DNA of 64,000 bases from Trachythela sp. YZ-2020 (taxonomy: Eukaryota > Cnidaria > Anthozoa > Malacalcyonacea > Clavulariidae): contig JADLSH010000382.1 of assembly GCA_016169945.1 (NCBI GenBank), forward strand, positions 3,286,001 through 3,350,000, written 5' to 3'. Shown here piece by piece: positions 1-64,000 of the stretch; position 1 is the stretch's first letter; each line of letters starts with the position of its first letter. The translations under genes were made by a program, and so were the position numbers. Under the pieces are notes generated by a model, which did not search any database, was not told where the DNA came from, and was given only the letters and a program-made list of their open reading frames with translations.

Positions 1-514
1 TAATATTAGAACGTTAGTAGTCGGGGAAAATTTTTTTAACCCCCCCCCCAATAAAAATTAAAAGTAGTCGGTACAAGTTTGTTTGGCAATCGGTTGAAAC
101 CACCTTACACCCCCCCTGGAAAATTTTCACAGAGTACGGGGGCCTATGTACAGGGCCGTATCTACGGGGGGGTTTGGGGGGTGTCACACCCCCATAAATT
201 GTATTTGGAGATTTAGTCGGCAGCGAATTTGAGTCGACACAAACAAAACAAGTCGGCACAAAACAAAACCGGTTGGCACAAAACAAAGTACAAAGAGTAG
301 AAAAAGGAATTTTTATTTTTGTATTTGGAAATTTTGTTTTTTGTAGGAACAAACGTATAGTAATACAAAATAGTAATATTAGAACGTTAGTAGTCAAAAA
401 AATTTTTTAACCCCCATTAAAAATAAAAAGTAGTCAGTACAAGTTGTTTGGCAATCAGTTGGCTAACCCCCCTGGAAAATTTTCTAAATCTGTTTTGACC
501 TGGGGCCTTATGTA
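1..514. repeat. Diverged direct duplication with G/C homopolymer runs
   Basis: Bases 1-150 and about 372-513 are diverged copies of one sequence. Both begin TAATATTAGAACGTTAGTAG, share the AAGTAGTC(G/A)GTACAAG and TTTGGCAATC blocks and end in GGCC(T)TATGTA. Between them, from about 151, lies a segment starting CAGGGCCGTATCTACGG, which resembles the CAGG-type terminal inverted repeat of hAT elements. I see no gene. The short minus-strand open frames here are low-complexity. A partial hAT or a nested pair of non-autonomous elements is the likeliest reading, but no clean target duplication can be drawn. Confidence 0.5.
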
Positions 515-991
515 GTGAATAAAAGAAAGAGTGAGCAGAATTATGTATTAGATACTCCTGATAGACGTAAATCAAAACAGTTATGTCACATAAATATGCT
601 AAAACCATATTTTGAGAGACATAGTAATTTAGGTCCACAATCTGTTAATGCAATTAATGTAGAACTTTCTAAGGACAATGACAACTTAGGTGATCTGTCA
701 GACACAAAAAAGCTAACGAACTCAGACATTCTCAAGAATTTGGATTCACAATTGTCGCATCTGACGCCGTCTCAACGCGATGACCTGAAGAAAGTCATTG
801 AAGAATATGAGCAATTATTTCCAGACGTTCCATCAAGAACAGATATGATCTATCATGATGTCGATATCGATGCTGCAGCCACACCTATTAAACAACATCC
901 GTACAGGCTTAACCCAATGAAACAGGAATACATGCAGCAAGAAATACAGTATCTTCTGGAGAATGATTTTATTGAACCCAGTAGCTGTTGA
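515..991 (+). pseudogene. Integrase C-terminus and linker into RT (Ty3/gypsy pol fragment)
   Basis: The first 40 residues contain RRKSKQLCHINMLKPYF, the end-of-integrase motif of Ty3/gypsy elements (basic stretch, H-x-N-x-LKPY). An acidic linker follows, and then the start of RT, with QHPYRLNP and an (I)QYLLENDFIEPS block that normally precedes motif 1. The frame stops at 991. The continuing RT sequence (SSPCILVPKPDGTYR, about 1002-1050) is in a different register, so a frameshift separates the parts. There is no credible start codon: homology begins abruptly near 515, which I take as the truncation point. Confidence 0.75.
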
Positions 992-1210
992 TTTTATTGA
1001 GCTCTCCGTGTATCTTGGTTCCGAAACCTGATGGTACTTATCGACTACCGATTAAGATTAATATGTTACGAAGTCGGATACTTATCCCATACCAGGATGG
1101 ATGATTGTATTGATCGTATTGGAAATGCTAAGTACGTTACAGTTTGATCTATTACGAAGTTTGATTTTTTATCCTCTTACAGATAGAGCTAAGAAATTTC
1201 AGCTTTACTA

Positions 1211-2122
1211 ATGGACTATACCAATGATTTTTATAAAGTTATGCCATTCGGAATGAAAAATTCACCTGCCACGTTTCAGCGTCTTATTAACAATATCGTC
1301 TCGGATATTGATGGTTGTGATGCATATATTGATGATGTTATCATTGCAAGTGACACCTGGGAAGATCACCTGCGGATAATTCGGGCGTTGTTCGAAAAGC
1401 TCAGCGAAGCCAAGTTGACGGTGAATCTGTCCAAGAGTGAATTTGGTTGTGCGAGAGTTACTTACTTAGGTCATGTCGTGGGGCAAGGTCAAGTAAAACC
1501 TGTAGACGCCAAGATCTCCGTAATCTCCGAGTTTCCCAGACCTGAATCACAGAAACAACTGATGCGTTTTCTCGGTATGGCCGGTTATTACAGAAAGTTC
1601 TGTCCCGACTTCTCAAACGTCACAGAACCGTTAACACGGCTGTTGGGGAAGAATGTTAGTTTTGTTTGGAACGACGAGTGCGAAACGGCGTTTGGAAAGT
1701 TAAAGGCGATGTTAGTGAGTGCTCCTGTTTTATCAGCACCGAACTTTGATCGTCCGTTTAAGTTGGCCGTTGATGCCAGTGATGTTGCTGTGGGTGCTGT
1801 GCTTTTACAAGAAGATTCTGATGGTGTTGATCATCCAGTTTGTTACTTCTCTCGGAAGCTTAACAAGAATCAAAGGAATTATTCAACGATTGAAAAGGAA
1901 TGCCTGTCGTTGGTTCTGCATGACTTTGCAATTTATGTCACTTCTTCCAATTTACCTGTGGTTGTTTTCAGCGATCACAATTCTTTGGTTTTTCTCCATA
2001 AGATCAAGGATAAAAATCAACGACTCTTGCGGTGGAGTTTGTTGTTACAAGAATACAACTTGGAGATTCGACATATTAAAGGAAAGGATAATTTGATAGC
2101 GGACTGTTTATCAAGAATTTGA
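1211..2122 (+). pseudogene. Reverse transcriptase-RNase H part of Ty3/gypsy pol
   Basis: The frame holds RT motif 4 (VMPFGMKNSPATFQRLIN), the catalytic YIDD box (residues about 38-41), the LTVNLSKSEF and YLGHVVG motifs, the thumb (FLGMAGYYRKFCPDFS) and a Ty3-type RNase H starting at LAVDASDVAVGAVLLQ. It ends with the conserved DNLIADCLSRI block. These are polymerase and RNase H activities needed for cDNA synthesis. The upstream finger motifs (about 1000-1210) are recognisable only in shifting frames with stops, so no functional protein can be made. The Asp residues of the YIDD box and the first RNase H Asp remain. Confidence 0.85.
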
Positions 2123-2190
2123 CACTGACATTGTATTGAGACATGTTACGACGAAAGTTTTGACAAACTTTCTTTTTTCAAGAGGGAGAG

Positions 2191-2720
2191 TGTGACGTGA
2201 GACCAATCACGTCAGAACACTATTCCAGACTTGATATTTGATATCTATTAGACTGCTAGTGCATTGTCACTGCTTTGTCACGGTTGCGTATAAGCTTCGC
2301 GCTTGCGTAAGCTTGAACTATTAATAGTATATCAAGTAATTTCTGATTATAGACATTATATAATTACCTAAAATAGGTTAGATGAGGAACTATATAAGAG
2401 CTGCTCGCTAAGACACGAGAAGAGTTGAATATTGTTGAACATTGTTGATTGTAGTTATTTGTTGTGTTATACTAAGAATTGTAATCAAGACTGAAGGAGA
2501 ACGTTTCATATGTACAAGTTGGACTATCGTCTGGTTTTCACGCCAAGGACTATTGTTTGAGTGGTTAGCTGTGTCTTAAGACAGATAAGTTGAACATTTA
2601 GTATACTTAACGTTTGTTCTCTGTAATATGTCTAGTTAATTTCTTATTTTATTTCTTTAAATAAATATATTTAGAAAATTATATTTCCTCGACTAGATTC
2701 TTGTTACGGTGTTCGTAACA
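2191..2720 (+). repeat. 3' LTR of the Gmr1-like element
   Basis: The 530-bp LTR begins TGTGACGTGAG directly after the polypurine tract and ends GTTCGTAACA, giving the canonical TG...CA ends. It has a TATA-like ACTATATAAGAG near 2389 and an AATAAATA polyadenylation signal near 2659. The matching 5' LTR is not in the window, so no target duplication can be tested. Confidence 0.75.
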
Positions 2721-3607
2721 ATACTAAAATAATTAAGGCCCGTTTATACTACACATAATTTTTGGCACGTACTTAAAAAAATATTTACTCGTGTTACGAC
2801 TACCTAAATAGGTAGTCCGAGAAAGTGTAAATTTGATACGAGTACCATATTTATCCCTATACGATGTCAAAAATTGAGCGCAGTGCAAAGTGGCCTTTAA
2901 ATTTCGGCTGCGCTAAAATTACTCATCATTGATAATAATAATAATAAATACGTAAATTATAAATTCAATTCTATATAAACCCGTTCCGCAAAGGTAAATG
3001 CCTTCCTGCAGCGATTAGTAATATTTATAGTTTCGATACTTTATTTATATATTAATATAAAAAACATTTTTACGAATGGCAATTAGATCGGGTTTAATTC
3101 TGTTTCTGTACATTAATTGTTAGTGAAGGCTAAGCCGGTATAGTAGAGCCCAAAACAGGTTTACACTAGCGATTATAAAGACTCAAAACAAAGAAAGATG
3201 TCGTTTATTCGCAACAAGTCTGCTGCGCAGTTCGATGTCTTGACTGTGCATCCAAATGATGCGTTATGAATCCGAATAAAATATTAGCTAAATCATTATT
3301 TTTACAGCCAAGACTGATGATTTAAATGTTCTCAAAATATTGAACAGTCATCCATTCATGTTTTACATAATTATAAGCTCAACAGCAAACACTCAAATGC
3401 TGTCATTTCACCTGTCTTCTGTTAATAACATGCCAGCGTCCTTTGTCTTCCGAGTAACGCAAAAATAGGAGGGCACACTTATAGGAATATTTTAGTTTGA
3501 AACAGACATAACCGGCATTCAAAAACCGCCGCCTCTTAGAGAATGAACATTTCTGTGTACATATTTACATCATTCACACAGGCTGCAGTCATGCTTCTCT
3601 GGCGACT
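2721..3607. other. No gene seen
   Basis: AT-rich sequence with stops in all frames and a short (ATA)n run near 2932-2946. I recognise no coding or RNA feature. Confidence 0.5.
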
Positions 3608-3940
3608 TACCGTATTTACTCGTTTGAGCGCCGCGGCGCTCTTTAAATTTTCAGAGCTTCAGATGCGGCGCTCATTCGGGGGCGGCGCTCAATCGGGGGC
3701 GGAGCTCTTTAAAAAAACTGTTATTTGTGAATTATAACAAGAACTTTTAACAATAAAATAAACAAGTTTTAAACGTCTGTGTCACTAAATGTCTCCATTT
3801 TGACGGCGGAAAGTTTTTACACTGTTTAGTGCGGCGCTCATTCGGGGGCGGCGCTCTTTAAAAAATTTGATCTCAAATGCGGCGCTCATTCTGGGCTCAA
3901 ATGCGGCGCTCATTCGGCGCTCAATCGAGTAAATACGGTA
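3608..3940. mobile_element. MITE with TACCGTATTTACTCG terminal inverted repeats
   Basis: The left end TACCGTATTTACTCG and right end CGAGTAAATACGGTA are exact inverted repeats. Inside are repeated blocks of the type GCGGCGCTCATTCGGGGGCGG in both orientations, which raise local GC far above the surroundings. It has no coding capacity: the open frames across it are translations of the repeat. A TA target duplication would fit if the outer TA pairs are counted as flank, but the flanks give no longer duplication. Confidence 0.7.
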
Positions 3941-4443
3941 GTCACATATACAAATTTTCACTGACACCGTTGGCTCCGAACTGCAGGTTCATTCTATTAT
4001 CATTTAATAGTATCTTATATGTTTTCGAGCTTTATCAAAAATTCTAAATTAAATCGTAAAAATATCCAAAATTTAATGCATATAAATTATTATTTAGGTC
4101 ATGGGGCAAACAAAAAATACAAGTGCTTGCATTAATGAGGGAGATATTGATATAAACATGATCTGACTTGTATAGGTTTCTTGACATAACATGCATTTTT
4201 TCATGCTTAATCTCGTGAAATATGACACTTGGGCAACACCACTCAGTACCGCGTTCCGTATTTCCTGATTATAATACGTTGAGCTATACTGCCGTAATGT
4301 TTATATCTGCTGAGCTATAAAGATAAGAAATAACTTTTCAATCATAGCAGATGGTCGAATAGTTCAACTTCTAATCAACAACAACTGATTTCCTTGTACA
4401 GACCCTGTAGTCTTTGGCTAGACTCGTTGATACAAGCGAAGTA

Positions 4444-4555
4444 ATGTCCACTACTAAGAATATCATTTGTGTGTTGGTAATCTTGTGTTTGGTTTATGAG
4501 ATCCGACCTGTAAGAGGTCAAACACATAACTACAGTCGTTTATGTGAATCTTTAA
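4444..4555 (+). CDS. Exon 1: start codon and signal peptide
   Basis: ATG at 4444 opens a short basic N-terminus and a hydrophobic core (IICVLVILCLVY), followed by a polar region with a plausible cleavage site near VRG-Q. Two donors exist. GTAAAA at 4556 leaves phase 1 and joins exon 2 in frame. GTATGG at 4564 leaves phase 0 and would meet a stop at the start of exon 2, so I chose the first. A TATA-like GCTATAAAG lies near 4313, about 130 bp upstream. Confidence 0.6.
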
Positions 4556-7500
4556 GTAAAAAGGTATGGCTTTATTAAACTATTTGGCTGTTTAAGTAGC
4601 TACTAGGTTGAAGAATTAAGCTTTGCAATAGATCTGCAAACAGCATAAATACTGTAGAGAACAATGTGTAATATTTTGCGGCGTGAACTAGAGGCTAGCT
4701 ATTAAATACACTTGTTTCTGCGACATTTAAGTAAAAGTAAAATTGTTACGGCTTTAATAACTTGTTGGTTGATTTAAACATATATTAAGTATTAATCAGA
4801 AGCATTATGCTCTGAAACAGGCCTCTGAAGTTGTTTCAGGAAGTTGTACAAAAGGAGTCGAGATCAATGTGTGACATGGAGAACTGTGCAAATATAAGCA
4901 CGCGTTCTGCTTACGCTCCAGGTTATTGTTATTCAAACAGTTTTTGCCTTAGCTACAAAAGGTTCATTACGCTGGTTAGTCTAACCTGATTGGTAAGCAA
5001 ATATGTATTTGACCTGTATATACTGTATGTTTACAAGTTACAGTGTACATGTAAGCGTCTAGTTTGTCATTCGCGGCTTCGTGTTATTGTGTAGCTCCGT
5101 ATATAATTACATGATACATTTCTAGGTATTCTTTACCTGTTTCCTAGATTTTGGGAACATGCATGGACATGCAAACCAGCAAATGGTAGACAACGACCTA
5201 GATAGATTTCATACTTCACTGACATAAAGTGCAAAGTAAAATAATCTTGCCCTAATCTTGCTGTCTGTTACCACTAGATAAGTACGGTATCACATATGAA
5301 ATATGTGTTAGTGTAATTTCTAATGTTTAATTTCCAAGAAAATGCAGTATTGCACACTTTGTGCAGTATTAATTGGAAAGTGTCCAGTATTGAATGTGAA
5401 AGTGTGCAGTATTGAAAATTTGAAATTTTCAGTTTCAATTTTTTATTACAAGTGCTTTAGCAACAAAGCACAGGTAAATGTTGAACAATGGCAGAAACAA
5501 AGGATTGGGGCAGTGGTTACAGTTAGGCTTTGCGTTGGGGAGACGGGTTGTTCTTTTTTTAGTTTTTGATAAATACAGGAAATGGCATTTCAGTGACGCC
5601 TGATAGAACGACATAAACATGAAAACAAGCGACCAAGCGGGTAAATCTTAGACAATATATTTGTAACAAATGCCGATGTTATTCCATGTCAGGACATTTA
5701 AATAAATCATATAAAGCTGTCGAAGCCCTAGTTTCTGCGTTAAGATCCCGATATTAATTCAAAACGATTTATAGATTTACTGTAACGAAGAGTAAATTCA
5801 CTGTTGAACTTTGCTATATTTTGAAATTCAGCCTAAAATTTTAAACCATGAAAATTACCCGGGCTCCGGGCAGGCTCGTCTCTCTTTTTAACTCGCCTCA
5901 CTTCCCTAGAAGAGCTGGCTACATACTCATATATATAATTCATTATGAACGAGTTCTAGGACTGAGTCAATGACAATATACTTTACCAGGTATCCAGTAA
6001 ACAAAATAAGGCAATATGGTTCGCTCCTTTTTCATGAATAAATTGTTGATGAGTTTGAGATTTATATATCACTACTACTAATTTACTAGCAAAATCCAAA
6101 GTGAAATAATCGGTTTTGACCCTCTTTGTACATACCATAAGGGCATTCCTGTTCAGTTCATAAGCGTTCGTTCAAAGTGGAAAGTTGACAGGGTGAGTAC
6201 GTTAGGATAAGCTGTAGATAAAGCCAAAAGATACTTGTTGTAAAAATAGTCTAGCTCCGATTGGGGGTGAGCTGAACAATATGTGATGTAATTTTCATTA
6301 AAACACGACCAACGTCTGTAATATAAGAAATCACATACCCAGCTGCTCAAAATAACGGTGCAGTAAAACTAAAATTAAGGAATGATAAGATCAAGGAAGT
6401 AATCTAGTAGTGCGGTGATTATTACACTGGAAATTCTTCAAAACTTGTCAAGATAATTTTTTCTTATTTCAAGAAAAATTATCTTGTTTTAAGAAACATT
6501 ATCTTGTTTTAAGATAAAAATTTGTTATACATAAGATAATTATTCTTAAAAAGAAAAAATATCTTGCTCATACAACTGAAATATCTTGTTTCAAGATTTT
6601 TTTCTTGTGTATAAGATAATTATTCTTAGCAAGAAAAAAAATATCTTGCTTGCGAAAGTGAAATAACTTGTTTCAAGATTATTTTTTCAAAACATAAGAT
6701 AATTATTCTTGGCAAGAAAAAAATATCTTGGTCGCGGAACTGAGATATATATTTTCTCAATTTTTTTTTCTCTCATGCAAATGATTAATCTTACCAAGAA
6801 AAATTATCTTACCTTCAAAACTGCAATATCTTGTTTTAAGATTTTTTCCTCATAAATATAAAGTAATTATTCTTAGCAAGAAAACTTATCTTGCCTTCTG
6901 AACTAAATTATCTTGTTTTAAGACTTTCCACTTCCTGTTGAAATGTAAAAGTAATTATAATCTTAAAAAAAAATTATATTGCTTTCAGAAGTAAAATATC
7001 TTGTTTCAAGGGTTTAACATTGGTAATCTGGCAAATATGCAGTCTGCTCTGCAGCTCTAGGATTTTTTAAATATTTCATAGTGAGAGTATCAAGCATTTT
7101 AATTAGCATGAGCATGTTGACTATAATTCTTAAATGAAGGGTCACCTGAGCAGTAAGGAAGTGTGTGGTAGAAACCTCACGAGAAACCTCATTATCAAAT
7201 ATTTATAAAAAAAGCCTCTGTGGAGGACAGAGGAGAGTATTATATGCATGGGCATGAAGCTCATTAGATTCATGCAGCAAATTCATTTATCTAATTAAAT
7301 ACGTCCAGGATGCAGTTACTGAATGTGAATCATAGTTTAAAATTGAATGTGCTTGATCTTGTACCCAGAGTTTGCCTGTTCACAGGTTAGTACTTGGCAT
7401 TACTCAGGAAATCAAAGGAATAATCTCCAATTTGATATTTTAGCATGATATCTACCTTACCAACTTCCACACTTTTAACTTCCACTTTTGTGAAAAATTT

Positions 7501-10500
7501 CATTTGATTAACAGAAATCTTCATTCAAGATTACTTTTCTTATAATTGTTTTTCTAGCCTAGAAACTTTTTCTTGTTTTAAGAATATTTTCTTGTCAAGA
7601 TATTTTATCAAGATAATTATCTTGCAGAAGGGACGAGATGTTTTCTTAAAACAAGATATTTTTTCTTAAAACAAGATATTTTTTCTTAAAATTAGTTTTT
7701 CTAGTCTAGAAAAGTTTTCTTGTTTTAAAAAAATTTTCTTGTCAAGATATTTCAACAAGATAATTATCTTGTAGAAGGGACGAGATAATTTTTCTTAAAA
7801 CAAGATTTTTTTTCTTAAAACAAGTTTTTTTTTCTTAAAACAAGTTTTGAAAAATTTGCAGTGTAGCATACAAATGCTACATCTTGCCCACGGCCACGCA
7901 GTCCCCAAGGCACTCTAGTCTCTAATATAATTTCTTTCGTTATCTGTTAAACTATTTTTACCGAAATGTAACATGTTAAAAGAGAAAGTACATTGTGCAT
8001 GGTTATCATAGTTTATTCAGCAGGTAAAACAGAAGTACAAGTAAAGTTAAATTGGCCGCCATGTAATGAAACATTATTGTTGCTATTACAAAAATAATAT
8101 AACTTTATTTTTTATCTCTTGTGAAAATTTTTGACTTTAAAACGATTTTGGAAAAAACTGGCAGTTTTGAGATGGGTTGGAAGTTGATGCGAGGGCAGGA
8201 AAGATTACGCTGAATTTTACCTGCCCGCGCCTCAAACTGCCGGCTATAAGCAGGCTACACTATAAGGATTCCTTTATGTATTTCTAGTTTCTTTCGCTTT
8301 CTTCGGAGGTTTTATTCTATGAATAGTGCATGTTAAAACCCTAAAACAGCAAGGAGCTAGTTTAAAGCTTAAAGTTGCAATGTTTGCATTCTTGTTTTAC
8401 ATAATTGTTATATAGTTTTAGGCTAAGTATAAGATCGGGACAAAAATCGAAACTTGTACACAGCAACTTTACACCTGACCAAGTTGCAATAATCTTACTT
8501 TCGTTCGCAAATCGCGTATTTTCAAAAGCAAAATACAATCCACAATGAGTGTTGCACTTGTGAGTTGTGTATTATGTGCAATCTCTGGATGACTTCAAAC
8601 CAGTCTAAGTAATTTTCCAACGCGGTCTTAAGGCAACAGCGGCTAGGCACAACACTATGTCCAGCTCTTACTTCGTTCCAGTCCTGATTCACTACTGAGC
8701 CCATAACTATCTAAATATATTTCAACTTCGAGAAGCTGCTCACTTGACGCTAATGTAATTGATGCAGTTAAAGTCAAACGACAGCATCTGCTTGTTAATG
8801 GAAAGATACTGACTTTCAAATTCAATGGCTAGACGAGCTGCTTCCGCGATTGTTTTAATTTCTAAACAATGTCAGTTCAACACATACAACGTCATTATCA
8901 GGTTGCAGTGATTCTGGTAGCATCTTAACAAGGGACTTCCTGTCAAGTCTTCCTGTTTAGGATCTTTTTTGAATGGGGGTAGAAGAAGGCTTATAGCTGG
9001 GCATAGGATACCACAGGCACCTTTAACATGTGTTTGAACCTCCAGGACTTGAATAAATTCCTTTTTGTAGAAATCCTCGAGACTAAGATGAGTTGCTGTT
9101 TCTGGTCTCTCATCGACTTTTCTTGACGGACGTCTGGTACGATGATGTCGTTGATACTCATCAATAGTATTGACTGCATGGCGTTATGAAAAAGCTAAAG
9201 CTGCATTGATTTGGTTGTTTAGGTTTTCTCCATCATCGCGTATAAGTGGTGTAGTATGGCAATGGTTGCCTTGGCAGGCTCGAGAGTATCAGCAATGTTG
9301 ATATCGACGTTCTGAACTTGACCATGAACATCACCATGACAACAAATTCAAAAGATCTTACTCTTGCAAGAAGATTATCTGCTTTCGCTGTGGTCTTGGT
9401 GTCATCTGAATCCTCCAATTCGTCAAGCCCTTGGGCAATTTCTTCAAAACTCGACCAGACAGATTTCTCAGCTCAATTGCTCCTTTCTACTGGTCTCTTT
9501 GTACTGGACATGAAGAAGACAAACAACTCCTGTACTTGTCATTTGTTAAATAGTGACATAGCTTTAATTGCTATCTTTCTGCTTACACGTGTGAATACGC
9601 TAGCCAATGCGTGGACTGTAAATTCTCAGGTTATGTTGATAACATATTGTCAAGGAACTCTCTTCTTGTCGGTCCAAATTTACAAACAAATCCTATATTT
9701 GGCTTATAGCAGGAAATCGGGACCGACTTTAGATGCGGTCTTAAGGTGGTCCAATACAAAAAAAATAATTTTCCATCTTTTATTACTATTGAATCTCTAC
9801 TGCTAATATGTTGTTAGGCTCGACACTGTGACAAAAAAATACGTTGCTGCAAAACAGTGTTGCCATGGTTACCGAGATAAAGCACCCCCTGTGGTGAAAT
9901 TCGTGCAATTTTATAAACACAATAACTAAATAAGCATTAATAATAAAATTCTGGAATAACTTTTATTTACTAGCAAATAACATTGTCTAGGGGTTGAACT
10001 AAAACAATCAACATTGAAGCATTATCACCAGTTTTACAGGTCAAAAACTGGAAAGGCATTTGTCGACTCAATTGGAAACTGTCGCCACTTGAAAACTATT
10101 CAACATAACTCAATTATTTTAGTTTACAACCTGGAGCTTGATGTGATGAGTCTATGCTGAAAATTTCATCAAGATAGCTACAATACCTCTTCAGATATCC
10201 TGCGCGCAATAATGGAATCGCTAATTTTTGCTTATTCGAGAAAAATGCATTTAAAGTTCAATGTTCGGTTTATGAACATGATGGTCACATTAAGGTGGTC
10301 TTATACATTGAAAACTATTTTTCCTAATTTAATACTTTTTCCTCATTTTTACTCTAATATTATAGAACATGAGTGGCTGACACAAAATCACTCACTGTTA
10401 GTACAATTTGTGGATTAGTGTTACAATGTTTAGTGATAGATAGATAGTTGATTATAGTTTATATATTCGGTATATGAATGTGCCCATATAGATATTTGGA

Positions 10501-12078
10501 AATTATGTAAAAGTTGTATTTGTATAATTATGCCAGTTTAAATAAACAACATATTTGCAAGTGTATGCGCCTTATATTGGAAAACCTTTTATTTACTTAC
10601 ATCATACGCACAAATGAAAAATTCGACATGGAGCTCCCCTATATTTAATATGCAAATTAAAAATTGGGCATGCAGGAGCTCCCCTATATTTTCATATGTT
10701 TAGAAATTATACGTTGACTAATTCGGGGTCGAAATCACATAGACAAACACATCCTAAACGGGAGAGGTAGGCATATATATCATGAAAATGCCCAGCTAGA
10801 TTTTTTCAAAAATGTTTAACACGTACTATTTCAACATCTAAGTTTGGTTCCCAGCTGTGACCTCCGCCGTTGCCGTCTTTAAAAAGACACCAATGTTTAA
10901 CCCTTCGGTTCTTTGAAAGGTTATGGCAGATCGGTGGATGTCGTTGCTATGGTGGTTACTACGGGACAAAATTTCAAACAAGCTGCTATTTTCTCCTATT
11001 TATCCATTTTCCGCCAAACAAATAGAAAAATTAACACCAGAAAACGAAAAAGGGATCATTAATGATGCATAATATGGCTAATTTCAAAATAGAAATTTTC
11101 TTTTAAAATTTTGTATAAGACCCCCTTAAAGGACATTTGGGACCGACTTTTTGCGATTCTCGAAAGCTGGACGGGGGGGGGGGGTTGACAACCCTCTACA
11201 CCCCTCTAATGTGCGCTCCGGGATACAGAAATTACGGGTATTAAGTGGTCATGCACGATAATTATCCATTATCACGTCTTCCTTCCGTTAGGGAGCATTC
11301 TTTTTTTAGAAAGGGGGGAGGGCCGGAGGAATCCAAGGGTGGGTCATTAAATTTTCACTTGCTCAAAAAGGGGAGGGGTTAACACATTTTTTCGCTTGCT
11401 TTAGCAGTATCTAGCCGCAGGCTTTTCTATGACATCATTATTTTGAAACAGCAGAAATTATATTAAGAAATGGCCATGGCCATTTTGAGAGCTACTGTAT
11501 CATTACTTCTACACTCAACATGACAACAAGTGTACGATGGTCAAAATGGCAATAGCTATTGTGTTTCGAGTTGACCATCGTTTACCTTCAGTTAGTATTT
11601 CAATTTGGCTATAGCTATGTGATTAAATCTATTTGATCTTACTAGTATGCATTTGATTTAGCTGGGCAAATTATTTTAATGGACAGACAGACTACATTTC
11701 TAATTGCACTATTGTGTTGTATTTGCTTTAAATAAATTGAAGTAAAGCAAATTTAAGTTGATTGAAATACTATGCTCGAGATATCGTGATGAAATTTCCT
11801 CACGACGCAAATTGAACACTTAACAATACACGACCTTAGAAAAAGCAAGGAACTGAAGTTACTGATGCATTATGGGATCGCCATAGAATGGCAACCTTTT
11901 ATTTTACAGAAAAGTCCCGTTAATAGTTATACACAACCAACCCATACCCGTGGCCCTGGGCCGTGGGTTCAATTCCTGCCAGAGGACCTAGTGTTGCATT
12001 TTTCGCAACCGTTCCTGGTTAGGTCTTAAATTGTGTATATATCTACTCACTTGGATTATCCACCAAACCCAGTATTCA

Positions 12079-12109
<31 letters not shown>

Positions 12110-15100
12110 ATATATACAAACCGCCCAAGAGGTCTTTATCAGATTTAAAACATCGAGGTGCAGCCGAGTGTTTTAGATCTGATAAAGGCCGAACTGTAAG
12201 GTTTGTATATGACTTCTAAAATGACTCGTTTTGTACGCTCACTGGCGTTGGAATTTTGAAGATTGATGTTATCTACGCTGTAAAAATTAAAGGAGAAAAT
12301 TTGAGCAAGTCTATATCAAATATATAGATCCGCTACGGGTCATGAGTTTCCTTTGTATTTTGCCTATGAATAATTAATGAATTTTAGAAATATATATATG
12401 GAATTATTGTGACAACACTAAACATTAATTGCCACATAAATAGGTTTAGAATAATATTCACCTTTTGAGAATGTTTTAGTGGGGAAACATATCTAATTTA
12501 ATAAATAAGCCATAAGGCCAGTATGTGATCTGTAAAACATCATGCTTTCTATTACAGTAGCTTTGCCTGTGTGGGCAGAGCAAACATGCTTCAACTTTCA
12601 CATTAGATGTCTGATGTGAGAGTGATGTATGCTTTAATCATGGTGTACACGCATCCAACTTTCTTGGCATTCGCACATAGCTGATTATAGTGACTCGGAA
12701 AGGTCCTTCTCTGTGCAGGTAAAACGACTTCCTCTCCATGGAGGGAAATGGAGGTTGACCCCCTCCCCTACCAGATGTCCTTGCACATTTTAGAAGTGGA
12801 ATCTCTCCTTCCAGAGGGTAAAGTTCCTCCATTGCCCAGTCTGGCTCTTTTCTAGGTAACCCATTATCCAGAAAGCAGCTAAAGTTTAGCCGACCCAATC
12901 AAGCGCAGTTAACCCATTAGTTGGCAGTACTAATTGGAGTAAAATTTGCCAATTAATGGGTTAAGCCAATCCAATCAAGGGGCTGAGCTATTAAAAGTGC
13001 ACTTCCCCCAAGAGGCAATGGAGTCACACTACAACATATATTGATAAAGATGTTTAATAAATATTTAATTAAAAATGTTAATTCATCTTTCACTGATGGT
13101 TCCAGTTTACTTCACTGATAATCTAGATGAAATCACAAACAAATAGTTTAATGGGCTATACAATTTTGAAGTGTATCTCTCTATTTAGGGAATTTTCTCT
13201 TAGCCTCCCTAACGTTCTTCAACATTGGTGGCTAACAAACCAAGGCCTAACCGCAGAAATGCCTGATACTCAGGTTAAGGTGGTTCCACTAGTGGGACAG
13301 TGCAGCACTTGGTGATCAACTTTGTGCCAATTGAAATACATGTATCAATCAAACATATAGCATCAGTATCTCACTGTCATATAAAAAATATTTGACATTG
13401 ACCACATGTGTAGGATAATACAAGACACTGAAAGTCCACATATAAAGTAGGTTGAAGTCTAAAAATAGAATGGCCTATTAATTTATATTAGTTAAATAAC
13501 ATAAAGGCATTAAAGTTGTGATAATTTCCACATTGAAACATATATTATCCTATAACAGCACTATGTAATCTCTCAGAGGTGGAAGCACTTCAATCGATTT
13601 GTGCGCCAACAAACACCGTTCTACACCGGACATGTCCGGCGCAGAACCTTTCATTCAATGACATCAGCCGAATTCATATTATAGGTCGACGGGAAAATCG
13701 TCTTAGACGGGAAACTCGTCTAATATGAATCCGGTAACAGACGAGTTTCCCGGTAACAGACGGGAATCGCATAAATTTCCCGGTAAAAGACGGGAATCGA
13801 ATAAAATCCGGTAACAGACGGGAATCTCATCTAGACGGGAAACTCGTCTTAAATCCGTCCCTAAATTAATTCATATTCAGACGGGTTTTCACAGACGAGT
13901 TTCCCGTCTAAGACGAGTTTCCCGTCTAAGACGAGTTTCCCGTCCCTAATATGAATCCGCATGACTAGAAATCGAGGTCAGCCAGCGGCTTGACTTGCGG
14001 GCTCGTAATTTCAGATTTCATCGGAAAAAGTCAAAACGGCGGATCGTTTCTATAAGGAATTGAACAATTTGAGTACGGCTGATTTTATAGGTGAGAGCAA
14101 TAAAAAACCTGGAAAATACTGCGAGGTTGAGAGAATTATATCCAGAAGATAATTCTGATGAGGATCTTGACAATTTTGAAAATTTCAATTGCAAATAAGC
14201 CCCAACGGTGGAACATCCGACATTATAAAAGCAATATTAAACTATTATTATACAAAATACTATTTATAATCAAACAAAACACACGCAAATACCAGCAACA
14301 GTCTCTTAATTTATCATTAAAATTCCAGAACGATTATTTGTTGCCAACGCAAGCCAAAATATTAAATTTGCCGCGCCAAATAGCGCTATTTTTCGTGAAC
14401 CTACGAGCAAAATTTGAAAATAAGACAGCGGTAGAGACCCTGGTAACCTAGCAACAAAATGTAAAATGGAAACAAGAACCGAAATAACGAGCAATGTTTT
14501 GCTTGTTTACGCTAGTTTAAGAACTATATCTCAGCGCTTGATGGATTAAATTACGACGAATTTGCGGCATGAAAATGCTATATTTCATGTCGTTCGGGAA
14601 CAAGTTTAAGGATGCTGTAACGCCTTTAAATGTTGCTAAAAACAAAGTATTGTCTACCTCGAATTTTCCTAGACGTGGGCCCGTGCGAAAAGTCGAACAT
14701 ATGTGGCCAAATTTACGTCTAGGAAAACCTCACTTCGGCAAATCATGTCAATTTGTTAGGCGTTTATATACAAGGTAAGAATTATAAACATCAGTCTCTC
14801 GGGAACATATCTGCGCTACTCGGATTGTCGGCAGATTTTCGGGAGTTGATAGTGGCCTAATTTGTTAAATTTTTAGACGTGGGCCCGTAGAAATTCTTAA
14901 CGGGATTTAATACAAAATGCGTATCTTGAATTTTCTCTTATCAAATCTATAGAAAGCCGCCATCTTGAATTTATTTGGTAGAAACCTAACGCGCATGCTT
15001 ATCAGCCATGTTGTACTTCATTTCTAGCCATGCGGCTAGCAAATAATATGCACATTTAGGTGACATGATTAAACGTACGTTAAATATTTAAATATTCAAA

Positions 15101-18100
15101 GTTCATACGCGCGAATAGACATCATTGCATTTGTTAAAATCACAGCTTACCTGTATTCTGATTCCTGTCCTATGCTGGGACAACTGGGTACATTAGTCTT
15201 TGTTTATAGGTCTATAACTATGGCCTGTATTTGCCACCAAATTCGAAGGCAAATGTCTCAGATGAGTTTCAGTGCCCTCTTTTCTGTCGGTTTAAAGCCG
15301 CAATAGGTGATTTATCATCCAAAAAAGGTGTCAGATAGCTAGATATATTACTGTTGGTACTTTCTGTGTAAGATCACGCACAAACGAAACATCGTTTAGA
15401 CAAAATATGCAAAAAAAACAAGATATCGATATATTCGCCATATATTTCTTAGTTGTTTATCAAAGTTGGGTTCCTGGGATCCAGGCCCCTTGGTGATATT
15501 TTGGTCGCGCTACTTTTTTTCAGAAAGTGGCAAAATTTGCCTGTTTGAGCCTTTATATCTCCGAAACTAAACGTCTAAGCCAAAAACTAATCTAGAACTT
15601 ATTAACTAACTTTTCATGCCTTATCCGAATCAATAAAAACATTTTGGGTTCATAAGCACTTTAAATTTGTGAATTTATCAATCAGTTCACTGGGAGTTTT
15701 CAGTCAATCATCGCTGGACTTTGTTGAAATGTTGAAAGATCTGAAGTTTGATGAGCAGTGTAGAAAGTACTTCATTGGGAAAATTATTAACACTTGTGTC
15801 AGGTCCTCATATTATATATTCTGTAAACGTAACAAAACCCACAACTAATGTCATACTAGCTAACTCTATATATACTTAACTCTATATATTTTGTCATATA
15901 TATAGAGTTAATTCAAGTAGACACTGGTAAACAACCTGTAAAGAGAGGTTTATCACTGTAGTATGTAAACATTGATCGTAATTAATAAAGTTTCCATTAT
16001 TATTATGACCAGCAAAATATATATAATCAGATCTTTTGAATATTGTAGGCAACAAGACAACGCTTAAGATTTTGTCAAAAAAGTGGAAATAATCTGAAAG
16101 GTAAAATGTTTGAGTCGAAATAGTCTATTATTTATTGTACCCATTGATACTGGACCCAGAAATGGTATCTGGTAGACATAGTTTTATATCATTCATTCAT
16201 GAAGTTTCAAATCATGAAACCATAAGTAATTGGTGCAAGAATACCCGTCATTCAGAATTTCTGTATTCGTTGCCTTGACCTTGTTATCCTCTTACTTCAG
16301 TTGTCTAAAACTTCGAAGACCCCGCGTTCATATACTAAACGTACAACTGGTATGAGTTATAAGAGTTTTTATAGATAAATAACGCAATAACTGCTGAACG
16401 ACTGACGTCTTATTCAATGGTTTCTCATGACCATGATATTATCCTCACAGAAAAAATGCAAGAAAATACTTAATACGTAACGATCGCGATTTGTACGTCA
16501 GTAACTTGGAGAACTAAGCCAATAATGATCGGTTTTGTTTATCACTTGAGCTGCATACACAACGTTTCTAAATTTGTGTCATTGACGATACACATTTCAA
16601 TTTTTTACATTCTATCCATTTTACTCCTGCAGTCGTTCGAGTGAGAAGGGATGTCAACGCAACACCGCAAACGATTGAAAGAAATGTAAGTAAAAGTTGA
16701 TTTTAAGAACAGGATAGAGCAGAGCACGACTATTAAATATTTCTCAGCATTTGCCCGAACTTTCTGGATATTGGGGGGGGGGGGAGGCTTCTCTCCTACC
16801 CTACCACCCTAACTTGTACCTCTTCGCCCGGCCAAATGTAATAGGCACCATCCTTATCAATTATGTAGTAAAATTTATACTTTTTTCTTCAAGACTCAAA
16901 CGTCCACACAAATAACCACAACAAAACGACCATTGTCTTCACACAGTAAGTTAATTCCAGCTGTCGTTTTTTGACCGTTATAATAATCACTATAATATAG
17001 AGTACACAAGTTCCATGTGTGTTGGCCATGTATCTTTAATATTGAATACTGTAGTCTGACGTATAACTATTCATAATTATTGTTTAGCAAAGTGGCCTGT
17101 AAAAATTAAGAAAGGTGGATTACAACCTCGTTCCAAGGCTCTTCCCTCTTATGGAGGAAAGACCCTGGTAGGAGATGGTCACGTGATCTGCTAAAATCTA
17201 GCAGATTTTTAATTAGCAGTTGTTATGTCATTTGCTGGGAACGAGGGTGACAAAACTGTTCCCCATGGCGGAGCAGGCCCGTAGCTGGGGGGTCCCCAGG
17301 GGGGGCAAGGCCCCCCCTAGCGGAAAATTGTGCCCCCCCTGTGCCCCCCTAGCACAAATAACAGTAACGTAAATTTTCATTTTGAAAAAGTAAATTTGTT
17401 ATATATTTCATTTGAAAAAGTGAATTTGTTATATATATAAACTTTTAACTATTAAGTAATACATTACTAACGCAATACTATGTGATTTCCGGGAAAAAAT
17501 ATTTCAGCCCCACCCCGTCGACAAGAAAAGAAAGAATTTCTGTCGGAAAAGGTAAAATATTTTGACGAACGCGGACAGAAATCGAAACGTGCCCCCCCCA
17601 AAAAAGGGGGCCAGCTACGGGCCTGTGGCGGAGGTCAACTGGTTCTTTTCCATCCTTCCCTCAAAACGACACAACAACGCTAATAAAAAATCTGCTAGAT
17701 TTTAGCAGATCATGGGACCAGTTCCTACCAGGGCCTTTTCTCTACAAGAGGGAAGAGCCTAGGAACGAAGTTGGGTGGATTGTTGGATATTTAACAAGAA
17801 AGAAGCCCAAAGCGTTAATTTACCGACACAGAGTCAAAATTCGACGATACACCCAGTTCTGACTCCGAAGCCTGTTGAATCATCTAATGTATTTAGTGTA
17901 CTCTATCCTGAGATCGGAACCAACCACATCATCAATTCCCGGAAAAGGTAAAACAGATTCAACATCTGTACTCTGACAAGTTAATTGACCCGCAGCTCGA
18001 CTATGCAGTACTTCATCATTACTAAACAATCAATTAAATTAAATGCGCAGGTGAGCATCTTCCTATGGAACCTCGCGCAATATAAATGTAAATAATAATA

Positions 18101-21100
18101 ATAATAATAATAAATAATATATGAATACTGTATATGACATTTTGCTTAAACCTTTTTAAAGAATGCAAAAGACCGCAAACGTCTCCCAACGGATTTTCAC
18201 CTAATGGCAACGGTCTTGAGTTGACGGTAAAATGTGCCAAAGATAGAAACTGGTGGTCGGCGGTTATCACTTGGGAAATACCAAAACCTCAACGTAAGTA
18301 AGCAGTTAATGTGACACCACAATGTTTTGGTGGTAAGTGTCTCTTACCTCTGTGCTGTTTGTAATGCATGAAGCTGTCGATTTGACCATATATCAGTCGT
18401 AGGTTTCTGTCCTGGAACATCAGGTTTGTTGATTGAATATAGATCGATAAGGGACGGTCTTTATACCTTCTCAATTGGGAACACTCCAGAACTGCCGATA
18501 AAGCTAGTTACAGTGGTTAGTATAATAGGTTTTTTCTTTAGTACCATTGTACTAATAAGGAATGACATTTAATGGATCTGTTGGATAACACTTGAGAACT
18601 TATAGAGTTCCGATCTCCTCTGCTGGATTAATAGGGGATCGCAGGCTTTTACTGCATGGGCATCTAGGAAGAACAGTGTTGAACTGATAGAGCTATTTTA
18701 TTCGTGATGATATAAGTTTAATCGTTTCTAGCTGGAAAAGCTGATTGTGTTGGATATCTTGTTCAGTGGGATAATCCGTCCAGAATTTTTTGCGACTACA
18801 TTACAGATAAGGTAAGCAAAATCCATACAATTCGTGTACACTTTTAATTTCCGCAATGTTTAAGTCAAATTGAATTTCATAACAGGGGATGGATAAAATT
18901 GTTAATAATAATTCATTAATTATGTTTATTTATACGTACCAACCACGGCGAAAATGCTGTGGACAGCTGTAAACCAAACTAGTGATCCAAGGATAGTGCA
19001 AAGTATTAAAAGACAAACGCTATGTTACATGGTTTATAGTGCGTACGTAATTGTTGTGCATCCATGTTGTGTTGTGTTGTGTTGATATTTGCATATTACG
19101 TATTTACACGAGCAATTTTTATTTGGCAATTATTTTTACCTTTACTATTTTTATTTGCCCTTGAAAATCATATGAGTCACGATTTAGGAACAGTTACTAT
19201 TTTTAGACTTTTAGGGTTAGGGTTAGGATTAAGGTTGGGATTAGGGTTAGGGTTAAAATACAATAGAATACAAAATTACAAAAGTCTAAAAATAGTAACT
19301 CTTCCTAAAACGTGACAGGTATATTGAAAATTGATGAATGTGACAAGCTTTTGAAAAGCTAGCATGCCAGTTTTTCAACAAGTACACTTGTCAATGAAAA
19401 GCTTGTAATATTTCATCATTCGTAATTCTAAATTCGCGATGAGTGATTTATGTTTTTGCCAATATATTATAGTAAGCAGATAAAATTGTCTTTTGTTTAC
19501 GGTTGCAATATTTGATTAGTTTTATTCAACTAATTACAAATATGTCAACTCAACTTCGATTATTTCAAATTTTATTTATTTATTATTTCATCGTGTATAT
19601 AAAATTTCGAGAGTACGGTTGTACACAGACTACTAAAATAAAGGCTAAGCAAAACTAGAAAGTATATAGAATGCATCGTACATCAATCATAGTTATATAT
19701 ACAGACGCATCCTCGCTAAAATGCCATTCGCATTTGTAAACAACTGCCCCGTCAACAGAGATGTGTTCTATTAATATTACATAACAAATGTCAAATTTCA
19801 AAATTATGCAGTTCATACTACACTCTACTACTCTTGTGACTCTACAAATTACACTCTGTCTACGGACAGAGTATAGCAACTTCTACTATCTATAAAATTC
19901 GCCAGAAACAATACAGTAGCGGAGTAGCCGTATTAATGTGTATAAATTGTACGCAAGTCGACTTACCTTAGATCGCTGGTAAAATCCAATGCTGTATACT
20001 ATAACTAACATATTCGATATTTATGGTAAGGCCAAAGGGACCTCATCGGGTCTTGAATCTTCTATTTGAATTTTTTTATATACCAGCACCAACTCCAAGT
20101 CCAAAATATGTGACACGTTGGAGGCGAAACTTACGCTTCGGAATTTATAAAAATATCGACATAATGAATATTCGACCCATTCAGTATTGTCTATTGAATA
20201 TATAAATGCAAAACGCACTACTAATCCAAAAGGCCAAAATGAAAACGTTTATTTATAAATTTGATCGTATTTCCATCACATTCCCACTCCCAGCTGCCAC
20301 CACTGTGCGGTAAATATTTCGAAATTTCGTATTTTCGTTCCGTGATATTATTAGATTAGTGGACTTGAACGCACGTGTTCATAGCTACCGGGGGAGTTAG
20401 CAACCCAATATTATATATAAACGATTGTTATGAAGTAGACGTTTAATACCACAACCCAAATGTTGTTCGTAAATCTAATTAAACACTGTATGAATACTAC
20501 CGAATTGAGCTATATGATAACTTGAAAGTGCTTAAAAAAGTTTCAACCCCAAAGTTTAACAGATACGGTATTAATAGAGAATCTTCGCAAACACCCCCCG
20601 GAAAGTTTACACTATGATGTGTCTATCTATGTATGATAGCTCGTGTGAATTTTCGCCCCTCATCACAATACTGCAAAGTTAAAAACTTTGCACTAAAAAA
20701 TATTACATATATTTTGGTTTCCCCCCACGCCCAACAAAATGTTGGATTTAACAATTTATCAGTATAAAGTCACTTTAATTATAACCATCAACATTTGAAG
20801 CGTGGGGTGAGGGGTGAAAGTCAATGGCGGTCAAGCAAGTGAGGTGGGTGAAGCATGTTCTATGCTCGCAGTTCAGGAAGTCCCCGTATCCACGTGAAGT
20901 TAGAAGTGGGATCAACCAAAACTGGAGAATAAGCGTGAAGCTGATGAACTGTTGAACTTCCATACCAGCTCTTTCACTCTGTTATTAGCGCAAAGCTCCG
21001 CTAATTCGCTTTGCACCATAGTGATGAGTAACATAATTAAAAATGATGATGTGCATTTTAGCATAAAGTTTTCTTTGTATAGGACGTAATATTGTAATTC

Positions 21101-24100
21101 GGGAGAAAAAGTCAAACGAGTCAGTCAACAGAGGTCTAGACTGTCGGTAGGTCGGGTTGTCAGTCAGAGCAACATTACGTCTTGAAAACCGTATAAAGCC
21201 ACTTTAATATAACACAATGTGATTTGTATTTCTTTAGAATGTGACATCGTATCTCATAGATTCGTCAAAAGGATGGGAGAAATATGGTGATAGCGATGAA
21301 AGACTATTTATTGCGGTAAGAAAAGGTGCTGATCTTTTTCCAAGTGATTGTCGTTTGAAGAATGAAGCTAAAAGCTCCCATATACAATAATACTTTATTC
21401 ACAGAGAATCAGTTTTATCATGCAGAAATAAGAAACTCAATATTGCTACGAATTTTTAAATTTTTTTTCAGGTGTTCCCTCTGCCACCATTTAGTTCCAA
21501 AAGCAAAGTCGAATATCGCTCTTTCCAGCCTCCTGGTTGTTCAGGTTTCAGATCTATGATATTTCGTAAAGTGCTACTAACCCCAAATATAATTTTTGAT
21601 ATGTATAATATTTGGATCATTCTGAGAAGAAATGTAATATATTATTATAGTAAAAATCCTCATCTCACTGTCAAAGTTGCCGGATATGATGTCGTTAGCT
21701 GAATTTTGGCATAAAGTCACTTTGAGAGTGAAAAAGTTGATCAAGATGAGGATTTTTCAAAATATTTCAGAATGATCCAAATATTACACATACCAAATAT
21801 TACGAACGTTAAGACCTGATCAAAGGAAGATGCACGCGAGAGTTGACATGTACAAACTTGTACAGCAAACATTTCCAGTTTAAAGCTGCTTTTCAGGTCA
21901 TGCGTTTTTAATACGTACGTATACGCACGGAAAAGTTTATATCCATTTTAATGAATAAATATAGGACATTTAGGTTGTTGTATGATTTGTGTGTATTGGT
22001 TAATTAAAATACTTAATATATCATATTTAGACTGGTCTAAACATACATGTGTATGCATGTTTAGACCAGTCTAAATATTATATATTGAGTACACATTATA
22101 GGTATAAAAACGCATGATTTGAAAGCAACTTTTAGGTTAACAAAATAACGGATTGATGAGTGTTTTGAAGACGTACTGTAGTAAGAACGCTCATAATAGA
22201 ATACAAGATGCTCCTTCCTCTTTGCGTGCGCGCGTGCGTGCGTGCGCGTGCGCGCGTGCGCGTGTGCGTGCGTGCGTGCGAGCGTTTTGTATATTCGCCA
22301 AATCATATGTAATAGATTTCATGGAAATGGAGCTCACTCTCTATGTTATTCCGGGTTTATACAAAAATATAAATGGTGCTTGTTCGTCACATTCTCTTTG
22401 TATTTACTCGCAATCAGCCGCTAGCAATGTGTACACTCAACCAATTATTAACGTCACGGATGTTTCCCGCAACTTCTCCAGGTTAGGTCTTGGATATGTA
22501 TATCGTATTTGCTCCAAATTTCCACCAACAAAAATCCTGCAACATTAAGAACGAAGAAGCATAACCCTGCACAAAAATATAGGTAATCATTTCATTCAAA
22601 TTAATATGGAACGCCGAACCGAGATCCAATGACTGTTAGTTATGACTGTGAACTCTCATGTTCGTTTGATCCGGGCTTTACTGTATCTATTTTCTTGATA
22701 ATTTCCAACGAAATTTTAGATCATAATAACTTACGCGAGAGATTAACTGACTAATCTTTTTCTTTAGACCCTGCAGAAACTACTACAATAAATCCTCCAT
22801 TACAAACTACATGGACGTCGACGGGGCATGCGACAGTGAAAAACACAAGTATATCCAGTAATTAATGAGTAATGAAGTGTTTTAACAGTAAAATTGCATG
22901 CAAGACTAGTATAATTACATGCGAGGGATGAATCAGGCGGAAATGATAAGTTCGTTAGAGGGTTCGTATAGCTTTGTAATTATATATCATTAACTCTGAA
23001 GATGTCTTCAGCAAAAGACGAAACGTTAGTTCTTTAATAAATCTTTTTAAAATTTCATTTTATGATGGCTCTTTTACGTACATTATGCTGGGAATTAATT
23101 TTCATTATAGGATTAGTATGATTACAGATTTACAGGTTAACAATCTTTAATAATCTTCTCTCCGTCATTTTCTTTAAAAGTTTACTATCTTTTCTCAGCA
23201 TTTGTTTGCAATCATTTTCATTTTTAGAACAATGCTCAAGTATATACCGGGTGGGGAAAAAAGAAGTACGACTGTTTGATTTAGTATAACTTAAAAATTC
23301 AGCGATGTCTAACTTAAATTTTGATATATGCCATGTTTATTTTCATGCAATATTGACTGAGATAGCTGCGTTTAAACTTGAGTAAACATTTTTGGAAGTA
23401 TCGAGAATTAGCTAAAAATGGCCTATTAAATAATTTGATAACAATTATCATTTTACGCAAGTATTCGTTTCAATGAAGTGAAGTTGAAGTTAGAAGGCCA
23501 AATGTTAGAATAAAAGAGCATATCTATTCAAGAAACATTTCTAATACTTACGATAAAATGGTAACGGTTATCAAATTAGTTTAATAGGCCGTTTTTAGCT
23601 AATTCTCGACAGTTCCAAAAGTGTTTAGTCAAGTTTAAACTCAGCTATCTCAGTCAATATTGCATGAAAATGCACATGGCATATATTTAAGTGTAATAGC
23701 TCTTTTAGTTTTTAAGTTATACTAAATCAAACAGTCGTACTTATTTTTGCCCCACCCGGTATAATAGTATAAAAACAGTTCAGTTTGCATTGTAAGCATT
23801 AGTTACGTCAAATGGAAAGATAATGGGCATTCTTTGCTACAAAAAATAGATAAAGTAAATATCATTTCGAACTTACGCAAAACTGTCAATTACGTTTCAT
23901 TAGGCATCATAATTTTAGATAAATGTTACTTCAAACTGTCAAGTTTGATAAAAATCTTGCATGGTGGGCAGATGTGTTTGCATGATAAATCAAAGTTCAA
24001 TGTTAAGCTGTACATTGATATTACACGTGTGCATGCTTAGGGCTTTGCCGTCAATCATTCTGGCGTATATTTCGCGCGGTCAAGTAATTACAACATTACG

Positions 24101-26953
24101 TCATCAAAAGCTTAGTTCGTAAAATTTTACTAAAAGTTAGGTTAAGTCGTAAAATAAAGTTCATATACGTACAGTTTGAAAGTTTTGATATAAGATTATG
24201 AAAAGTTATTTAATTTAAGTTATGAACAATTTTGAATACTGATCGAATAAGCATTAAACCGACTCGACAAGTGCGACAACGCCTTAAATCAACAGATATA
24301 GAGAGCTGGTACGAGTTATCAACGCCCATCACCACTTCTACATCTCAACGCTGATTGGCTGACTTGGAATCACATCCCTCGCCAGATCACGTGTACCAAG
24401 ACCCCTTAACCGTTACTATAAAAGGGCGAACCCAGCTAAGTTCAAGTCAGTGGATTCAGAGTAAACGAAGGAAGAAAAGAAGAAAACGTTATAAGCTGAA
24501 CATTTTAGAACAATTATATATATTGATAACAAATATATTAAAGTCATAAAGCCTCGTAACATGTTTATTGACTTGTTTTCAATTTTGTTACATTTAGCCA
24601 CACCCATCTATAACTACACAAAGTCTGGAACGCAGAAAGAGAGAAATAGCGACGTTCCAGATGGTAAGATTGCTCTGTTGCATTCACAAGGAATAATAAT
24701 ATACCATTTACCTTGTGTATACGAATTTTAGAAATATCCATACTTAGAAATATATTACATTATTTTTGTAATATTTTTTACAGTTTTGGCTTCTTTTATT
24801 GCCAAACTTATAACACAATTTGAGGAGAACTGGTGAAAATAAATAATATAGATACAGTAATTCTCTAAGTGTGAGTCTAGACTTGCTCCAAGTCTGTCTC
24901 TTAAAGGGGTTTTTATTGGTGTGTTATAAACTGGGGGGTTAAATGATTGGGAGGTTATAAAGGGCGCAAATAAATGTGGGCGGGAAGAAATTAAGGCGGG
25001 GAGCGGGCAGGCGGTAGGCGAGTTGCGTTTATAATTTCGTGCGCATTTTATAACTCTCCAATACTTTATAACTCCCCAATAAAAACTCTTTAAGAGACAG
25101 ACTTGGAGCAAGTCTAGTGGTTGTCCTAATGTACTATTTGATTATTTCCCGGCGTTTTTGTTAAACAAAAGGTAAATTTCAATATTCAATAAACTTTCAA
25201 AAGCGAAGGGTCGTACACGAGCTGTACAATATCCATAATGATTTCGTCAACGTGAACGTGTTTAATCTTCTACAGGTTGTTCATACACAAACCACGGCAG
25301 TTCAGTGTGATGTAATGGTTACCGCATTGAACATATTTCTTATCTCATTCTGTAGATCCTGTGATCAATAAGTTGGTTTTCTCGATCGTTATTACAAGTA
25401 TAGCTGTTGTTATTCTCGCCATTCTTCTTCTTCTTTACAAAAGAAGACCGAGTATTAATAAGAACATCAGAATGTGTGAAATTCACGGAAAGGGTAAGAG
25501 GTTTTAAGGTTTGCATGGCGAAACAAATGTCTTAATTGGCTTAACTTACTTTAGAAGGTGAATGCATGGTTGGTCATTTTGATAAGTTTTAAAATATCGA
25601 TGGATTAAAATATGGGATATATGTTTTTTCCAATATAAACTTCGAAACTTTGATCAAAACTAACGACTGCATGTAACGTAATACTACAAAACATAGTGGG
25701 GGATCTATTTTGGGGACATAGTATATATTAACTACTTGCTAACCGAGAGTGAGGGCTGTACGGGAGAATATTAAACAGAGGTCTTGCTGTATTAACCGAT
25801 AATACAGCAAGACCGAGGTTTAATATTCTCCCGTACAGCCCGAACAGTCGAGGTTAGTAAGTTGTTTATTATATGGCAATTGATTAATTGAGTAGTTATC
25901 TGTAACAGTGGAAAACATTCGCAGATTTGTCATGCGAAAGCAAAGGTCAAAGTCCAAAAGCCGGTTCATTTTCAAAATATCAATGTCATTCGTACAAATG
26001 CATCTGGCTATGTAAAACACTACTAGATACAACACGTTTTTATAAAATATTAACACAAAAATAGAGATATTTAATAATTTAATAACAGTTTTTCGAAAAT
26101 AGCAGAAAACAACTCGGAGAACAAGCTGCTAGTTCAACTCATTTGATAAGTCATTTTTTGTTTACTCTTTAGACTTTAAATTAATAAACAAAAGCAGACT
26201 ACGAAATTATCTAAATACCTAAGACTGGGTCGCTGTTTCAAAGTTATACTTTATTCAAATGTTTTAAAAACAAGCACTTGCATGCCATATAATAAATATA
26301 TATTAATGGCATTGAACTTTCTTAGCCAATCAGATTATATATATATATTTTGATGGTATTGAACTTTCTTAGCCAACCGGATTATATATATATATATATA
26401 TTTTAATGGCATTGAACTTTCTTAGCCAACCAGATTTTTTGATGTTATATATACATTATATATCATAGGTGCTCCACATTATATTTCCTACAACGTGGAC
26501 AACAAAAGCGAAGCAATAGATATAGCGACGTGGCTTCAAAATAAGAAGATTAATGTGATCATAAATATATTTTCCCTCATCAAAACCAATCAACGAGCTT
26601 GGAGTGAAGAACACTTACTGGAGGCTGAAAAAATTATCATGATTATCACTCCAAAATATTTGGAAGTTTGCAATTTACATCATTCAAAGTCGAATAAGGA
26701 GAAAAAGTTTTCATTTAATGATGAGCTTTGTTATAATGAAATTTCTTTAATAAGGAATAAATTGGCAGAGAAGCTACTGGCGTCAGATAAATTCATTGGA
26801 ATACTTATTGATACAGAGAAGAAAGATTTGCCACACTGGATGTCGCAATTAAATTGTTACAAATACAAGAATAGAAAGTTGGAAGAAGAGATTTTAAGAA
26901 TGCTTAAACCATGTCCTTCCTTTAATAGCAGTGTATTAAATAACTGTAATTGA
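4444..26953 (+). CDS. IL-17-receptor-like transmembrane receptor with SEFIR domain (14 candidate exons)
   Basis: A single-pass receptor assembled by eye from GT-AG exons whose phases agree: 4444-4555, 16633-16685, 16894-16945, 17897-17947 (doubtful), 18162-18293, 18397-18519, 18732-18811, 21238-21315, 21472-21565, 22316-about 22504, 22768-22848, 24598-24663, 25356-25493, 26469-26953. Order: signal peptide, basic and Ser/Thr-rich segment, Cys-containing ectodomain, Thr-rich stalk, transmembrane helix with RR stop-transfer, SEFIR domain, stop TGA. About 570 residues. SEFIR domains of IL-17 receptors bind the SEFIR of adaptors such as Act1, so a signalling role at the plasma membrane is the natural inference. 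The 12 kb first intron and later introns are full of transposons. The exon 10 donor is uncertain: AG|GTTAGG at 22481 is the better site but gives the wrong phase. Small missed exons are possible. Confidence 0.75.
4556..6424. other. First part of intron 1, no gene seen
   Basis: AT-rich intron sequence. Around 5342-5420 a short motif TGCAGTATTG recurs several times. No open frame of credible composition. Confidence 0.4.
6425..7863. mobile_element. Non-autonomous CACTA/EnSpm-type element with TATCTTGTTTTAAGA subterminal repeats
   Basis: The ends are CACTGGAAATTCTTCAAAAC and the inverse of CACTGCAAATTTTTCAAAAC, flanked on both sides by TA. The first and last several hundred bases are packed with degenerate copies of TATCTTGTTTTAAGA-like units in both orientations (6450-7010 and 7550-7860), the subterminal repeat architecture of CACTA elements. 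The middle has no coding capacity. Confidence 0.75.
7864..8739. other. Intron sequence, no gene seen
   Basis: No repeat structure or coding frame that I can support. Part of intron 1 of the SEFIR receptor. Confidence 0.4.
8740..9490 (-). pseudogene. Degenerate hAT transposase fragment (DUF4371/ZMYM1-like)
   Basis: Read on the minus strand, 9490-9240 gives VWSSFEEIAQGLDELEDSDD followed by AKADNLLARVRSFEFVV. This is the helical region before the insertion domain of hAT transposases of the DUF4371/ZMYM1 group. In another frame 9180-9000 gives HAVNTIDEYQRHHRTRRPSR and LSLEDFYKKEFIQVLEVQ, which fits the R-rich and (D/E)xYR blocks further along the same family. Frames change and stops intervene, so this is a dead copy inside intron 1. 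Family placement is from pattern memory. Confidence 0.45.
9745..11125. mobile_element. TTAA-flanked element (Kolobok- or piggyBac-like MITE)
   Basis: The left end TTAA|GGTGGTCCAATACAAAA and right end TTTTGTATAAGACCCCC|TTAA are inverted repeats bounded by TTAA at 9741-9744 and 11126-11129. A second, better-matching left end (TTAA|GGTGGTCTTATACA) lies at 10290, so the actual unit may be 10294-11125, with 9745 belonging to another truncated copy. No transposase is present. Confidence 0.5.
11126..11962. other. Intron sequence, no gene seen
   Basis: Contains a G10 run near 11175 and a purine-rich GGGGGGAGGG stretch near 11315. Nothing else recognised. Confidence 0.4.
11963..12090 (+). repeat. tRNA-derived SINE copy (partial)
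   Basis: CGTGGGTTCAATTCCTGCC is a degenerate box B of a tRNA promoter (GGTTCAATTCC). It is followed by CAGAGGACCTAGTGTTGC and TTTTCGCAACCGTTCCTGG, matching the SINE cluster at 40137-40985. It ends at the (AT)n run at 12078-12107. The box A half is missing or unrecognisable. Confidence 0.6.
12078..12206. repeat. (AT)n microsatellite followed by a hairpin
   Basis: About 30 bp of AT dinucleotides leads into an inverted repeat: TTTATCAGATTTAAAACA and TGTTTTAGATCTGATAAA around a loop with GAGGTGCAGCCGA. Similar hairpins recur as short foldback elements in animal genomes. No function is claimed. Confidence 0.6.
12907..12966. repeat. Short inverted repeat
   Basis: TTAACCCATTAGTTGGCA and its near-inverse TGCCAATTAATGGGTTAA are separated by about 25 bp, with CCAATCAAG/CCAATCCAATCAAG just outside on both sides. 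Probably a small MITE remnant. Confidence 0.5.
13670..13959. mobile_element. MITE built from a palindromic GACGGGAAACTCGTC unit
   Basis: Both ends read GATTCATATTA(G/T)RG inward from each side (left as AATTCATATTATAGG). Between them AGACGGGAAACTCGTCT and its inverse recur about ten times, some degenerate (GACGGGAATC). The unit is itself nearly self-complementary. No coding capacity. No target duplication is obvious. Confidence 0.65.
13960..16632. other. Last part of intron 1, no gene seen
   Basis: A motif TAGACGTGGGCCCGT occurs at about 14670 and 14875, with a partial inverse TACGTCTAGGAAAA near 14713. A palindrome of TAACTCTATATATA type lies at about 15860-15912. No convincing open frame. 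Confidence 0.4.
16633..17947 (+). CDS. Exons 2-4: short basic and Ser/Thr-rich ectodomain exons
   Basis: Exon 2 (16633-16685) has a good acceptor (CTCCTGCAG) and donor (GTAAGT) and encodes a basic piece, VRVRRDVNATPQTIERN, with a possible N-glycosylation site (NAT). Exon 3 (16894-16945) follows TTTTTTCTTCAAG and encodes a Thr-rich piece, TQTSTQITTTKRPLSSH. Exon 4 (17897-17947) is phase-symmetric and also Thr/Ser-containing, but its acceptor tract is weak; skipping it leaves the frame intact. Between exons 3 and 4 lies the nested MITE pair at 17123-17773. Confidence 0.5.
17123..17773. mobile_element. MITE with about 95-bp terminal inverted repeats, 8-bp target duplication
   Basis: The ends CAACCTCGTTCCAAGGCTC and the inverse of CAACTTCGTTCCTAGGCTC begin diverged arms that also share CTGCTAAAATCTAGCAGATT. 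GGTGGATT flanks both sides (17114-17121 and 17774-17781). The 8-bp duplication fits a hAT-type origin. It interrupts intron 3 of the SEFIR gene and is itself split by the 17274-17625 insertion. Confidence 0.75.
17274..17625. mobile_element. hAT MITE nested in another MITE, perfect 8-bp TSD
   Basis: The element starts CAGGCCCGTAGCTGG and ends CCAGCTACGGGCCTG, exact 15-bp inverted repeats. TGGCGGAG flanks it on both sides (17266-17273 and 17626-17633). Long C and G runs follow the ends. No coding capacity: 352 bp. This defines the order of events: outer MITE first, this one second. Confidence 0.9.
18162..18811 (+). CDS. Exons 5-7: extracellular domain core
   Basis: Three exons at 18162-18293, 18397-18519 and 18732-18811 join in phase (1-1, 1-1, 1-0). 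They read as a beta-rich domain with paired cysteines: CKRPQTSP, WWSAVITWEIPKPQ, GFCPGTSGLLIEYRS, DGLYTFSIGN, DCVGYLVQWDNPSRIFC. The pattern of W, C and alternating hydrophobics is what I would expect of a fibronectin-III-like IL-17R ectodomain, though homology cannot be proved by eye. The exon 6 acceptor may be at 18396, 18402 or 18423; all are in frame. Confidence 0.65.
18812..21237. other. Intron 7, otherwise no gene seen
   Basis: Apart from the foldback at 19176-19316, this is AT-rich intron sequence with only short open frames of unlikely composition. Confidence 0.4.
19176..19316. repeat. Foldback with telomere-like TTAGGG core
   Basis: The arms GTCACGATTTAGGAACAG... and its inverse (19280-19316) share about 36 bp, including TTACTATTTTTAGACTTTT. 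The loop side holds degenerate TTAGGG units (19210-19255: three exact runs, others TTAGGA, TTAAGG, TTGGGA). It lies in intron 7 of the SEFIR gene. Confidence 0.75.
21238..22504 (+). CDS. Exons 8-10: second part of the ectodomain
   Basis: Exon 8 (21238-21315, phase 0-0) follows TTTCTTTAG and ends GCG|GTAAG. It encodes NVTSYLIDSSKGWEKYGD, with an NVT glycosylation site. Exon 9 (21472-21565) follows a run of T and CAG and encodes FPLPPF and RSFQPPGCSGFRSMIF. Exon 10 (from 22316, acceptor TGTAATAG) encodes ELTLYVIPGLYKN, two close cysteines (ACSSHSLC) and an NVT site. Its end must leave phase 1, which points to GTATTT at 22505. The better-looking AG|GTTAGG at 22481 would break the frame of the next exons. 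Confidence 0.6.
21590..21804. repeat. Foldback element beside exon 9
   Basis: TGTATAATATTTGGATCATTC at the left and the inverse at 21766-21790 begin arms that also match in AAAATCCTCATCT. It starts about 25 bp after the exon 9 donor, so it inserted in the intron next to the splice site. Likely a MITE. Confidence 0.6.
22026..22077. repeat. About 50-bp near-perfect palindrome
   Basis: TTTAGACTGGTCTAAACATA and its inverse are separated by a few bases (CATGTGTATG). Each arm contains its own smaller palindrome TTTAGACTGGTCTAAA. Possibly a minimal MITE or a cruciform-forming site. Confidence 0.75.
22220..22282. repeat. Alternating GC/GT (purine-pyrimidine) tract
   Basis: About 60 bp of GTGC/GCGC alternation, a classic Z-DNA-prone sequence. 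It lies 34 bp upstream of exon 10 in place of a normal pyrimidine tract, so it may influence that acceptor. An open frame through it on the plus strand is low-complexity upstream of 22316. Confidence 0.8.
22768..24663 (+). CDS. Exons 11-12: Thr/Pro-rich juxtamembrane stalk
   Basis: Exon 11 (22768-22848) follows TTTTTCTTTAG and encodes PAETTTINPPLQTTWTSTGH, a mucin-like stalk. Exon 12 (24598-24663) encodes TPIYNYTKSGTQKERNSDVP. Both are phase 1-1 and could be skipped without a frame change. If exon 11 were not spliced at 22849 or at the second GT at 22858, it would run to a stop within about 20 bp, which would make a secreted receptor form. That is speculation. Confidence 0.6.
23245..23761. 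mobile_element. Palindromic Tc1/mariner-type MITE
   Basis: The ends TACCGGGTGGGG and CCCCACCCGGTA are flanked by TA on each side. The arms (over 200 bp each) are inverse copies through ACGACTGTTTGATTTAGTAT, TATCTCAGTCAATATTGCAT and TAGGCC, so nearly the whole element folds back. No coding capacity. Confidence 0.75.
24050..24560 (+). promoter_or_regulatory. Possible solo LTR or promoter with TATA box
   Basis: ACTATAAAAGGGCG (24414-24427) is a strong TATA box, with CACGTG about 25 bp upstream. The stretch ends AAGCCTCGTAACA, similar to the LTR end at 2711-2720 (GTTCGTAACA). I could not find the left boundary or a target duplication. It lies 38 bp upstream of exon 12 of the SEFIR gene and could drive a truncated transcript containing the transmembrane and SEFIR exons. 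Confidence 0.3.
24877..25117. mobile_element. 241-bp MITE with about 50-bp inverted repeats
   Basis: CTAGACTTGCTCCAAGTCTG opens the left arm and its inverse closes the right. The match continues through TCTCTTAAAG and TTTTTATTGG. Between them is GC-rich unique sequence. Target duplication unclear. Lies between exons 12 and 13. Confidence 0.75.
25356..25493 (+). CDS. Exon 13: transmembrane helix
   Basis: After the acceptor TCATTCTGTAG this phase 1-1 exon encodes a 23-residue hydrophobic segment (LVFSIVITSIAVVILAILLL) bounded inside by YKRRP, a positive stop-transfer signal. The short cytoplasmic tail contains IRMCEIHGK, and the donor is GTAAGA at 25494. Extracellular N-terminus and cytoplasmic C-terminus follow from the signal peptide and the basic residues. 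Confidence 0.8.
25739..25857. repeat. 119-bp foldback
   Basis: Arms of about 55 bp: CTAACCGAG..., GGGCTGTACGGGAGAATATT, GGTCTTGCTGTATT and their inverse, with only AACCGAT-type spacing at the centre. Transcribed, it would make a long hairpin in intron 13. Confidence 0.75.
26304..26446. repeat. Three tandem copies of an about 50-60 bp unit
   Basis: The unit GGCATTGAACTTTCTTAGCC (second copy GGTATTG...) occurs three times, separated by (TA)n runs of growing length, ending about 25 bp before the acceptor of exon 14. Confidence 0.8.
26469..26953 (+). CDS. Exon 14: SEFIR domain and stop
   Basis: The exon follows ATATCATAG and encodes about 160 residues to TGA at 26951. The domain opens with HYISYNVDNKSEAIDIATWL (beta strand A and helix A of a TIR-like fold). 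It continues with INVIINIFS and then EKIIMIITPKYLEVC, the strand-then-S/TPKY signature typical of SEFIR domains of IL-17 receptors and Act1. It closes with LPHWMSQL and a helix EEEILRMLKP. TIR domains have a comparable fold, but the ITPKY and late W-x(3) patterns fit SEFIR better. Only 24 bp separate the stop from a transposon end at 26978. Confidence 0.8.
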
Positions 26954-26987
26954 TCACTCTTACTATAAGAGGGTCTTCCCTTACGAA

Positions 26988-27262
26988 AAAACCACATGTA
27001 GAAACCACATGTGAAACCACATGTGGTTCACATGTGAAATTGGAACATGTGGTTTTCATGTGGTAATGTCACATGTGGTTCACATGTGGTAACATGTGAT
27101 TCACATGTGGTAATATCACATTCCCATGTGTTTTATATGTGATATTACCACATGAAAACCACATGTTCCAATCACATGTGAATCACATGTGATTCACATG
27201 TGTCTTCAAAACAGATGAATTTGGAACAACCACATGTGATTCACATGTGGTTCACATGTGAC
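26988..27262. repeat. Left subterminal CACATGTG array
   Basis: CACATGTG or one-base variants recur every 10-20 bp, joined by short spacers such as AAAC, GATT and GGTAAT. Each 8-mer is its own inverse, so either strand shows the same sites. Likely binding sites for an element-encoded protein. Confidence 0.85.
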
Positions 27263-27781
27263 CAAATAAGTAATACTTCATATTATACCGAAGTAATACT
27301 TCATACTACCAGTCACACATACATAATAATGGATGCACACATAAAACACTTGTACGTCAGTAAAATGATATCTGCAAATATATTACTCATGATAAAATGG
27401 AAAATCATACATTAACTGGAAACCCATATACAGCTAATTCAAAAGATTATCCTTTGCAAACCTTAAACACTAATACCTAAACTCGGTTGTCATAAGCGCG
27501 CAAAAATAATGGGAGCATCGTTTCATCTGTTTAGAAATCACATATGGGCACCATTTCTTAGAGACATATGGTAGTAATAATTAAAATATCTCCTCACGGG
27601 CAATTCATTCAAATAGCTGCAATATTCAACTTCCAAGCCTGAATCTGGTTCTCCCATTAAGCTTTGCACGCTTAGAGTTTAAATTTCTCAAAGGGCAACC
27701 TTTTTTTAATAAGCTGTTAATATACATGAGAGCAAATATATGATATATGAGAGAAAATTCTTAAATATCCTTCAATTTCTC

Positions 27782-30700
27782 TTAATTATTAATTGCCTGC
27801 ATCTCCTGTCTCTTTCTACTACCATCCATTGAATTTCTTAAGTCTTTACATTTCTGTGCCATCATTGATTTGACGATGGCATCAGTGACCTCTGGAAACC
27901 TTTTTATGACAAAAGCTAGAACAATAAAACACTATTGTTAATACGGTATGACCAATTTGGTTGGTAAATTCCAATGTAAATGAAGGACCAAAGTAAAGGG
28001 GGTTTATTTAGGAACAAAATTTATTCTCAAATTGATTACAATTTTTTTCACATTGATTTCAAATAATAGATACCACATTGATCAAGTTTCAGTTACCAGT
28101 CCCAACAGTGCTAATGACACCCTTATCAACAACCAGGAATTACCATTACCAACTTGCACTCAACATGATTTGTAAGCTTTGCAACTGCCGCCAATTATTG
28201 AATTGTTGCAAGTAAAACAAAATGACCATTTGTAAATGATATTTTTTAGCATTGTTATTTGAAATAATCAGACAACCAAATTTTCAAGATAGCCATTGCA
28301 ATGTACAATGACAATTTTGTAAGTTAAGACACAATCAGAAACTCTAGCCTCCACTTAAGAGTTGTTTCAGAACATTTGTTTCATAGACTACATTTCAAGT
28401 CTTTTAAGATATGGAAGAAAATCCTACAGTATACTGTTGCTAATGCCAGACAATTTATCTTCTCAGTGTTATCATTCTTTGAGAGCACTTGTAAAATTTG
28501 GTTGCATTGAAAGGAGACTACTAGCATTATTGTGCTACATACTAAAACAACTTTGGAAACATGCCAAGCTAACAAGCTGTATCAAAGTTACAAAGGTAGC
28601 ATGTGTATATACATACCATCAATTGGTAAAAGAAGAAAACACAATTACTAACCTATAATCAGTTCAACCTTGGTGCGATCTAATGCAGGCCGTCCCTCTT
28701 TGCTTTTTCCTGTCACAGAGGATTCTGCTAAAACCTTTCTTTCAAAAACAGCAGTCATGAGGTTTACCGTCATTTTTTTGAAATTAGGTGACCTTATAAC
28801 CTCACCCATTTGGACTGAGTCAATATAATCCTAGGAAGTAAAATTAAATATAAGAGAAACACAATTATTATTGAAAGGCAAGCAATCTATGAATCACATC
28901 TAGTCAGCTTAAATTTTGGGAGGACATTAATTCCCAGCCGGTAGGGCTAATTTAAATTATTACAGTTTTACAGATTAGGTTACATGGCATTTGGTTATCA
29001 GAACAAAATGTTAACCACTTAACCCAATGCAATGACAACAGCAGTGTTAGCCACTTTATATATTTTACTCTGTCTAAAGCCAGATTATTTTATTACTCGC
29101 ACCGGGAATGGGTTAATAGATATTATTGACATAGTTAGGATCAAAGTAATGCGCTTTACACAATGTACAAACTCAAACATACCATTAACTTTGGTGAATT
29201 TGACCTTCCATTTCTTCAACATCCTGCTCCTCTGAGGAACAGCTGCTTGGGGTAGCCGACGATCTTGCAGATTGAGTAGATGGTCTTGTGGCAAGAGGAG
29301 ATGGTCTTGTGGCAAGAGGAGATGGTCGGGGGCTAGGCGTTTTGGGGTTAGAAACAACAAAGAACTTCGGTTGGTTAATATCATTCTTTTTGTTGGTTTC
29401 AGTAAGGGCTGCCAAAACTGCCTCCTTTATCAAACCAGGCAATCCTAAAGTAAACATGATGGTAATGATTTATTGATTTCATCAGTGAAACCTTATTCTC
29501 AGCAAAGTTTTATCACCTTATCTGCAGCAAAGTTAATCATGCTGCAAAAAGATCAGAGGCAACTACAACTACAAGAAAATGTTTTATTACAGGACTCACT
29601 TTTATGAAGTCTTGAAACTTCACTTTGTAGTTTCTTTACTTCCTCCTGTAATAGTTTGTCTGAAGAAGCTGGTACCGGTACACTAGGTGTTTCACCTGGA
29701 AGCTCATCGGAGTCATACATATACTTGTCAATATGTTCTTCACTGGACTCGTCAGACTCAACAGGGTGCCAATCCTGCTAAGTACTTGTTTATAGGCTTT
29801 CCTCTCTGCAAGTTTTTAACATCTTTATTTTTCTATGAAAAGATTATAAAACATATAATTAGTCTTTAGAGTTCTATGAAAGGTTAATCTGGAATATTTG
29901 GTTAGGTAGATAATCCAAGTGGATATTCCAAATATTCTTATCACCAAATATTCCAGATCAAAATTTCCACCAAGTGATTAGTGCAATAAAAATCCTTCAA
30001 AGTTTATTCTATGAAAGGCAGCTCATCTAAATGAATGGCTTAGGTCCATTGTTGTGGAGCTATCATTAGCAGATTTCATTTCAATTAATCTTTCTATAGA
30101 TTACAAATTAAATCTGTTGAGTTACCAGTATGCCAATGTAAGCCTTGTGGTTTCTACCAAAGACCATAACAATTAGTCTCCAGCAGCTACAGTGCAATGA
30201 AAGTGGCCCTGACAATTACTAATCAATTCTATCTTAGGTAGATGATGGCGAGAAACACAAGGCTTTTCAATTGCTTATGGTAACTTCAGATAAAATGATA
30301 TTTCAAACATAACAAACTTCAATACGTGGCCAGTGTTCTGTGTTGGTAGCTGATAATAGCATCAGAAAGCAGCACAATTTTCTACTCACTAGGGCAATTC
30401 CACGTGACTGACGTTACATTTGAAGGATTTTTCTAAGAAAAACACATCATATATTTTTGGCTGTTGCTTGCTAACTCGCATTTTTCTTATAAACTTAAGA
30501 TAATTATATCCTCTATCTGATGCAAAAGTTTAATTAAATTAAATTAATGTTTTTTACTGTTGCCGGCATTTAAGTGACTGTGACTGATGTTACACAGAAT
30601 GGACAAAGCCTTTTATTACAAATTTGTCATATAAGTTTGTCTTCAAACATGACAAAATTTTCAAAATCAATATTTTTTAATTTAAAATATGATTTCATTG

Positions 30701-31784
30701 TCTATAACAATAATAACTTTATTTATTAAAATTGCAAATTATATTTTTACATAATTTGAACTATGTCATGGAATTGCCCACTACCCAAACTATACAACAG
30801 ATTCAACGTTTGAGTTTAGGCCCTTTGTCGTGAATAAGTGTGAAGGGCCTTAGCTCTAAAAGTCAAATCTGTTCTATCATTTAGGTAGTGAGTGGAAAAT
30901 TTTGCTGCTTTCTGATGAATATATCAAACATAACACTGGTCAACTTCATCATCTTAGACAACATGCATATATAAAGTTTAATTGATAATGGTATCAAAGA
31001 TTTTGCAAACCTTCATAATCTTTGCTGGTTTCTTATTGCCTGCACTAGTCTCTTCCAACTGCAGCCTTTTAGCGAAAATCTTACGACTGTGGAATCATTG
31101 CCAGTCTCCAAATCTCCATTATTAAGGAAATCCAATTCGCTTTTCATCAGATTAGTTTTGCTATCTGCAGTGAAATAAGCACAAATATTTTACTAGTATG
31201 TCTGGTATTTGGGGAGAAGTATATACAGCATAGTGTAGTCATTATTCTCGATGACGTCAGATTGAGAAATCCGAGCAAAAGACTAGGACGAGGCAACAAA
31301 CATGTGGCTGACGAAGCCATTATGGCAAAAGAATAGCATGGAATTGCATAGAATATCAATATTTTTTGCTATTAGAAGCCTAAATGCTAAAACTTCACTT
31401 GGTTTTACGACAGACATATTTATAGACAGTATATGACCCTATTTTATAGTCACAAACGTGTCATTAATATTCAACTGGCAACAATATATATCGCCGGGGA
31501 GCGTGTCTGTATTTGTATTGAATGATTAAATCTCATTGTTAAAACTGTATCATTACGGACTACCTATAGATTTAATGAAGATATGTAGAGATCCTTACCA
31601 CTTGCTGCTAGAACTCTTGCTAAATATGATTTCCAGCCGGCCTTAGGCGCCTTCATTGCCGCATCGCCAAACATAACCATGCCTTCCTTCTCTGGGTCCT
31701 AAGCATGCTTTTGTCCTTAACATATTCTTCGGCCAAGATGCTTGTCTCGTTGGATTCAATCCAGTGAATCAGCACGTATTTCAT
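27782..31784 (-). CDS. BEN-domain protein encoded by the transposon (with frameshifts)
   Basis: Minus-strand exons with good splice sites: 31784-31599 (starts MKYVLIHWIESNETS), about 31168-31007 (lysine-rich, KKPAKIMK), 29774-29600 (acidic, then a coiled coil LLQEEVKKLQSEVSRLHK), 29444-29205 (GLPGLIKEAVLAAL, then Pro/Ser-rich with two PSPLATR repeats), 28830-28653 and 27915-27782. The last two form a BEN domain: FKKMTVNLMTAVFERKVLAE, SVTGKSKEGRPALDRTKVEL, then AFVIKRFPEVTDAIV and KCKDLRNS, stop TAA. BEN domains bind DNA, often short palindromes, so this protein could bind the CACATGTG arrays; that is inference. Exons 1 and 2 each need a frame change, so this copy is probably dead. Known BEN proteins are mostly host chromatin factors. 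Confidence 0.7.
30392..30779. mobile_element. 388-bp MITE nested in the BEN-gene intron, ACTA target duplication
   Basis: GGGCAATTCCA at the left and TGGAATTGCCC at the right are exact inverted repeats, with ACTA on both flanks (30388-30391, 30780-30783). AT-rich interior, no coding. The target CACTCACTACC(C/T)AAA sequence itself recurs at 30862-30895 (inverted) and 32868-32905. Confidence 0.7.
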
Positions 31785-32015
31785 TTTGATTGGCACAATA
31801 ATAGATCACTCAAATAGCGAGAAAACGAATTTAATTTTTTGGTTTGTGCTACAAAGCAAAACTGAGTTCTCATCTGTCGAATACAATTTTTTTGAAATTT
31901 TCAAGTCACGCGCGCAATGCATGAACATCAACAACGCGTGACGTCACCACACACGTCACGCGTGGGTTTTGGGCTGTTTCTCCGGTCGGAGTCAGTTCAC
32001 ACTTCAAAACCAAAC
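31785..32015. promoter_or_regulatory. Shared divergent promoter inside the transposon
   Basis: The two element genes start 231 bp apart, facing away from each other. The interval holds a perfect CRE-type TGACGTCA (31939-31946) within a larger inverted pair ACGCGTGACGT / ACGTCACGCGT (31933-31972). This is the only GC-rich, palindromic part of the region, so it is the likely bidirectional promoter. Confidence 0.5.
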
Positions 32016-33836
32016 ATGGCGGATGCTGTTGAGTCTGTCGCTGACACTGTTGGAAGAAAAGGGGCCTTATAAACTATACAGCCTAAATCCAGAGGATGAA
32101 AGTTTTAACGCCAGAATACCAAGAACGACTAAATGGCGTCGTCTTCATTGTGATACAGACGTTGCGTCCTCAGAACAAAATGATGACGATCAAACTTCGT
32201 CAGCTGAACAGCATGAAGAGCTACATTCACGATGTTCTGGTAATGAAGATCAAGATCTTTCAGGTAGGAATCTTATTACACCACGGCCTCAACCAGTCCT
32301 CATTCAATTCAACAATTATTAAATAAATTAATGTTTTTTTAGGTGATGATTGCAATGATGATATTTATAATGGCGAAAATCCTGATGGATATGCCCAGCC
32401 TCAAGATGGTAGTGGTGATGAAGACGAAATCGTAAGTATCTATAAACAGCCTCTTGAAATAATTATAAAATAAAAGGGCATGACAAATATTATTACCGTA
32501 TTGACTTTTTAATGGTCAAAATTTTATTTGCTGGTTTACAACTAAAACCAAGCTCTCAATCAGGAACAAGCTGATTGCCAAGCAGACATTACTTTTTTAC
32601 ATGGGGTATATCAATACATACATCAATATACCTGCTAACCATGGTCAGCATATGATCTGTGTTTATGCATGTTGGTGGTCCTTCCTCGTAACATGTCCAG
32701 TGTCTGAGCTGGCCATCCAGCCGTCTTTTGGACGGCCTACTTTCATGCTATAAACATGCTGGAAAGCAAGTTTATAATTTTCAAGAGATGATTATTGTTA
32801 AATCACAAACCTTAACATATGGCCAGTGTCTGGAGCAGACAATAGCATAAAAATGCAGTAAATGTTCCACTCACTACCTAAACGATATATAACAGATTTC
32901 TATGTTTCGAGCAAATGGGGTTGGTAGAAAGCACATGTGCTTTTCTACAAGTAAATAAACATAACATGACAAAGTAAAAACCAATCAGATTGATTTAATG
33001 AAAACTGAGAGTAAACAAAAAATTATAATCACATATATTATATACAAGGGTTAAAAATAAGGATTATGCAAGAATGCATGCATGGGGAAAACAAACAGCA
33101 TGATACAAAAAAGTAGGAATAAACCTGTCAACCATCGCTGAGCAAGTCAGACGGTCACACCAAATCAAACTAAAATGCTTATTAATACCAAACCCTATTT
33201 TTATTCCTTAAGACCCTGTAGCATGCCTATTCTATCTTGGGAATGGGATAATTAACCTATAAGATTAAGTTAGCCTAGTTGCCAGGCAATTTGTACCAGT
33301 CATCAGATACAAAATTAAAACATTGAAATACCACACATCCAGTCTGAGTCAAAGAAAACCTTAATTACAAAGAGAGGTTTGTTTTGAATTTGAATGGTGA
33401 AAAATGCATAAACCATAACTTTATCACCTCCTTTCATAAAGCTTTAAATTTCAACACAAAGGCCAATTTTTTCACAAAGGCCATTGTTGGTGGTAAAGTG
33501 CTACACTGTCAACAGTACACCCGTAGCTCTCGAAGAAAGAACTCTATTGTTGGTCTTGTGGATGGCACAGTTGTGGAGCTGAAAGTATTTGCTGTTGTGA
33601 AAGGGTTGTGTTTTGCTTTTGCCAGACTTGTTTATTTAAACCGACCCTCCTGGCTAAGAACAGATTGTGAATGTGGTAGACTCTGTGGTAACATTTGGAA
33701 AGTCTCAGAAATTGAAACAGCATTGCAAATTGTGAGGTTAGGTGACATTTCAGACAAGTTTGTCTTAATTACAGATCAATCCATGAGTGTGAACACTATT
33801 ATCTGTCAATTACCGAACACTATAGATAGAGATTAA
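32016..33836 (+). CDS. Transposase-like gene, N- and C-terminal parts only
   Basis: Exon 1 (about 32016-32263) encodes KLYSLNPEDESFNARIPRTT and a Glu/Asp/Ser-rich stretch. Exon 2 (32343-32431, phase 1-0) continues acidic. Exon 3 (about 33462-33836) begins NFFTKAIVGGKVLHCQQYTR and SSRRKNSIVGLVDG, then LCFAFARLVYLNRPSWL, to TAA. The HCQQYTR-RKNS segment resembles the C-terminal tail of animal CACTA-like transposases as I remember them. No catalytic D-D-E core is present between exons 2 and 3, so the gene looks internally deleted. ATG at 32016 (MADAVESVADTV) runs out of frame; ATG at 32023 is in frame. Classification is tentative. Confidence 0.5.
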
Positions 33837-34159
33837 TTCTATGTAAATTAGTTAATACATGTGTATATATTGTATATTTTTGGTCCTGGGCATTGACTTA
33901 AAACTGCAACCGGTTGTGGAGTTTCGACGTGGGCGAATGAGGTTATCCTTAGTCACAACTACCTCCAGGTCACCCTTAGGCAAGGTGTAGCACCTGTAAG
34001 CCTCCCCAGCTAGTAGAGTTACACAGATGTTACTAAATAATTTTGTCCTTGCTACTAAATAAAATACACTGAATTTTATGCTATGACAGTAAATATATGT
34101 TCTGTGTTGTGTTGAAGTTAAACAAAATGCATGTTTAAATCAATTGTTTTTACATGCTC

Positions 34160-34385
34160 ACATTCTATTAAACATTCTATCGAATATTACATAAGTTTCA
34201 TTATTAATGAAATATTCTATAGAATATGTTATTGAATGTTTCATATGACTGTGCAATAGAACATTCTATAGGATCTGTAAATCTTCACTAGAATATTCAA
34301 TAGAGTAAATGACCCAAAATAATATTCTATAGGATTTAGAATATTCTGTAGAATATTCTATAGGATTCTAATAGAACATTTTGGC
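34160..34385. repeat. AT-rich array of AGAATATTCTATAG-like palindromes
   Basis: GAATATTCTATAGAAT and close variants recur about eight times. The unit is self-complementary. It lies between the plus-strand gene and the right CACATGTG array of the transposon. Confidence 0.6.
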
Positions 34386-34620
34386 AATGGATATATTCAT
34401 ATATATTATTGAAATAATTATTATCATTCTCCTAATTAGCCGGATTTTGTTTTCCAGAAAGAACTTGAATTGCCATCATGTCACATCCCATGACTTAAAA
34501 GATGTGAAGCATCTTTACTAATTCTGATATGATCTTCACTTTTATAATGTTTTGTTTGGCTCAACAGTTTAGCACTTTTCTATCGGCTTTCTTTCCACTT
34601 GTAGATTATTAGTAATATCG

Positions 34621-35029
34621 TGCTCACATGTGGTTCACATGTGCTTCACATGTGATTTTCATGTGCTCATATCTGATTTCGATATGCCCACATGTGGTTC
34701 ACATGTGATTCATATGTGAGCATATCGAAATCACATATGAGCACATGAAAACCACATGTGAATCACATGTGAATCACATGTGAACATACTGAAATCACAT
34801 ATGAGCACTTAAAGTCACATGTGAATCACATGTAAATCACGTGTAACCACATGAGAATCACATATGACCACATGTGAATCACATGTGAGCTTGTGAAAAC
34901 CACATATGAGCAAATGAAAATCACATGTGAATCATATGTGAATCACATGTGACCACATGAAAATCACATATGACCACATGTGAATCACATGTGAAACACA
35001 TGTGAAACACATGTGAAACACATGTGTTT
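34621..35029. repeat. Right subterminal CACATGTG array
   Basis: Longer than the left array, with more than twenty CACATGTG/CATATGTG sites spaced mostly 10-20 bp (spacers AATCA, GAAA, ACCA). It ends in three GAAACACATGTG units before TTTTTTTCGTAAGGG. Confidence 0.85.
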
Positions 35030-35041
35030 TTTTCGTAAGGG

Positions 35042-36159
35042 TTCATACGGGTTTTAAGATGCCAGTTGAAGTTCAAACCAGTTTATCACCTATCAGCAGT
35101 GTATTTTGTAAGATGTTGGTTCAAAATTTGCGTGAATTACTTTTTCGTCGTTTTTTAACCACATATTTTGTCTGTTGTCAGTGAAAATTAGGCAAATGTC
35201 GGTAGTCATCATTACAGCTCATTACAGTTCATTCCATTCTCTATTATTAATTACGGATAATATTCTAAACTGAGAGATCAGTATTGCTTGCATGGTTTGG
35301 TTTAAAAGTGGAACAGTATAGTTTTAAAATGAACATATTACAGAAATATTCTTATGCGTGCAAAACGGCATAAATTCTACAATAACTGATTATCCTATTA
35401 TAAATAGAGTATATACTATTCCCAATTAATGCTATTATAGAAATATGTATGTTATAGGTCAAGATGGAAAATTTGAGGAACAATGTAAAAGAAAAAAGGG
35501 TATTATATAGTAATGATTTTTATCCTGTGATCAATCCCGACTGAACTGTTAAGTGTAGAAGTTCGTCCGTGTGTAAATAGCCGGACGAAATTAGTTCCCT
35601 CGCCTGGAACGGCAATTTGAGCTATTGGCTCGAGGATAATATATAATTATTGTAATTAAACTAAAAGAAGATTGAAAGAAGAGAGAAACTGCCATAAAAC
35701 ACGGCGAACTAAAGATGGAGTTTTAAACTTTAGAGCGCAAAGCATTGTTGTGTTTGAAATATTATATTGCCATCGCGCTGTTACCTGTTAGCTTGCAGCC
35801 AATCAGCGACAGGTATCTTAAAATGACGTAATTATTTTGCTACTCTTTGATCTCTATATATACCTGGAATGATGATTATTTCAAGATGGCGGACTACTGA
35901 AGGGCGAACATTGTAAACATGAGCATGTTTCTTAATGTTACGTTGAAAATTATACATCAAACTAACGAAAGTTTTATTTGCTGTACTATTTCGAATATGG
36001 AAAATGTCGAGGGAGTATTTTTAGTAAGTGCTGGAATCATGGAAGTATTTTGAAAACATTTTACTTTGTGGAAAAAAACTTGACTTGATTGACTTGACTT
36101 GAGTTGAGCAATATCGGTGCATACCATGACTACGCAAGTTGAGCAATATCGGTGCATCC
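35042..36159. other. No gene seen; probable displaced 3' flank of the SEFIR gene
   Basis: This is the sequence that would follow the SEFIR stop codon if the 26978-35041 insertion were absent. I see no coding frame. CAAGATGGCGG near 35882 resembles a YY1-type promoter element, as found at the 5' ends of some LINEs. Confidence 0.35.
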
Positions 36160-38196
36160 CATGAAACAGTGAAATGGTTTCAAAGCTATTTATCTGGATG
36201 AACACAAAAGGTCCGCATTGGCTCATCCTTATCCAAAGCTCTCCCTAGGGTGTTCCGCAGGGTGTCACCGCTTCTATTCTGCGTATACACAAATGATCTT
36301 CCATCCAGGGGCGGATCCAGGATTTTTCGTACGTTAGTCAAAATATCTGACAATCCAAGTTTGCGCCGCAGGCGCAAAATTGACCGAGCGCAGAAGGCGC
36401 GAGAAACCTAGGGGGGTGTGGGGGCATGCCTCCCCCCAGAAAATTTTTGAACCTCGGAAACACCATTTGCGGCACTCTGAGAGCAGCTTCAGCCAAAAAT
36501 TAACCTCATAAGATGGGACCCAATTATAGCAATTTTCAGTCTCACTGACTCCCACAAATCACTCCTTAGGGATTTCACTTCACTTGATCAGACATTTAAA
36601 TATTTGAATCATTGAATGTGTGCCCTATGAAGCTACGTCTGTGGCTGTGGATTAAAAACATGAATTTCACAAAATAACACATGATCGTATTACACGTTTA
36701 CACCAAGCTATGCCATGTGGTATTGCCTTTGTATATTTCTCCATATACATTATATAAATCCAGTATAGATATAGATAATATTAAACTAATATTAGTCCAC
36801 AAAAAGCATAAACAAACTTCCGATTCGCCTGGGTATTAAACTTGGTTCGCTGTAAATCTTATCTATAAAGTATATTATTATAAAGCGTCGAGTCTAAGTC
36901 TTGACCGCAATATTATGTAAATCAGTTCACCTCATCACCTACGCGGGTCAATACTTTGTGCACAAATAAACAGTATAGGATAATGTATTAATAATGTATA
37001 GGAGTCAAATTTAACGTACTTCGGGATGTATGATTCGGCACCAAAATTTCTCCCAAGGCAAAAGCTTGTGTTGTCGATGGCGCTCACTAGCTCTTAAACA
37101 GAACTCTTCGGTGAAGCGTCTATTCGCTTCTTTAGATCAACTTCAATATCTTGAAGATATCGCCGATCGTTTTTCGCAAACGCGGACTGTACGGTCTCGT
37201 AAATACTAGCAGACATTGGGATTTCTGGCTGTGTTGCTTTGTTGAACCTTTGCGGTCAAAGCTGCGATCAGAAAGGCCTTCAGCCTTCTATAGTTCTATA
37301 AATATATTCAGGCTGACCAGGCTGACTCGCTCTGATCGGTCAAAATTATGCAGCCAATGAGAACTCAGATATTTTTTAAGATTGGCCCATGGCAGAGCTC
37401 TCCGGAAAGTGGTCAACATCGCTGCTAACCGATCAAATGACCAGATTTGCCACCAAGTCGGTCAAGATTCAAGCGGAAGACCGCTGTTTTGACTGATCAT
37501 CATATTGCTTTACAGAAACCTTTACCGCTGAACGCAATGTAATTACTGGACTACAAACTTAAATGTGCTGACGCCACTGAACCAATTTGATAACTGCACC
37601 GCGATTTGAATTCGAATTAATTAACTTCGCAATTTTTTACCCTAGTCGCGTGACCGGGTTGACTACCCCTGGATCCGCCCCTGCTTCCATCAGTAACACA
37701 AGTATGCGATCTAGATTCATTCGTCGACGACTCTCGAAGATCTCTTTATCATTTCCAATTAAAGATGTTGTAAATGCCAAGCACAATCTTGAAGATGACC
37801 TACGTCATGTAGCGGCGTGGTGTTGTAAAAATGAGCTATTAATTAACCCTGAGAAAACCAAGTTCCTTTTAGTTGGGACACGTCAGTTATTGAAAACTCT
37901 CCCGGAAGATATGTCCTTAACATTCTTAAACGAGACAATCAGACCCATATGCAAAATATCTTGGAGTAACTTTGGACAGCCACTTGACATACGACAAGCA
38001 TATTGGTAAACTTATATCTTCATGCATGGCTAAACTTTGTCAAATAAACAGAGTTAAACATTGTTTCGATCGCAATACGTTGACCAATATCATCAATGCA
38101 CCAGTCATGAATAAATTGTACTATTGTTCGTCCGTTTGGTCTAATATGTCTACTGGTAATATCACGAAATTACAGGTACATCCAGCTTCTTTTTGA
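36160..38196 (+). pseudogene. LINE reverse transcriptase fragment split by a hAT element
   Basis: Left part (36160-36305) reads ETVKWFQSYLSG and VRIGSSLSKALPRVFRRVSP, then LLFCVYTNDLPS. Right part (from 37684) continues VCDLDSFVDDS with the catalytic F-V-D-D box, then DLRHVAAWCCKNELLINPEK, TKFLLVGTRQLL and, after a frameshift, DSHLTYDKHIGKLISSCMAK. This order matches the palm and post-palm region of CR1/Jockey-group LINEs. Removing 36306-37683 plus one duplication restores continuity, showing the hAT landed in an already existing LINE copy. Stops elsewhere show it is dead. Confidence 0.75.
36306..37683. mobile_element. hAT-family element with perfect 8-bp TSD
   Basis: Starts CAGGGGCGGATCCAGG and ends CCTGGATCCGCCCCTG, exact 16-bp inverted repeats. 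CTTCCATC flanks both sides (36298-36305, 37684-37691). A minus-strand exon remnant lies at 37216-37006: MSASIYETVQSAFAKND, then DLKKRIDASPKSSV, one stop, then NTSFCLGRNFGAESYIPK. The same protein is encoded by the copy at 62599. No transposase catalytic region is seen, so this is non-autonomous or internally deleted. Confidence 0.9.
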
Positions 38197-39332
38197 GGGG
38201 TAAGAATTATCCCGATGGTACAATGTATAGCATAGTTAAGGTCTGCAACATCATTTCCTATATACATTCTGAGTAATTTGTTTTAAAAGTTACAAGTACA
38301 TGGCTTTTGCCCATTCAGACTAGAAAAGAAAAGAGGGCACTCCCACTTCAGAAAAGGGCTACTTTTTCCATTTTGAAAGAATGTAAGGGAACACACACCC
38401 CAGTGCCCTCTCCCACCAGTTCCGCGGACCCTGGCGCCCAGCACCAATTACGTTACATTAAAAGAGATTATGCAGCAGTACAGGCTGATTCAGATGACTA
38501 GAGCCATGACAGTAATGTAGAGATTTTGAGTGCAGGGAATAATTTTTTCGTTACTTTCATGAGTATTTCGGGCAAGGAAATCCCGTGAATTTCAGTGTTG
38601 GACAAGGGTGGCGGGAACTCTAGCCCTCGCCGGGGAAGAATTGTAGGTTGAACAACAGAACAAAAGTTTACTGCCTGTAAGAACTTATCCCCCCGCCGAT
38701 GACTTTACCCCCCTCGTCGAGGAATTCCTGGCGCCACCTCTGGTGTTGGATTATGTTAAGGATTTTATCGTTCTGTGTTAAATATTGCAATGCGGTTTTT
38801 ACTAAATTTTGATTGAAATTATAGAACCGTGTTAGGATATGATCAAAATCTATTTTCAAAATTATATCATTTAAAAGCAAAAACACTATAGAAACAAACT
38901 CCTTGTGTATATGCTCTATATGGGTATCAACTGTAGAAAAATGTATACCTACATTATATAGGCACATCAGTGGTCATAGCCTGCGTGACAGACAGTGGTC
39001 TGTCGCAGCACTTCCTTGCGATAGTGCTGTAACTCCTAGTTATGTACAATGTTGACGAATTGGGCCTACGGTTGAAAAAATCGAAAAATATGTGTGTTGT
39101 TGACTGTTGATTTCCACAAATCAATGATATTTATAAACATGCAAACCAACATGGAACTAAATTGATTGTATTTTTGACTGCCTATAGTGACACCAAGCGA
39201 AGAAGAAAATACACCATGCCGGATTTCGATGGCGATAACCTTGGATTTGAAACCACCACCTTTGCTTGATGCAGACACTTTGAGGTTTGGTCAAGACTTA
39301 AGCAGTCCAAAGCCACAAATATTGTCTGGGAA
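38197..39332. other. No firm gene
   Basis: A plus-strand open frame at 38307-38501 has Thr/Pro-rich composition without recognisable motifs. AGGAATTCCTGGCGCCACCT near 38720 and GTGGCGGGAACTC near 38610 look like transposon-end sequence. I do not call a gene. Confidence 0.35.
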
Positions 39333-39665
39333 ATGGCTTTGATTTGCGCTTGTATTGGTCTACTTGGCCTTGGCTTGTTAGCTGTATTTATTGCTGAAAA
39401 AGTCTCGAAAGCGGAAGAAAAAATTTCGAAAGCGGAAGAGAAAATTCACAACTTTTTTTCGTGGGCTATTGTCAACTTGAAAGTTGCTGGTGCTTTGCTT
39501 TCTGTAGGTTTTGCGACGCTTCTCCACACAATGTTAACGAATATCATTTTTCAATCGATTTATGGTGGAAGTATTCTTTTTACGCTGATTTTTATGTGTG
39601 CCATACTCTTGGATTTAGACAAATTATTGACTTGGATTGTCATGAATAATGTTGCACCAAAGTAA
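39333..39665 (+). CDS. Small membrane protein of unknown function
   Basis: ATG at 39333 starts a 110-residue frame. Residues 1-21 are a hydrophobic segment with a Gly/Leu motif (GLLGLGLLAVFIAE). Next come two copies of a heptad-like unit, KVSKAEEKISKAEEKI (encoded by a 21-bp tandem repeat), and then two or three more hydrophobic helices (LKVAGALLSVGFATLL, IIFQSIYGGSILFTLIFM). It ends NNVAPK-stop. An AATAAA signal follows near 39729, about 60 bp after the stop. No family is recognised. Intact frame, 3' signal and membrane composition argue for a real gene, perhaps with upstream exons. Confidence 0.5.
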   Translation: MALICACIGLLGLGLLAVFIAEKVSKAEEKISKAEEKIHNFFSWAIVNLKVAGALLSVGFATLLHTMLTNIIFQSIYGGSILFTLIFMCAILLDLDKLLTWIVMNNVAPK

Positions 39666-40136
39666 TACTAAAGGCCAAGAAAGGACGGAGTTACGCAAAT
39701 AATAATAATAACTATATATATATGAATAATAAAGCGTACTGGAAGCTACTATTTCAAGTTTAGCAACGAAATGTTAAAACCTATTAAATATTTCTATATA
39801 CTACAGGGTGTATAAAAAAAACGGAGTCCTCGCTTCAAATGTAAGAATACTACAGTAATAATGATAATTATTTTACTAGTAGTTCTTCCACGTTGTTGTT
39901 CTTCGCCTACTAATAACAAAAAGATAAACATGTATACAATTATTTAAACTATAACAGATAAAAATTAATATACACTACGGGTATATGTTATGACTATATG
40001 TACAAAAAACCCGAATATTCACAATTACTGGTGTTATGCCTCAATTAGAGAACTTTTAACATTACTAGAAAATTGTAAATAGTCTCTACAGTTCCTTATT
40101 TCGGCTGGTAGGTTGTTAAATATCTTTAATTAAATA
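39666..40136. other. No gene; mariner-like end fragment
   Basis: ACAGGGTGTATAAAAAAAAC near 39803 resembles a mariner-type terminal repeat, but no partner end is visible. Otherwise AT-rich. Confidence 0.35.
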
Positions 40137-40985
40137 CTAAGATTTTTCTCGGCATCTCGTTCGATGGGAATAATAGTTGATGGTATTTGTGGATGGAATA
40201 TTCCAAAGAAAATTTATATGCATTTTTAGACCTAGTCAGGAGCAGTTGCGATAAATGCAACCTTACAGGCCCTCTGGCAGGAATTCGAACATGCAGCCCT
40301 GCCATTCCGGTGCAGCGCTCTAACCAACTGAGCTGCAGAATCCAGTTGCTGAGCATTATATTTAACTGCAAGTAAGTGTATATATATGGGAGGTATGCCA
40401 GTATATGGCATACGGGTAAATACTAAGATTTTTCTCGGCATCTCGTTTGATGGGAATAATAGTTGATGGTATTTGTGGATGGAATATTCCAACGAAAATT
40501 TATATACAATTTAATTTTTAGACCTAGCCAGGAGAAATTGCGAAAAATGCAATTTTTGGCTCTCTGGCAGGAATCGAACCTGCGGCCCTGCGATTCCGGT
40601 GCAGCGCTCGATTCCTGCCAGAGAGCCTAAGGTTCAATTTTTCGCAACTGCTCCTCATGGCTAGGTCTAAAAAGGTATATAAATTTTCATTTGAATATTC
40701 CATCCAGAAATCACAAATACCATCAACTATTATTCCCATCGAACGAGATGCGCAGAAAAATCTTAGTATTTACCCATATGCCATATACTGGCATCCCTCC
40801 CATATACATACGCGTACTTGCGGTTAATGATCAGCAACTGGACTATGCAATTGTAGCTCAGTTGCATGGTTAGAGCGCTGCACCGGAATCGCAGGGCCGC
40901 AGATTCGATTCCTGCCAGAGGGCCTAAGGTTGCATTTTTCGCAACTGGTACTGGCTACATCCACAAATACCATCAACTATTAAAT
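40137..40985. repeat. Cluster of tRNA-derived SINEs, tandem and inverted
   Basis: Minus-oriented copies at 40137-40421 and 40422-40610 are tandem (unit about 285 bp, both beginning TACTAAGATTTTTCTCGGCA). From about 40611 the same sequence runs in the plus orientation, and a second plus copy begins with a tRNA-like head at 40850-40925. The head has a box A-like TAGCTCAGTTG...GGTTAGAGCGC and box B GATTCGATTCC, followed by the CCTGCCAGAGGGCC tail. The pol III boxes and lack of a foldable acceptor stem show SINE heads, not functional tRNAs. CATATGCCATATACTGGCAT palindromes sit at the unit joints. Confidence 0.8.
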
Positions 40986-42521
40986 ATCTTTGCCGCTTGG
41001 TTTCTAAAATGTTCATGTTTATATTCATTTTAAAGCGTAGCCATTCAGCTTTATGTGGGCGTTGTGCTGTGTGTATGTGCCAAAGTCAGAGGAGAGAGAT
41101 GTGGAGGACTATACGAGTGTGTTTTTACCAATTTGATAATAATTCAGTTAATTATTTTCTTTCTCAAATGTAATTTATACTATATAGTTGCATGTAAATA
41201 GATTTTAAACACAACGGCCCCTTGAAAAGCAGCAACAGCTGAAGGGCTACCGTTTTTAAAGAACCATTAATACTAATAATAATAATAATAATAATATGTG
41301 ACTGTGGTTTGAGATGTTACAAGAGTCCAAAGGTTATCGAACAGATCGGAGAATTTAATGCTTATGGCTTATGTGTAAGGTGGGTAATACATACAATATA
41401 TCATAGAAGTGAAGGAGTTTATCGGAACGATTAGAAACACCGAAAAATTATTCTTGAAAACGAGGTGCTCATGAGTTCAGTATTTTTCATTTTTTTTAAT
41501 ACTATTATAATAAATTTATTCGAGCGTGTGATATAGCTTTTTTAAACCAGTACCAGAAGAAAAATTCAATGACAATGTAAATTTGATTGAAATTATGGAT
41601 GTTTATTACCGTATTTTTGTAAACGTTATTTTGAAGACGTTTCAGTGGCTGCTATAAATGATATATATTGCAGCGAAAATACCACAAACTTATCGAAAAC
41701 TAATTGCAAAACACATTTCTGTCTTCTGCTCTGTGATTTCCACACAATTTGGGAGTTTCGACCCTCTAAACAATTCGTCTACACTCCATGAAAGAACCAA
41801 AAGCATTGTACCGTATGCTGCCGAATGTACAACATATTTAGTTAAATAGTTTCACAATTTATATATTCGTCTTAATTTGCTTTTATGACAATTATCTTTG
41901 TATACAAATTGTGGTCTCTTTTCCCGCCATTTGGTGATTGCTTTTTCACTACGTGTGGTCTTGCATGTATTCTCACTAATGGGCATGAGATATTTTTAAG
42001 TTCGCCGTCTTCATGCAAAGTCGGTGATTTTAAGTGCCATTTAAAACAGTGGTTTATGAAAAAATGACTATAAATATTGCACGGGCCTGAAAGACAAGAT
42101 TGAGTCAACGCGACCTGTTCAAAAAATCGATATGGCAAGTGATTTACAAATTATGAAAAGAATATACATGTTACAGCCAATAATCTGTTTTACTGCTGCT
42201 ATTTGTTATATATATTGTATATAGAGATTAACACATGGGTGCGCGAAAATATGAAATTTATTTTCGAGTGTTAAAAATGATATACACATAAACAATACAT
42301 GTATACCATTACAACAGAAACCAATAAAACTCAAACAAATTTAATACAAAATTCATAGAGGAATGAAAAAATTGTGCATGTATGCAACGTATAATAGTGG
42401 CAAAAATGGTATTAAAAACTGTTAAACAATATATCGTTTCGTAACAATGTAAAACGATTATAATATAAAAAAGTTCAACAAACATTTTAAAGTTTTCAGT
42501 TGATTTTTCCTGGCTGTCATC
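40986..42521. other. Mostly unannotated; LINE/SINE 3' tail at 41213-41297
   Basis: ACGGCCCCTTGAAAAGCAGC, GCTGAAGGGCTACCG and a terminal (AAT)n run match a second copy at 49952-50030. These look like the 3' end of one retroelement family. The open frames at 41658-41849 and 41885-42067 have no recognisable motif and are not called. Confidence 0.45.
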
Positions 42522-43857
42522 TTAGCTGCTATCACTTTCAAGAGGTAATAGTCGTCGTAGTTTCTTAGCTTTCGGGCTAGCAGCTATCATTGTGTTTGAC
42601 GCAGACGATGAAGCGTTGGATATGTGGATGTTAAATGTCCCTCCTGTAATGGAATTGCCCTGGAAAAGCGATGAGGATGGATTATCAGCACCCTGCTTCA
42701 AGTTAAACGAGATTGTCTCTTGCGAAGATAGCGACGTTCGCGCGTCTCTCACATTTGGCACCGAAGACAAAATCGAAGAAATATCTTGTTGTTGTTGTTC
42801 TCTCAACGAGCTGTAATTGTTAACAGACTGCAAATTCTTGTGACCGGTTATTTGTACAATTTGGGTGGGAGGAATATTGTTATCTTGTAGTTTTTGAACA
42901 AGTGTCTTTCGAGCGCTGTGGTTTGTTATTCGCTTGTCCTTTCCAATCCCAGCCAGCTGTGCACAATCTTTCATGAGAGAATTTATCTTGTTGACACCCA
43001 TTGGTTGAGGTTTGAACCATTTCACTCCAGGCAGATCTGGTTTACTGGTATTTACGTGGTTTATGCCGAGGTAAAATGGAGCATTGCTATCCAAAAAGGA
43101 CTCCGGTCGTTTGACTTTGTACAGTTTGTACAAAAATATGGGATGATTTCGTTCAGGGTCAGCCGAGAGGTTTTCATACATACGCGGTTTCACCGATCTT
43201 CTATTAACGGGATTTTCACCGGTTCGGGTCTTAGTTTGCCTTTCAGTGTTGTACTCAAGGTATTCTTTGCCGTTTGTATCTTTCTTGAGAATAAGGTCTC
43301 CCCATTTTAAATCACGCTGTTCTTTGCCGCCGCGTAATCCAAAATGTAAACAGTTGTTGTACCAAAGAACATTTATAAGAGCTTGAGGGCTATTGCAGCC
43401 AAAATTACCGCTGTTGTAAAGCATTTCTATCTCTTCTTGGGTCAGAGAAGCTGCTTCGAATGGTTTGTTCCCTTTTCCATGGCGCTTGAGTTGTTTTTGT
43501 TTCGACTTCAGTGTTTCTCTTGTTCGGGCAAAACTTTGTCCCGTAATTACAGACTCGCAGTATTTATGTTTACTTAGATAACGTTCGACCGAGGACAGAA
43601 ACCCTCGAAGAGTAGTTGGCTCGTATTCTTCTCCATTTTTTTTCCTGACAGCCAGCAAAAATTAGCCTGAAAACAGACCTACGTTTCGCCCGCCCTAAAA
43701 TTCACGGGTCAAGGAATGGCGAAACGTAGGTCTGATGAAAATGTTGTCAAAAGTGCATTCCGCCCACTTTACATTTTGTAATAATTAACAATGAGATTGA
43801 CACATTTAACACCTAAAAATAGAAGTTTAGAATAGTTTTTTGTAAACAATATCGAAT

Positions 43858-44211
43858 ATGTCGGCCGAGTGTGCCTTTTGTTTTGGCAATTTTAAAATTC
43901 GCGGCAATAAACACACAAGTGTTCCGCTATTCACTGGCACTAATAATAAAGAAATTGTCGCTCTAATAAAAGGGTTAAATGTAGATACAGTTACATTGAG
44001 TGTTCTTTTGTCACATATCGGCATAAAACTTCAAAAAGATAAGTTCAACCGCAGATCCGTGTGCAAGAAATGTGCGCGGAAAGTTACAAGTATGTATAAT
44101 ACATTTATGGAAATATGTGAAGCAGTAAAAAAGAATGACTCACTTTCCTCTCAAGTCGGAACGTCTCCGTCGTCATCAATAACACTAACAATAACAACAA
44201 TAACAGTGTGA
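43858..44211 (+). CDS. N-terminal part of a C4 (ZAD-like) zinc-finger protein
   Basis: ATG at 43858 is followed by CAFC within the first ten residues and VCKKCARKV near residue 75, a C-x2-C...C-x2-C arrangement. A helix then follows (MYNTFMEICEAV), comparable to ZAD-type dimerisation fingers. The last residues (from about SSSITLT) are low-complexity and probably come from the deletion junction. In the parent element this would be an accessory or transposase DNA-binding protein. Confidence 0.5.
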   Translation: MSAECAFCFGNFKIRGNKHTSVPLFTGTNNKEIVALIKGLNVDTVTLSVLLSHIGIKLQKDKFNRRSVCKKCARKVTSMYNTFMEICEAVKKNDSLSSQVGTSPSSSITLTITTITV

Positions 44212-44450
44212 GTATCGTTACACTGGCCGTATTCAAGCACATCCATTTCGGTGAACACTAATGGTAATATCTGATAAATTAGACTCTTTCCGTAGCCAGT
44301 TGGCAACACAGCAAATACATCCTCACGATCCACCACAAGCTTTTTAATACACGTTTCTTGTTCGGTTTTTAACGAACGGTAGTTAAATTGTGCTACAGTT
44401 AAATCCAATGCCTTCTTAAACAACTCGTCCTTCGACATGTCCACACGCAA
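44205..44450 (-). CDS. N-terminal part of a RecQ-like DNA helicase
   Basis: Minus-strand ATG at 44450. FNYRSLKTEQETCIKKLV is the Q-motif/motif 0 of RecQ-family helicases, and VLPTGYGKSLIYQILP is motif I (Walker A, GKS). Everything after motif I, including the DEAH box, is missing because the element is internally deleted. Read inward from the right terminal repeat. Confidence 0.7.
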
Positions 44451-45095
44451 CAGCTATTGTTATGTAGATTTATATTCAAATTTTGATTCATAAACTCGTA
44501 GCATAATTTTGTCAACTTGACCTTCTTGCTGAAAATTGCTGACCTTTCCAAACTAATTCTAAACCTTTCATGTAAGCGACCGACCAATCAAACACCTTAT
44601 CGGCGAGAATTATCCAATCAGCTATTCCGACCGCCAGGCGGTCGGATTCCACAGCGTTTTGACAACATTTTCATCAGACCTACGTTTCGCCATTCCTTGA
44701 CCCGTGAATTTTAGGGCGGGCGAAACGTAGGTCTGTTTTCAGGCTAGCAAAAATTTACTTAAATATGTATCGAGCTGAGGCGGCGATAGCTCTTCCATTT
44801 TCGGCGGTTTGTTGACATGGCATTCACCTTCTGTGGCGATGTAAGAATGAATTAAACTGACGTCTAGTTCTATTTTTCTTTTCGTATTTTGATTTTCTTC
44901 TGTTTCATTGAACTTATCGACGTTCTTTTCATCAATTTCAGTGAATCGGCTACTCATAGTTTTCAAGTTTTCAAAATTTTAAAAACAATTCGAAAAATGG
45001 CTGCTGAAATTTTTTGACGAATTTAATATCAGTTATATAAGGAGCGTTGTGAATGGTTAGTTACATCTATTTCGCGACTTGTCATTGGCTGGATA

Positions 45096-45146
45096 ATCGT
45101 ATCAATACACGTAAAAATACGATATTTTTACGTGTGTTGATACGAT
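45096..45146. repeat. 51-bp perfect-type palindrome
   Basis: ATCGTATCAATACACGTAAA and inverse with one mismatch (ACACG/ACACAC), loop ACGAT. Lies 130 bp upstream of the Crypton-like start codon. Confidence 0.75.
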
Positions 45147-45794
45147 ATTTTTTACCGTGCGTCGAATACGACTTTTCTCAGTGGTTAAAATCTCTATATC
45201 ACACCGGAGTTTATATAATAAAGATGTATTAGAAATATAATGGAGTCCATAATTTATTTACTCTTATATATATGTCTAGCTTGAATAATGAATTATACTG
45301 TCATAGGTAAATATGTTAATTATACTTGATGATAAAAACGTACAAATATATTCAAATAAATCATCCACGAGAAAACTGACCACAACGAACTTTATGTACT
45401 ATATTTTACCAGTGATACCAAATTACTTGCATCAATAACCTCTCACCCTTACTTCAAAATCAGTATAAAATACCTTCTCTCGCGCGTGAATTTATAAACC
45501 TTTCGTATAAAGACGATTAGGGTTTAAGCAGGACTATTGGGGCATGAAAATCATCGGCGCATCAAAAGATACATTTACACGCTGCGATTTGTTGGACCGA
45601 TTTCAGGTGCACTTTAATGATATTTTAATAATTATTATTATTATTATTTCAAATATTTCAACAGGTAATACACTTCAGTATTTATAAACCAATATAAAAC
45701 TGCTATCAATGTGAGACCTGCATGTAAAATAGATAGAATAAAGTTACTACATGTATATAGGTATATATATACAAATAAAATATTAAATTACTAC
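45147..45794. other. No gene seen
   Basis: AT-rich with an (ATT)n run near 45630. Includes the 3' noncoding tail of the LINE that follows on the minus strand. Confidence 0.4.
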
Positions 45795-47157
45795 TTAAAA
45801 ATCACATGATTTAAGGCCTTCCTTAAAAGCTAAAAATTTTTGTTCTTTACGAAGATTTATGGGCAAGTCATTGAATAGTTTAGCCCCAGAGTATAAAAAT
45901 GTCTGCCTACCAAGTTCAAGTTTAAGTTTTGGTAATTTAATCAACAAATTTTGATTCTAGTACGCATATTGTGTTCATTTATTACAAAATAATTCTTCAT
46001 CGGAGTACATATATCCTTGTTCAGGCATTTATGCACAATTTTGCAGGCTTTTATATTTCGTAGGTGACTTACGGATCGAACTTTCTTCATTTCTGACTTG
46101 CCATATACGATTTTCGAAGCTCGATCTTCAATTGACTTGAGAGATGTTGCTTGAGTCCGTGATAGTGGTAGTTTTACAAGACAGCAATACGTTAACAATG
46201 GTGCAATCATGGCATTATACACTTTCTCAGCAGCTTCAACAGTCAAATACTTGCGTACTTTTCCCAATAACTGAATTCAACCTGAAGCTTTCTTACAACG
46301 CTTGTCGAAGTTCTTATTCAAATTTATCGAGGGGTCGATGAGATTCCCCAGATACTCGTAAGATGAAGTATCGTTTATGGTATAATCTCCATATTTTACC
46401 TCAACTGTTCTATCGATTTTACTAAGCTTCTTAGATGTCGCAAACAGCATCGATTCCGTCTTGCCTTCTTTTAGATTGATCACTTTCGATGACTTTCAAG
46501 TCCTTATGGGCGAAATAAATCACTGTGTCGTCGGCGTACATTACCACTTCCGAGTGAACCAAAGAATCCGGAAAATCATTAAAGTACTGACAAACAACAG
46601 AGGACCAAGAAGTGATCCCTGTGGTACACCAGTCAGAACTGGGTGTTCGGGAGAGAATTCGTCACCAACATGGACAATCTGCTTCCGCTGAAAAAGAGAA
46701 TCATTGAATCAAGCATTCTCCGAGCCACTAAGCCCATACGATCTTATTTTGTTCATTAACGTTGCATGGCTAATAGTATCAAATGCACGACTTAGGTCCA
46801 TGAAGACCGCTCCCACCATCTTACCACTTTCTATCTCCCTTCTGATGTCATCTAGGAAGATAGTTGCAGCAATCTCAGTTGACCTTCCTGCTCGATAACC
46901 AAATTGCTGATTAGATAGAAGATTATTTTGCTCTAGATAATTTTTCAATTGGTCACAGATGGCTTTCTCAAGTATCTTTGACATGACTGGTAAGACTGAT
47001 ATAGGTCGATAGTTCGCTTCATCATTTATACTTCCAGACTTGTGGACAGGTGTCACCTTGGCGATTTTCCATGTTCTTGGTATCGTTGATGTAGTTATCG
47101 ATAAGTTAATAATATGAGCAAGGGGTTTGGAGATCTCAGCAGCACAATCTTTGAGAA
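45795..47157 (-). pseudogene. 5'-truncated CR1/Jockey-type LINE, RT to C-terminus
   Basis: Read on the minus strand from 47157: IPRTWKIAKVTPVHKSGSIN, then ANYRPISVLPVMSKILEKAI, then QFGYRAGRSTEIAATIFLDD (RT motifs 0-2) and FMDLSRAFDTISHATL. After a frameshift come LTGVPQGSLLGPLLF and MYADDTVIYF with the catalytic YADD. The frame at 46483 gives GKTESMLFATSKKL and YEYLGNLIDPSINL. The end is GAKLFNDLPINLRKEQKFLA and a stop at 45795. At least three frame changes make it inactive. Confidence 0.8.
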
Positions 47158-47317
47158 GTCATCATATCATATGATATCATCAACTGAAAATATTCGTCAT
47201 CAACATTTGGCAAAACCTAAAATCGGCCCGACAAATCGCATCGTGTACACGTACCTTATTTGCGTAGGATAGTTGGATTGCGGATTATTGTTACAATTTA
47301 TTTTAGGGATATTTTAG

Positions 47318-47962
47318 GCCCCATGCACACGAATCCGGATTCGTTTGTATCCGCGAACATTTCGTTGTGGATTCAAAGAGTTACGCCTCCACATGCACGT
47401 ATGCGGATTCGTTGCGTTTTTGACCGTCCACACGTATCCGCGAAAACAATACGAATACGCCAGAATCGCTTACAGAGCATACGCTATTGAATGGATCCTA
47501 TATAATTATAGTGTTATGTGTTATACACGAATCGCGAAATTCGGGCAAAAATCACAGTTAAAGAAAACATGTAGCTGTGACTGGATGATTTAAAATATGC
47601 GTATTAAAGTATTAAAATGTTCTGAATATTTGAATACTTTAATACGCATATTTTAAATCATCCAGTCACAGCTACATGTTTTTCTTTAACTGTGATTTTT
47701 GCCCGACTCAGAACGCGTCATTTGGATGCGCGCCGAATTTCGCGATTCGTGTATTAGCGTGGGTGGATCTCTCTCAAATTTCATCAATTTACGTCACCGT
47801 TTTCAAAAAGTTCCGGATACAGTGCGTCTACACGTATCCGGATTCGTTGCGTTTTCAAAAGTTTGCGTTTATCCGCAAACATTTTGTTGCGCGTATGCTT
47901 TCCGTCCACACCTTATTCGGAACAAAATGTTTGCGGATACAAACGCAACGAAGAACAGTTTA
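47318..47962. mobile_element. Large foldback MITE with perfect inner hairpin
   Basis: Outer arms share TTCGTTTGTATCCGCGAACA-like sequence in inverse orientation, with repeated TCCACACGTATCCG blocks. Inner arms (about 47525-47596 and 47633-47712) are nearly perfect inverse copies through ATTTTTGCCCGA, AAACATGTAGCTGTGACTGG and ATGCGTATTAAAGTATT. The open frames across it are not genes. Confidence 0.7.
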
Positions 47963-47984
47963 CGGATTATTTTCAAATTTTAAC

Positions 47985-49078
47985 TGGGATTATTGAATAC
48001 TTAGAAAAGAATCCAACCACTTGCTGTCTGATAGCCAAGCTGGCTTCAGAACTGAAAAGAGTTCGACAACAACTTCGCTTTTAAATAATACGAAACAATG
48101 GTACACAAATATGGATAAAGGTCTCGATTTAAAAAAAGACTACGATTGTGTGGATCGCGGCGTCCTTATTGAAAAATTATCTTGTTTTGGCTGTAGAGGA
48201 ATCAGTCTAAATTGGTTCAAATCATACTTAACAAAATAATATAGAGAGGAGATGTGTAAAGTAAAACAAACAATTCGTTGCGGAGTACCTCAAAATTCAA
48301 ATCTGGGCCCAATATTGTTTCTTATTTATGTAAACGATTTACCTAACTGTTTAAGAACAACTACAGCCAGTATGTTTGCAGATGACACCAATCTAACAGC
48401 AAGTGGCGCCTCAATAATAGACATCGAAACCAAATTGAATGATGCGGATTTGGCAAATATATGGCAAAACAAATTAACACTCAATAAGAATAAAACTGAA
48501 TATATATGATTGCTGGTGCTAGACAACGGCTTAGTAAAATTGATAATGATCCTGATATTAAACCGGGTGATAGTAATATTACAAGAGTAAAAGAAACAAA
48601 AACTTTAGGGGTTATTGTTCATGATCAACTTAAATGGAATACTCATATAGACAATTGGAATACTCATATTGTCAAAGGGCATAGGAATGATTCGACGAAT
48701 GAAACCTTTTGTCAGTATTAATATCTGTATATAATGCAATAATACAACCGCATTTTTCAAAACAGGGCTGCTAGAGTCATTACTGGAAAATCATATGAGG
48801 TTAATTAGTCTAAGACTAAGTACATTTTAGAGGAATTAAACTGGCAACCATGCATTGTCAGCATTTATGTATTAAGTTAGAAAAGACGAATGCTTACGAG
48901 TGAAAATAGTCAAAATTACAATTAAAGCAATAATGATTGCGATTATTCTCTTGAAAAGGTTAAAACTAATTTTCTTAGAAAAAGCGTTGGCTTATTCAGG
49001 CGCAATTATTTGGAACGAACCACCCACGGAACTTAAATATAATGTTATATCATTACCAAGATTTAAAGCTCCGCTCTG
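47985..49078 (+). pseudogene. Second CR1/Jockey-type LINE fragment
   Basis: Plus-strand pieces: LSDSQAGFRTEKSSTT-type motif 2 near 48021, DYDCVDRGVLIEKLSCFGCR, then CGVPQNSNLGPILFLIYVND, then MFADDTNLTASG with the catalytic FADD. Then LNKNKTEYI and, in another frame, TKTLGVIVHDQLKWNTHID. The end reads SGAIIWNEPPTELKYN and RFKAPL-stop at 49078. Several stops and frame changes. Confidence 0.8.
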
Positions 49079-49123
49079 AAACGGTGAAACTTTTCAATAT
49101 AATACAATATTTAGCTAAGTTAA

Positions 49124-49860
49124 GGTGGCTCGATACAGTTTTCAAAAATTCAAGCGTACAACATTTTGAAATTTTTAAACTCCGTATTTTTGGGTCTTAT
49201 TCACGAGATATTGGGGATTTTCATATATTTTGATGTTTCTACTTTCAAATTATGTTGGTTTTAGTAACATACAGTTCGTTGTTATGACAACATACGCGTT
49301 TGAAATTCACTCTAAAATAGCTTATTGCCTCGTGTAGTTGGAAAAAAGCACGGTGACCAATTTTTTTTCGTGAATTATTTTACTTGCGAGATATATTTTG
49401 CAAATATAAAAAATAAGCAAAATATAAGCAAATAAGCAAAATATAAAAAAATTCTGTAATGCCATTTTTTTGAAAAAGGCAAAAATGTCGTTGTCTTCAA
49501 TAAAAAAATTTTGGCATTACAAATTTTTTTATTTTTGGTATAATGAAAGATTTTTGTGGTGCAATACAGCGTGCAAAATTTAAATATAGGTCACCGGACA
49601 AAATAATGAGATATAGCGCATTGTTTTTCAAAAATGGAATTTTTTAATGACGTCAGCAATAGTTGACATGAAAACGCTATATAACACGCACAATGGCGCG
49701 AGATGGCGCGAGCAACTGTTCACGTCAGGTCTGTTTGGAAGTTCTTTCGTTAATATTCTCGCGTGCACAAATTGACACGCGGGTTTATTGATAATTATAG
49801 AATAAATCTATTTTCGCGATCTTTTGCATAAGGGTTTCGTGATTACTATATCGAGCCACG
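49124..49860. mobile_element. TTAA-flanked MITE
   Basis: GGTGGCTCGATACAG at the left and the inverse of CGTGGCTCGATATAG at the right, with TTAA on both flanks (49120-49123, 49861-49864). It inserted about 40 bp past the end of the LINE. A similar left end (TTAAGGTGGCTCCCTGCAG) occurs alone at 60540. TTAA targets fit Kolobok or piggyBac; no transposase. Confidence 0.65.
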
Positions 49861-49864
49861 TTAA

Positions 49865-50855
49865 AATAAGTATATTTGCATGTTATTGTTCGTATGTAGA
49901 TATAGGCGTAAAAAATGTTTGTTTATTTTTATTAGCATTTTTTATTAGTCAACGGCCCCTTGGAAAACAGCGCAATAATTTGCTGAAGGATTACCGTTGT
50001 TGTAAATAAGATTAAATAATAATAGTAATTATGGATTATTCAGCCTCCTCCCCTAACAAAGCTTCTAGAATACACGTGTATTAATGCTCCCGCTGTAAAT
50101 CTGCCTCTCCCAACGCTATGCACGCCCGTAATACTGGAAACTGAAATCGCCAGGAAACCTATAACCTCCCCTCGTAATGCTTGATTACCTCGCACGTGAG
50201 AAGTCATGACATCTGCAAGACCTCCAAATATATATGACTAATAAGACTTCTTCATGGCGCGTACGACTTGCAAATTAAGCCCGTTTAAGTGTGGAAAACC
50301 ACATTGTGAAAAATACACCTGCTATCAACTCGCTCATTTCAATCACTTAAACGTACAATACAAAATGCAAAATTCTCTCGCCATTCCAACAAAACTGAAG
50401 TATATGATAACACTTTTATATTTTTGTTGACCGAGCTAGTTATCATAGCACTATTCATAGCAACTTGTCAATTTTACGCTTACCTTCGTTCAAACTTGCC
50501 TCGCTTGGACATAATCATCGCATCAATGAATTTGCCCCAACGTCACATTCAAAAGGCAACACGTTAAACTTGCTAAAAATATCCTTTTTAACCAGGTATT
50601 CAGTCGTTGAAGTGGTGCCATTTCGAGTCGAAAATCGTAATAATTTCAAGCGCTAACTATAAAAATTGAAGACGCGCGACTGGCACAAAATATGTTTAAA
50701 ACCAGTTCATTTTGTTGTTGTTCAGTTCGTTTTCGTTCGACATTTTGTTTCTACTGCATTCCTTTTGGTCAGCTGTATTCGTTCGGATACTTTGTGTTAT
50801 TAAAAAGTTATTAAATAGAAAAATATTTGGGAAGAAATGCGGGAAATTGGAAAAC
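49865..50855. other. Retroelement tail copy, otherwise no gene
   Basis: 49952-50030 repeats the AACGGCCCCTTGGAAAACAG...GCTGAAGG...ACCGTTGTTGTAAATAA tail seen at 41213. The rest has only short frames. Confidence 0.4.
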
Positions 50856-51095
50856 ATGTCTGACATAACACCTCTAAAATCCTTTCAACCATGGAAAATA
50901 TATTGCGTTGAATTTTCCTTGGACTATATTAGGAAAAGAGAAGCAAAACAGGTTGCACTGACAATTTCGTTATCTTATGCAACCATTAAAGAGTGGTATT
51001 ATCTTGTAAAAGATCAAAAACTGGAAGAGCAATATTATGAACAATATCGACAAGGTGAAGTCAAGGCATATGGGCTGGCTTATATTAAAATATAG
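50856..51095 (+). CDS. Short hypothetical protein
   Basis: MSDITPLKSFQPWKIYC opens a 79-residue frame rich in K, Y and Q, with a possible helix pair (VALTISLSYATIKEWYYLV, KLEEQYYEQYRQGEVKAYG). The open frame begins 144 bp further upstream but without likely coding composition. The helix-turn-helix-like spacing may hint at a DNA-binding segment. No family recognised; it may be a relic. Confidence 0.25.
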   Translation: MSDITPLKSFQPWKIYCVEFSLDYIRKREAKQVALTISLSYATIKEWYYLVKDQKLEEQYYEQYRQGEVKAYGLAYIKI

Positions 51096-51454
51096 TAGGC
51101 TAATAACATCTCTGGTGGAGACATTTCTATGAACTGAACAGGCTTGGTAATGCTGTGACTCATATAATGTTTTCCGTTTATGATATTTTATTAATTTGTA
51201 CTATTTACGCACTGTACTTCATCTAACAACGCCGTATTGGCGCTTGACGTAATCCCCGAGCCGGCGCAAAGCGCCGTGCGAGGGTACTAATTCCGCTCGG
51301 CTATTTATTACACCCGGGAAAAAAGGAAAGCTATGCGAAACCAGAGTCAATAGAAGGCGAGGGACTGGTCTGGAAACTGTAGTGTTAATCCAATTACAAC
51401 TCGGTCTATAGTAAAATCCGGGTCACGTGACTAAAGTAGGTGCACATATTTGCA

Positions 51455-53207
51455 ATGCAAATGGCCGCAACTTTCAGTACACACGAACAGAACGAAGATT
51501 TTATCGAAGGGGATTTGTTAGATTTTGTCGTTGATTTATTTGGTGATGGCAATAACGAAGACGTAGAAGAAAAAAATGATATCGCAATCGAAGAGGTAAG
51601 AAATCAATCGCTTTAACTGTTTAACATGAACATGTTCGTGTTACCACTGTCCTGTTAATACTCCTGTCAACTCACAACTGATGCATGAAATCAGAATGAA
51701 ATTAATCAATAAAACAATAAATTTGCTACAAATCCAACTAATAATCGATGTTTAGAAAAGGCATAAACCCTAGTAATAATAAAGCTACTATTAAAGACCT
51801 TTGAACTGACGTATATTAAAATAATCTTAGTATAAATCTACATTTATACGGATTTACAGTCAGAAGTGGCTTATATTTTCATTCGAATCGGGTCTAGTCG
51901 CATTATGAATGCATAAGTTATATAAAATAGAATTTATTTTAGCAGCAGCATCTCGAAGTTATTGCCTATTGGTGAAAAGCAAACACCCCAATATATAAAG
52001 ACTAAAAATTCTGTAAATAAGTGTAAAATATTGCTGAACAAAAACATTTATCCAAGTAAATATTCAACCATAATAGTCATTGGCCTGTTTGCCAGTTTGT
52101 TAGGTTTTGAAATTGTGCAGATGTTGATAGTGTATATGAAAAAATATGGTTTTGAATATTCTAAATGTTTTTTGTATAATTGTGTTTTAGTTAACATATG
52201 AAGCAAAGTACTCCTGTGCTATTTGCTCCAAGAAATACAAAACAAACACTTGGCTGGTAAAACATATAGAATCTAAACACCAAGAAAATGGTCCGCACAC
52301 GGAGATCCAACCCAAAGTAAAGCTAGAAGAAGAGATTATCTTCAAGCTGTTGATGGAAAGCCAAAAAGATATTTTAAAAGATGAATGCTACTCAAATTTC
52401 ATTCGCAGTGCTGTTGGAAATTACATTTTTGCTGATAATACTAAACTACTTACCAATGAAATGCAGAAACTGTACAGTTCACTGTGCTCAAATTCAGATG
52501 CGGAAAAATTTTATTCACAATTTTACCAGTTAATTGTCATGGATGCAAAAAAGTATTTTAATTCCTTGGATTTTCCTATGTGCACGCTCTTGGCAACACG
52601 ACTTGCAGACAAAATACTGGCCCACTATAATATGCCAGCAGAATATGAAACAAGTACTGTTATCAAACCTCTAACTGAACGGGATGTGCATGCACTCGAG
52701 TATTTATCAGGATATGTCATCCATTCGTTGGTGAGAAAGATCCACAAATTCACAAACTGGAGATCAAAGGACTCACAAGATTTATTGACTTTGCTCTATG
52801 CTGCAAAGAGTGATGATGTTTCATCTCAAAAACTGATAAGCTGTCTGACAAGGGGTGGTCTATGGGCTGTCACAGCTGAATGTCTCCAGGTATTCAAACT
52901 TGTGGAAGAAGAGTTCCGTAAAGAAACCAGTGCAGTCCATGTAACAAAGATAGATAGTAACAAAATTTCTGAGGCCCTTCTTCAACGAATTGATATGGTC
53001 AGTGCTTATGATAGTATGACACATGGATTTACCACTAGCATCTCGAAAGAAACTAGATTTTGTCTGCTTGACAAAGTTATCAAACTTTTCTTGCGAGTTA
53101 GAACATTTTCATATGTAAAGGATAAAACCAAACTACAAGCTTGTAAAAATAAAGCCCTGCGCAAAGACATAAAGAAAAAGTCTGAGAACAACCGTGCAAC
53201 TCGTTAA
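51455..53207 (+). CDS. C2H2 zinc-finger accessory protein of the P element
   Basis: Exon 1 (51455 or 51461 to 51595, donor GTAAGA) gives MAATFSTHEQNEDFIEG and an acidic stretch. Exon 2 (52191-53207, acceptor TTGTGTTTTAG) is phase 0 and open to TAA, total about 383 residues. Exon 2 starts with one C2H2 finger: YSCAICSKKYKTNTWLVKH then H after four residues (C-x2-C-x12-H-x4-H). The middle has a conserved-looking block, ALEYLSGYVIHSLVRKIHK, similar to the GY(V/I) segment near the C-terminus of P-type transposase proteins, and a basic C-terminus (KALRKDIKKKSENN). No catalytic residues are recognised. It starts 9-15 bp inside the left repeat. Probably a partner or regulator of transposition; inference. 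Confidence 0.75.
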
Positions 53208-54509
53208 ATATAACAGGAAATAATAACTTGAACAAGATACTTCACTTGACAAGTGAATATGTACAGAGTCTAAAATTATACTGTATGTCTGCTAAACAAA
53301 ATGTTAACCTGAAGTATTCATAATTAATTATAATTGAGTTTTATGATACTGAATAAAGGGGTGAAGAGGGACATCCAAGCTCAATTCTCCCTTGCGAAAA
53401 AAGTCTATAGGCGGCCTATAGGTGCCTATACGGTATGTTCCAATTCCCTTTAGAGGTCTATAGGCACTTATAGAGCTCTCTAGCCTTTTAGTAGAAATTG
53501 TGAGGTGTCTATTGCTTTTCTTGCATTCTGATTGGTCCAAATTGAGCCTCTAAAAAGTGATAGTCACTGCCCAGTGACTATCACTTTTTTTCAAAATGGC
53601 TTCTTCGCGCAAGCTGCCGAATTTAAAACAAAAATCGGTTTTTTGAGCCTGATTCAAAGTTTTAAATGAAAAAACTGCCGCTAAATTCAAGGAGGATATA
53701 TTTTTGACATTTTTAAAGGTAAGCGATAACATATACACTATTTTTCTTCCATGCAAGGCAGCGTTTTCTCGCTGTTGAAATGTACATGTATAAAACTTTT
53801 TCCGTACGGCTCAACCACTCGCTCAAGTGTTTATTTTGAAAATTATTCGTTTTATCCTAATTTATATCGTTATATTCAGCAAAAACCTAGCTATGATATA
53901 TTTTTAAAACCATTCTACTTTGTATTTGAGCCCTTCCAAAGTATTTTTGTTACGAAATTGTTTGTTTTTGTTTCGCTTCGATATGTTTTTGACACTCGTC
54001 TTTTGCCGGCATGTTTTTAATAATTTTGTCCTATAGCCTTTTCAACTGACCTCATAACTTTCTGTGTTTGTTTTTCTCTTTGAAATTTCTACTAAAACAA
54101 TTAGTCGTCTCAGGCTCGGTGATTACAAGCCTATAGTCACTTCGCCTTCGGCTCAGTGACTATAGGCTTGTAATCACCTCGCCTTCGGCGACTAATTGTT
54201 AAATAGACCTCCTTATAGGTCACCTATAGAAAATGTTCCAATTACCTATAAAAACCTGATTTGTGCCAAATAGATTGAATTGGGATAATTTTTCAGTTCA
54301 CCTTATTTTGCACAAGTCTCAATTGTGCGGTGTTCCAATTCTCCCCCTTCTATACATTTTTTATGTTACTCATGTTTGCAAGGGAAATATGAATATCCAA
54401 ATCATGAAATATCACATACAGTCAAGTGGTACTGTACTATAAAAACTACTGCATATTAGCATGAAATGATTTGGAAACACAAATGTACATTGTACACATA
54501 GTTACAGTA
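53208..54509. repeat. Noncoding centre of the P element with two hairpins
   Basis: Hairpin 1 at 53552-53590: AAAAAGTGATAGTCACTG with its inverse. Hairpin 2 at 54098-54198: CAATTAGTCG...GATTACAAGCCTATAGTCAC and inverse, with extra GCCTTCGGC stems. CTATAGGTGCCTATACGG and ATGTTCCAATT(A/C)CC repeats occur on both sides, suggesting a small element inserted between the genes. Open frames here are not convincing genes. Confidence 0.5.
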
Positions 54510-57500
54510 TCATGCTTTTTGGACTGATTTATTTCTTGCCTTCTTTTTCAAAGGGGTTTTGTCAACATCTGTCCAAGAAACCTTTCTCTTCTTAGCATGT
54601 CTTCCTTCTGTATTACCAGTGACTGGGGCTACAGATCTCTGTGTGCGTATTATGTTATCATTATACCCAAATTGCCAAAGGTTTGGGTTATCACTGCGGC
54701 GGCCTAAGCTGCGTTGCCGTCCAAAATATTCTTCCACAACATCTTGGTTGAAGCGATTGGTAAGGACAAAGACCATCCCCTTGTTAAGTAGAAACTTAGT
54801 GACCTCGATTACCGAGTAAACTGTCATCTGCAAACCTTCGTAAGTCTGCAATGACAAAAACATCTTCTGCCTGTCAGTTGGGCTAAAATTACCTGGTCTG
54901 TCTTCAGTGCTCTTTTTCCAATCTGCCAAGTACTTCAAAAAAGTATCTTCAAGCCACTTCAGCCTTTCATCATCAGGTGAAGTGTATGGCTTAAGAGCAT
55001 CTTTACGCTTAAAATCCCCCTCTTTCCTGCTGCGGACGTTTAGAGCATCAAAAAACTTGTCAAGTTGCAAACAAAATTCTGCAGTGCCATGCATATCGGG
55101 TGGGTAGTATTCTTTGAGAATTTTACCTGTGGTCTCACTTAGAACTTGAGCAGCCAGACGAACATTCATTACTGAATAGGAGGTCAACTGAGTGTGGTCA
55201 CACGAGAGCTTTGGACAAAGTTTAAGTCCATTTGCAGCATCCTCGTTGACAATTGTGCAGATATGCTGCCAGAGAAGGTACTTTCCATCATTCCACATAC
55301 ATCTTGTGGACTTTCCAGTGGTGGAGTGGTAGAGGCAGTTGCGAGCAGTTTTCATTAAGTGTGGTGCATCTGCAAACAACCATATATAACGGTCTGGAGC
55401 ATACACATTCACTGTGCGATAAACAACTGATTTACCAGCATTGTTATCCATTGTAGCATGCATACGGTAAAACTTGCGATTAGCAGAGGCACCATCCGAT
55501 GCTGTGACAATCACAGGTAGGTTACATGTCAGTTCTAGGATTGCAACTGCTTTCCAGAATACTGGCATGAGCTGGTAGGATTTGAGCCCCCCAGTTGCAA
55601 AATATGCAAGGTTGAATTTCAGGTCACTGGCAATACCTCGAACATAAAATACTAATGCATGGCTGGCTAATTCTTCAGCATCATCAAAGGCAGTGAAGTT
55701 GATATCTGGATCTCCTAAGTCTAGGAATCCAACTAAATCTCCAGTGTTCTTATTAAATACTAACTTTGATTGCACCTTCATTTCATCGAAAGCTAAAACA
55801 ACAAACCGCTGGATACCTTTCAGTGGTTTAGTTGTTTGGCAAAGTTCTTGTATCACAGCAGGATTGAATCCAACTATTGGTGTAATGACATTCCGATAGT
55901 CACGCAATGTCCTCCTACTAGGTAAGGTAAGCACTTTTGAATTCCTTAGTTCCTCGTATACTGAGGCAGATTTGGCAGCTAATGAAAGACAGAACCGTAT
56001 GATCATTGGATGATATCTGATTCCATTTGGACTCTTGGTAAATGCTTCCTGCTGCTGTTGCCAGAATAATTTCATGAATGGAGTAAGTTTCTCTTTGTTA
56101 CCAGTCATAATAGACCTAACATCTTGGGAAAATTCTGAGTGCAGCACCACTCCAGAGTTTTGGATAGCATTTCTCATTTTGGTTAGCTCCCCTTCAAGCT
56201 GAGTACATTTCAGGCGTTGCTGCTGTAGGGCTAATTTCAGACGATGTGGGTGAGTAGTAGAAACAGGAGCATTTGCTTTTGCTGGAACATTAAGTTTTCT
56301 GCTTTTAATTGTTTTCTGTTTTGCAATTTTCTTTTCAATGCTTGAACAACTGGGACATTTTGTTGTTTCATTATTGCTTATATGCAAGACAAGGCATTCC
56401 TTTGGTCTATGATACATCACTGTTGGCATAGGAATTGCAGATTCTTGAGTTTCCTGGTCAATATTAGTGCGACAGGGAATAGCATGGTGAATAGACCCAG
56501 ATGTCTGCTCTGAGATACCATCACAAAGGCAATAATGTGCAAGTTTCTCTACAAGTTCAGACACAGTAATATTTTTCAAAGATCTTTTATTGCCATCATA
56601 TACAGAGTGGTTGCTGGCCAGTACGTACCCATAAACAACACAAGTGAAGTGGAAATTTTCTTCTATAAATACTATAATAATCTCAAACTTTGGAATTAGT
56701 AATGAAGAAACAAATTGTTTTAGTACCAATTTCCCATGACTATATTCTTGTTGCCATTCAGGAAGCTTTAATTTCTTGGTTCTTTCACATAACTCCTTAA
56801 AATTCTTATAACAATTCTGCTTTGACAGCTTTGTGGTGTTTTGAGAATTCTGATTAACAACAGTAAGGGGACGTCTTGCTGGAACCTGCTTTGCTTGATG
56901 TGACTTTTCTGGGAGATTAAGTGTTGGAAGAGAACCTGGTATTAATGATTTTCTTCCTTTACCTACAAAAATCAATAACTTTTATCAGAAAGCAAAGGAC
57001 CGCCTAATTATATACTCCTTACAGTAAACACTATATCAAAAGGCCATTTTGACCAAAGTCTGAACTGCAATTTGAAAATAAATTAAACATTGTAAATCGA
57101 ACCTAATTACAATATTATATTAAAGCTATAGTCTAGGTTATTATCGTTAATATCCAATCGAAAATCTGCAGACCAAGACAAAGTTTGTTGATGAAATATC
57201 TTGATTTTATATCTCGATTTTATATGCAATATTGACTCTTGAGTGTTGACAGTTTATAAATCAATTATAAGACGTACTTTTAAAACAAAGTTATCTCTAA
57301 GCCAATTAATTACCGTAACTTACTTGTAAACTCGATATCCTCTTTTCGATAATGCCTTTCGCATATACTAATGTTCCAGGCCTGAATTTGCCGCTTCAAG
57401 CTTTCATCGACCACCCGATATTTCTTGATAATACTGATAACTTCTTCGCGCCAAGCAGAGTAGAATGGAGATTTTCGTTGTGAGATTCGAAATATTCCGA

Positions 57501-57564
57501 TCCCATCATATTTCTCTCGTCTGTTTGCTCCACAATCCGGAAACACACAGTTTGCACCAGGCAT
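54510..57564 (-). CDS. P-element transposase with THAP domain
   Basis: Exon 1 (57564-57324) starts MPGANCVFPDCGANRREKYD and holds a THAP zinc finger: CVFPDC, then F-x-I, W in SAWREEV, and SICERHYRKEDI with C-x2-H. Donor A|GTAAGT joins phase 1 to exon 2 (56962-54510, acceptor TTTTTGTAG), open for 817 codons; total about 897 residues. Exon 2 has a coiled-coil region (LALQQQRLKCTQLEGELTKM), the RNase H-like core with acidic residues in VVLAFDEMKVQSKLVF and PVIVTASDGASANRK, the GTP-binding-type insertion beginning YIWLFADAPHLMKTARN, and the return to RNase H with LTNRFNQDVVEEYFGRQRSL. The C-terminus is lysine-rich, like a nuclear signal. It binds element ends, cuts and joins DNA. The frame is intact, so it may be active. 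THAP9 is the host relative. Confidence 0.92.
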
Positions 57565-57782
57565 ACAGTAAAACCCAGAGAGAATTAAAACGTAATTTGT
57601 GACAAAAAATGAATGAAACGCTTCTTTGAACATGACAACATTCTTGATAATGTAACAAGTCTGAGTAGTGTGTGCACCTACTTTAGTCACGTGACTATGC
57701 CACGCGCGATCATAGAGTTGTAATTGGATTAACACTACAGTTTCCAGACCAGTCCCTCGCCTTCTACTGACTCTGGCGAAAC

Positions 57783-59021
57783 CAAAGTTCCTGGGTGAAC
57801 GTTTTCGCGAATTTCGTGAACTTGTCGTGGACATCGCGTGGGCTGTTATTGTCAGGAGCGGAATGAGTGAAGATTTTAAACATGAGAAATTCTGAATATT
57901 TCAAAATCGCTTTTAAAGACTTTATAAATAGGAGCTGTGAGGCCAATTTTATCGCGTTTGCTTTATATAAAAGGATAAGAAGAGATATATGAGCGAAAAA
58001 AGTAAAATATAACGCGAGTTTGTTATAATTGTTGATGTATTTGTTCATGGCATATTATCATTGTTGTTTTAAAAACTGTTGCTTTATATAAATAGTCAGT
58101 CTCGTTTAATTCCAGTTTAAGTATCCTATATTTTATGTTACAAAAAGCTATAAATTAAAAGGAAAGCGGAACCATTTTTACGAGAGAATTGTATACTTTC
58201 AACCGCAAGATTTCATTTAAAAAAGGAATTTATAGGTAAATGCAGTTTTATGAACTTTACGAAACGTTTTATATTCAACGGACGGTTGAATTTTTCAATT
58301 TTACATTAAAATAAAATATTAGAATGCATAATAACATACCTACATGATATATTTCAGTATTCTATTGTTAAAACCATTAATATTTTAACTACATTGCCGG
58401 TTTTGTAGTGTAATTTGTACGCTAAAAACTGTAAAAAAAATTGTCTTTAACTGATCGTGTTGCCATAACTACAGTGCTTCCACAGTTTGAAACAAATTTC
58501 CATTGTTTATCCTTGCAAAAATCCTTGAAATTCCTTTATATAATTCCTTAATATTTAAGTTTTCTTCCAGTTTTCCTTTGTTTTCCTTCGAAACTATTAC
58601 AGTAATATGATTAAAATTGTCACGGCACATTTGAGATGAACGGAATCACTTAGTATTTACGTCAAGTACTCCATTTCCCTGACAAAATTTTGTCTGAAAG
58701 CCAGATAACAGACTCGGTCAGTAGGCCACTAATTTACCGAATGCCATTTCCAGTAGTAAATATTCTGGTGCAACTGCCATATTTTCCAGTTAAGAAATTA
58801 AAAGACCCTAGCTCTCGTAGCCTCTATTTACCCCTTCACGATCGCATTCTGACTAAGTCTATTCTCGTTTTGAACAAATCATCCTTTGCATGCAGATTTT
58901 CCAACGAAAAGCTTAGAAATGTTTAGGAACTGTCGTTGTTTAGCTGTGGCGAGGGGTTACTGCATGCATGCATGTATTTCTAGTCGGTCACTGAAAAGCC
59001 CCAATGGGGAGTGAGCAGAAT
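57783..59021. other. No gene seen
   Basis: AT-rich, with a plus-strand frame at 58690-58926 (78 residues) that lacks recognisable motifs. I do not call it. Confidence 0.4.
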
Positions 59022-59240
59022 AATGTAATGTAACGTAACGTAACGTAACGTAACGTAACGTAACGTAACGTAACGTAACGTAACGTAACGTAACGTAACG
59101 TAACGTAACGTAACGTAACGTAACGTAACGTAACGTAACGTAACGTAACGTAACGTAACGTAACGTAACGTAACGTAACGTAACGTAACGTAACGTAACG
59201 TAACGTAACGTAACGTAACGTAACGTAACGTAACGTAATG
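59022..59240. repeat. (TTACG)n pentanucleotide microsatellite
   Basis: About 43 units of CGTAA (TTACG on the minus strand), perfect except TAATG variants in the first two and last units. Because the unit is 5 bp and has no stop in minus-strand frames, translation gives long TLRYV repeats that are not a protein. Confidence 0.95.
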
Positions 59241-59595
59241 TCAGTGACTGATTTTTGATGATAGAACGGATAAGATAAAGCCAGGAATCGTTCAAAATTC
59301 AGTATAAAGAGCGCATACATCGAAAAACCATGTAAAATACACGATATACATCCTCGTGTTACCTCGTGTGTTTCATTAATTTGTCCACGAAAGACAAAAA
59401 TGGTTGATGATATTTGAACAGGATGACTGATGGCGACTACGGCGAGATCAAAACAAGATAAAACAAGAATCATAGAAGCTGTGACGGCTTCCATAGACTG
59501 ATTATAACCACGGAATTTAGGTATATTCCAGCAATCATAAATATGATGTTTATAATACATAGGAATACGACGTTATCAATAGTGCTTTGTGACAT
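59240..59595 (-). pseudogene. Rhodopsin-type GPCR fragment, TM1-TM3, cut by the satellite
   Basis: Minus-strand ATG at 59595: MSQSTIDNVVFLCIINIIFM, then IAGIYLNSVVIISLWKPSQL, a typical TM1 with L-N. After a one-base frame change near 59478 the sequence gives ILVLSCFDLAVVAISHPVQI (TM2, with D in LSCFDL), then GCISCILHGFSMYALFILNF and ERFLALSYPFYHQ, i.e. TM3 with ERF in place of DRY and the second-loop YP. Homology stops where the TTACG repeat begins. Such single-exon class A receptors are abundant in cnidarians. The frameshift and truncation make this a pseudogene. Confidence 0.65.
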
Positions 59596-61683
59596 ATTGA
59601 CTTCTTATCTTGCACAGCGTTTTTCTGCTTTATTTCTAACGCACACTCAAATAAATCAATGTAAAACTGAATAATTTATACAATACTTATATATGCCCAG
59701 GGTTTACAGTCCTATATATTTAGAGCATATATAATAATTATATATTTTGTCGTTTGGAAGTACAGACAATTCATGGGGACTTTTCTCGTGGTTAATTAAT
59801 ATGAAGGAACATTTAACAGTAAAAATAGGAATAACACGTTACTTAATGACTTTGTGTGCATATCAACTAAGTTTTGAACTAGTTTTATAACAAATTTTTC
59901 TTCGCATGGCGTCTGTCATACCATAGGTAATAGAAATATAGACATGGTTAGGAAGGCCGGCGAACTTCAAAGGCTTCCAGCTGCGATGTTGATAGATACT
60001 GTAGATCACGTGACTAACGAAAGTGCATGAATGCTAGATTGTATTCGCTATAGACGTAAGGGAAGGTCTCACGCTATAGACTGTTCGAGTTTAAAGTAGA
60101 CCAATTCACTTTAAGCTAAACCAATTCACTTTACGCTAGATTCACTTTACGCTAGACCTAGCCTAGTTCCTGGCCTTTCACTTCCACAATGCTTGGGTTC
60201 CGGGGAGTGGCTGGAAGCGAGAAGGCCTAGCACAATTCGCAATTTTTATTAGTCTTATAGGAATTGAATATAGCTCTTGTGAATTGATCTTTTATCGTCA
60301 TGTGTATACCAATTTATAAGGAATCTATTATTTTACAATTACTAATACGTAATTTTAAAATGGGTATAATATTTGTCAAACCAAGTTGAAGCCACTCTAC
60401 TACATTAGACCCAAAATAGGTTAGTGTTTATAGATATTGTATGCTAATTCTAACACTACTAAAACACGTCGACAACGTCTATTTTCAGCAATATTTACCC
60501 CAGACAAAGAAAAATTTGGTCATCCCGACTCTTTCAATTTAAGGTGGCTCCCTGCAGTAATACGCGAGATGATCGCGGGACGACAGTCAAAAACGCATGG
60601 CAAGTACGTGGACGCAAATTCGCCGATCAAAACAAAACAAAGATTAGCCCGGTTTTTAAAATATTTTTTTATTATTCTGAAAGATTTGTAATGGAAAAAC
60701 CTTTGAATAATCCTTAGTTTTATGTGACAAAGCAACAGTAACACCGAGGAGCGATTTTAACTATGATACCATTATCGTACCATAAATAACTATTAATTGT
60801 ATATAAACTGTTAAACGTTATAAAAGTCGTTTGGTGATACTTGCATGTTCTATTACAAGGTAAACAGTAAAAATATCGCAGTTCTATAGCAAAATACCGA
60901 CTTGTTCATCTTCAGCAAAGGTGCAAATCTAGTATAGGCAAAAATATGTCCTGCTGTACGGCTGTTAAAGCTCGTGAACTGGGTAAATGGCAGGATTCAA
61001 TTGCTTTCAATCTAAGAAGTTTTAAACTTAACACAGCATTTCTTCGTTGTCCATGGCTCTGAAATATATTGAATAAACGTCAAAACCAAAAGATACCTTC
61101 TCCCAGTAAGTAAAAATAGCAAAGTAGGGTACATTACATCCCAGGGATGGATTTACTGGAAGGGTGGCAATTTCTATATCAAATCGAATAAAAATATCGT
61201 ATTAGGCCTTTGGGGGCCTCTTTGACCATCTATAAGCTGACGTTAAACTCTTACACAGGACACCAACTGTGCATCCCCAAGCAAGGTCACTTCACCCGCG
61301 GGTAAAATGACTGTAATGGAAAACGGCCTTTACAAAGATTGACAGTATACACACACATTATATCAGTAACATAGTAAGACACGCATGCAGCTATAAATCT
61401 TGTATGCAACATATTATTGAAACGTAATTATTGAACAAAGCCTTAGTTAGGAAAAATGAGCTGTATCTAAATGATTTTTCAACTGTCAGTCCTATACAGT
61501 ATAAACTCCATTATATACAACTAACATAAAAATTTTGAAATAATCTTACGAGCAATTAGTTATGTTTCGAAAAGAGGTAGCTGGGACTATACACAGTTAG
61601 CACAGTACTTACATTTGGCCAAGACTGGAATTAAACGTTACTTCTTTGGGTACGTTCACATTCGTCATTTCTGTATTCTTCAG
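59596..61683. other. No firm gene
   Basis: 60110-60160 has two to three tandem TTCACTTTACGCTAGA units. TTAAGGTGGCTCCCTGCAG at 60540 is an isolated TTAA-type element end. Several polyA-like signals, but no coding frame I can support. Confidence 0.4.
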
Positions 61684-61879
61684 AACAGCTCATGATGATA
61701 ATTTAAGAATTGGTCCCCGGATAATTGGAAGTATTTTAACATTTCTTGCTCTGGAGAAAATATTCAAAGATGAGGAGCCAGGCGATGAAAGGAAATGTCA
61801 TAGCACGTCGAATACAACTTCCCAAGACGTAGAAAGCATTATGTTCCATTCAAATAATGACTCGATCAATCCAAAATAA
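61684..61879 (+). pseudogene. Possible ZIP (SLC39A7/A13-like) transporter exon
   Basis: After an acceptor TGTATTCTTCAG the frame gives AHDDNLRIGPRIIGSILTFL, then ALEKIFKDEEPG and a Ser/Thr-rich loop, to TAA. The G-x(3)-LTFLALEKIF pattern matches the transmembrane segment before the cytosolic loop of ZIP7/ZIP13 zinc transporters. The family's remaining helices are not found nearby, so this is either a lone last exon of a variant or a fragment. Weak call. Confidence 0.35.
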
Positions 61880-62598
61880 CAAAGTAGGGCGGATTAGAGA
61901 TTAAGAAATGATAGCAAGTGGTTTTGATTCTGGTAGCTTAGATTGTGATCCTACTTTCCCCGTAATTGGACAGTATAGTACTAAGGTGTTAGTTACACAG
62001 TGGTTAGTTAATTCAATGGCCTGCGCGACTAGCGTTCGATTCATTCTGACATTTCGCCTTAGTCGAGTGTGAGAAGGGTAATTCTCTTCGTTTGACTCCA
62101 TAAAACGCTGCATGCCTTCTTCAGATACTTCGGTCTCAACCTGCAATAACGATGAGCCAGACCTCTAGAGAGAACAGCTCAGGTTTATCCAGGTACTCCA
62201 GTTTCCTCTGGTAGTAAAATCTGATGTTTTTAATAGGCGATTCAGCAAATTGAGTGCTATCATTCACATCTGGTGGTTTTATTTACATTGATTTGGCAAC
62301 CATTGCTCCTGAATTACTAGAAGAGAAGAGACCATGGCACGTAACCATTGTAGTTATTCATGAGATTTAGCCCACGTCATATGCAAGGATAATATCTTGA
62401 ACGCGTGGTGTCAGTGTAGGTAGCGTCTATACACTATATGCTGAGCGTCGTTAGGATCAAACTACCCGAATTGTGGACCTCTAGGTAGAACAGTCTATAG
62501 CTAAAAGATAAAGATCATCATGATCATCACTATATAACTACTTGTTTATTTCAGGGAATCATTAACTTTTTGCGTCTACTGGAGCAGTAGCCGCCTAT
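61880..62598. other. No gene seen
   Basis: A minus-strand frame at 61901-62146 (81 residues) contains EVSEEGMQRFMESNEENYPS and RLRRNVRMNRTL but no known motif. Left uncalled. Confidence 0.35.
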
Positions 62599-64000
62599 CA
62601 GGGGCGGATCGAGGAATTTTCGTACGTTAGTCAAAATTTTCGTTGGTACACAACCGGGGGGGGGATAATTTTTTCAGTGGGGGGGTCGGGGGAAATTGCT
62701 CAATTTTCGCACCAGTCCCAGTCAACACTTTAGCCCCCCCCCCCCCACCTAACATACACAGAGCTGTACAAGCAATTCCCAGTAGCAGCAGATCTAATAA
62801 ACAAACCAGACATGGAGTTAAATATTAATCTCCATTTCAAATATTTATAGTTTACACAATAACATAAACTACTGTACATGATATCAGTATTAAAACGTGT
62901 TTAAGAGTAAAGGATAAAATGTTTTGGTCCTGGGAAGCCAATTAGCCAAAGGCTATTTCAGAATAGGACCAATTTGCTGCCTATAGCTATATTCTATTTT
63001 TAACAAACACAATTTTACATCACATCTGAGATCGTATTACGGTCAAAAATACATCATATTTATATAAGAATATTTTGGTTCGGTTGAAGTCGATAATATA
63101 TATCCAAACCTTAGGCGATTAAAATCAAGCAACAAAAGCATAAACAAAATGCCTTAATGTCTATATTTTATACAGTTCGCCTAATCGGCTGGGTTTCGAC
63201 CGCAGTAATATGCAAAAATTGCAAATTTCATAAACATAGCCAGCGGGTCATCGCCTCACGCGCACAGATTGCTCTGTAAATACAAGTCGAAAATCATCAC
63301 AATAAATGTAGTTAAAATAGAATATATTTGCATTAGGACCGTAGCCGTACAAGAGTTGTTCCTTTCCCGAACATGCTTCGGAATGTACGATTCGGTACCA
63401 AAATTTCTGCCCAAGCAGAAGCTTGTGTTGTTGATAGCGCTCAACAGCTCTTGGACAGAAGTCTTCGGCGAAGCGTCGATTCGCTTCCTCAGATCAGCTT
63501 GAATTTCCACCAGACATTGCTCGTCGTTGTTCTCAAACATGGCCTGAACGGCCTCGTAAATACTACGAGACATTGCAGTATATTCGTATTATATTTTCCG
63601 AGCTACTTCGATTGAACCTTTGCGGTCAAAGCTGCGATCAGAACGGTCATAGAATCATGCCGTATAAACTGAAGCCTGATGCATCTGATCGGTCAGAAAA
63701 ATCTAGCCAATGGGAATTCAAATTTTTTTTCAATTTAGCCAATCGGATACCTTGTATACTAGCCCCTGATCGCTGAACTCCCCGCAGAACGCGCAAAAAG
63801 CAAATTGGCCAATCAGATAGCTGGAATCTGCCTTTAGAGCGAGCAAAACTCACGCGCTGGACCGCTGTTCTGCGCGTTATGTATCGAAGGCCTGGCCGCT
63901 GTATGAAACTTGATAACTTGACTGCGAACTTTGAATATAAGCCACTGCATGAAATATGATAACTGGACTGTTGGTTGAATTAATTAATTGCGCAATTACA
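62599..64000. mobile_element. Second copy of the 36.3 kb hAT family, right end outside the window
   Basis: Starts CAGGGGCGGATCGAGGAATT followed by TTCGTACGTTAGTCAAAAT, exactly as the copy at 36306. The last bases (GAATTAATTAATTGCGCAAT) match the other copy about 60 bp before its right end, so the missing terminus and the second CCGCCTAT flank should lie just beyond 64000. GAACCTTTGCGGTCAAAGCT at 63614 is also shared. Confidence 0.8.
63256..63573 (-). CDS. Conserved small protein or exon of the hAT family
   Basis: MSRSIYEAVQAMFENND, then EIQADLRKRIDASPKTSVQE, then LLSAINNTSFCLGRNFGTES and YIPKHVRER. The copy at 37216-37006 encodes the same protein with substitutions and one stop. Homology ends near RER, so the last residues may be intronic. 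Two diverged copies retaining one reading frame support real coding. It is not a recognisable hAT catalytic region; it could be the first exon of the transposase. Confidence 0.55.
   Translation of the reverse strand: MSRSIYEAVQAMFENNDEQCLVEIQADLRKRIDASPKTSVQELLSAINNTSFCLGRNFGTESYIPKHVRERNNSCTATVLMQIYSILTTFIVMIFDLYLQSNLCA

What the first reader, a model, noticed from the sequence alone, without database searches (positions are those of the whole stretch)
26978..35041. Transposon that pairs a BEN-domain protein with dense CACATGTG palindromes at both ends
The element's ends carry dozens of CACATGTG sites and its minus-strand gene encodes a BEN domain, a DNA-binding fold that in known cases recognises short palindromes (Insensitive: CCAATTGG; NAC1, as I recall, a CATG-containing site). 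In plant En/Spm the accessory TnpA protein binds subterminal repeats. This element could be an animal analogue in which a BEN protein plays that role. I know of no described system of this kind.
Basis: partly seen in the sequence, partly recalled or inferred. Interest (0 to 1): 0.9.

Follow-up and report, generated by a model that had tools for sequence, protein, structure and literature searches.

The report
Jumping gene with matching DNA-binding protein
A recently multiplied animal "jumping gene" carries, beside its transposase, a gene for a BEN-type DNA-binding protein, and its two ends are packed with a short mirror-symmetric DNA word whose core is the one a human BEN protein is known to choose; sister families in the same genome pair another BEN protein with another word.

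Summary
Confirmed and extended. Window 26978-35041 is a CCCTTACG-ended DNA transposon (2-bp duplication TT) with 12 and 18 CACATGTG at its ends and a minus-strand BEN gene. It is an internally deleted copy. Ten full copies fetched from the same genome (10.04-10.11 kb) are 99.80-99.97% identical, with 2-bp duplications in 10 of 10; they encode a CACTA/EnSpm-type (animal TRC) transposase, divergent from the BEN gene. Human NAC1's BEN domain selects ACATGT (PMC7764960), the core of CACATGTG. Two other families here have the same CCCTTACG end and layout, but transposases only 36-39% identical, another BEN type, and CTATAG-type palindromes. Of 30 BEN loci, 9 of 9 with this BEN type have ACATGT arrays; of the other 21, 16 have CTATAG arrays and 0 an ACATGT array. 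A BEN exon of the sister families is under purifying selection. A small CTATAG patch inside this family's right end looks like a relic of a replaced array. Best reading: the BEN protein binds its own element's ends, working like TnpA of plant En/Spm. Binding is inferred, not shown. Anti-silencing (VANC-like) and host E-box factors are the rivals. The paper searches listed no description of such a pairing.

The parts
26976..26977 (.). left copy of the 2-bp target duplication, TT
26978..26991 (+). left terminal inverted repeat CCCTTACGAAAAAA
26993..27260 (.). left subterminal palindrome array: 20 sites with up to 2 mismatches, 12 exact CACATGTG
27780..27925 (-). BEN gene, last exon (approximate), C-terminal part of the BEN domain with the presumed DNA-reading helix
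   Evidence: frames; exon limits inferred, no transcript
28648..28830 (-). BEN gene, exon with the first 45 positions of Pfam BEN
29190..29448 (-). BEN gene, inner exon (approximate)
29600..29777 (-). BEN gene, inner exon (approximate); in the relative P0001 the corresponding middle part is predicted as a long helix
31010..31175 (-). BEN gene, inner exon (approximate; frame interrupted in the window copy)
31600..31788 (-). BEN gene, first exon (approximate), MKYVLIHW...; open in 10 of 10 full copies, interrupted in the window copy
32022..32264 (+). transposase gene, first exon (approximate)
   Evidence: inferred from frames and position
33459..33467 (.). junction of the 2.04-kb internal deletion (bases 6499-8535 of full copy C147 are missing)
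33468..33836 (+). remaining 3' end of the transposase gene
34211..34363 (.). patch of CTATAG/AATATT palindromes like the arrays of sister family 3; possible relic of an older array
   Evidence: 4 CTATAG in 34151-34400, shuffle mean 0.07, max 2; in 10 of 10 full copies
34625..35026 (.). right subterminal palindrome array: 32 sites with up to 2 mismatches, 18 exact CACATGTG, phased at 10.6 bp
35028..35041 (-). right terminal inverted repeat
35042..35043 (.). right copy of the 2-bp target duplication, TT

Best explanation
A non-autonomous, internally deleted copy of a recently multiplied animal CACTA/EnSpm (TRC-type) transposon, probably of an octocoral. Full copies carry two divergent genes: a tnp2-type transposase, and a protein with a predicted long helix and a C-terminal BEN domain. 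The BEN protein binds the palindromes arrayed at both ends of its own element (CACATGTG here) and helps the transposase to find and pair those ends, as TNPA does for plant En/Spm. Because a 14-bp terminal repeat is identical between two families whose transposases are only 36% identical, the BEN-palindrome pair rather than the terminal repeat probably gives each family its identity. Shown: element, ends, duplications, gene layout, recent copies, selection on BEN exons of sister families, and agreement of BEN type with palindrome type. Inferred: binding, end pairing, the role in transposition.
For: Arrays far beyond chance; 531 places with two CACATGTG 11 bp apart in the genome against 2 for the control, and the 50 distinct places listed all lie in four elements of this family. 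Ten near-identical full copies with 2-bp duplications, BEN exons in 10 of 10. BEN by Pfam and by fold of the relative P0001. NAC1 BEN selects ACATGT (PMC7764960, passages). tnp2-type transposase through relatives. Sister families with the same ends and layout but other BEN and other palindromes; 9 of 9 against 0 of 21 BEN loci with ACATGT arrays; 38 sampled ends, none mixed in the first 194 bp. Omega 0.05-0.19 in 11 of 15 pairs. Derivatives of 810 and 2459 bp keep both terminal repeats and 19 CACATGTG each.
Against: No binding data. BEN, palindromes and transposase differ together between families, so common descent of few lineages could explain the match. The palindromes are not wholly exclusive: a CTATAG/AATATT patch lies inside this family's right end. 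In both derivatives 18 of 19 CACATGTG lie on one side. A CACATGTG-bearing end at C82:9073528 has no recognisable BEN or transposase in 10 kb. The 10.6-bp phasing of the right array is not seen in the left array or in the other families. My own joined transposase reading had no Pfam hit.
Confidence: 0.68

Rival explanations
1. Anti-silencing: the BEN protein binds the arrays to keep the element's chromatin open or to block host silencing, like VANC of Arabidopsis VANDAL elements, without a direct part in cutting or pairing ends.
For: VANC proteins bind arrays of short motifs and co-evolve with them (PMC5735166, passages). BEN proteins are chromatin factors (PMC11472053, passages). The motifs found here hold no CpG.
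Against: Arrays sit at the two termini, where a transposition complex would form; VANC motifs were described in non-coding regions along the element. It can also coexist with the preferred reading, as for TNPA, which is reported to reactivate a methylated promoter (PMC1636069, passage).
Confidence: 0.2
2. The arrays are read by a host factor (CACATGTG contains overlapping E-boxes, CANNTG) or by the transposase, and BEN is a passenger or regulator that acts elsewhere.
For: CACATG and CATGTG fit the E-box consensus (recalled, from no call).
Against: The CTATAG and GGAATTCC palindromes of the sister families are not E-boxes, yet occupy the same place and go with another BEN type. BEN is under purifying selection in the sister families.
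Confidence: 0.09
3. Coincidence: the palindromes are slippage products and the BEN gene a captured host fragment.
For: Tandem repeats can grow by slippage; the window copy's BEN frame is interrupted.
Against: BEN genes in the same place in three element families of one genome, in 10 of 10 full copies of this family, with low omega in sister families; the core equals the NAC1 site.
Confidence: 0.03

Closest known systems
Maize En/Spm and other plant CACTA elements with TNPA and TNPD
   Same: tnp2-type transposase; repeated motifs next to short terminal repeats; a second element-encoded protein that, in En/Spm, binds those motifs and is needed for transposition (PMC2613891, passages)
   Different: Ends CCCTTACG instead of CACTA and a 2-bp instead of 3-bp duplication; BEN protein from its own divergent gene, whereas TNPA and TNPD come from one transcription unit by splicing (PMC1636069, PMC2613891, passages); no TNPA sequence was compared here
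SmTRC1 and other animal TRC elements
   Same: CCC at the ends, 2-bp duplications, Transposase_21 domain (PMC1636069, abstract and passages)
   Different: The passages seen describe no BEN protein and no palindrome arrays
VANDAL21 with VANC
   Same: Element-encoded protein and arrays of its short motif that change together between families (PMC5735166, passages)
   Different: Arabidopsis elements with another transposase (VANA); VANC acts against silencing; here the transposase is tnp2-type and motifs are terminal palindromes
BEN-domain proteins NACC1/NAC1, Insv, BEND6, BANP
   Different: Host chromatin factors, NAC1 with a BTB domain; not reported in those passages as encoded by transposons

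Membership tests
CACTA/EnSpm superfamily, animal TRC type | Transposase_21 (tnp2) transposase | tested here: met
   Through relatives: 34 of 82 homologs carry precomputed PF02992; P0041 and P0030 (40% identical over 97%) exceed the cut-off; P0014 (70% identical, 19.1 bits), P0038 and the F2 frame are below it; my own joined frame had no hit
CACTA/EnSpm superfamily, animal TRC type | TIR beginning with CCC | tested here: met
   CCCTTACGAAAAAA at both ends
CACTA/EnSpm superfamily, animal TRC type | 2-bp target duplication | tested here: met
   16 of 18 elements whose two flanks were read: 10 of 10 full copies, window, F2 and F3 elements, L061, L062, L063; absent in the 84- and 87-bp elements L001 and L064
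Plant CACTA | TIR beginning with CACTA and 3-bp duplication | tested here: not met
   CCCTT ends and 2-bp duplications
En/Spm TnpA-like accessory protein | protein binds the element's subterminal repeats and is needed for transposition | not testable with these tools
   needs binding and excision assays
BEN domain (PF10523) | Pfam match over the curated cut-off | tested here: met
   43.7 bits against 23.2; 51 matches over the cut-off in the genome
BEN domain (PF10523) | BEN fold | tested here: met
VANDAL/VANC | VANDAL-type transposase and VANC protein | not tested
   the transposase here is related to tnp2 proteins; VANA and VANC were not compared

The most novel reading that the evidence does not exclude
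Animal CACTA elements use a private lock and key. Terminal repeat and cutting machinery stay nearly constant, while each family swaps or evolves its BEN protein together with the palindrome array it reads, so that families in one genome mobilise mainly their own copies. The CTATAG/AATATT patch just inside this family's right array would be the relic of the array used before the swap. BEN proteins would then be a recurrent transposon accessory in animals and not only host regulators.
Probability: 0.4. Interest if true: 0.87.

Novelty: new variant of a known kind. Interest (0 to 1): 0.76.

Why it matters
It would give animal CACTA elements a counterpart of the plant TnpA protein, drawn from a DNA-binding family with solved DNA complexes. 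Families with different BEN proteins and different palindromes behind a shared terminal repeat make the question of what tells one transposon family from another testable by swapping parts. It also bears on where animal BEN proteins come from.

Tried and rejected
Helical phasing as a general rule: strong in the right array (32 sites, R 0.967 at 10.6 bp; 0 of 20,000 jittered arrays reach it), but 0.25 at 10.6 bp in the left array, and not coherent at the helical repeat in F2 or F3. Not used as an argument.

Reading BEN specificity from helix 5: PMC11472053 names NACC1 contact residues, but the offset to P0001 differs between two NACC1 structures, so no residue claim is made.

Copies in other collections: viral contigs and genome contigs, searched with the last transposase exon, gave none.

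C33:1383238-1394450 (11.2 kb) is a large palindrome with F2-type ends on both sides and inverted flanks; no match to the F1 or F2 transposase or to the F1 BEN protein. The end at C82:9073528 has 12 CACATGTG in other surroundings and no match to those proteins in 10 kb. The window's second TIR-like end at 53389 was not tied to this element.

A structure model of P0001 gave no confident N-terminal domain.

Literature: six searches that include BEN domain and a transposon word (20 of 263, 30 of 77, 19 of 19, 9 of 9, 1 of 1 and 7 of 7 papers listed) showed no title or abstract start that describes a BEN gene in a transposon; one on animal CMC elements neither. Only PMC5704228 and PMC11075544 were checked by passages for this. 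Repbase reports and most subscription journals are not held.

Full report
What was claimed.

The observation. CACATGTG occurs 32 times in the window; 31 lie in the element: 12 in the left end, 18 in the right end, one inside. Shuffles of the window give a mean of 1.05 and at most 5. The inverted ends are exact over 14 bases and flanked by TT on both sides. The minus strand encodes a BEN domain (Pfam 43.7 bits, cut-off 23.2).

What the window copy is. The own genome (578 Mb, 396 contigs) holds 83 forward and 81 reverse exact copies of CCCTTACGAAAAAA, against 2 and 1 for the reversed control. Among the 100 places listed there, 14 inverted pairs lie 10.04-10.11 kb apart; I fetched ten of the 14. 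They are 10,039-10,113 bp long, pairwise 99.80-99.97% identical over aligned bases, each flanked by a 2-bp duplication (10 of 10), with 28-31 CACATGTG each. Of 10,140 alignment columns, 58 hold a substitution (55 of them in one copy only) and 205 hold a gap, 134 of these beside the same base. This is a recent burst, and many small length differences look like sequencing noise (inference). The window copy aligns to copy C147 at 99.4% and 99.9% on the two sides of one 2.04-kb deletion that removes most of the transposase exon, so it should not move by itself.

Why BEN and CACATGTG fit. Human NAC1's BEN domain selects the palindrome ACATGT from random DNA (PMC7764960, passages), the core of CACATGTG. 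PMC11472053 (passages) adds that CATG sites hold no CpG, so methylation does not affect binding. In the genome, two CACATGTG 11 bp apart occur at 531 places against 2 for the control; the 50 distinct places that the output listed all lie in four elements of this family, on C3, C22, C36 and C42.

Sister families. A search for BEN in the own genome gave 51 matches, all over the cut-off. In the loci that came with it, other BEN elements begin with CCCTTACGAAAA too, but carry other palindromes. A family-2 element (C110, 12,442 bp, duplication TA) has the same 14-bp ends, 32 CCTATAGG and 21 GGAATTCC all within 0.4 kb of the ends, no CACATGTG, a transposase 36% identical over 590 positions (E 9e-104) and a BEN exon 35% identical over 49 (E 4e-4). 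A family-3 element (C313, 9,037 bp, duplication AT) has GAATATTC, TCTATAGA and TCAATTGA in its ends, a transposase 39% identical to family 1 over 261 positions and 61% to family 2 over 255, and a BEN exon found by Pfam. In the terminal 900 bases, 8-bp palindromes number 31, 65 and 25 for families 1, 2 and 3, against shuffle means of 4.7, 5.8 and 6.3 and maxima of 14, 16 and 18.

The matching test. Of the 30 BEN loci read (L029-L058, out of 51 matches), the 9 with the window's BEN type all have ACATGT arrays on the BEN 3' side. Of the other 21 (16 fit my type-B pattern, 5 were not classed by it), 16 have CTATAG arrays, 5 have neither within the 3 kb held, and 0 have an ACATGT array. These are copies of a few families, so independent cases are few. 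I also read 38 further ends out of the 100 listed: in the first 194 bp, 8 have 5-10 ACATGT cores and no CTATAG, 29 have 2-13 CTATAG cores and no ACATGT, and 1 has a single CTATAG. The separation is not absolute: just inside the right CACATGTG array, all ten full copies and the window copy hold a small CTATAG/AATATT patch (window 34211-34363; 4 CTATAG in 250 bases, shuffle mean 0.07, maximum 2) that resembles the family-3 arrays. It may be a relic of an earlier array, or an inserted piece of a family-3 element.

Selection. For a 47-codon BEN stretch among six type-B loci, omega was 0.05-0.19 in 11 of 15 pairs, 0.81 in one pair with dS 0.03, and not computable in three. This concerns the sister families; it was not computed for the window's own family, whose copies are too alike.

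Mechanism. Identical 14-bp ends with transposases only 36% identical argue that the terminal repeat is not what tells families 1 and 2 apart. The arrays differ, and each kind goes with its own BEN type. The simplest reading is that the BEN protein, perhaps multimerised through its long helix, coats the array of its own family and brings the transposase to the two ends, as TNPA does together with TNPD in En/Spm (PMC2613891, passages). Deletion derivatives of 810 and 2,459 bp keep both terminal repeats and 19 CACATGTG each; the first matches neither gene, the second keeps the C-terminal half of the transposase, and neither keeps BEN. This fits ends that are acted on in trans. In both, 18 of the 19 sites lie on one side, so a full array at both ends may not be needed.

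Limits. Binding is not shown. BEN, palindrome and transposase differ together between families, so descent alone could explain the match. The strict phasing of the right array is not seen elsewhere. One CACATGTG-bearing end has no recognisable gene in 10 kb. The transposase search that could reveal BEN-less complete elements did not complete. An anti-silencing role like that of VANC (PMC5735166, passages) remains possible and may coexist.

Novelty. Six searches of the paper library with BEN domain and a transposon word listed no title or abstract start that describes a BEN gene inside a transposon. DUF4806, called a BEN subtype in PMC11075544 (passage), is weakly hit by the joined BEN protein (E 0.004, below its cut-off). 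The element fits the animal TRC type of the CACTA superfamily (PMC1636069, abstract and passages); the BEN accessory gene with matched palindrome arrays is the new variant.

Noticed in passing
window 34211-34363: CTATAG/AATATT patch like the family-3 arrays inside the right end of the CACATGTG family, in 10 of 10 full copies: relic of an array swap or an inserted piece.
   Followed up: partly
window 26426-26953 (+): Open frame with a SEFIR domain (Pfam 34 bits, cut-off 23) that ends 24 bases before the transposon; the insertion lies right behind a possible IL-17-receptor-like signalling gene.
   Followed up: no
window 53389-54384: TIR-like end CCCTTGCGAAAAAA (+) followed by CTATAG palindromes (7 in 996 bp), with a weak inverted partner at 54371-54384 and no clear duplication: perhaps a worn miniature relative.
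   Followed up: partly
window 54510-56975 (-): 821-aa frame with TNP-like RNase H (80.9 bits) and GTP-binding insertion (52.1 bits) domains, a P-element-like transposase; a further minus-strand frame at 57310-57834 looks THAP-like by eye (not tested).
   Followed up: no
window 42522-43658 (-): Frame with DUF3504 (81.5 bits) and phage integrase (39.1 bits) domains, Crypton-like (recalled).
   Followed up: no
window 30351-30926 and 32846-32899: Inverted repeat and a further partial copy of it inside the element, likely nested short repeats in introns.
   Followed up: no
window 58988-59560 (-): Open frame, receptor-like by eye (not tested), that runs into a tandem array coding for repeated RYVTL.
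   Followed up: no
L001 (C1:40073-40156) and L064 (C24:1807434-1807520): Elements of 84 and 87 bp with both 14-bp terminal repeats and a few CTATAG-type palindromes, without a 2-bp duplication.
   Followed up: partly
L065-L066 (C33:1383238-1394450): 11.2-kb stretch with family-2-type ends and perfectly inverted 20-bp flanks, so a large palindrome that includes the flanks.
   Followed up: partly
L078 + L105 (C82:9073528 onward): Terminal repeat followed by 12 CACATGTG in TTTCACATGTGAAA context, unlike the window family, with no recognised gene in 10 kb.
   Followed up: partly
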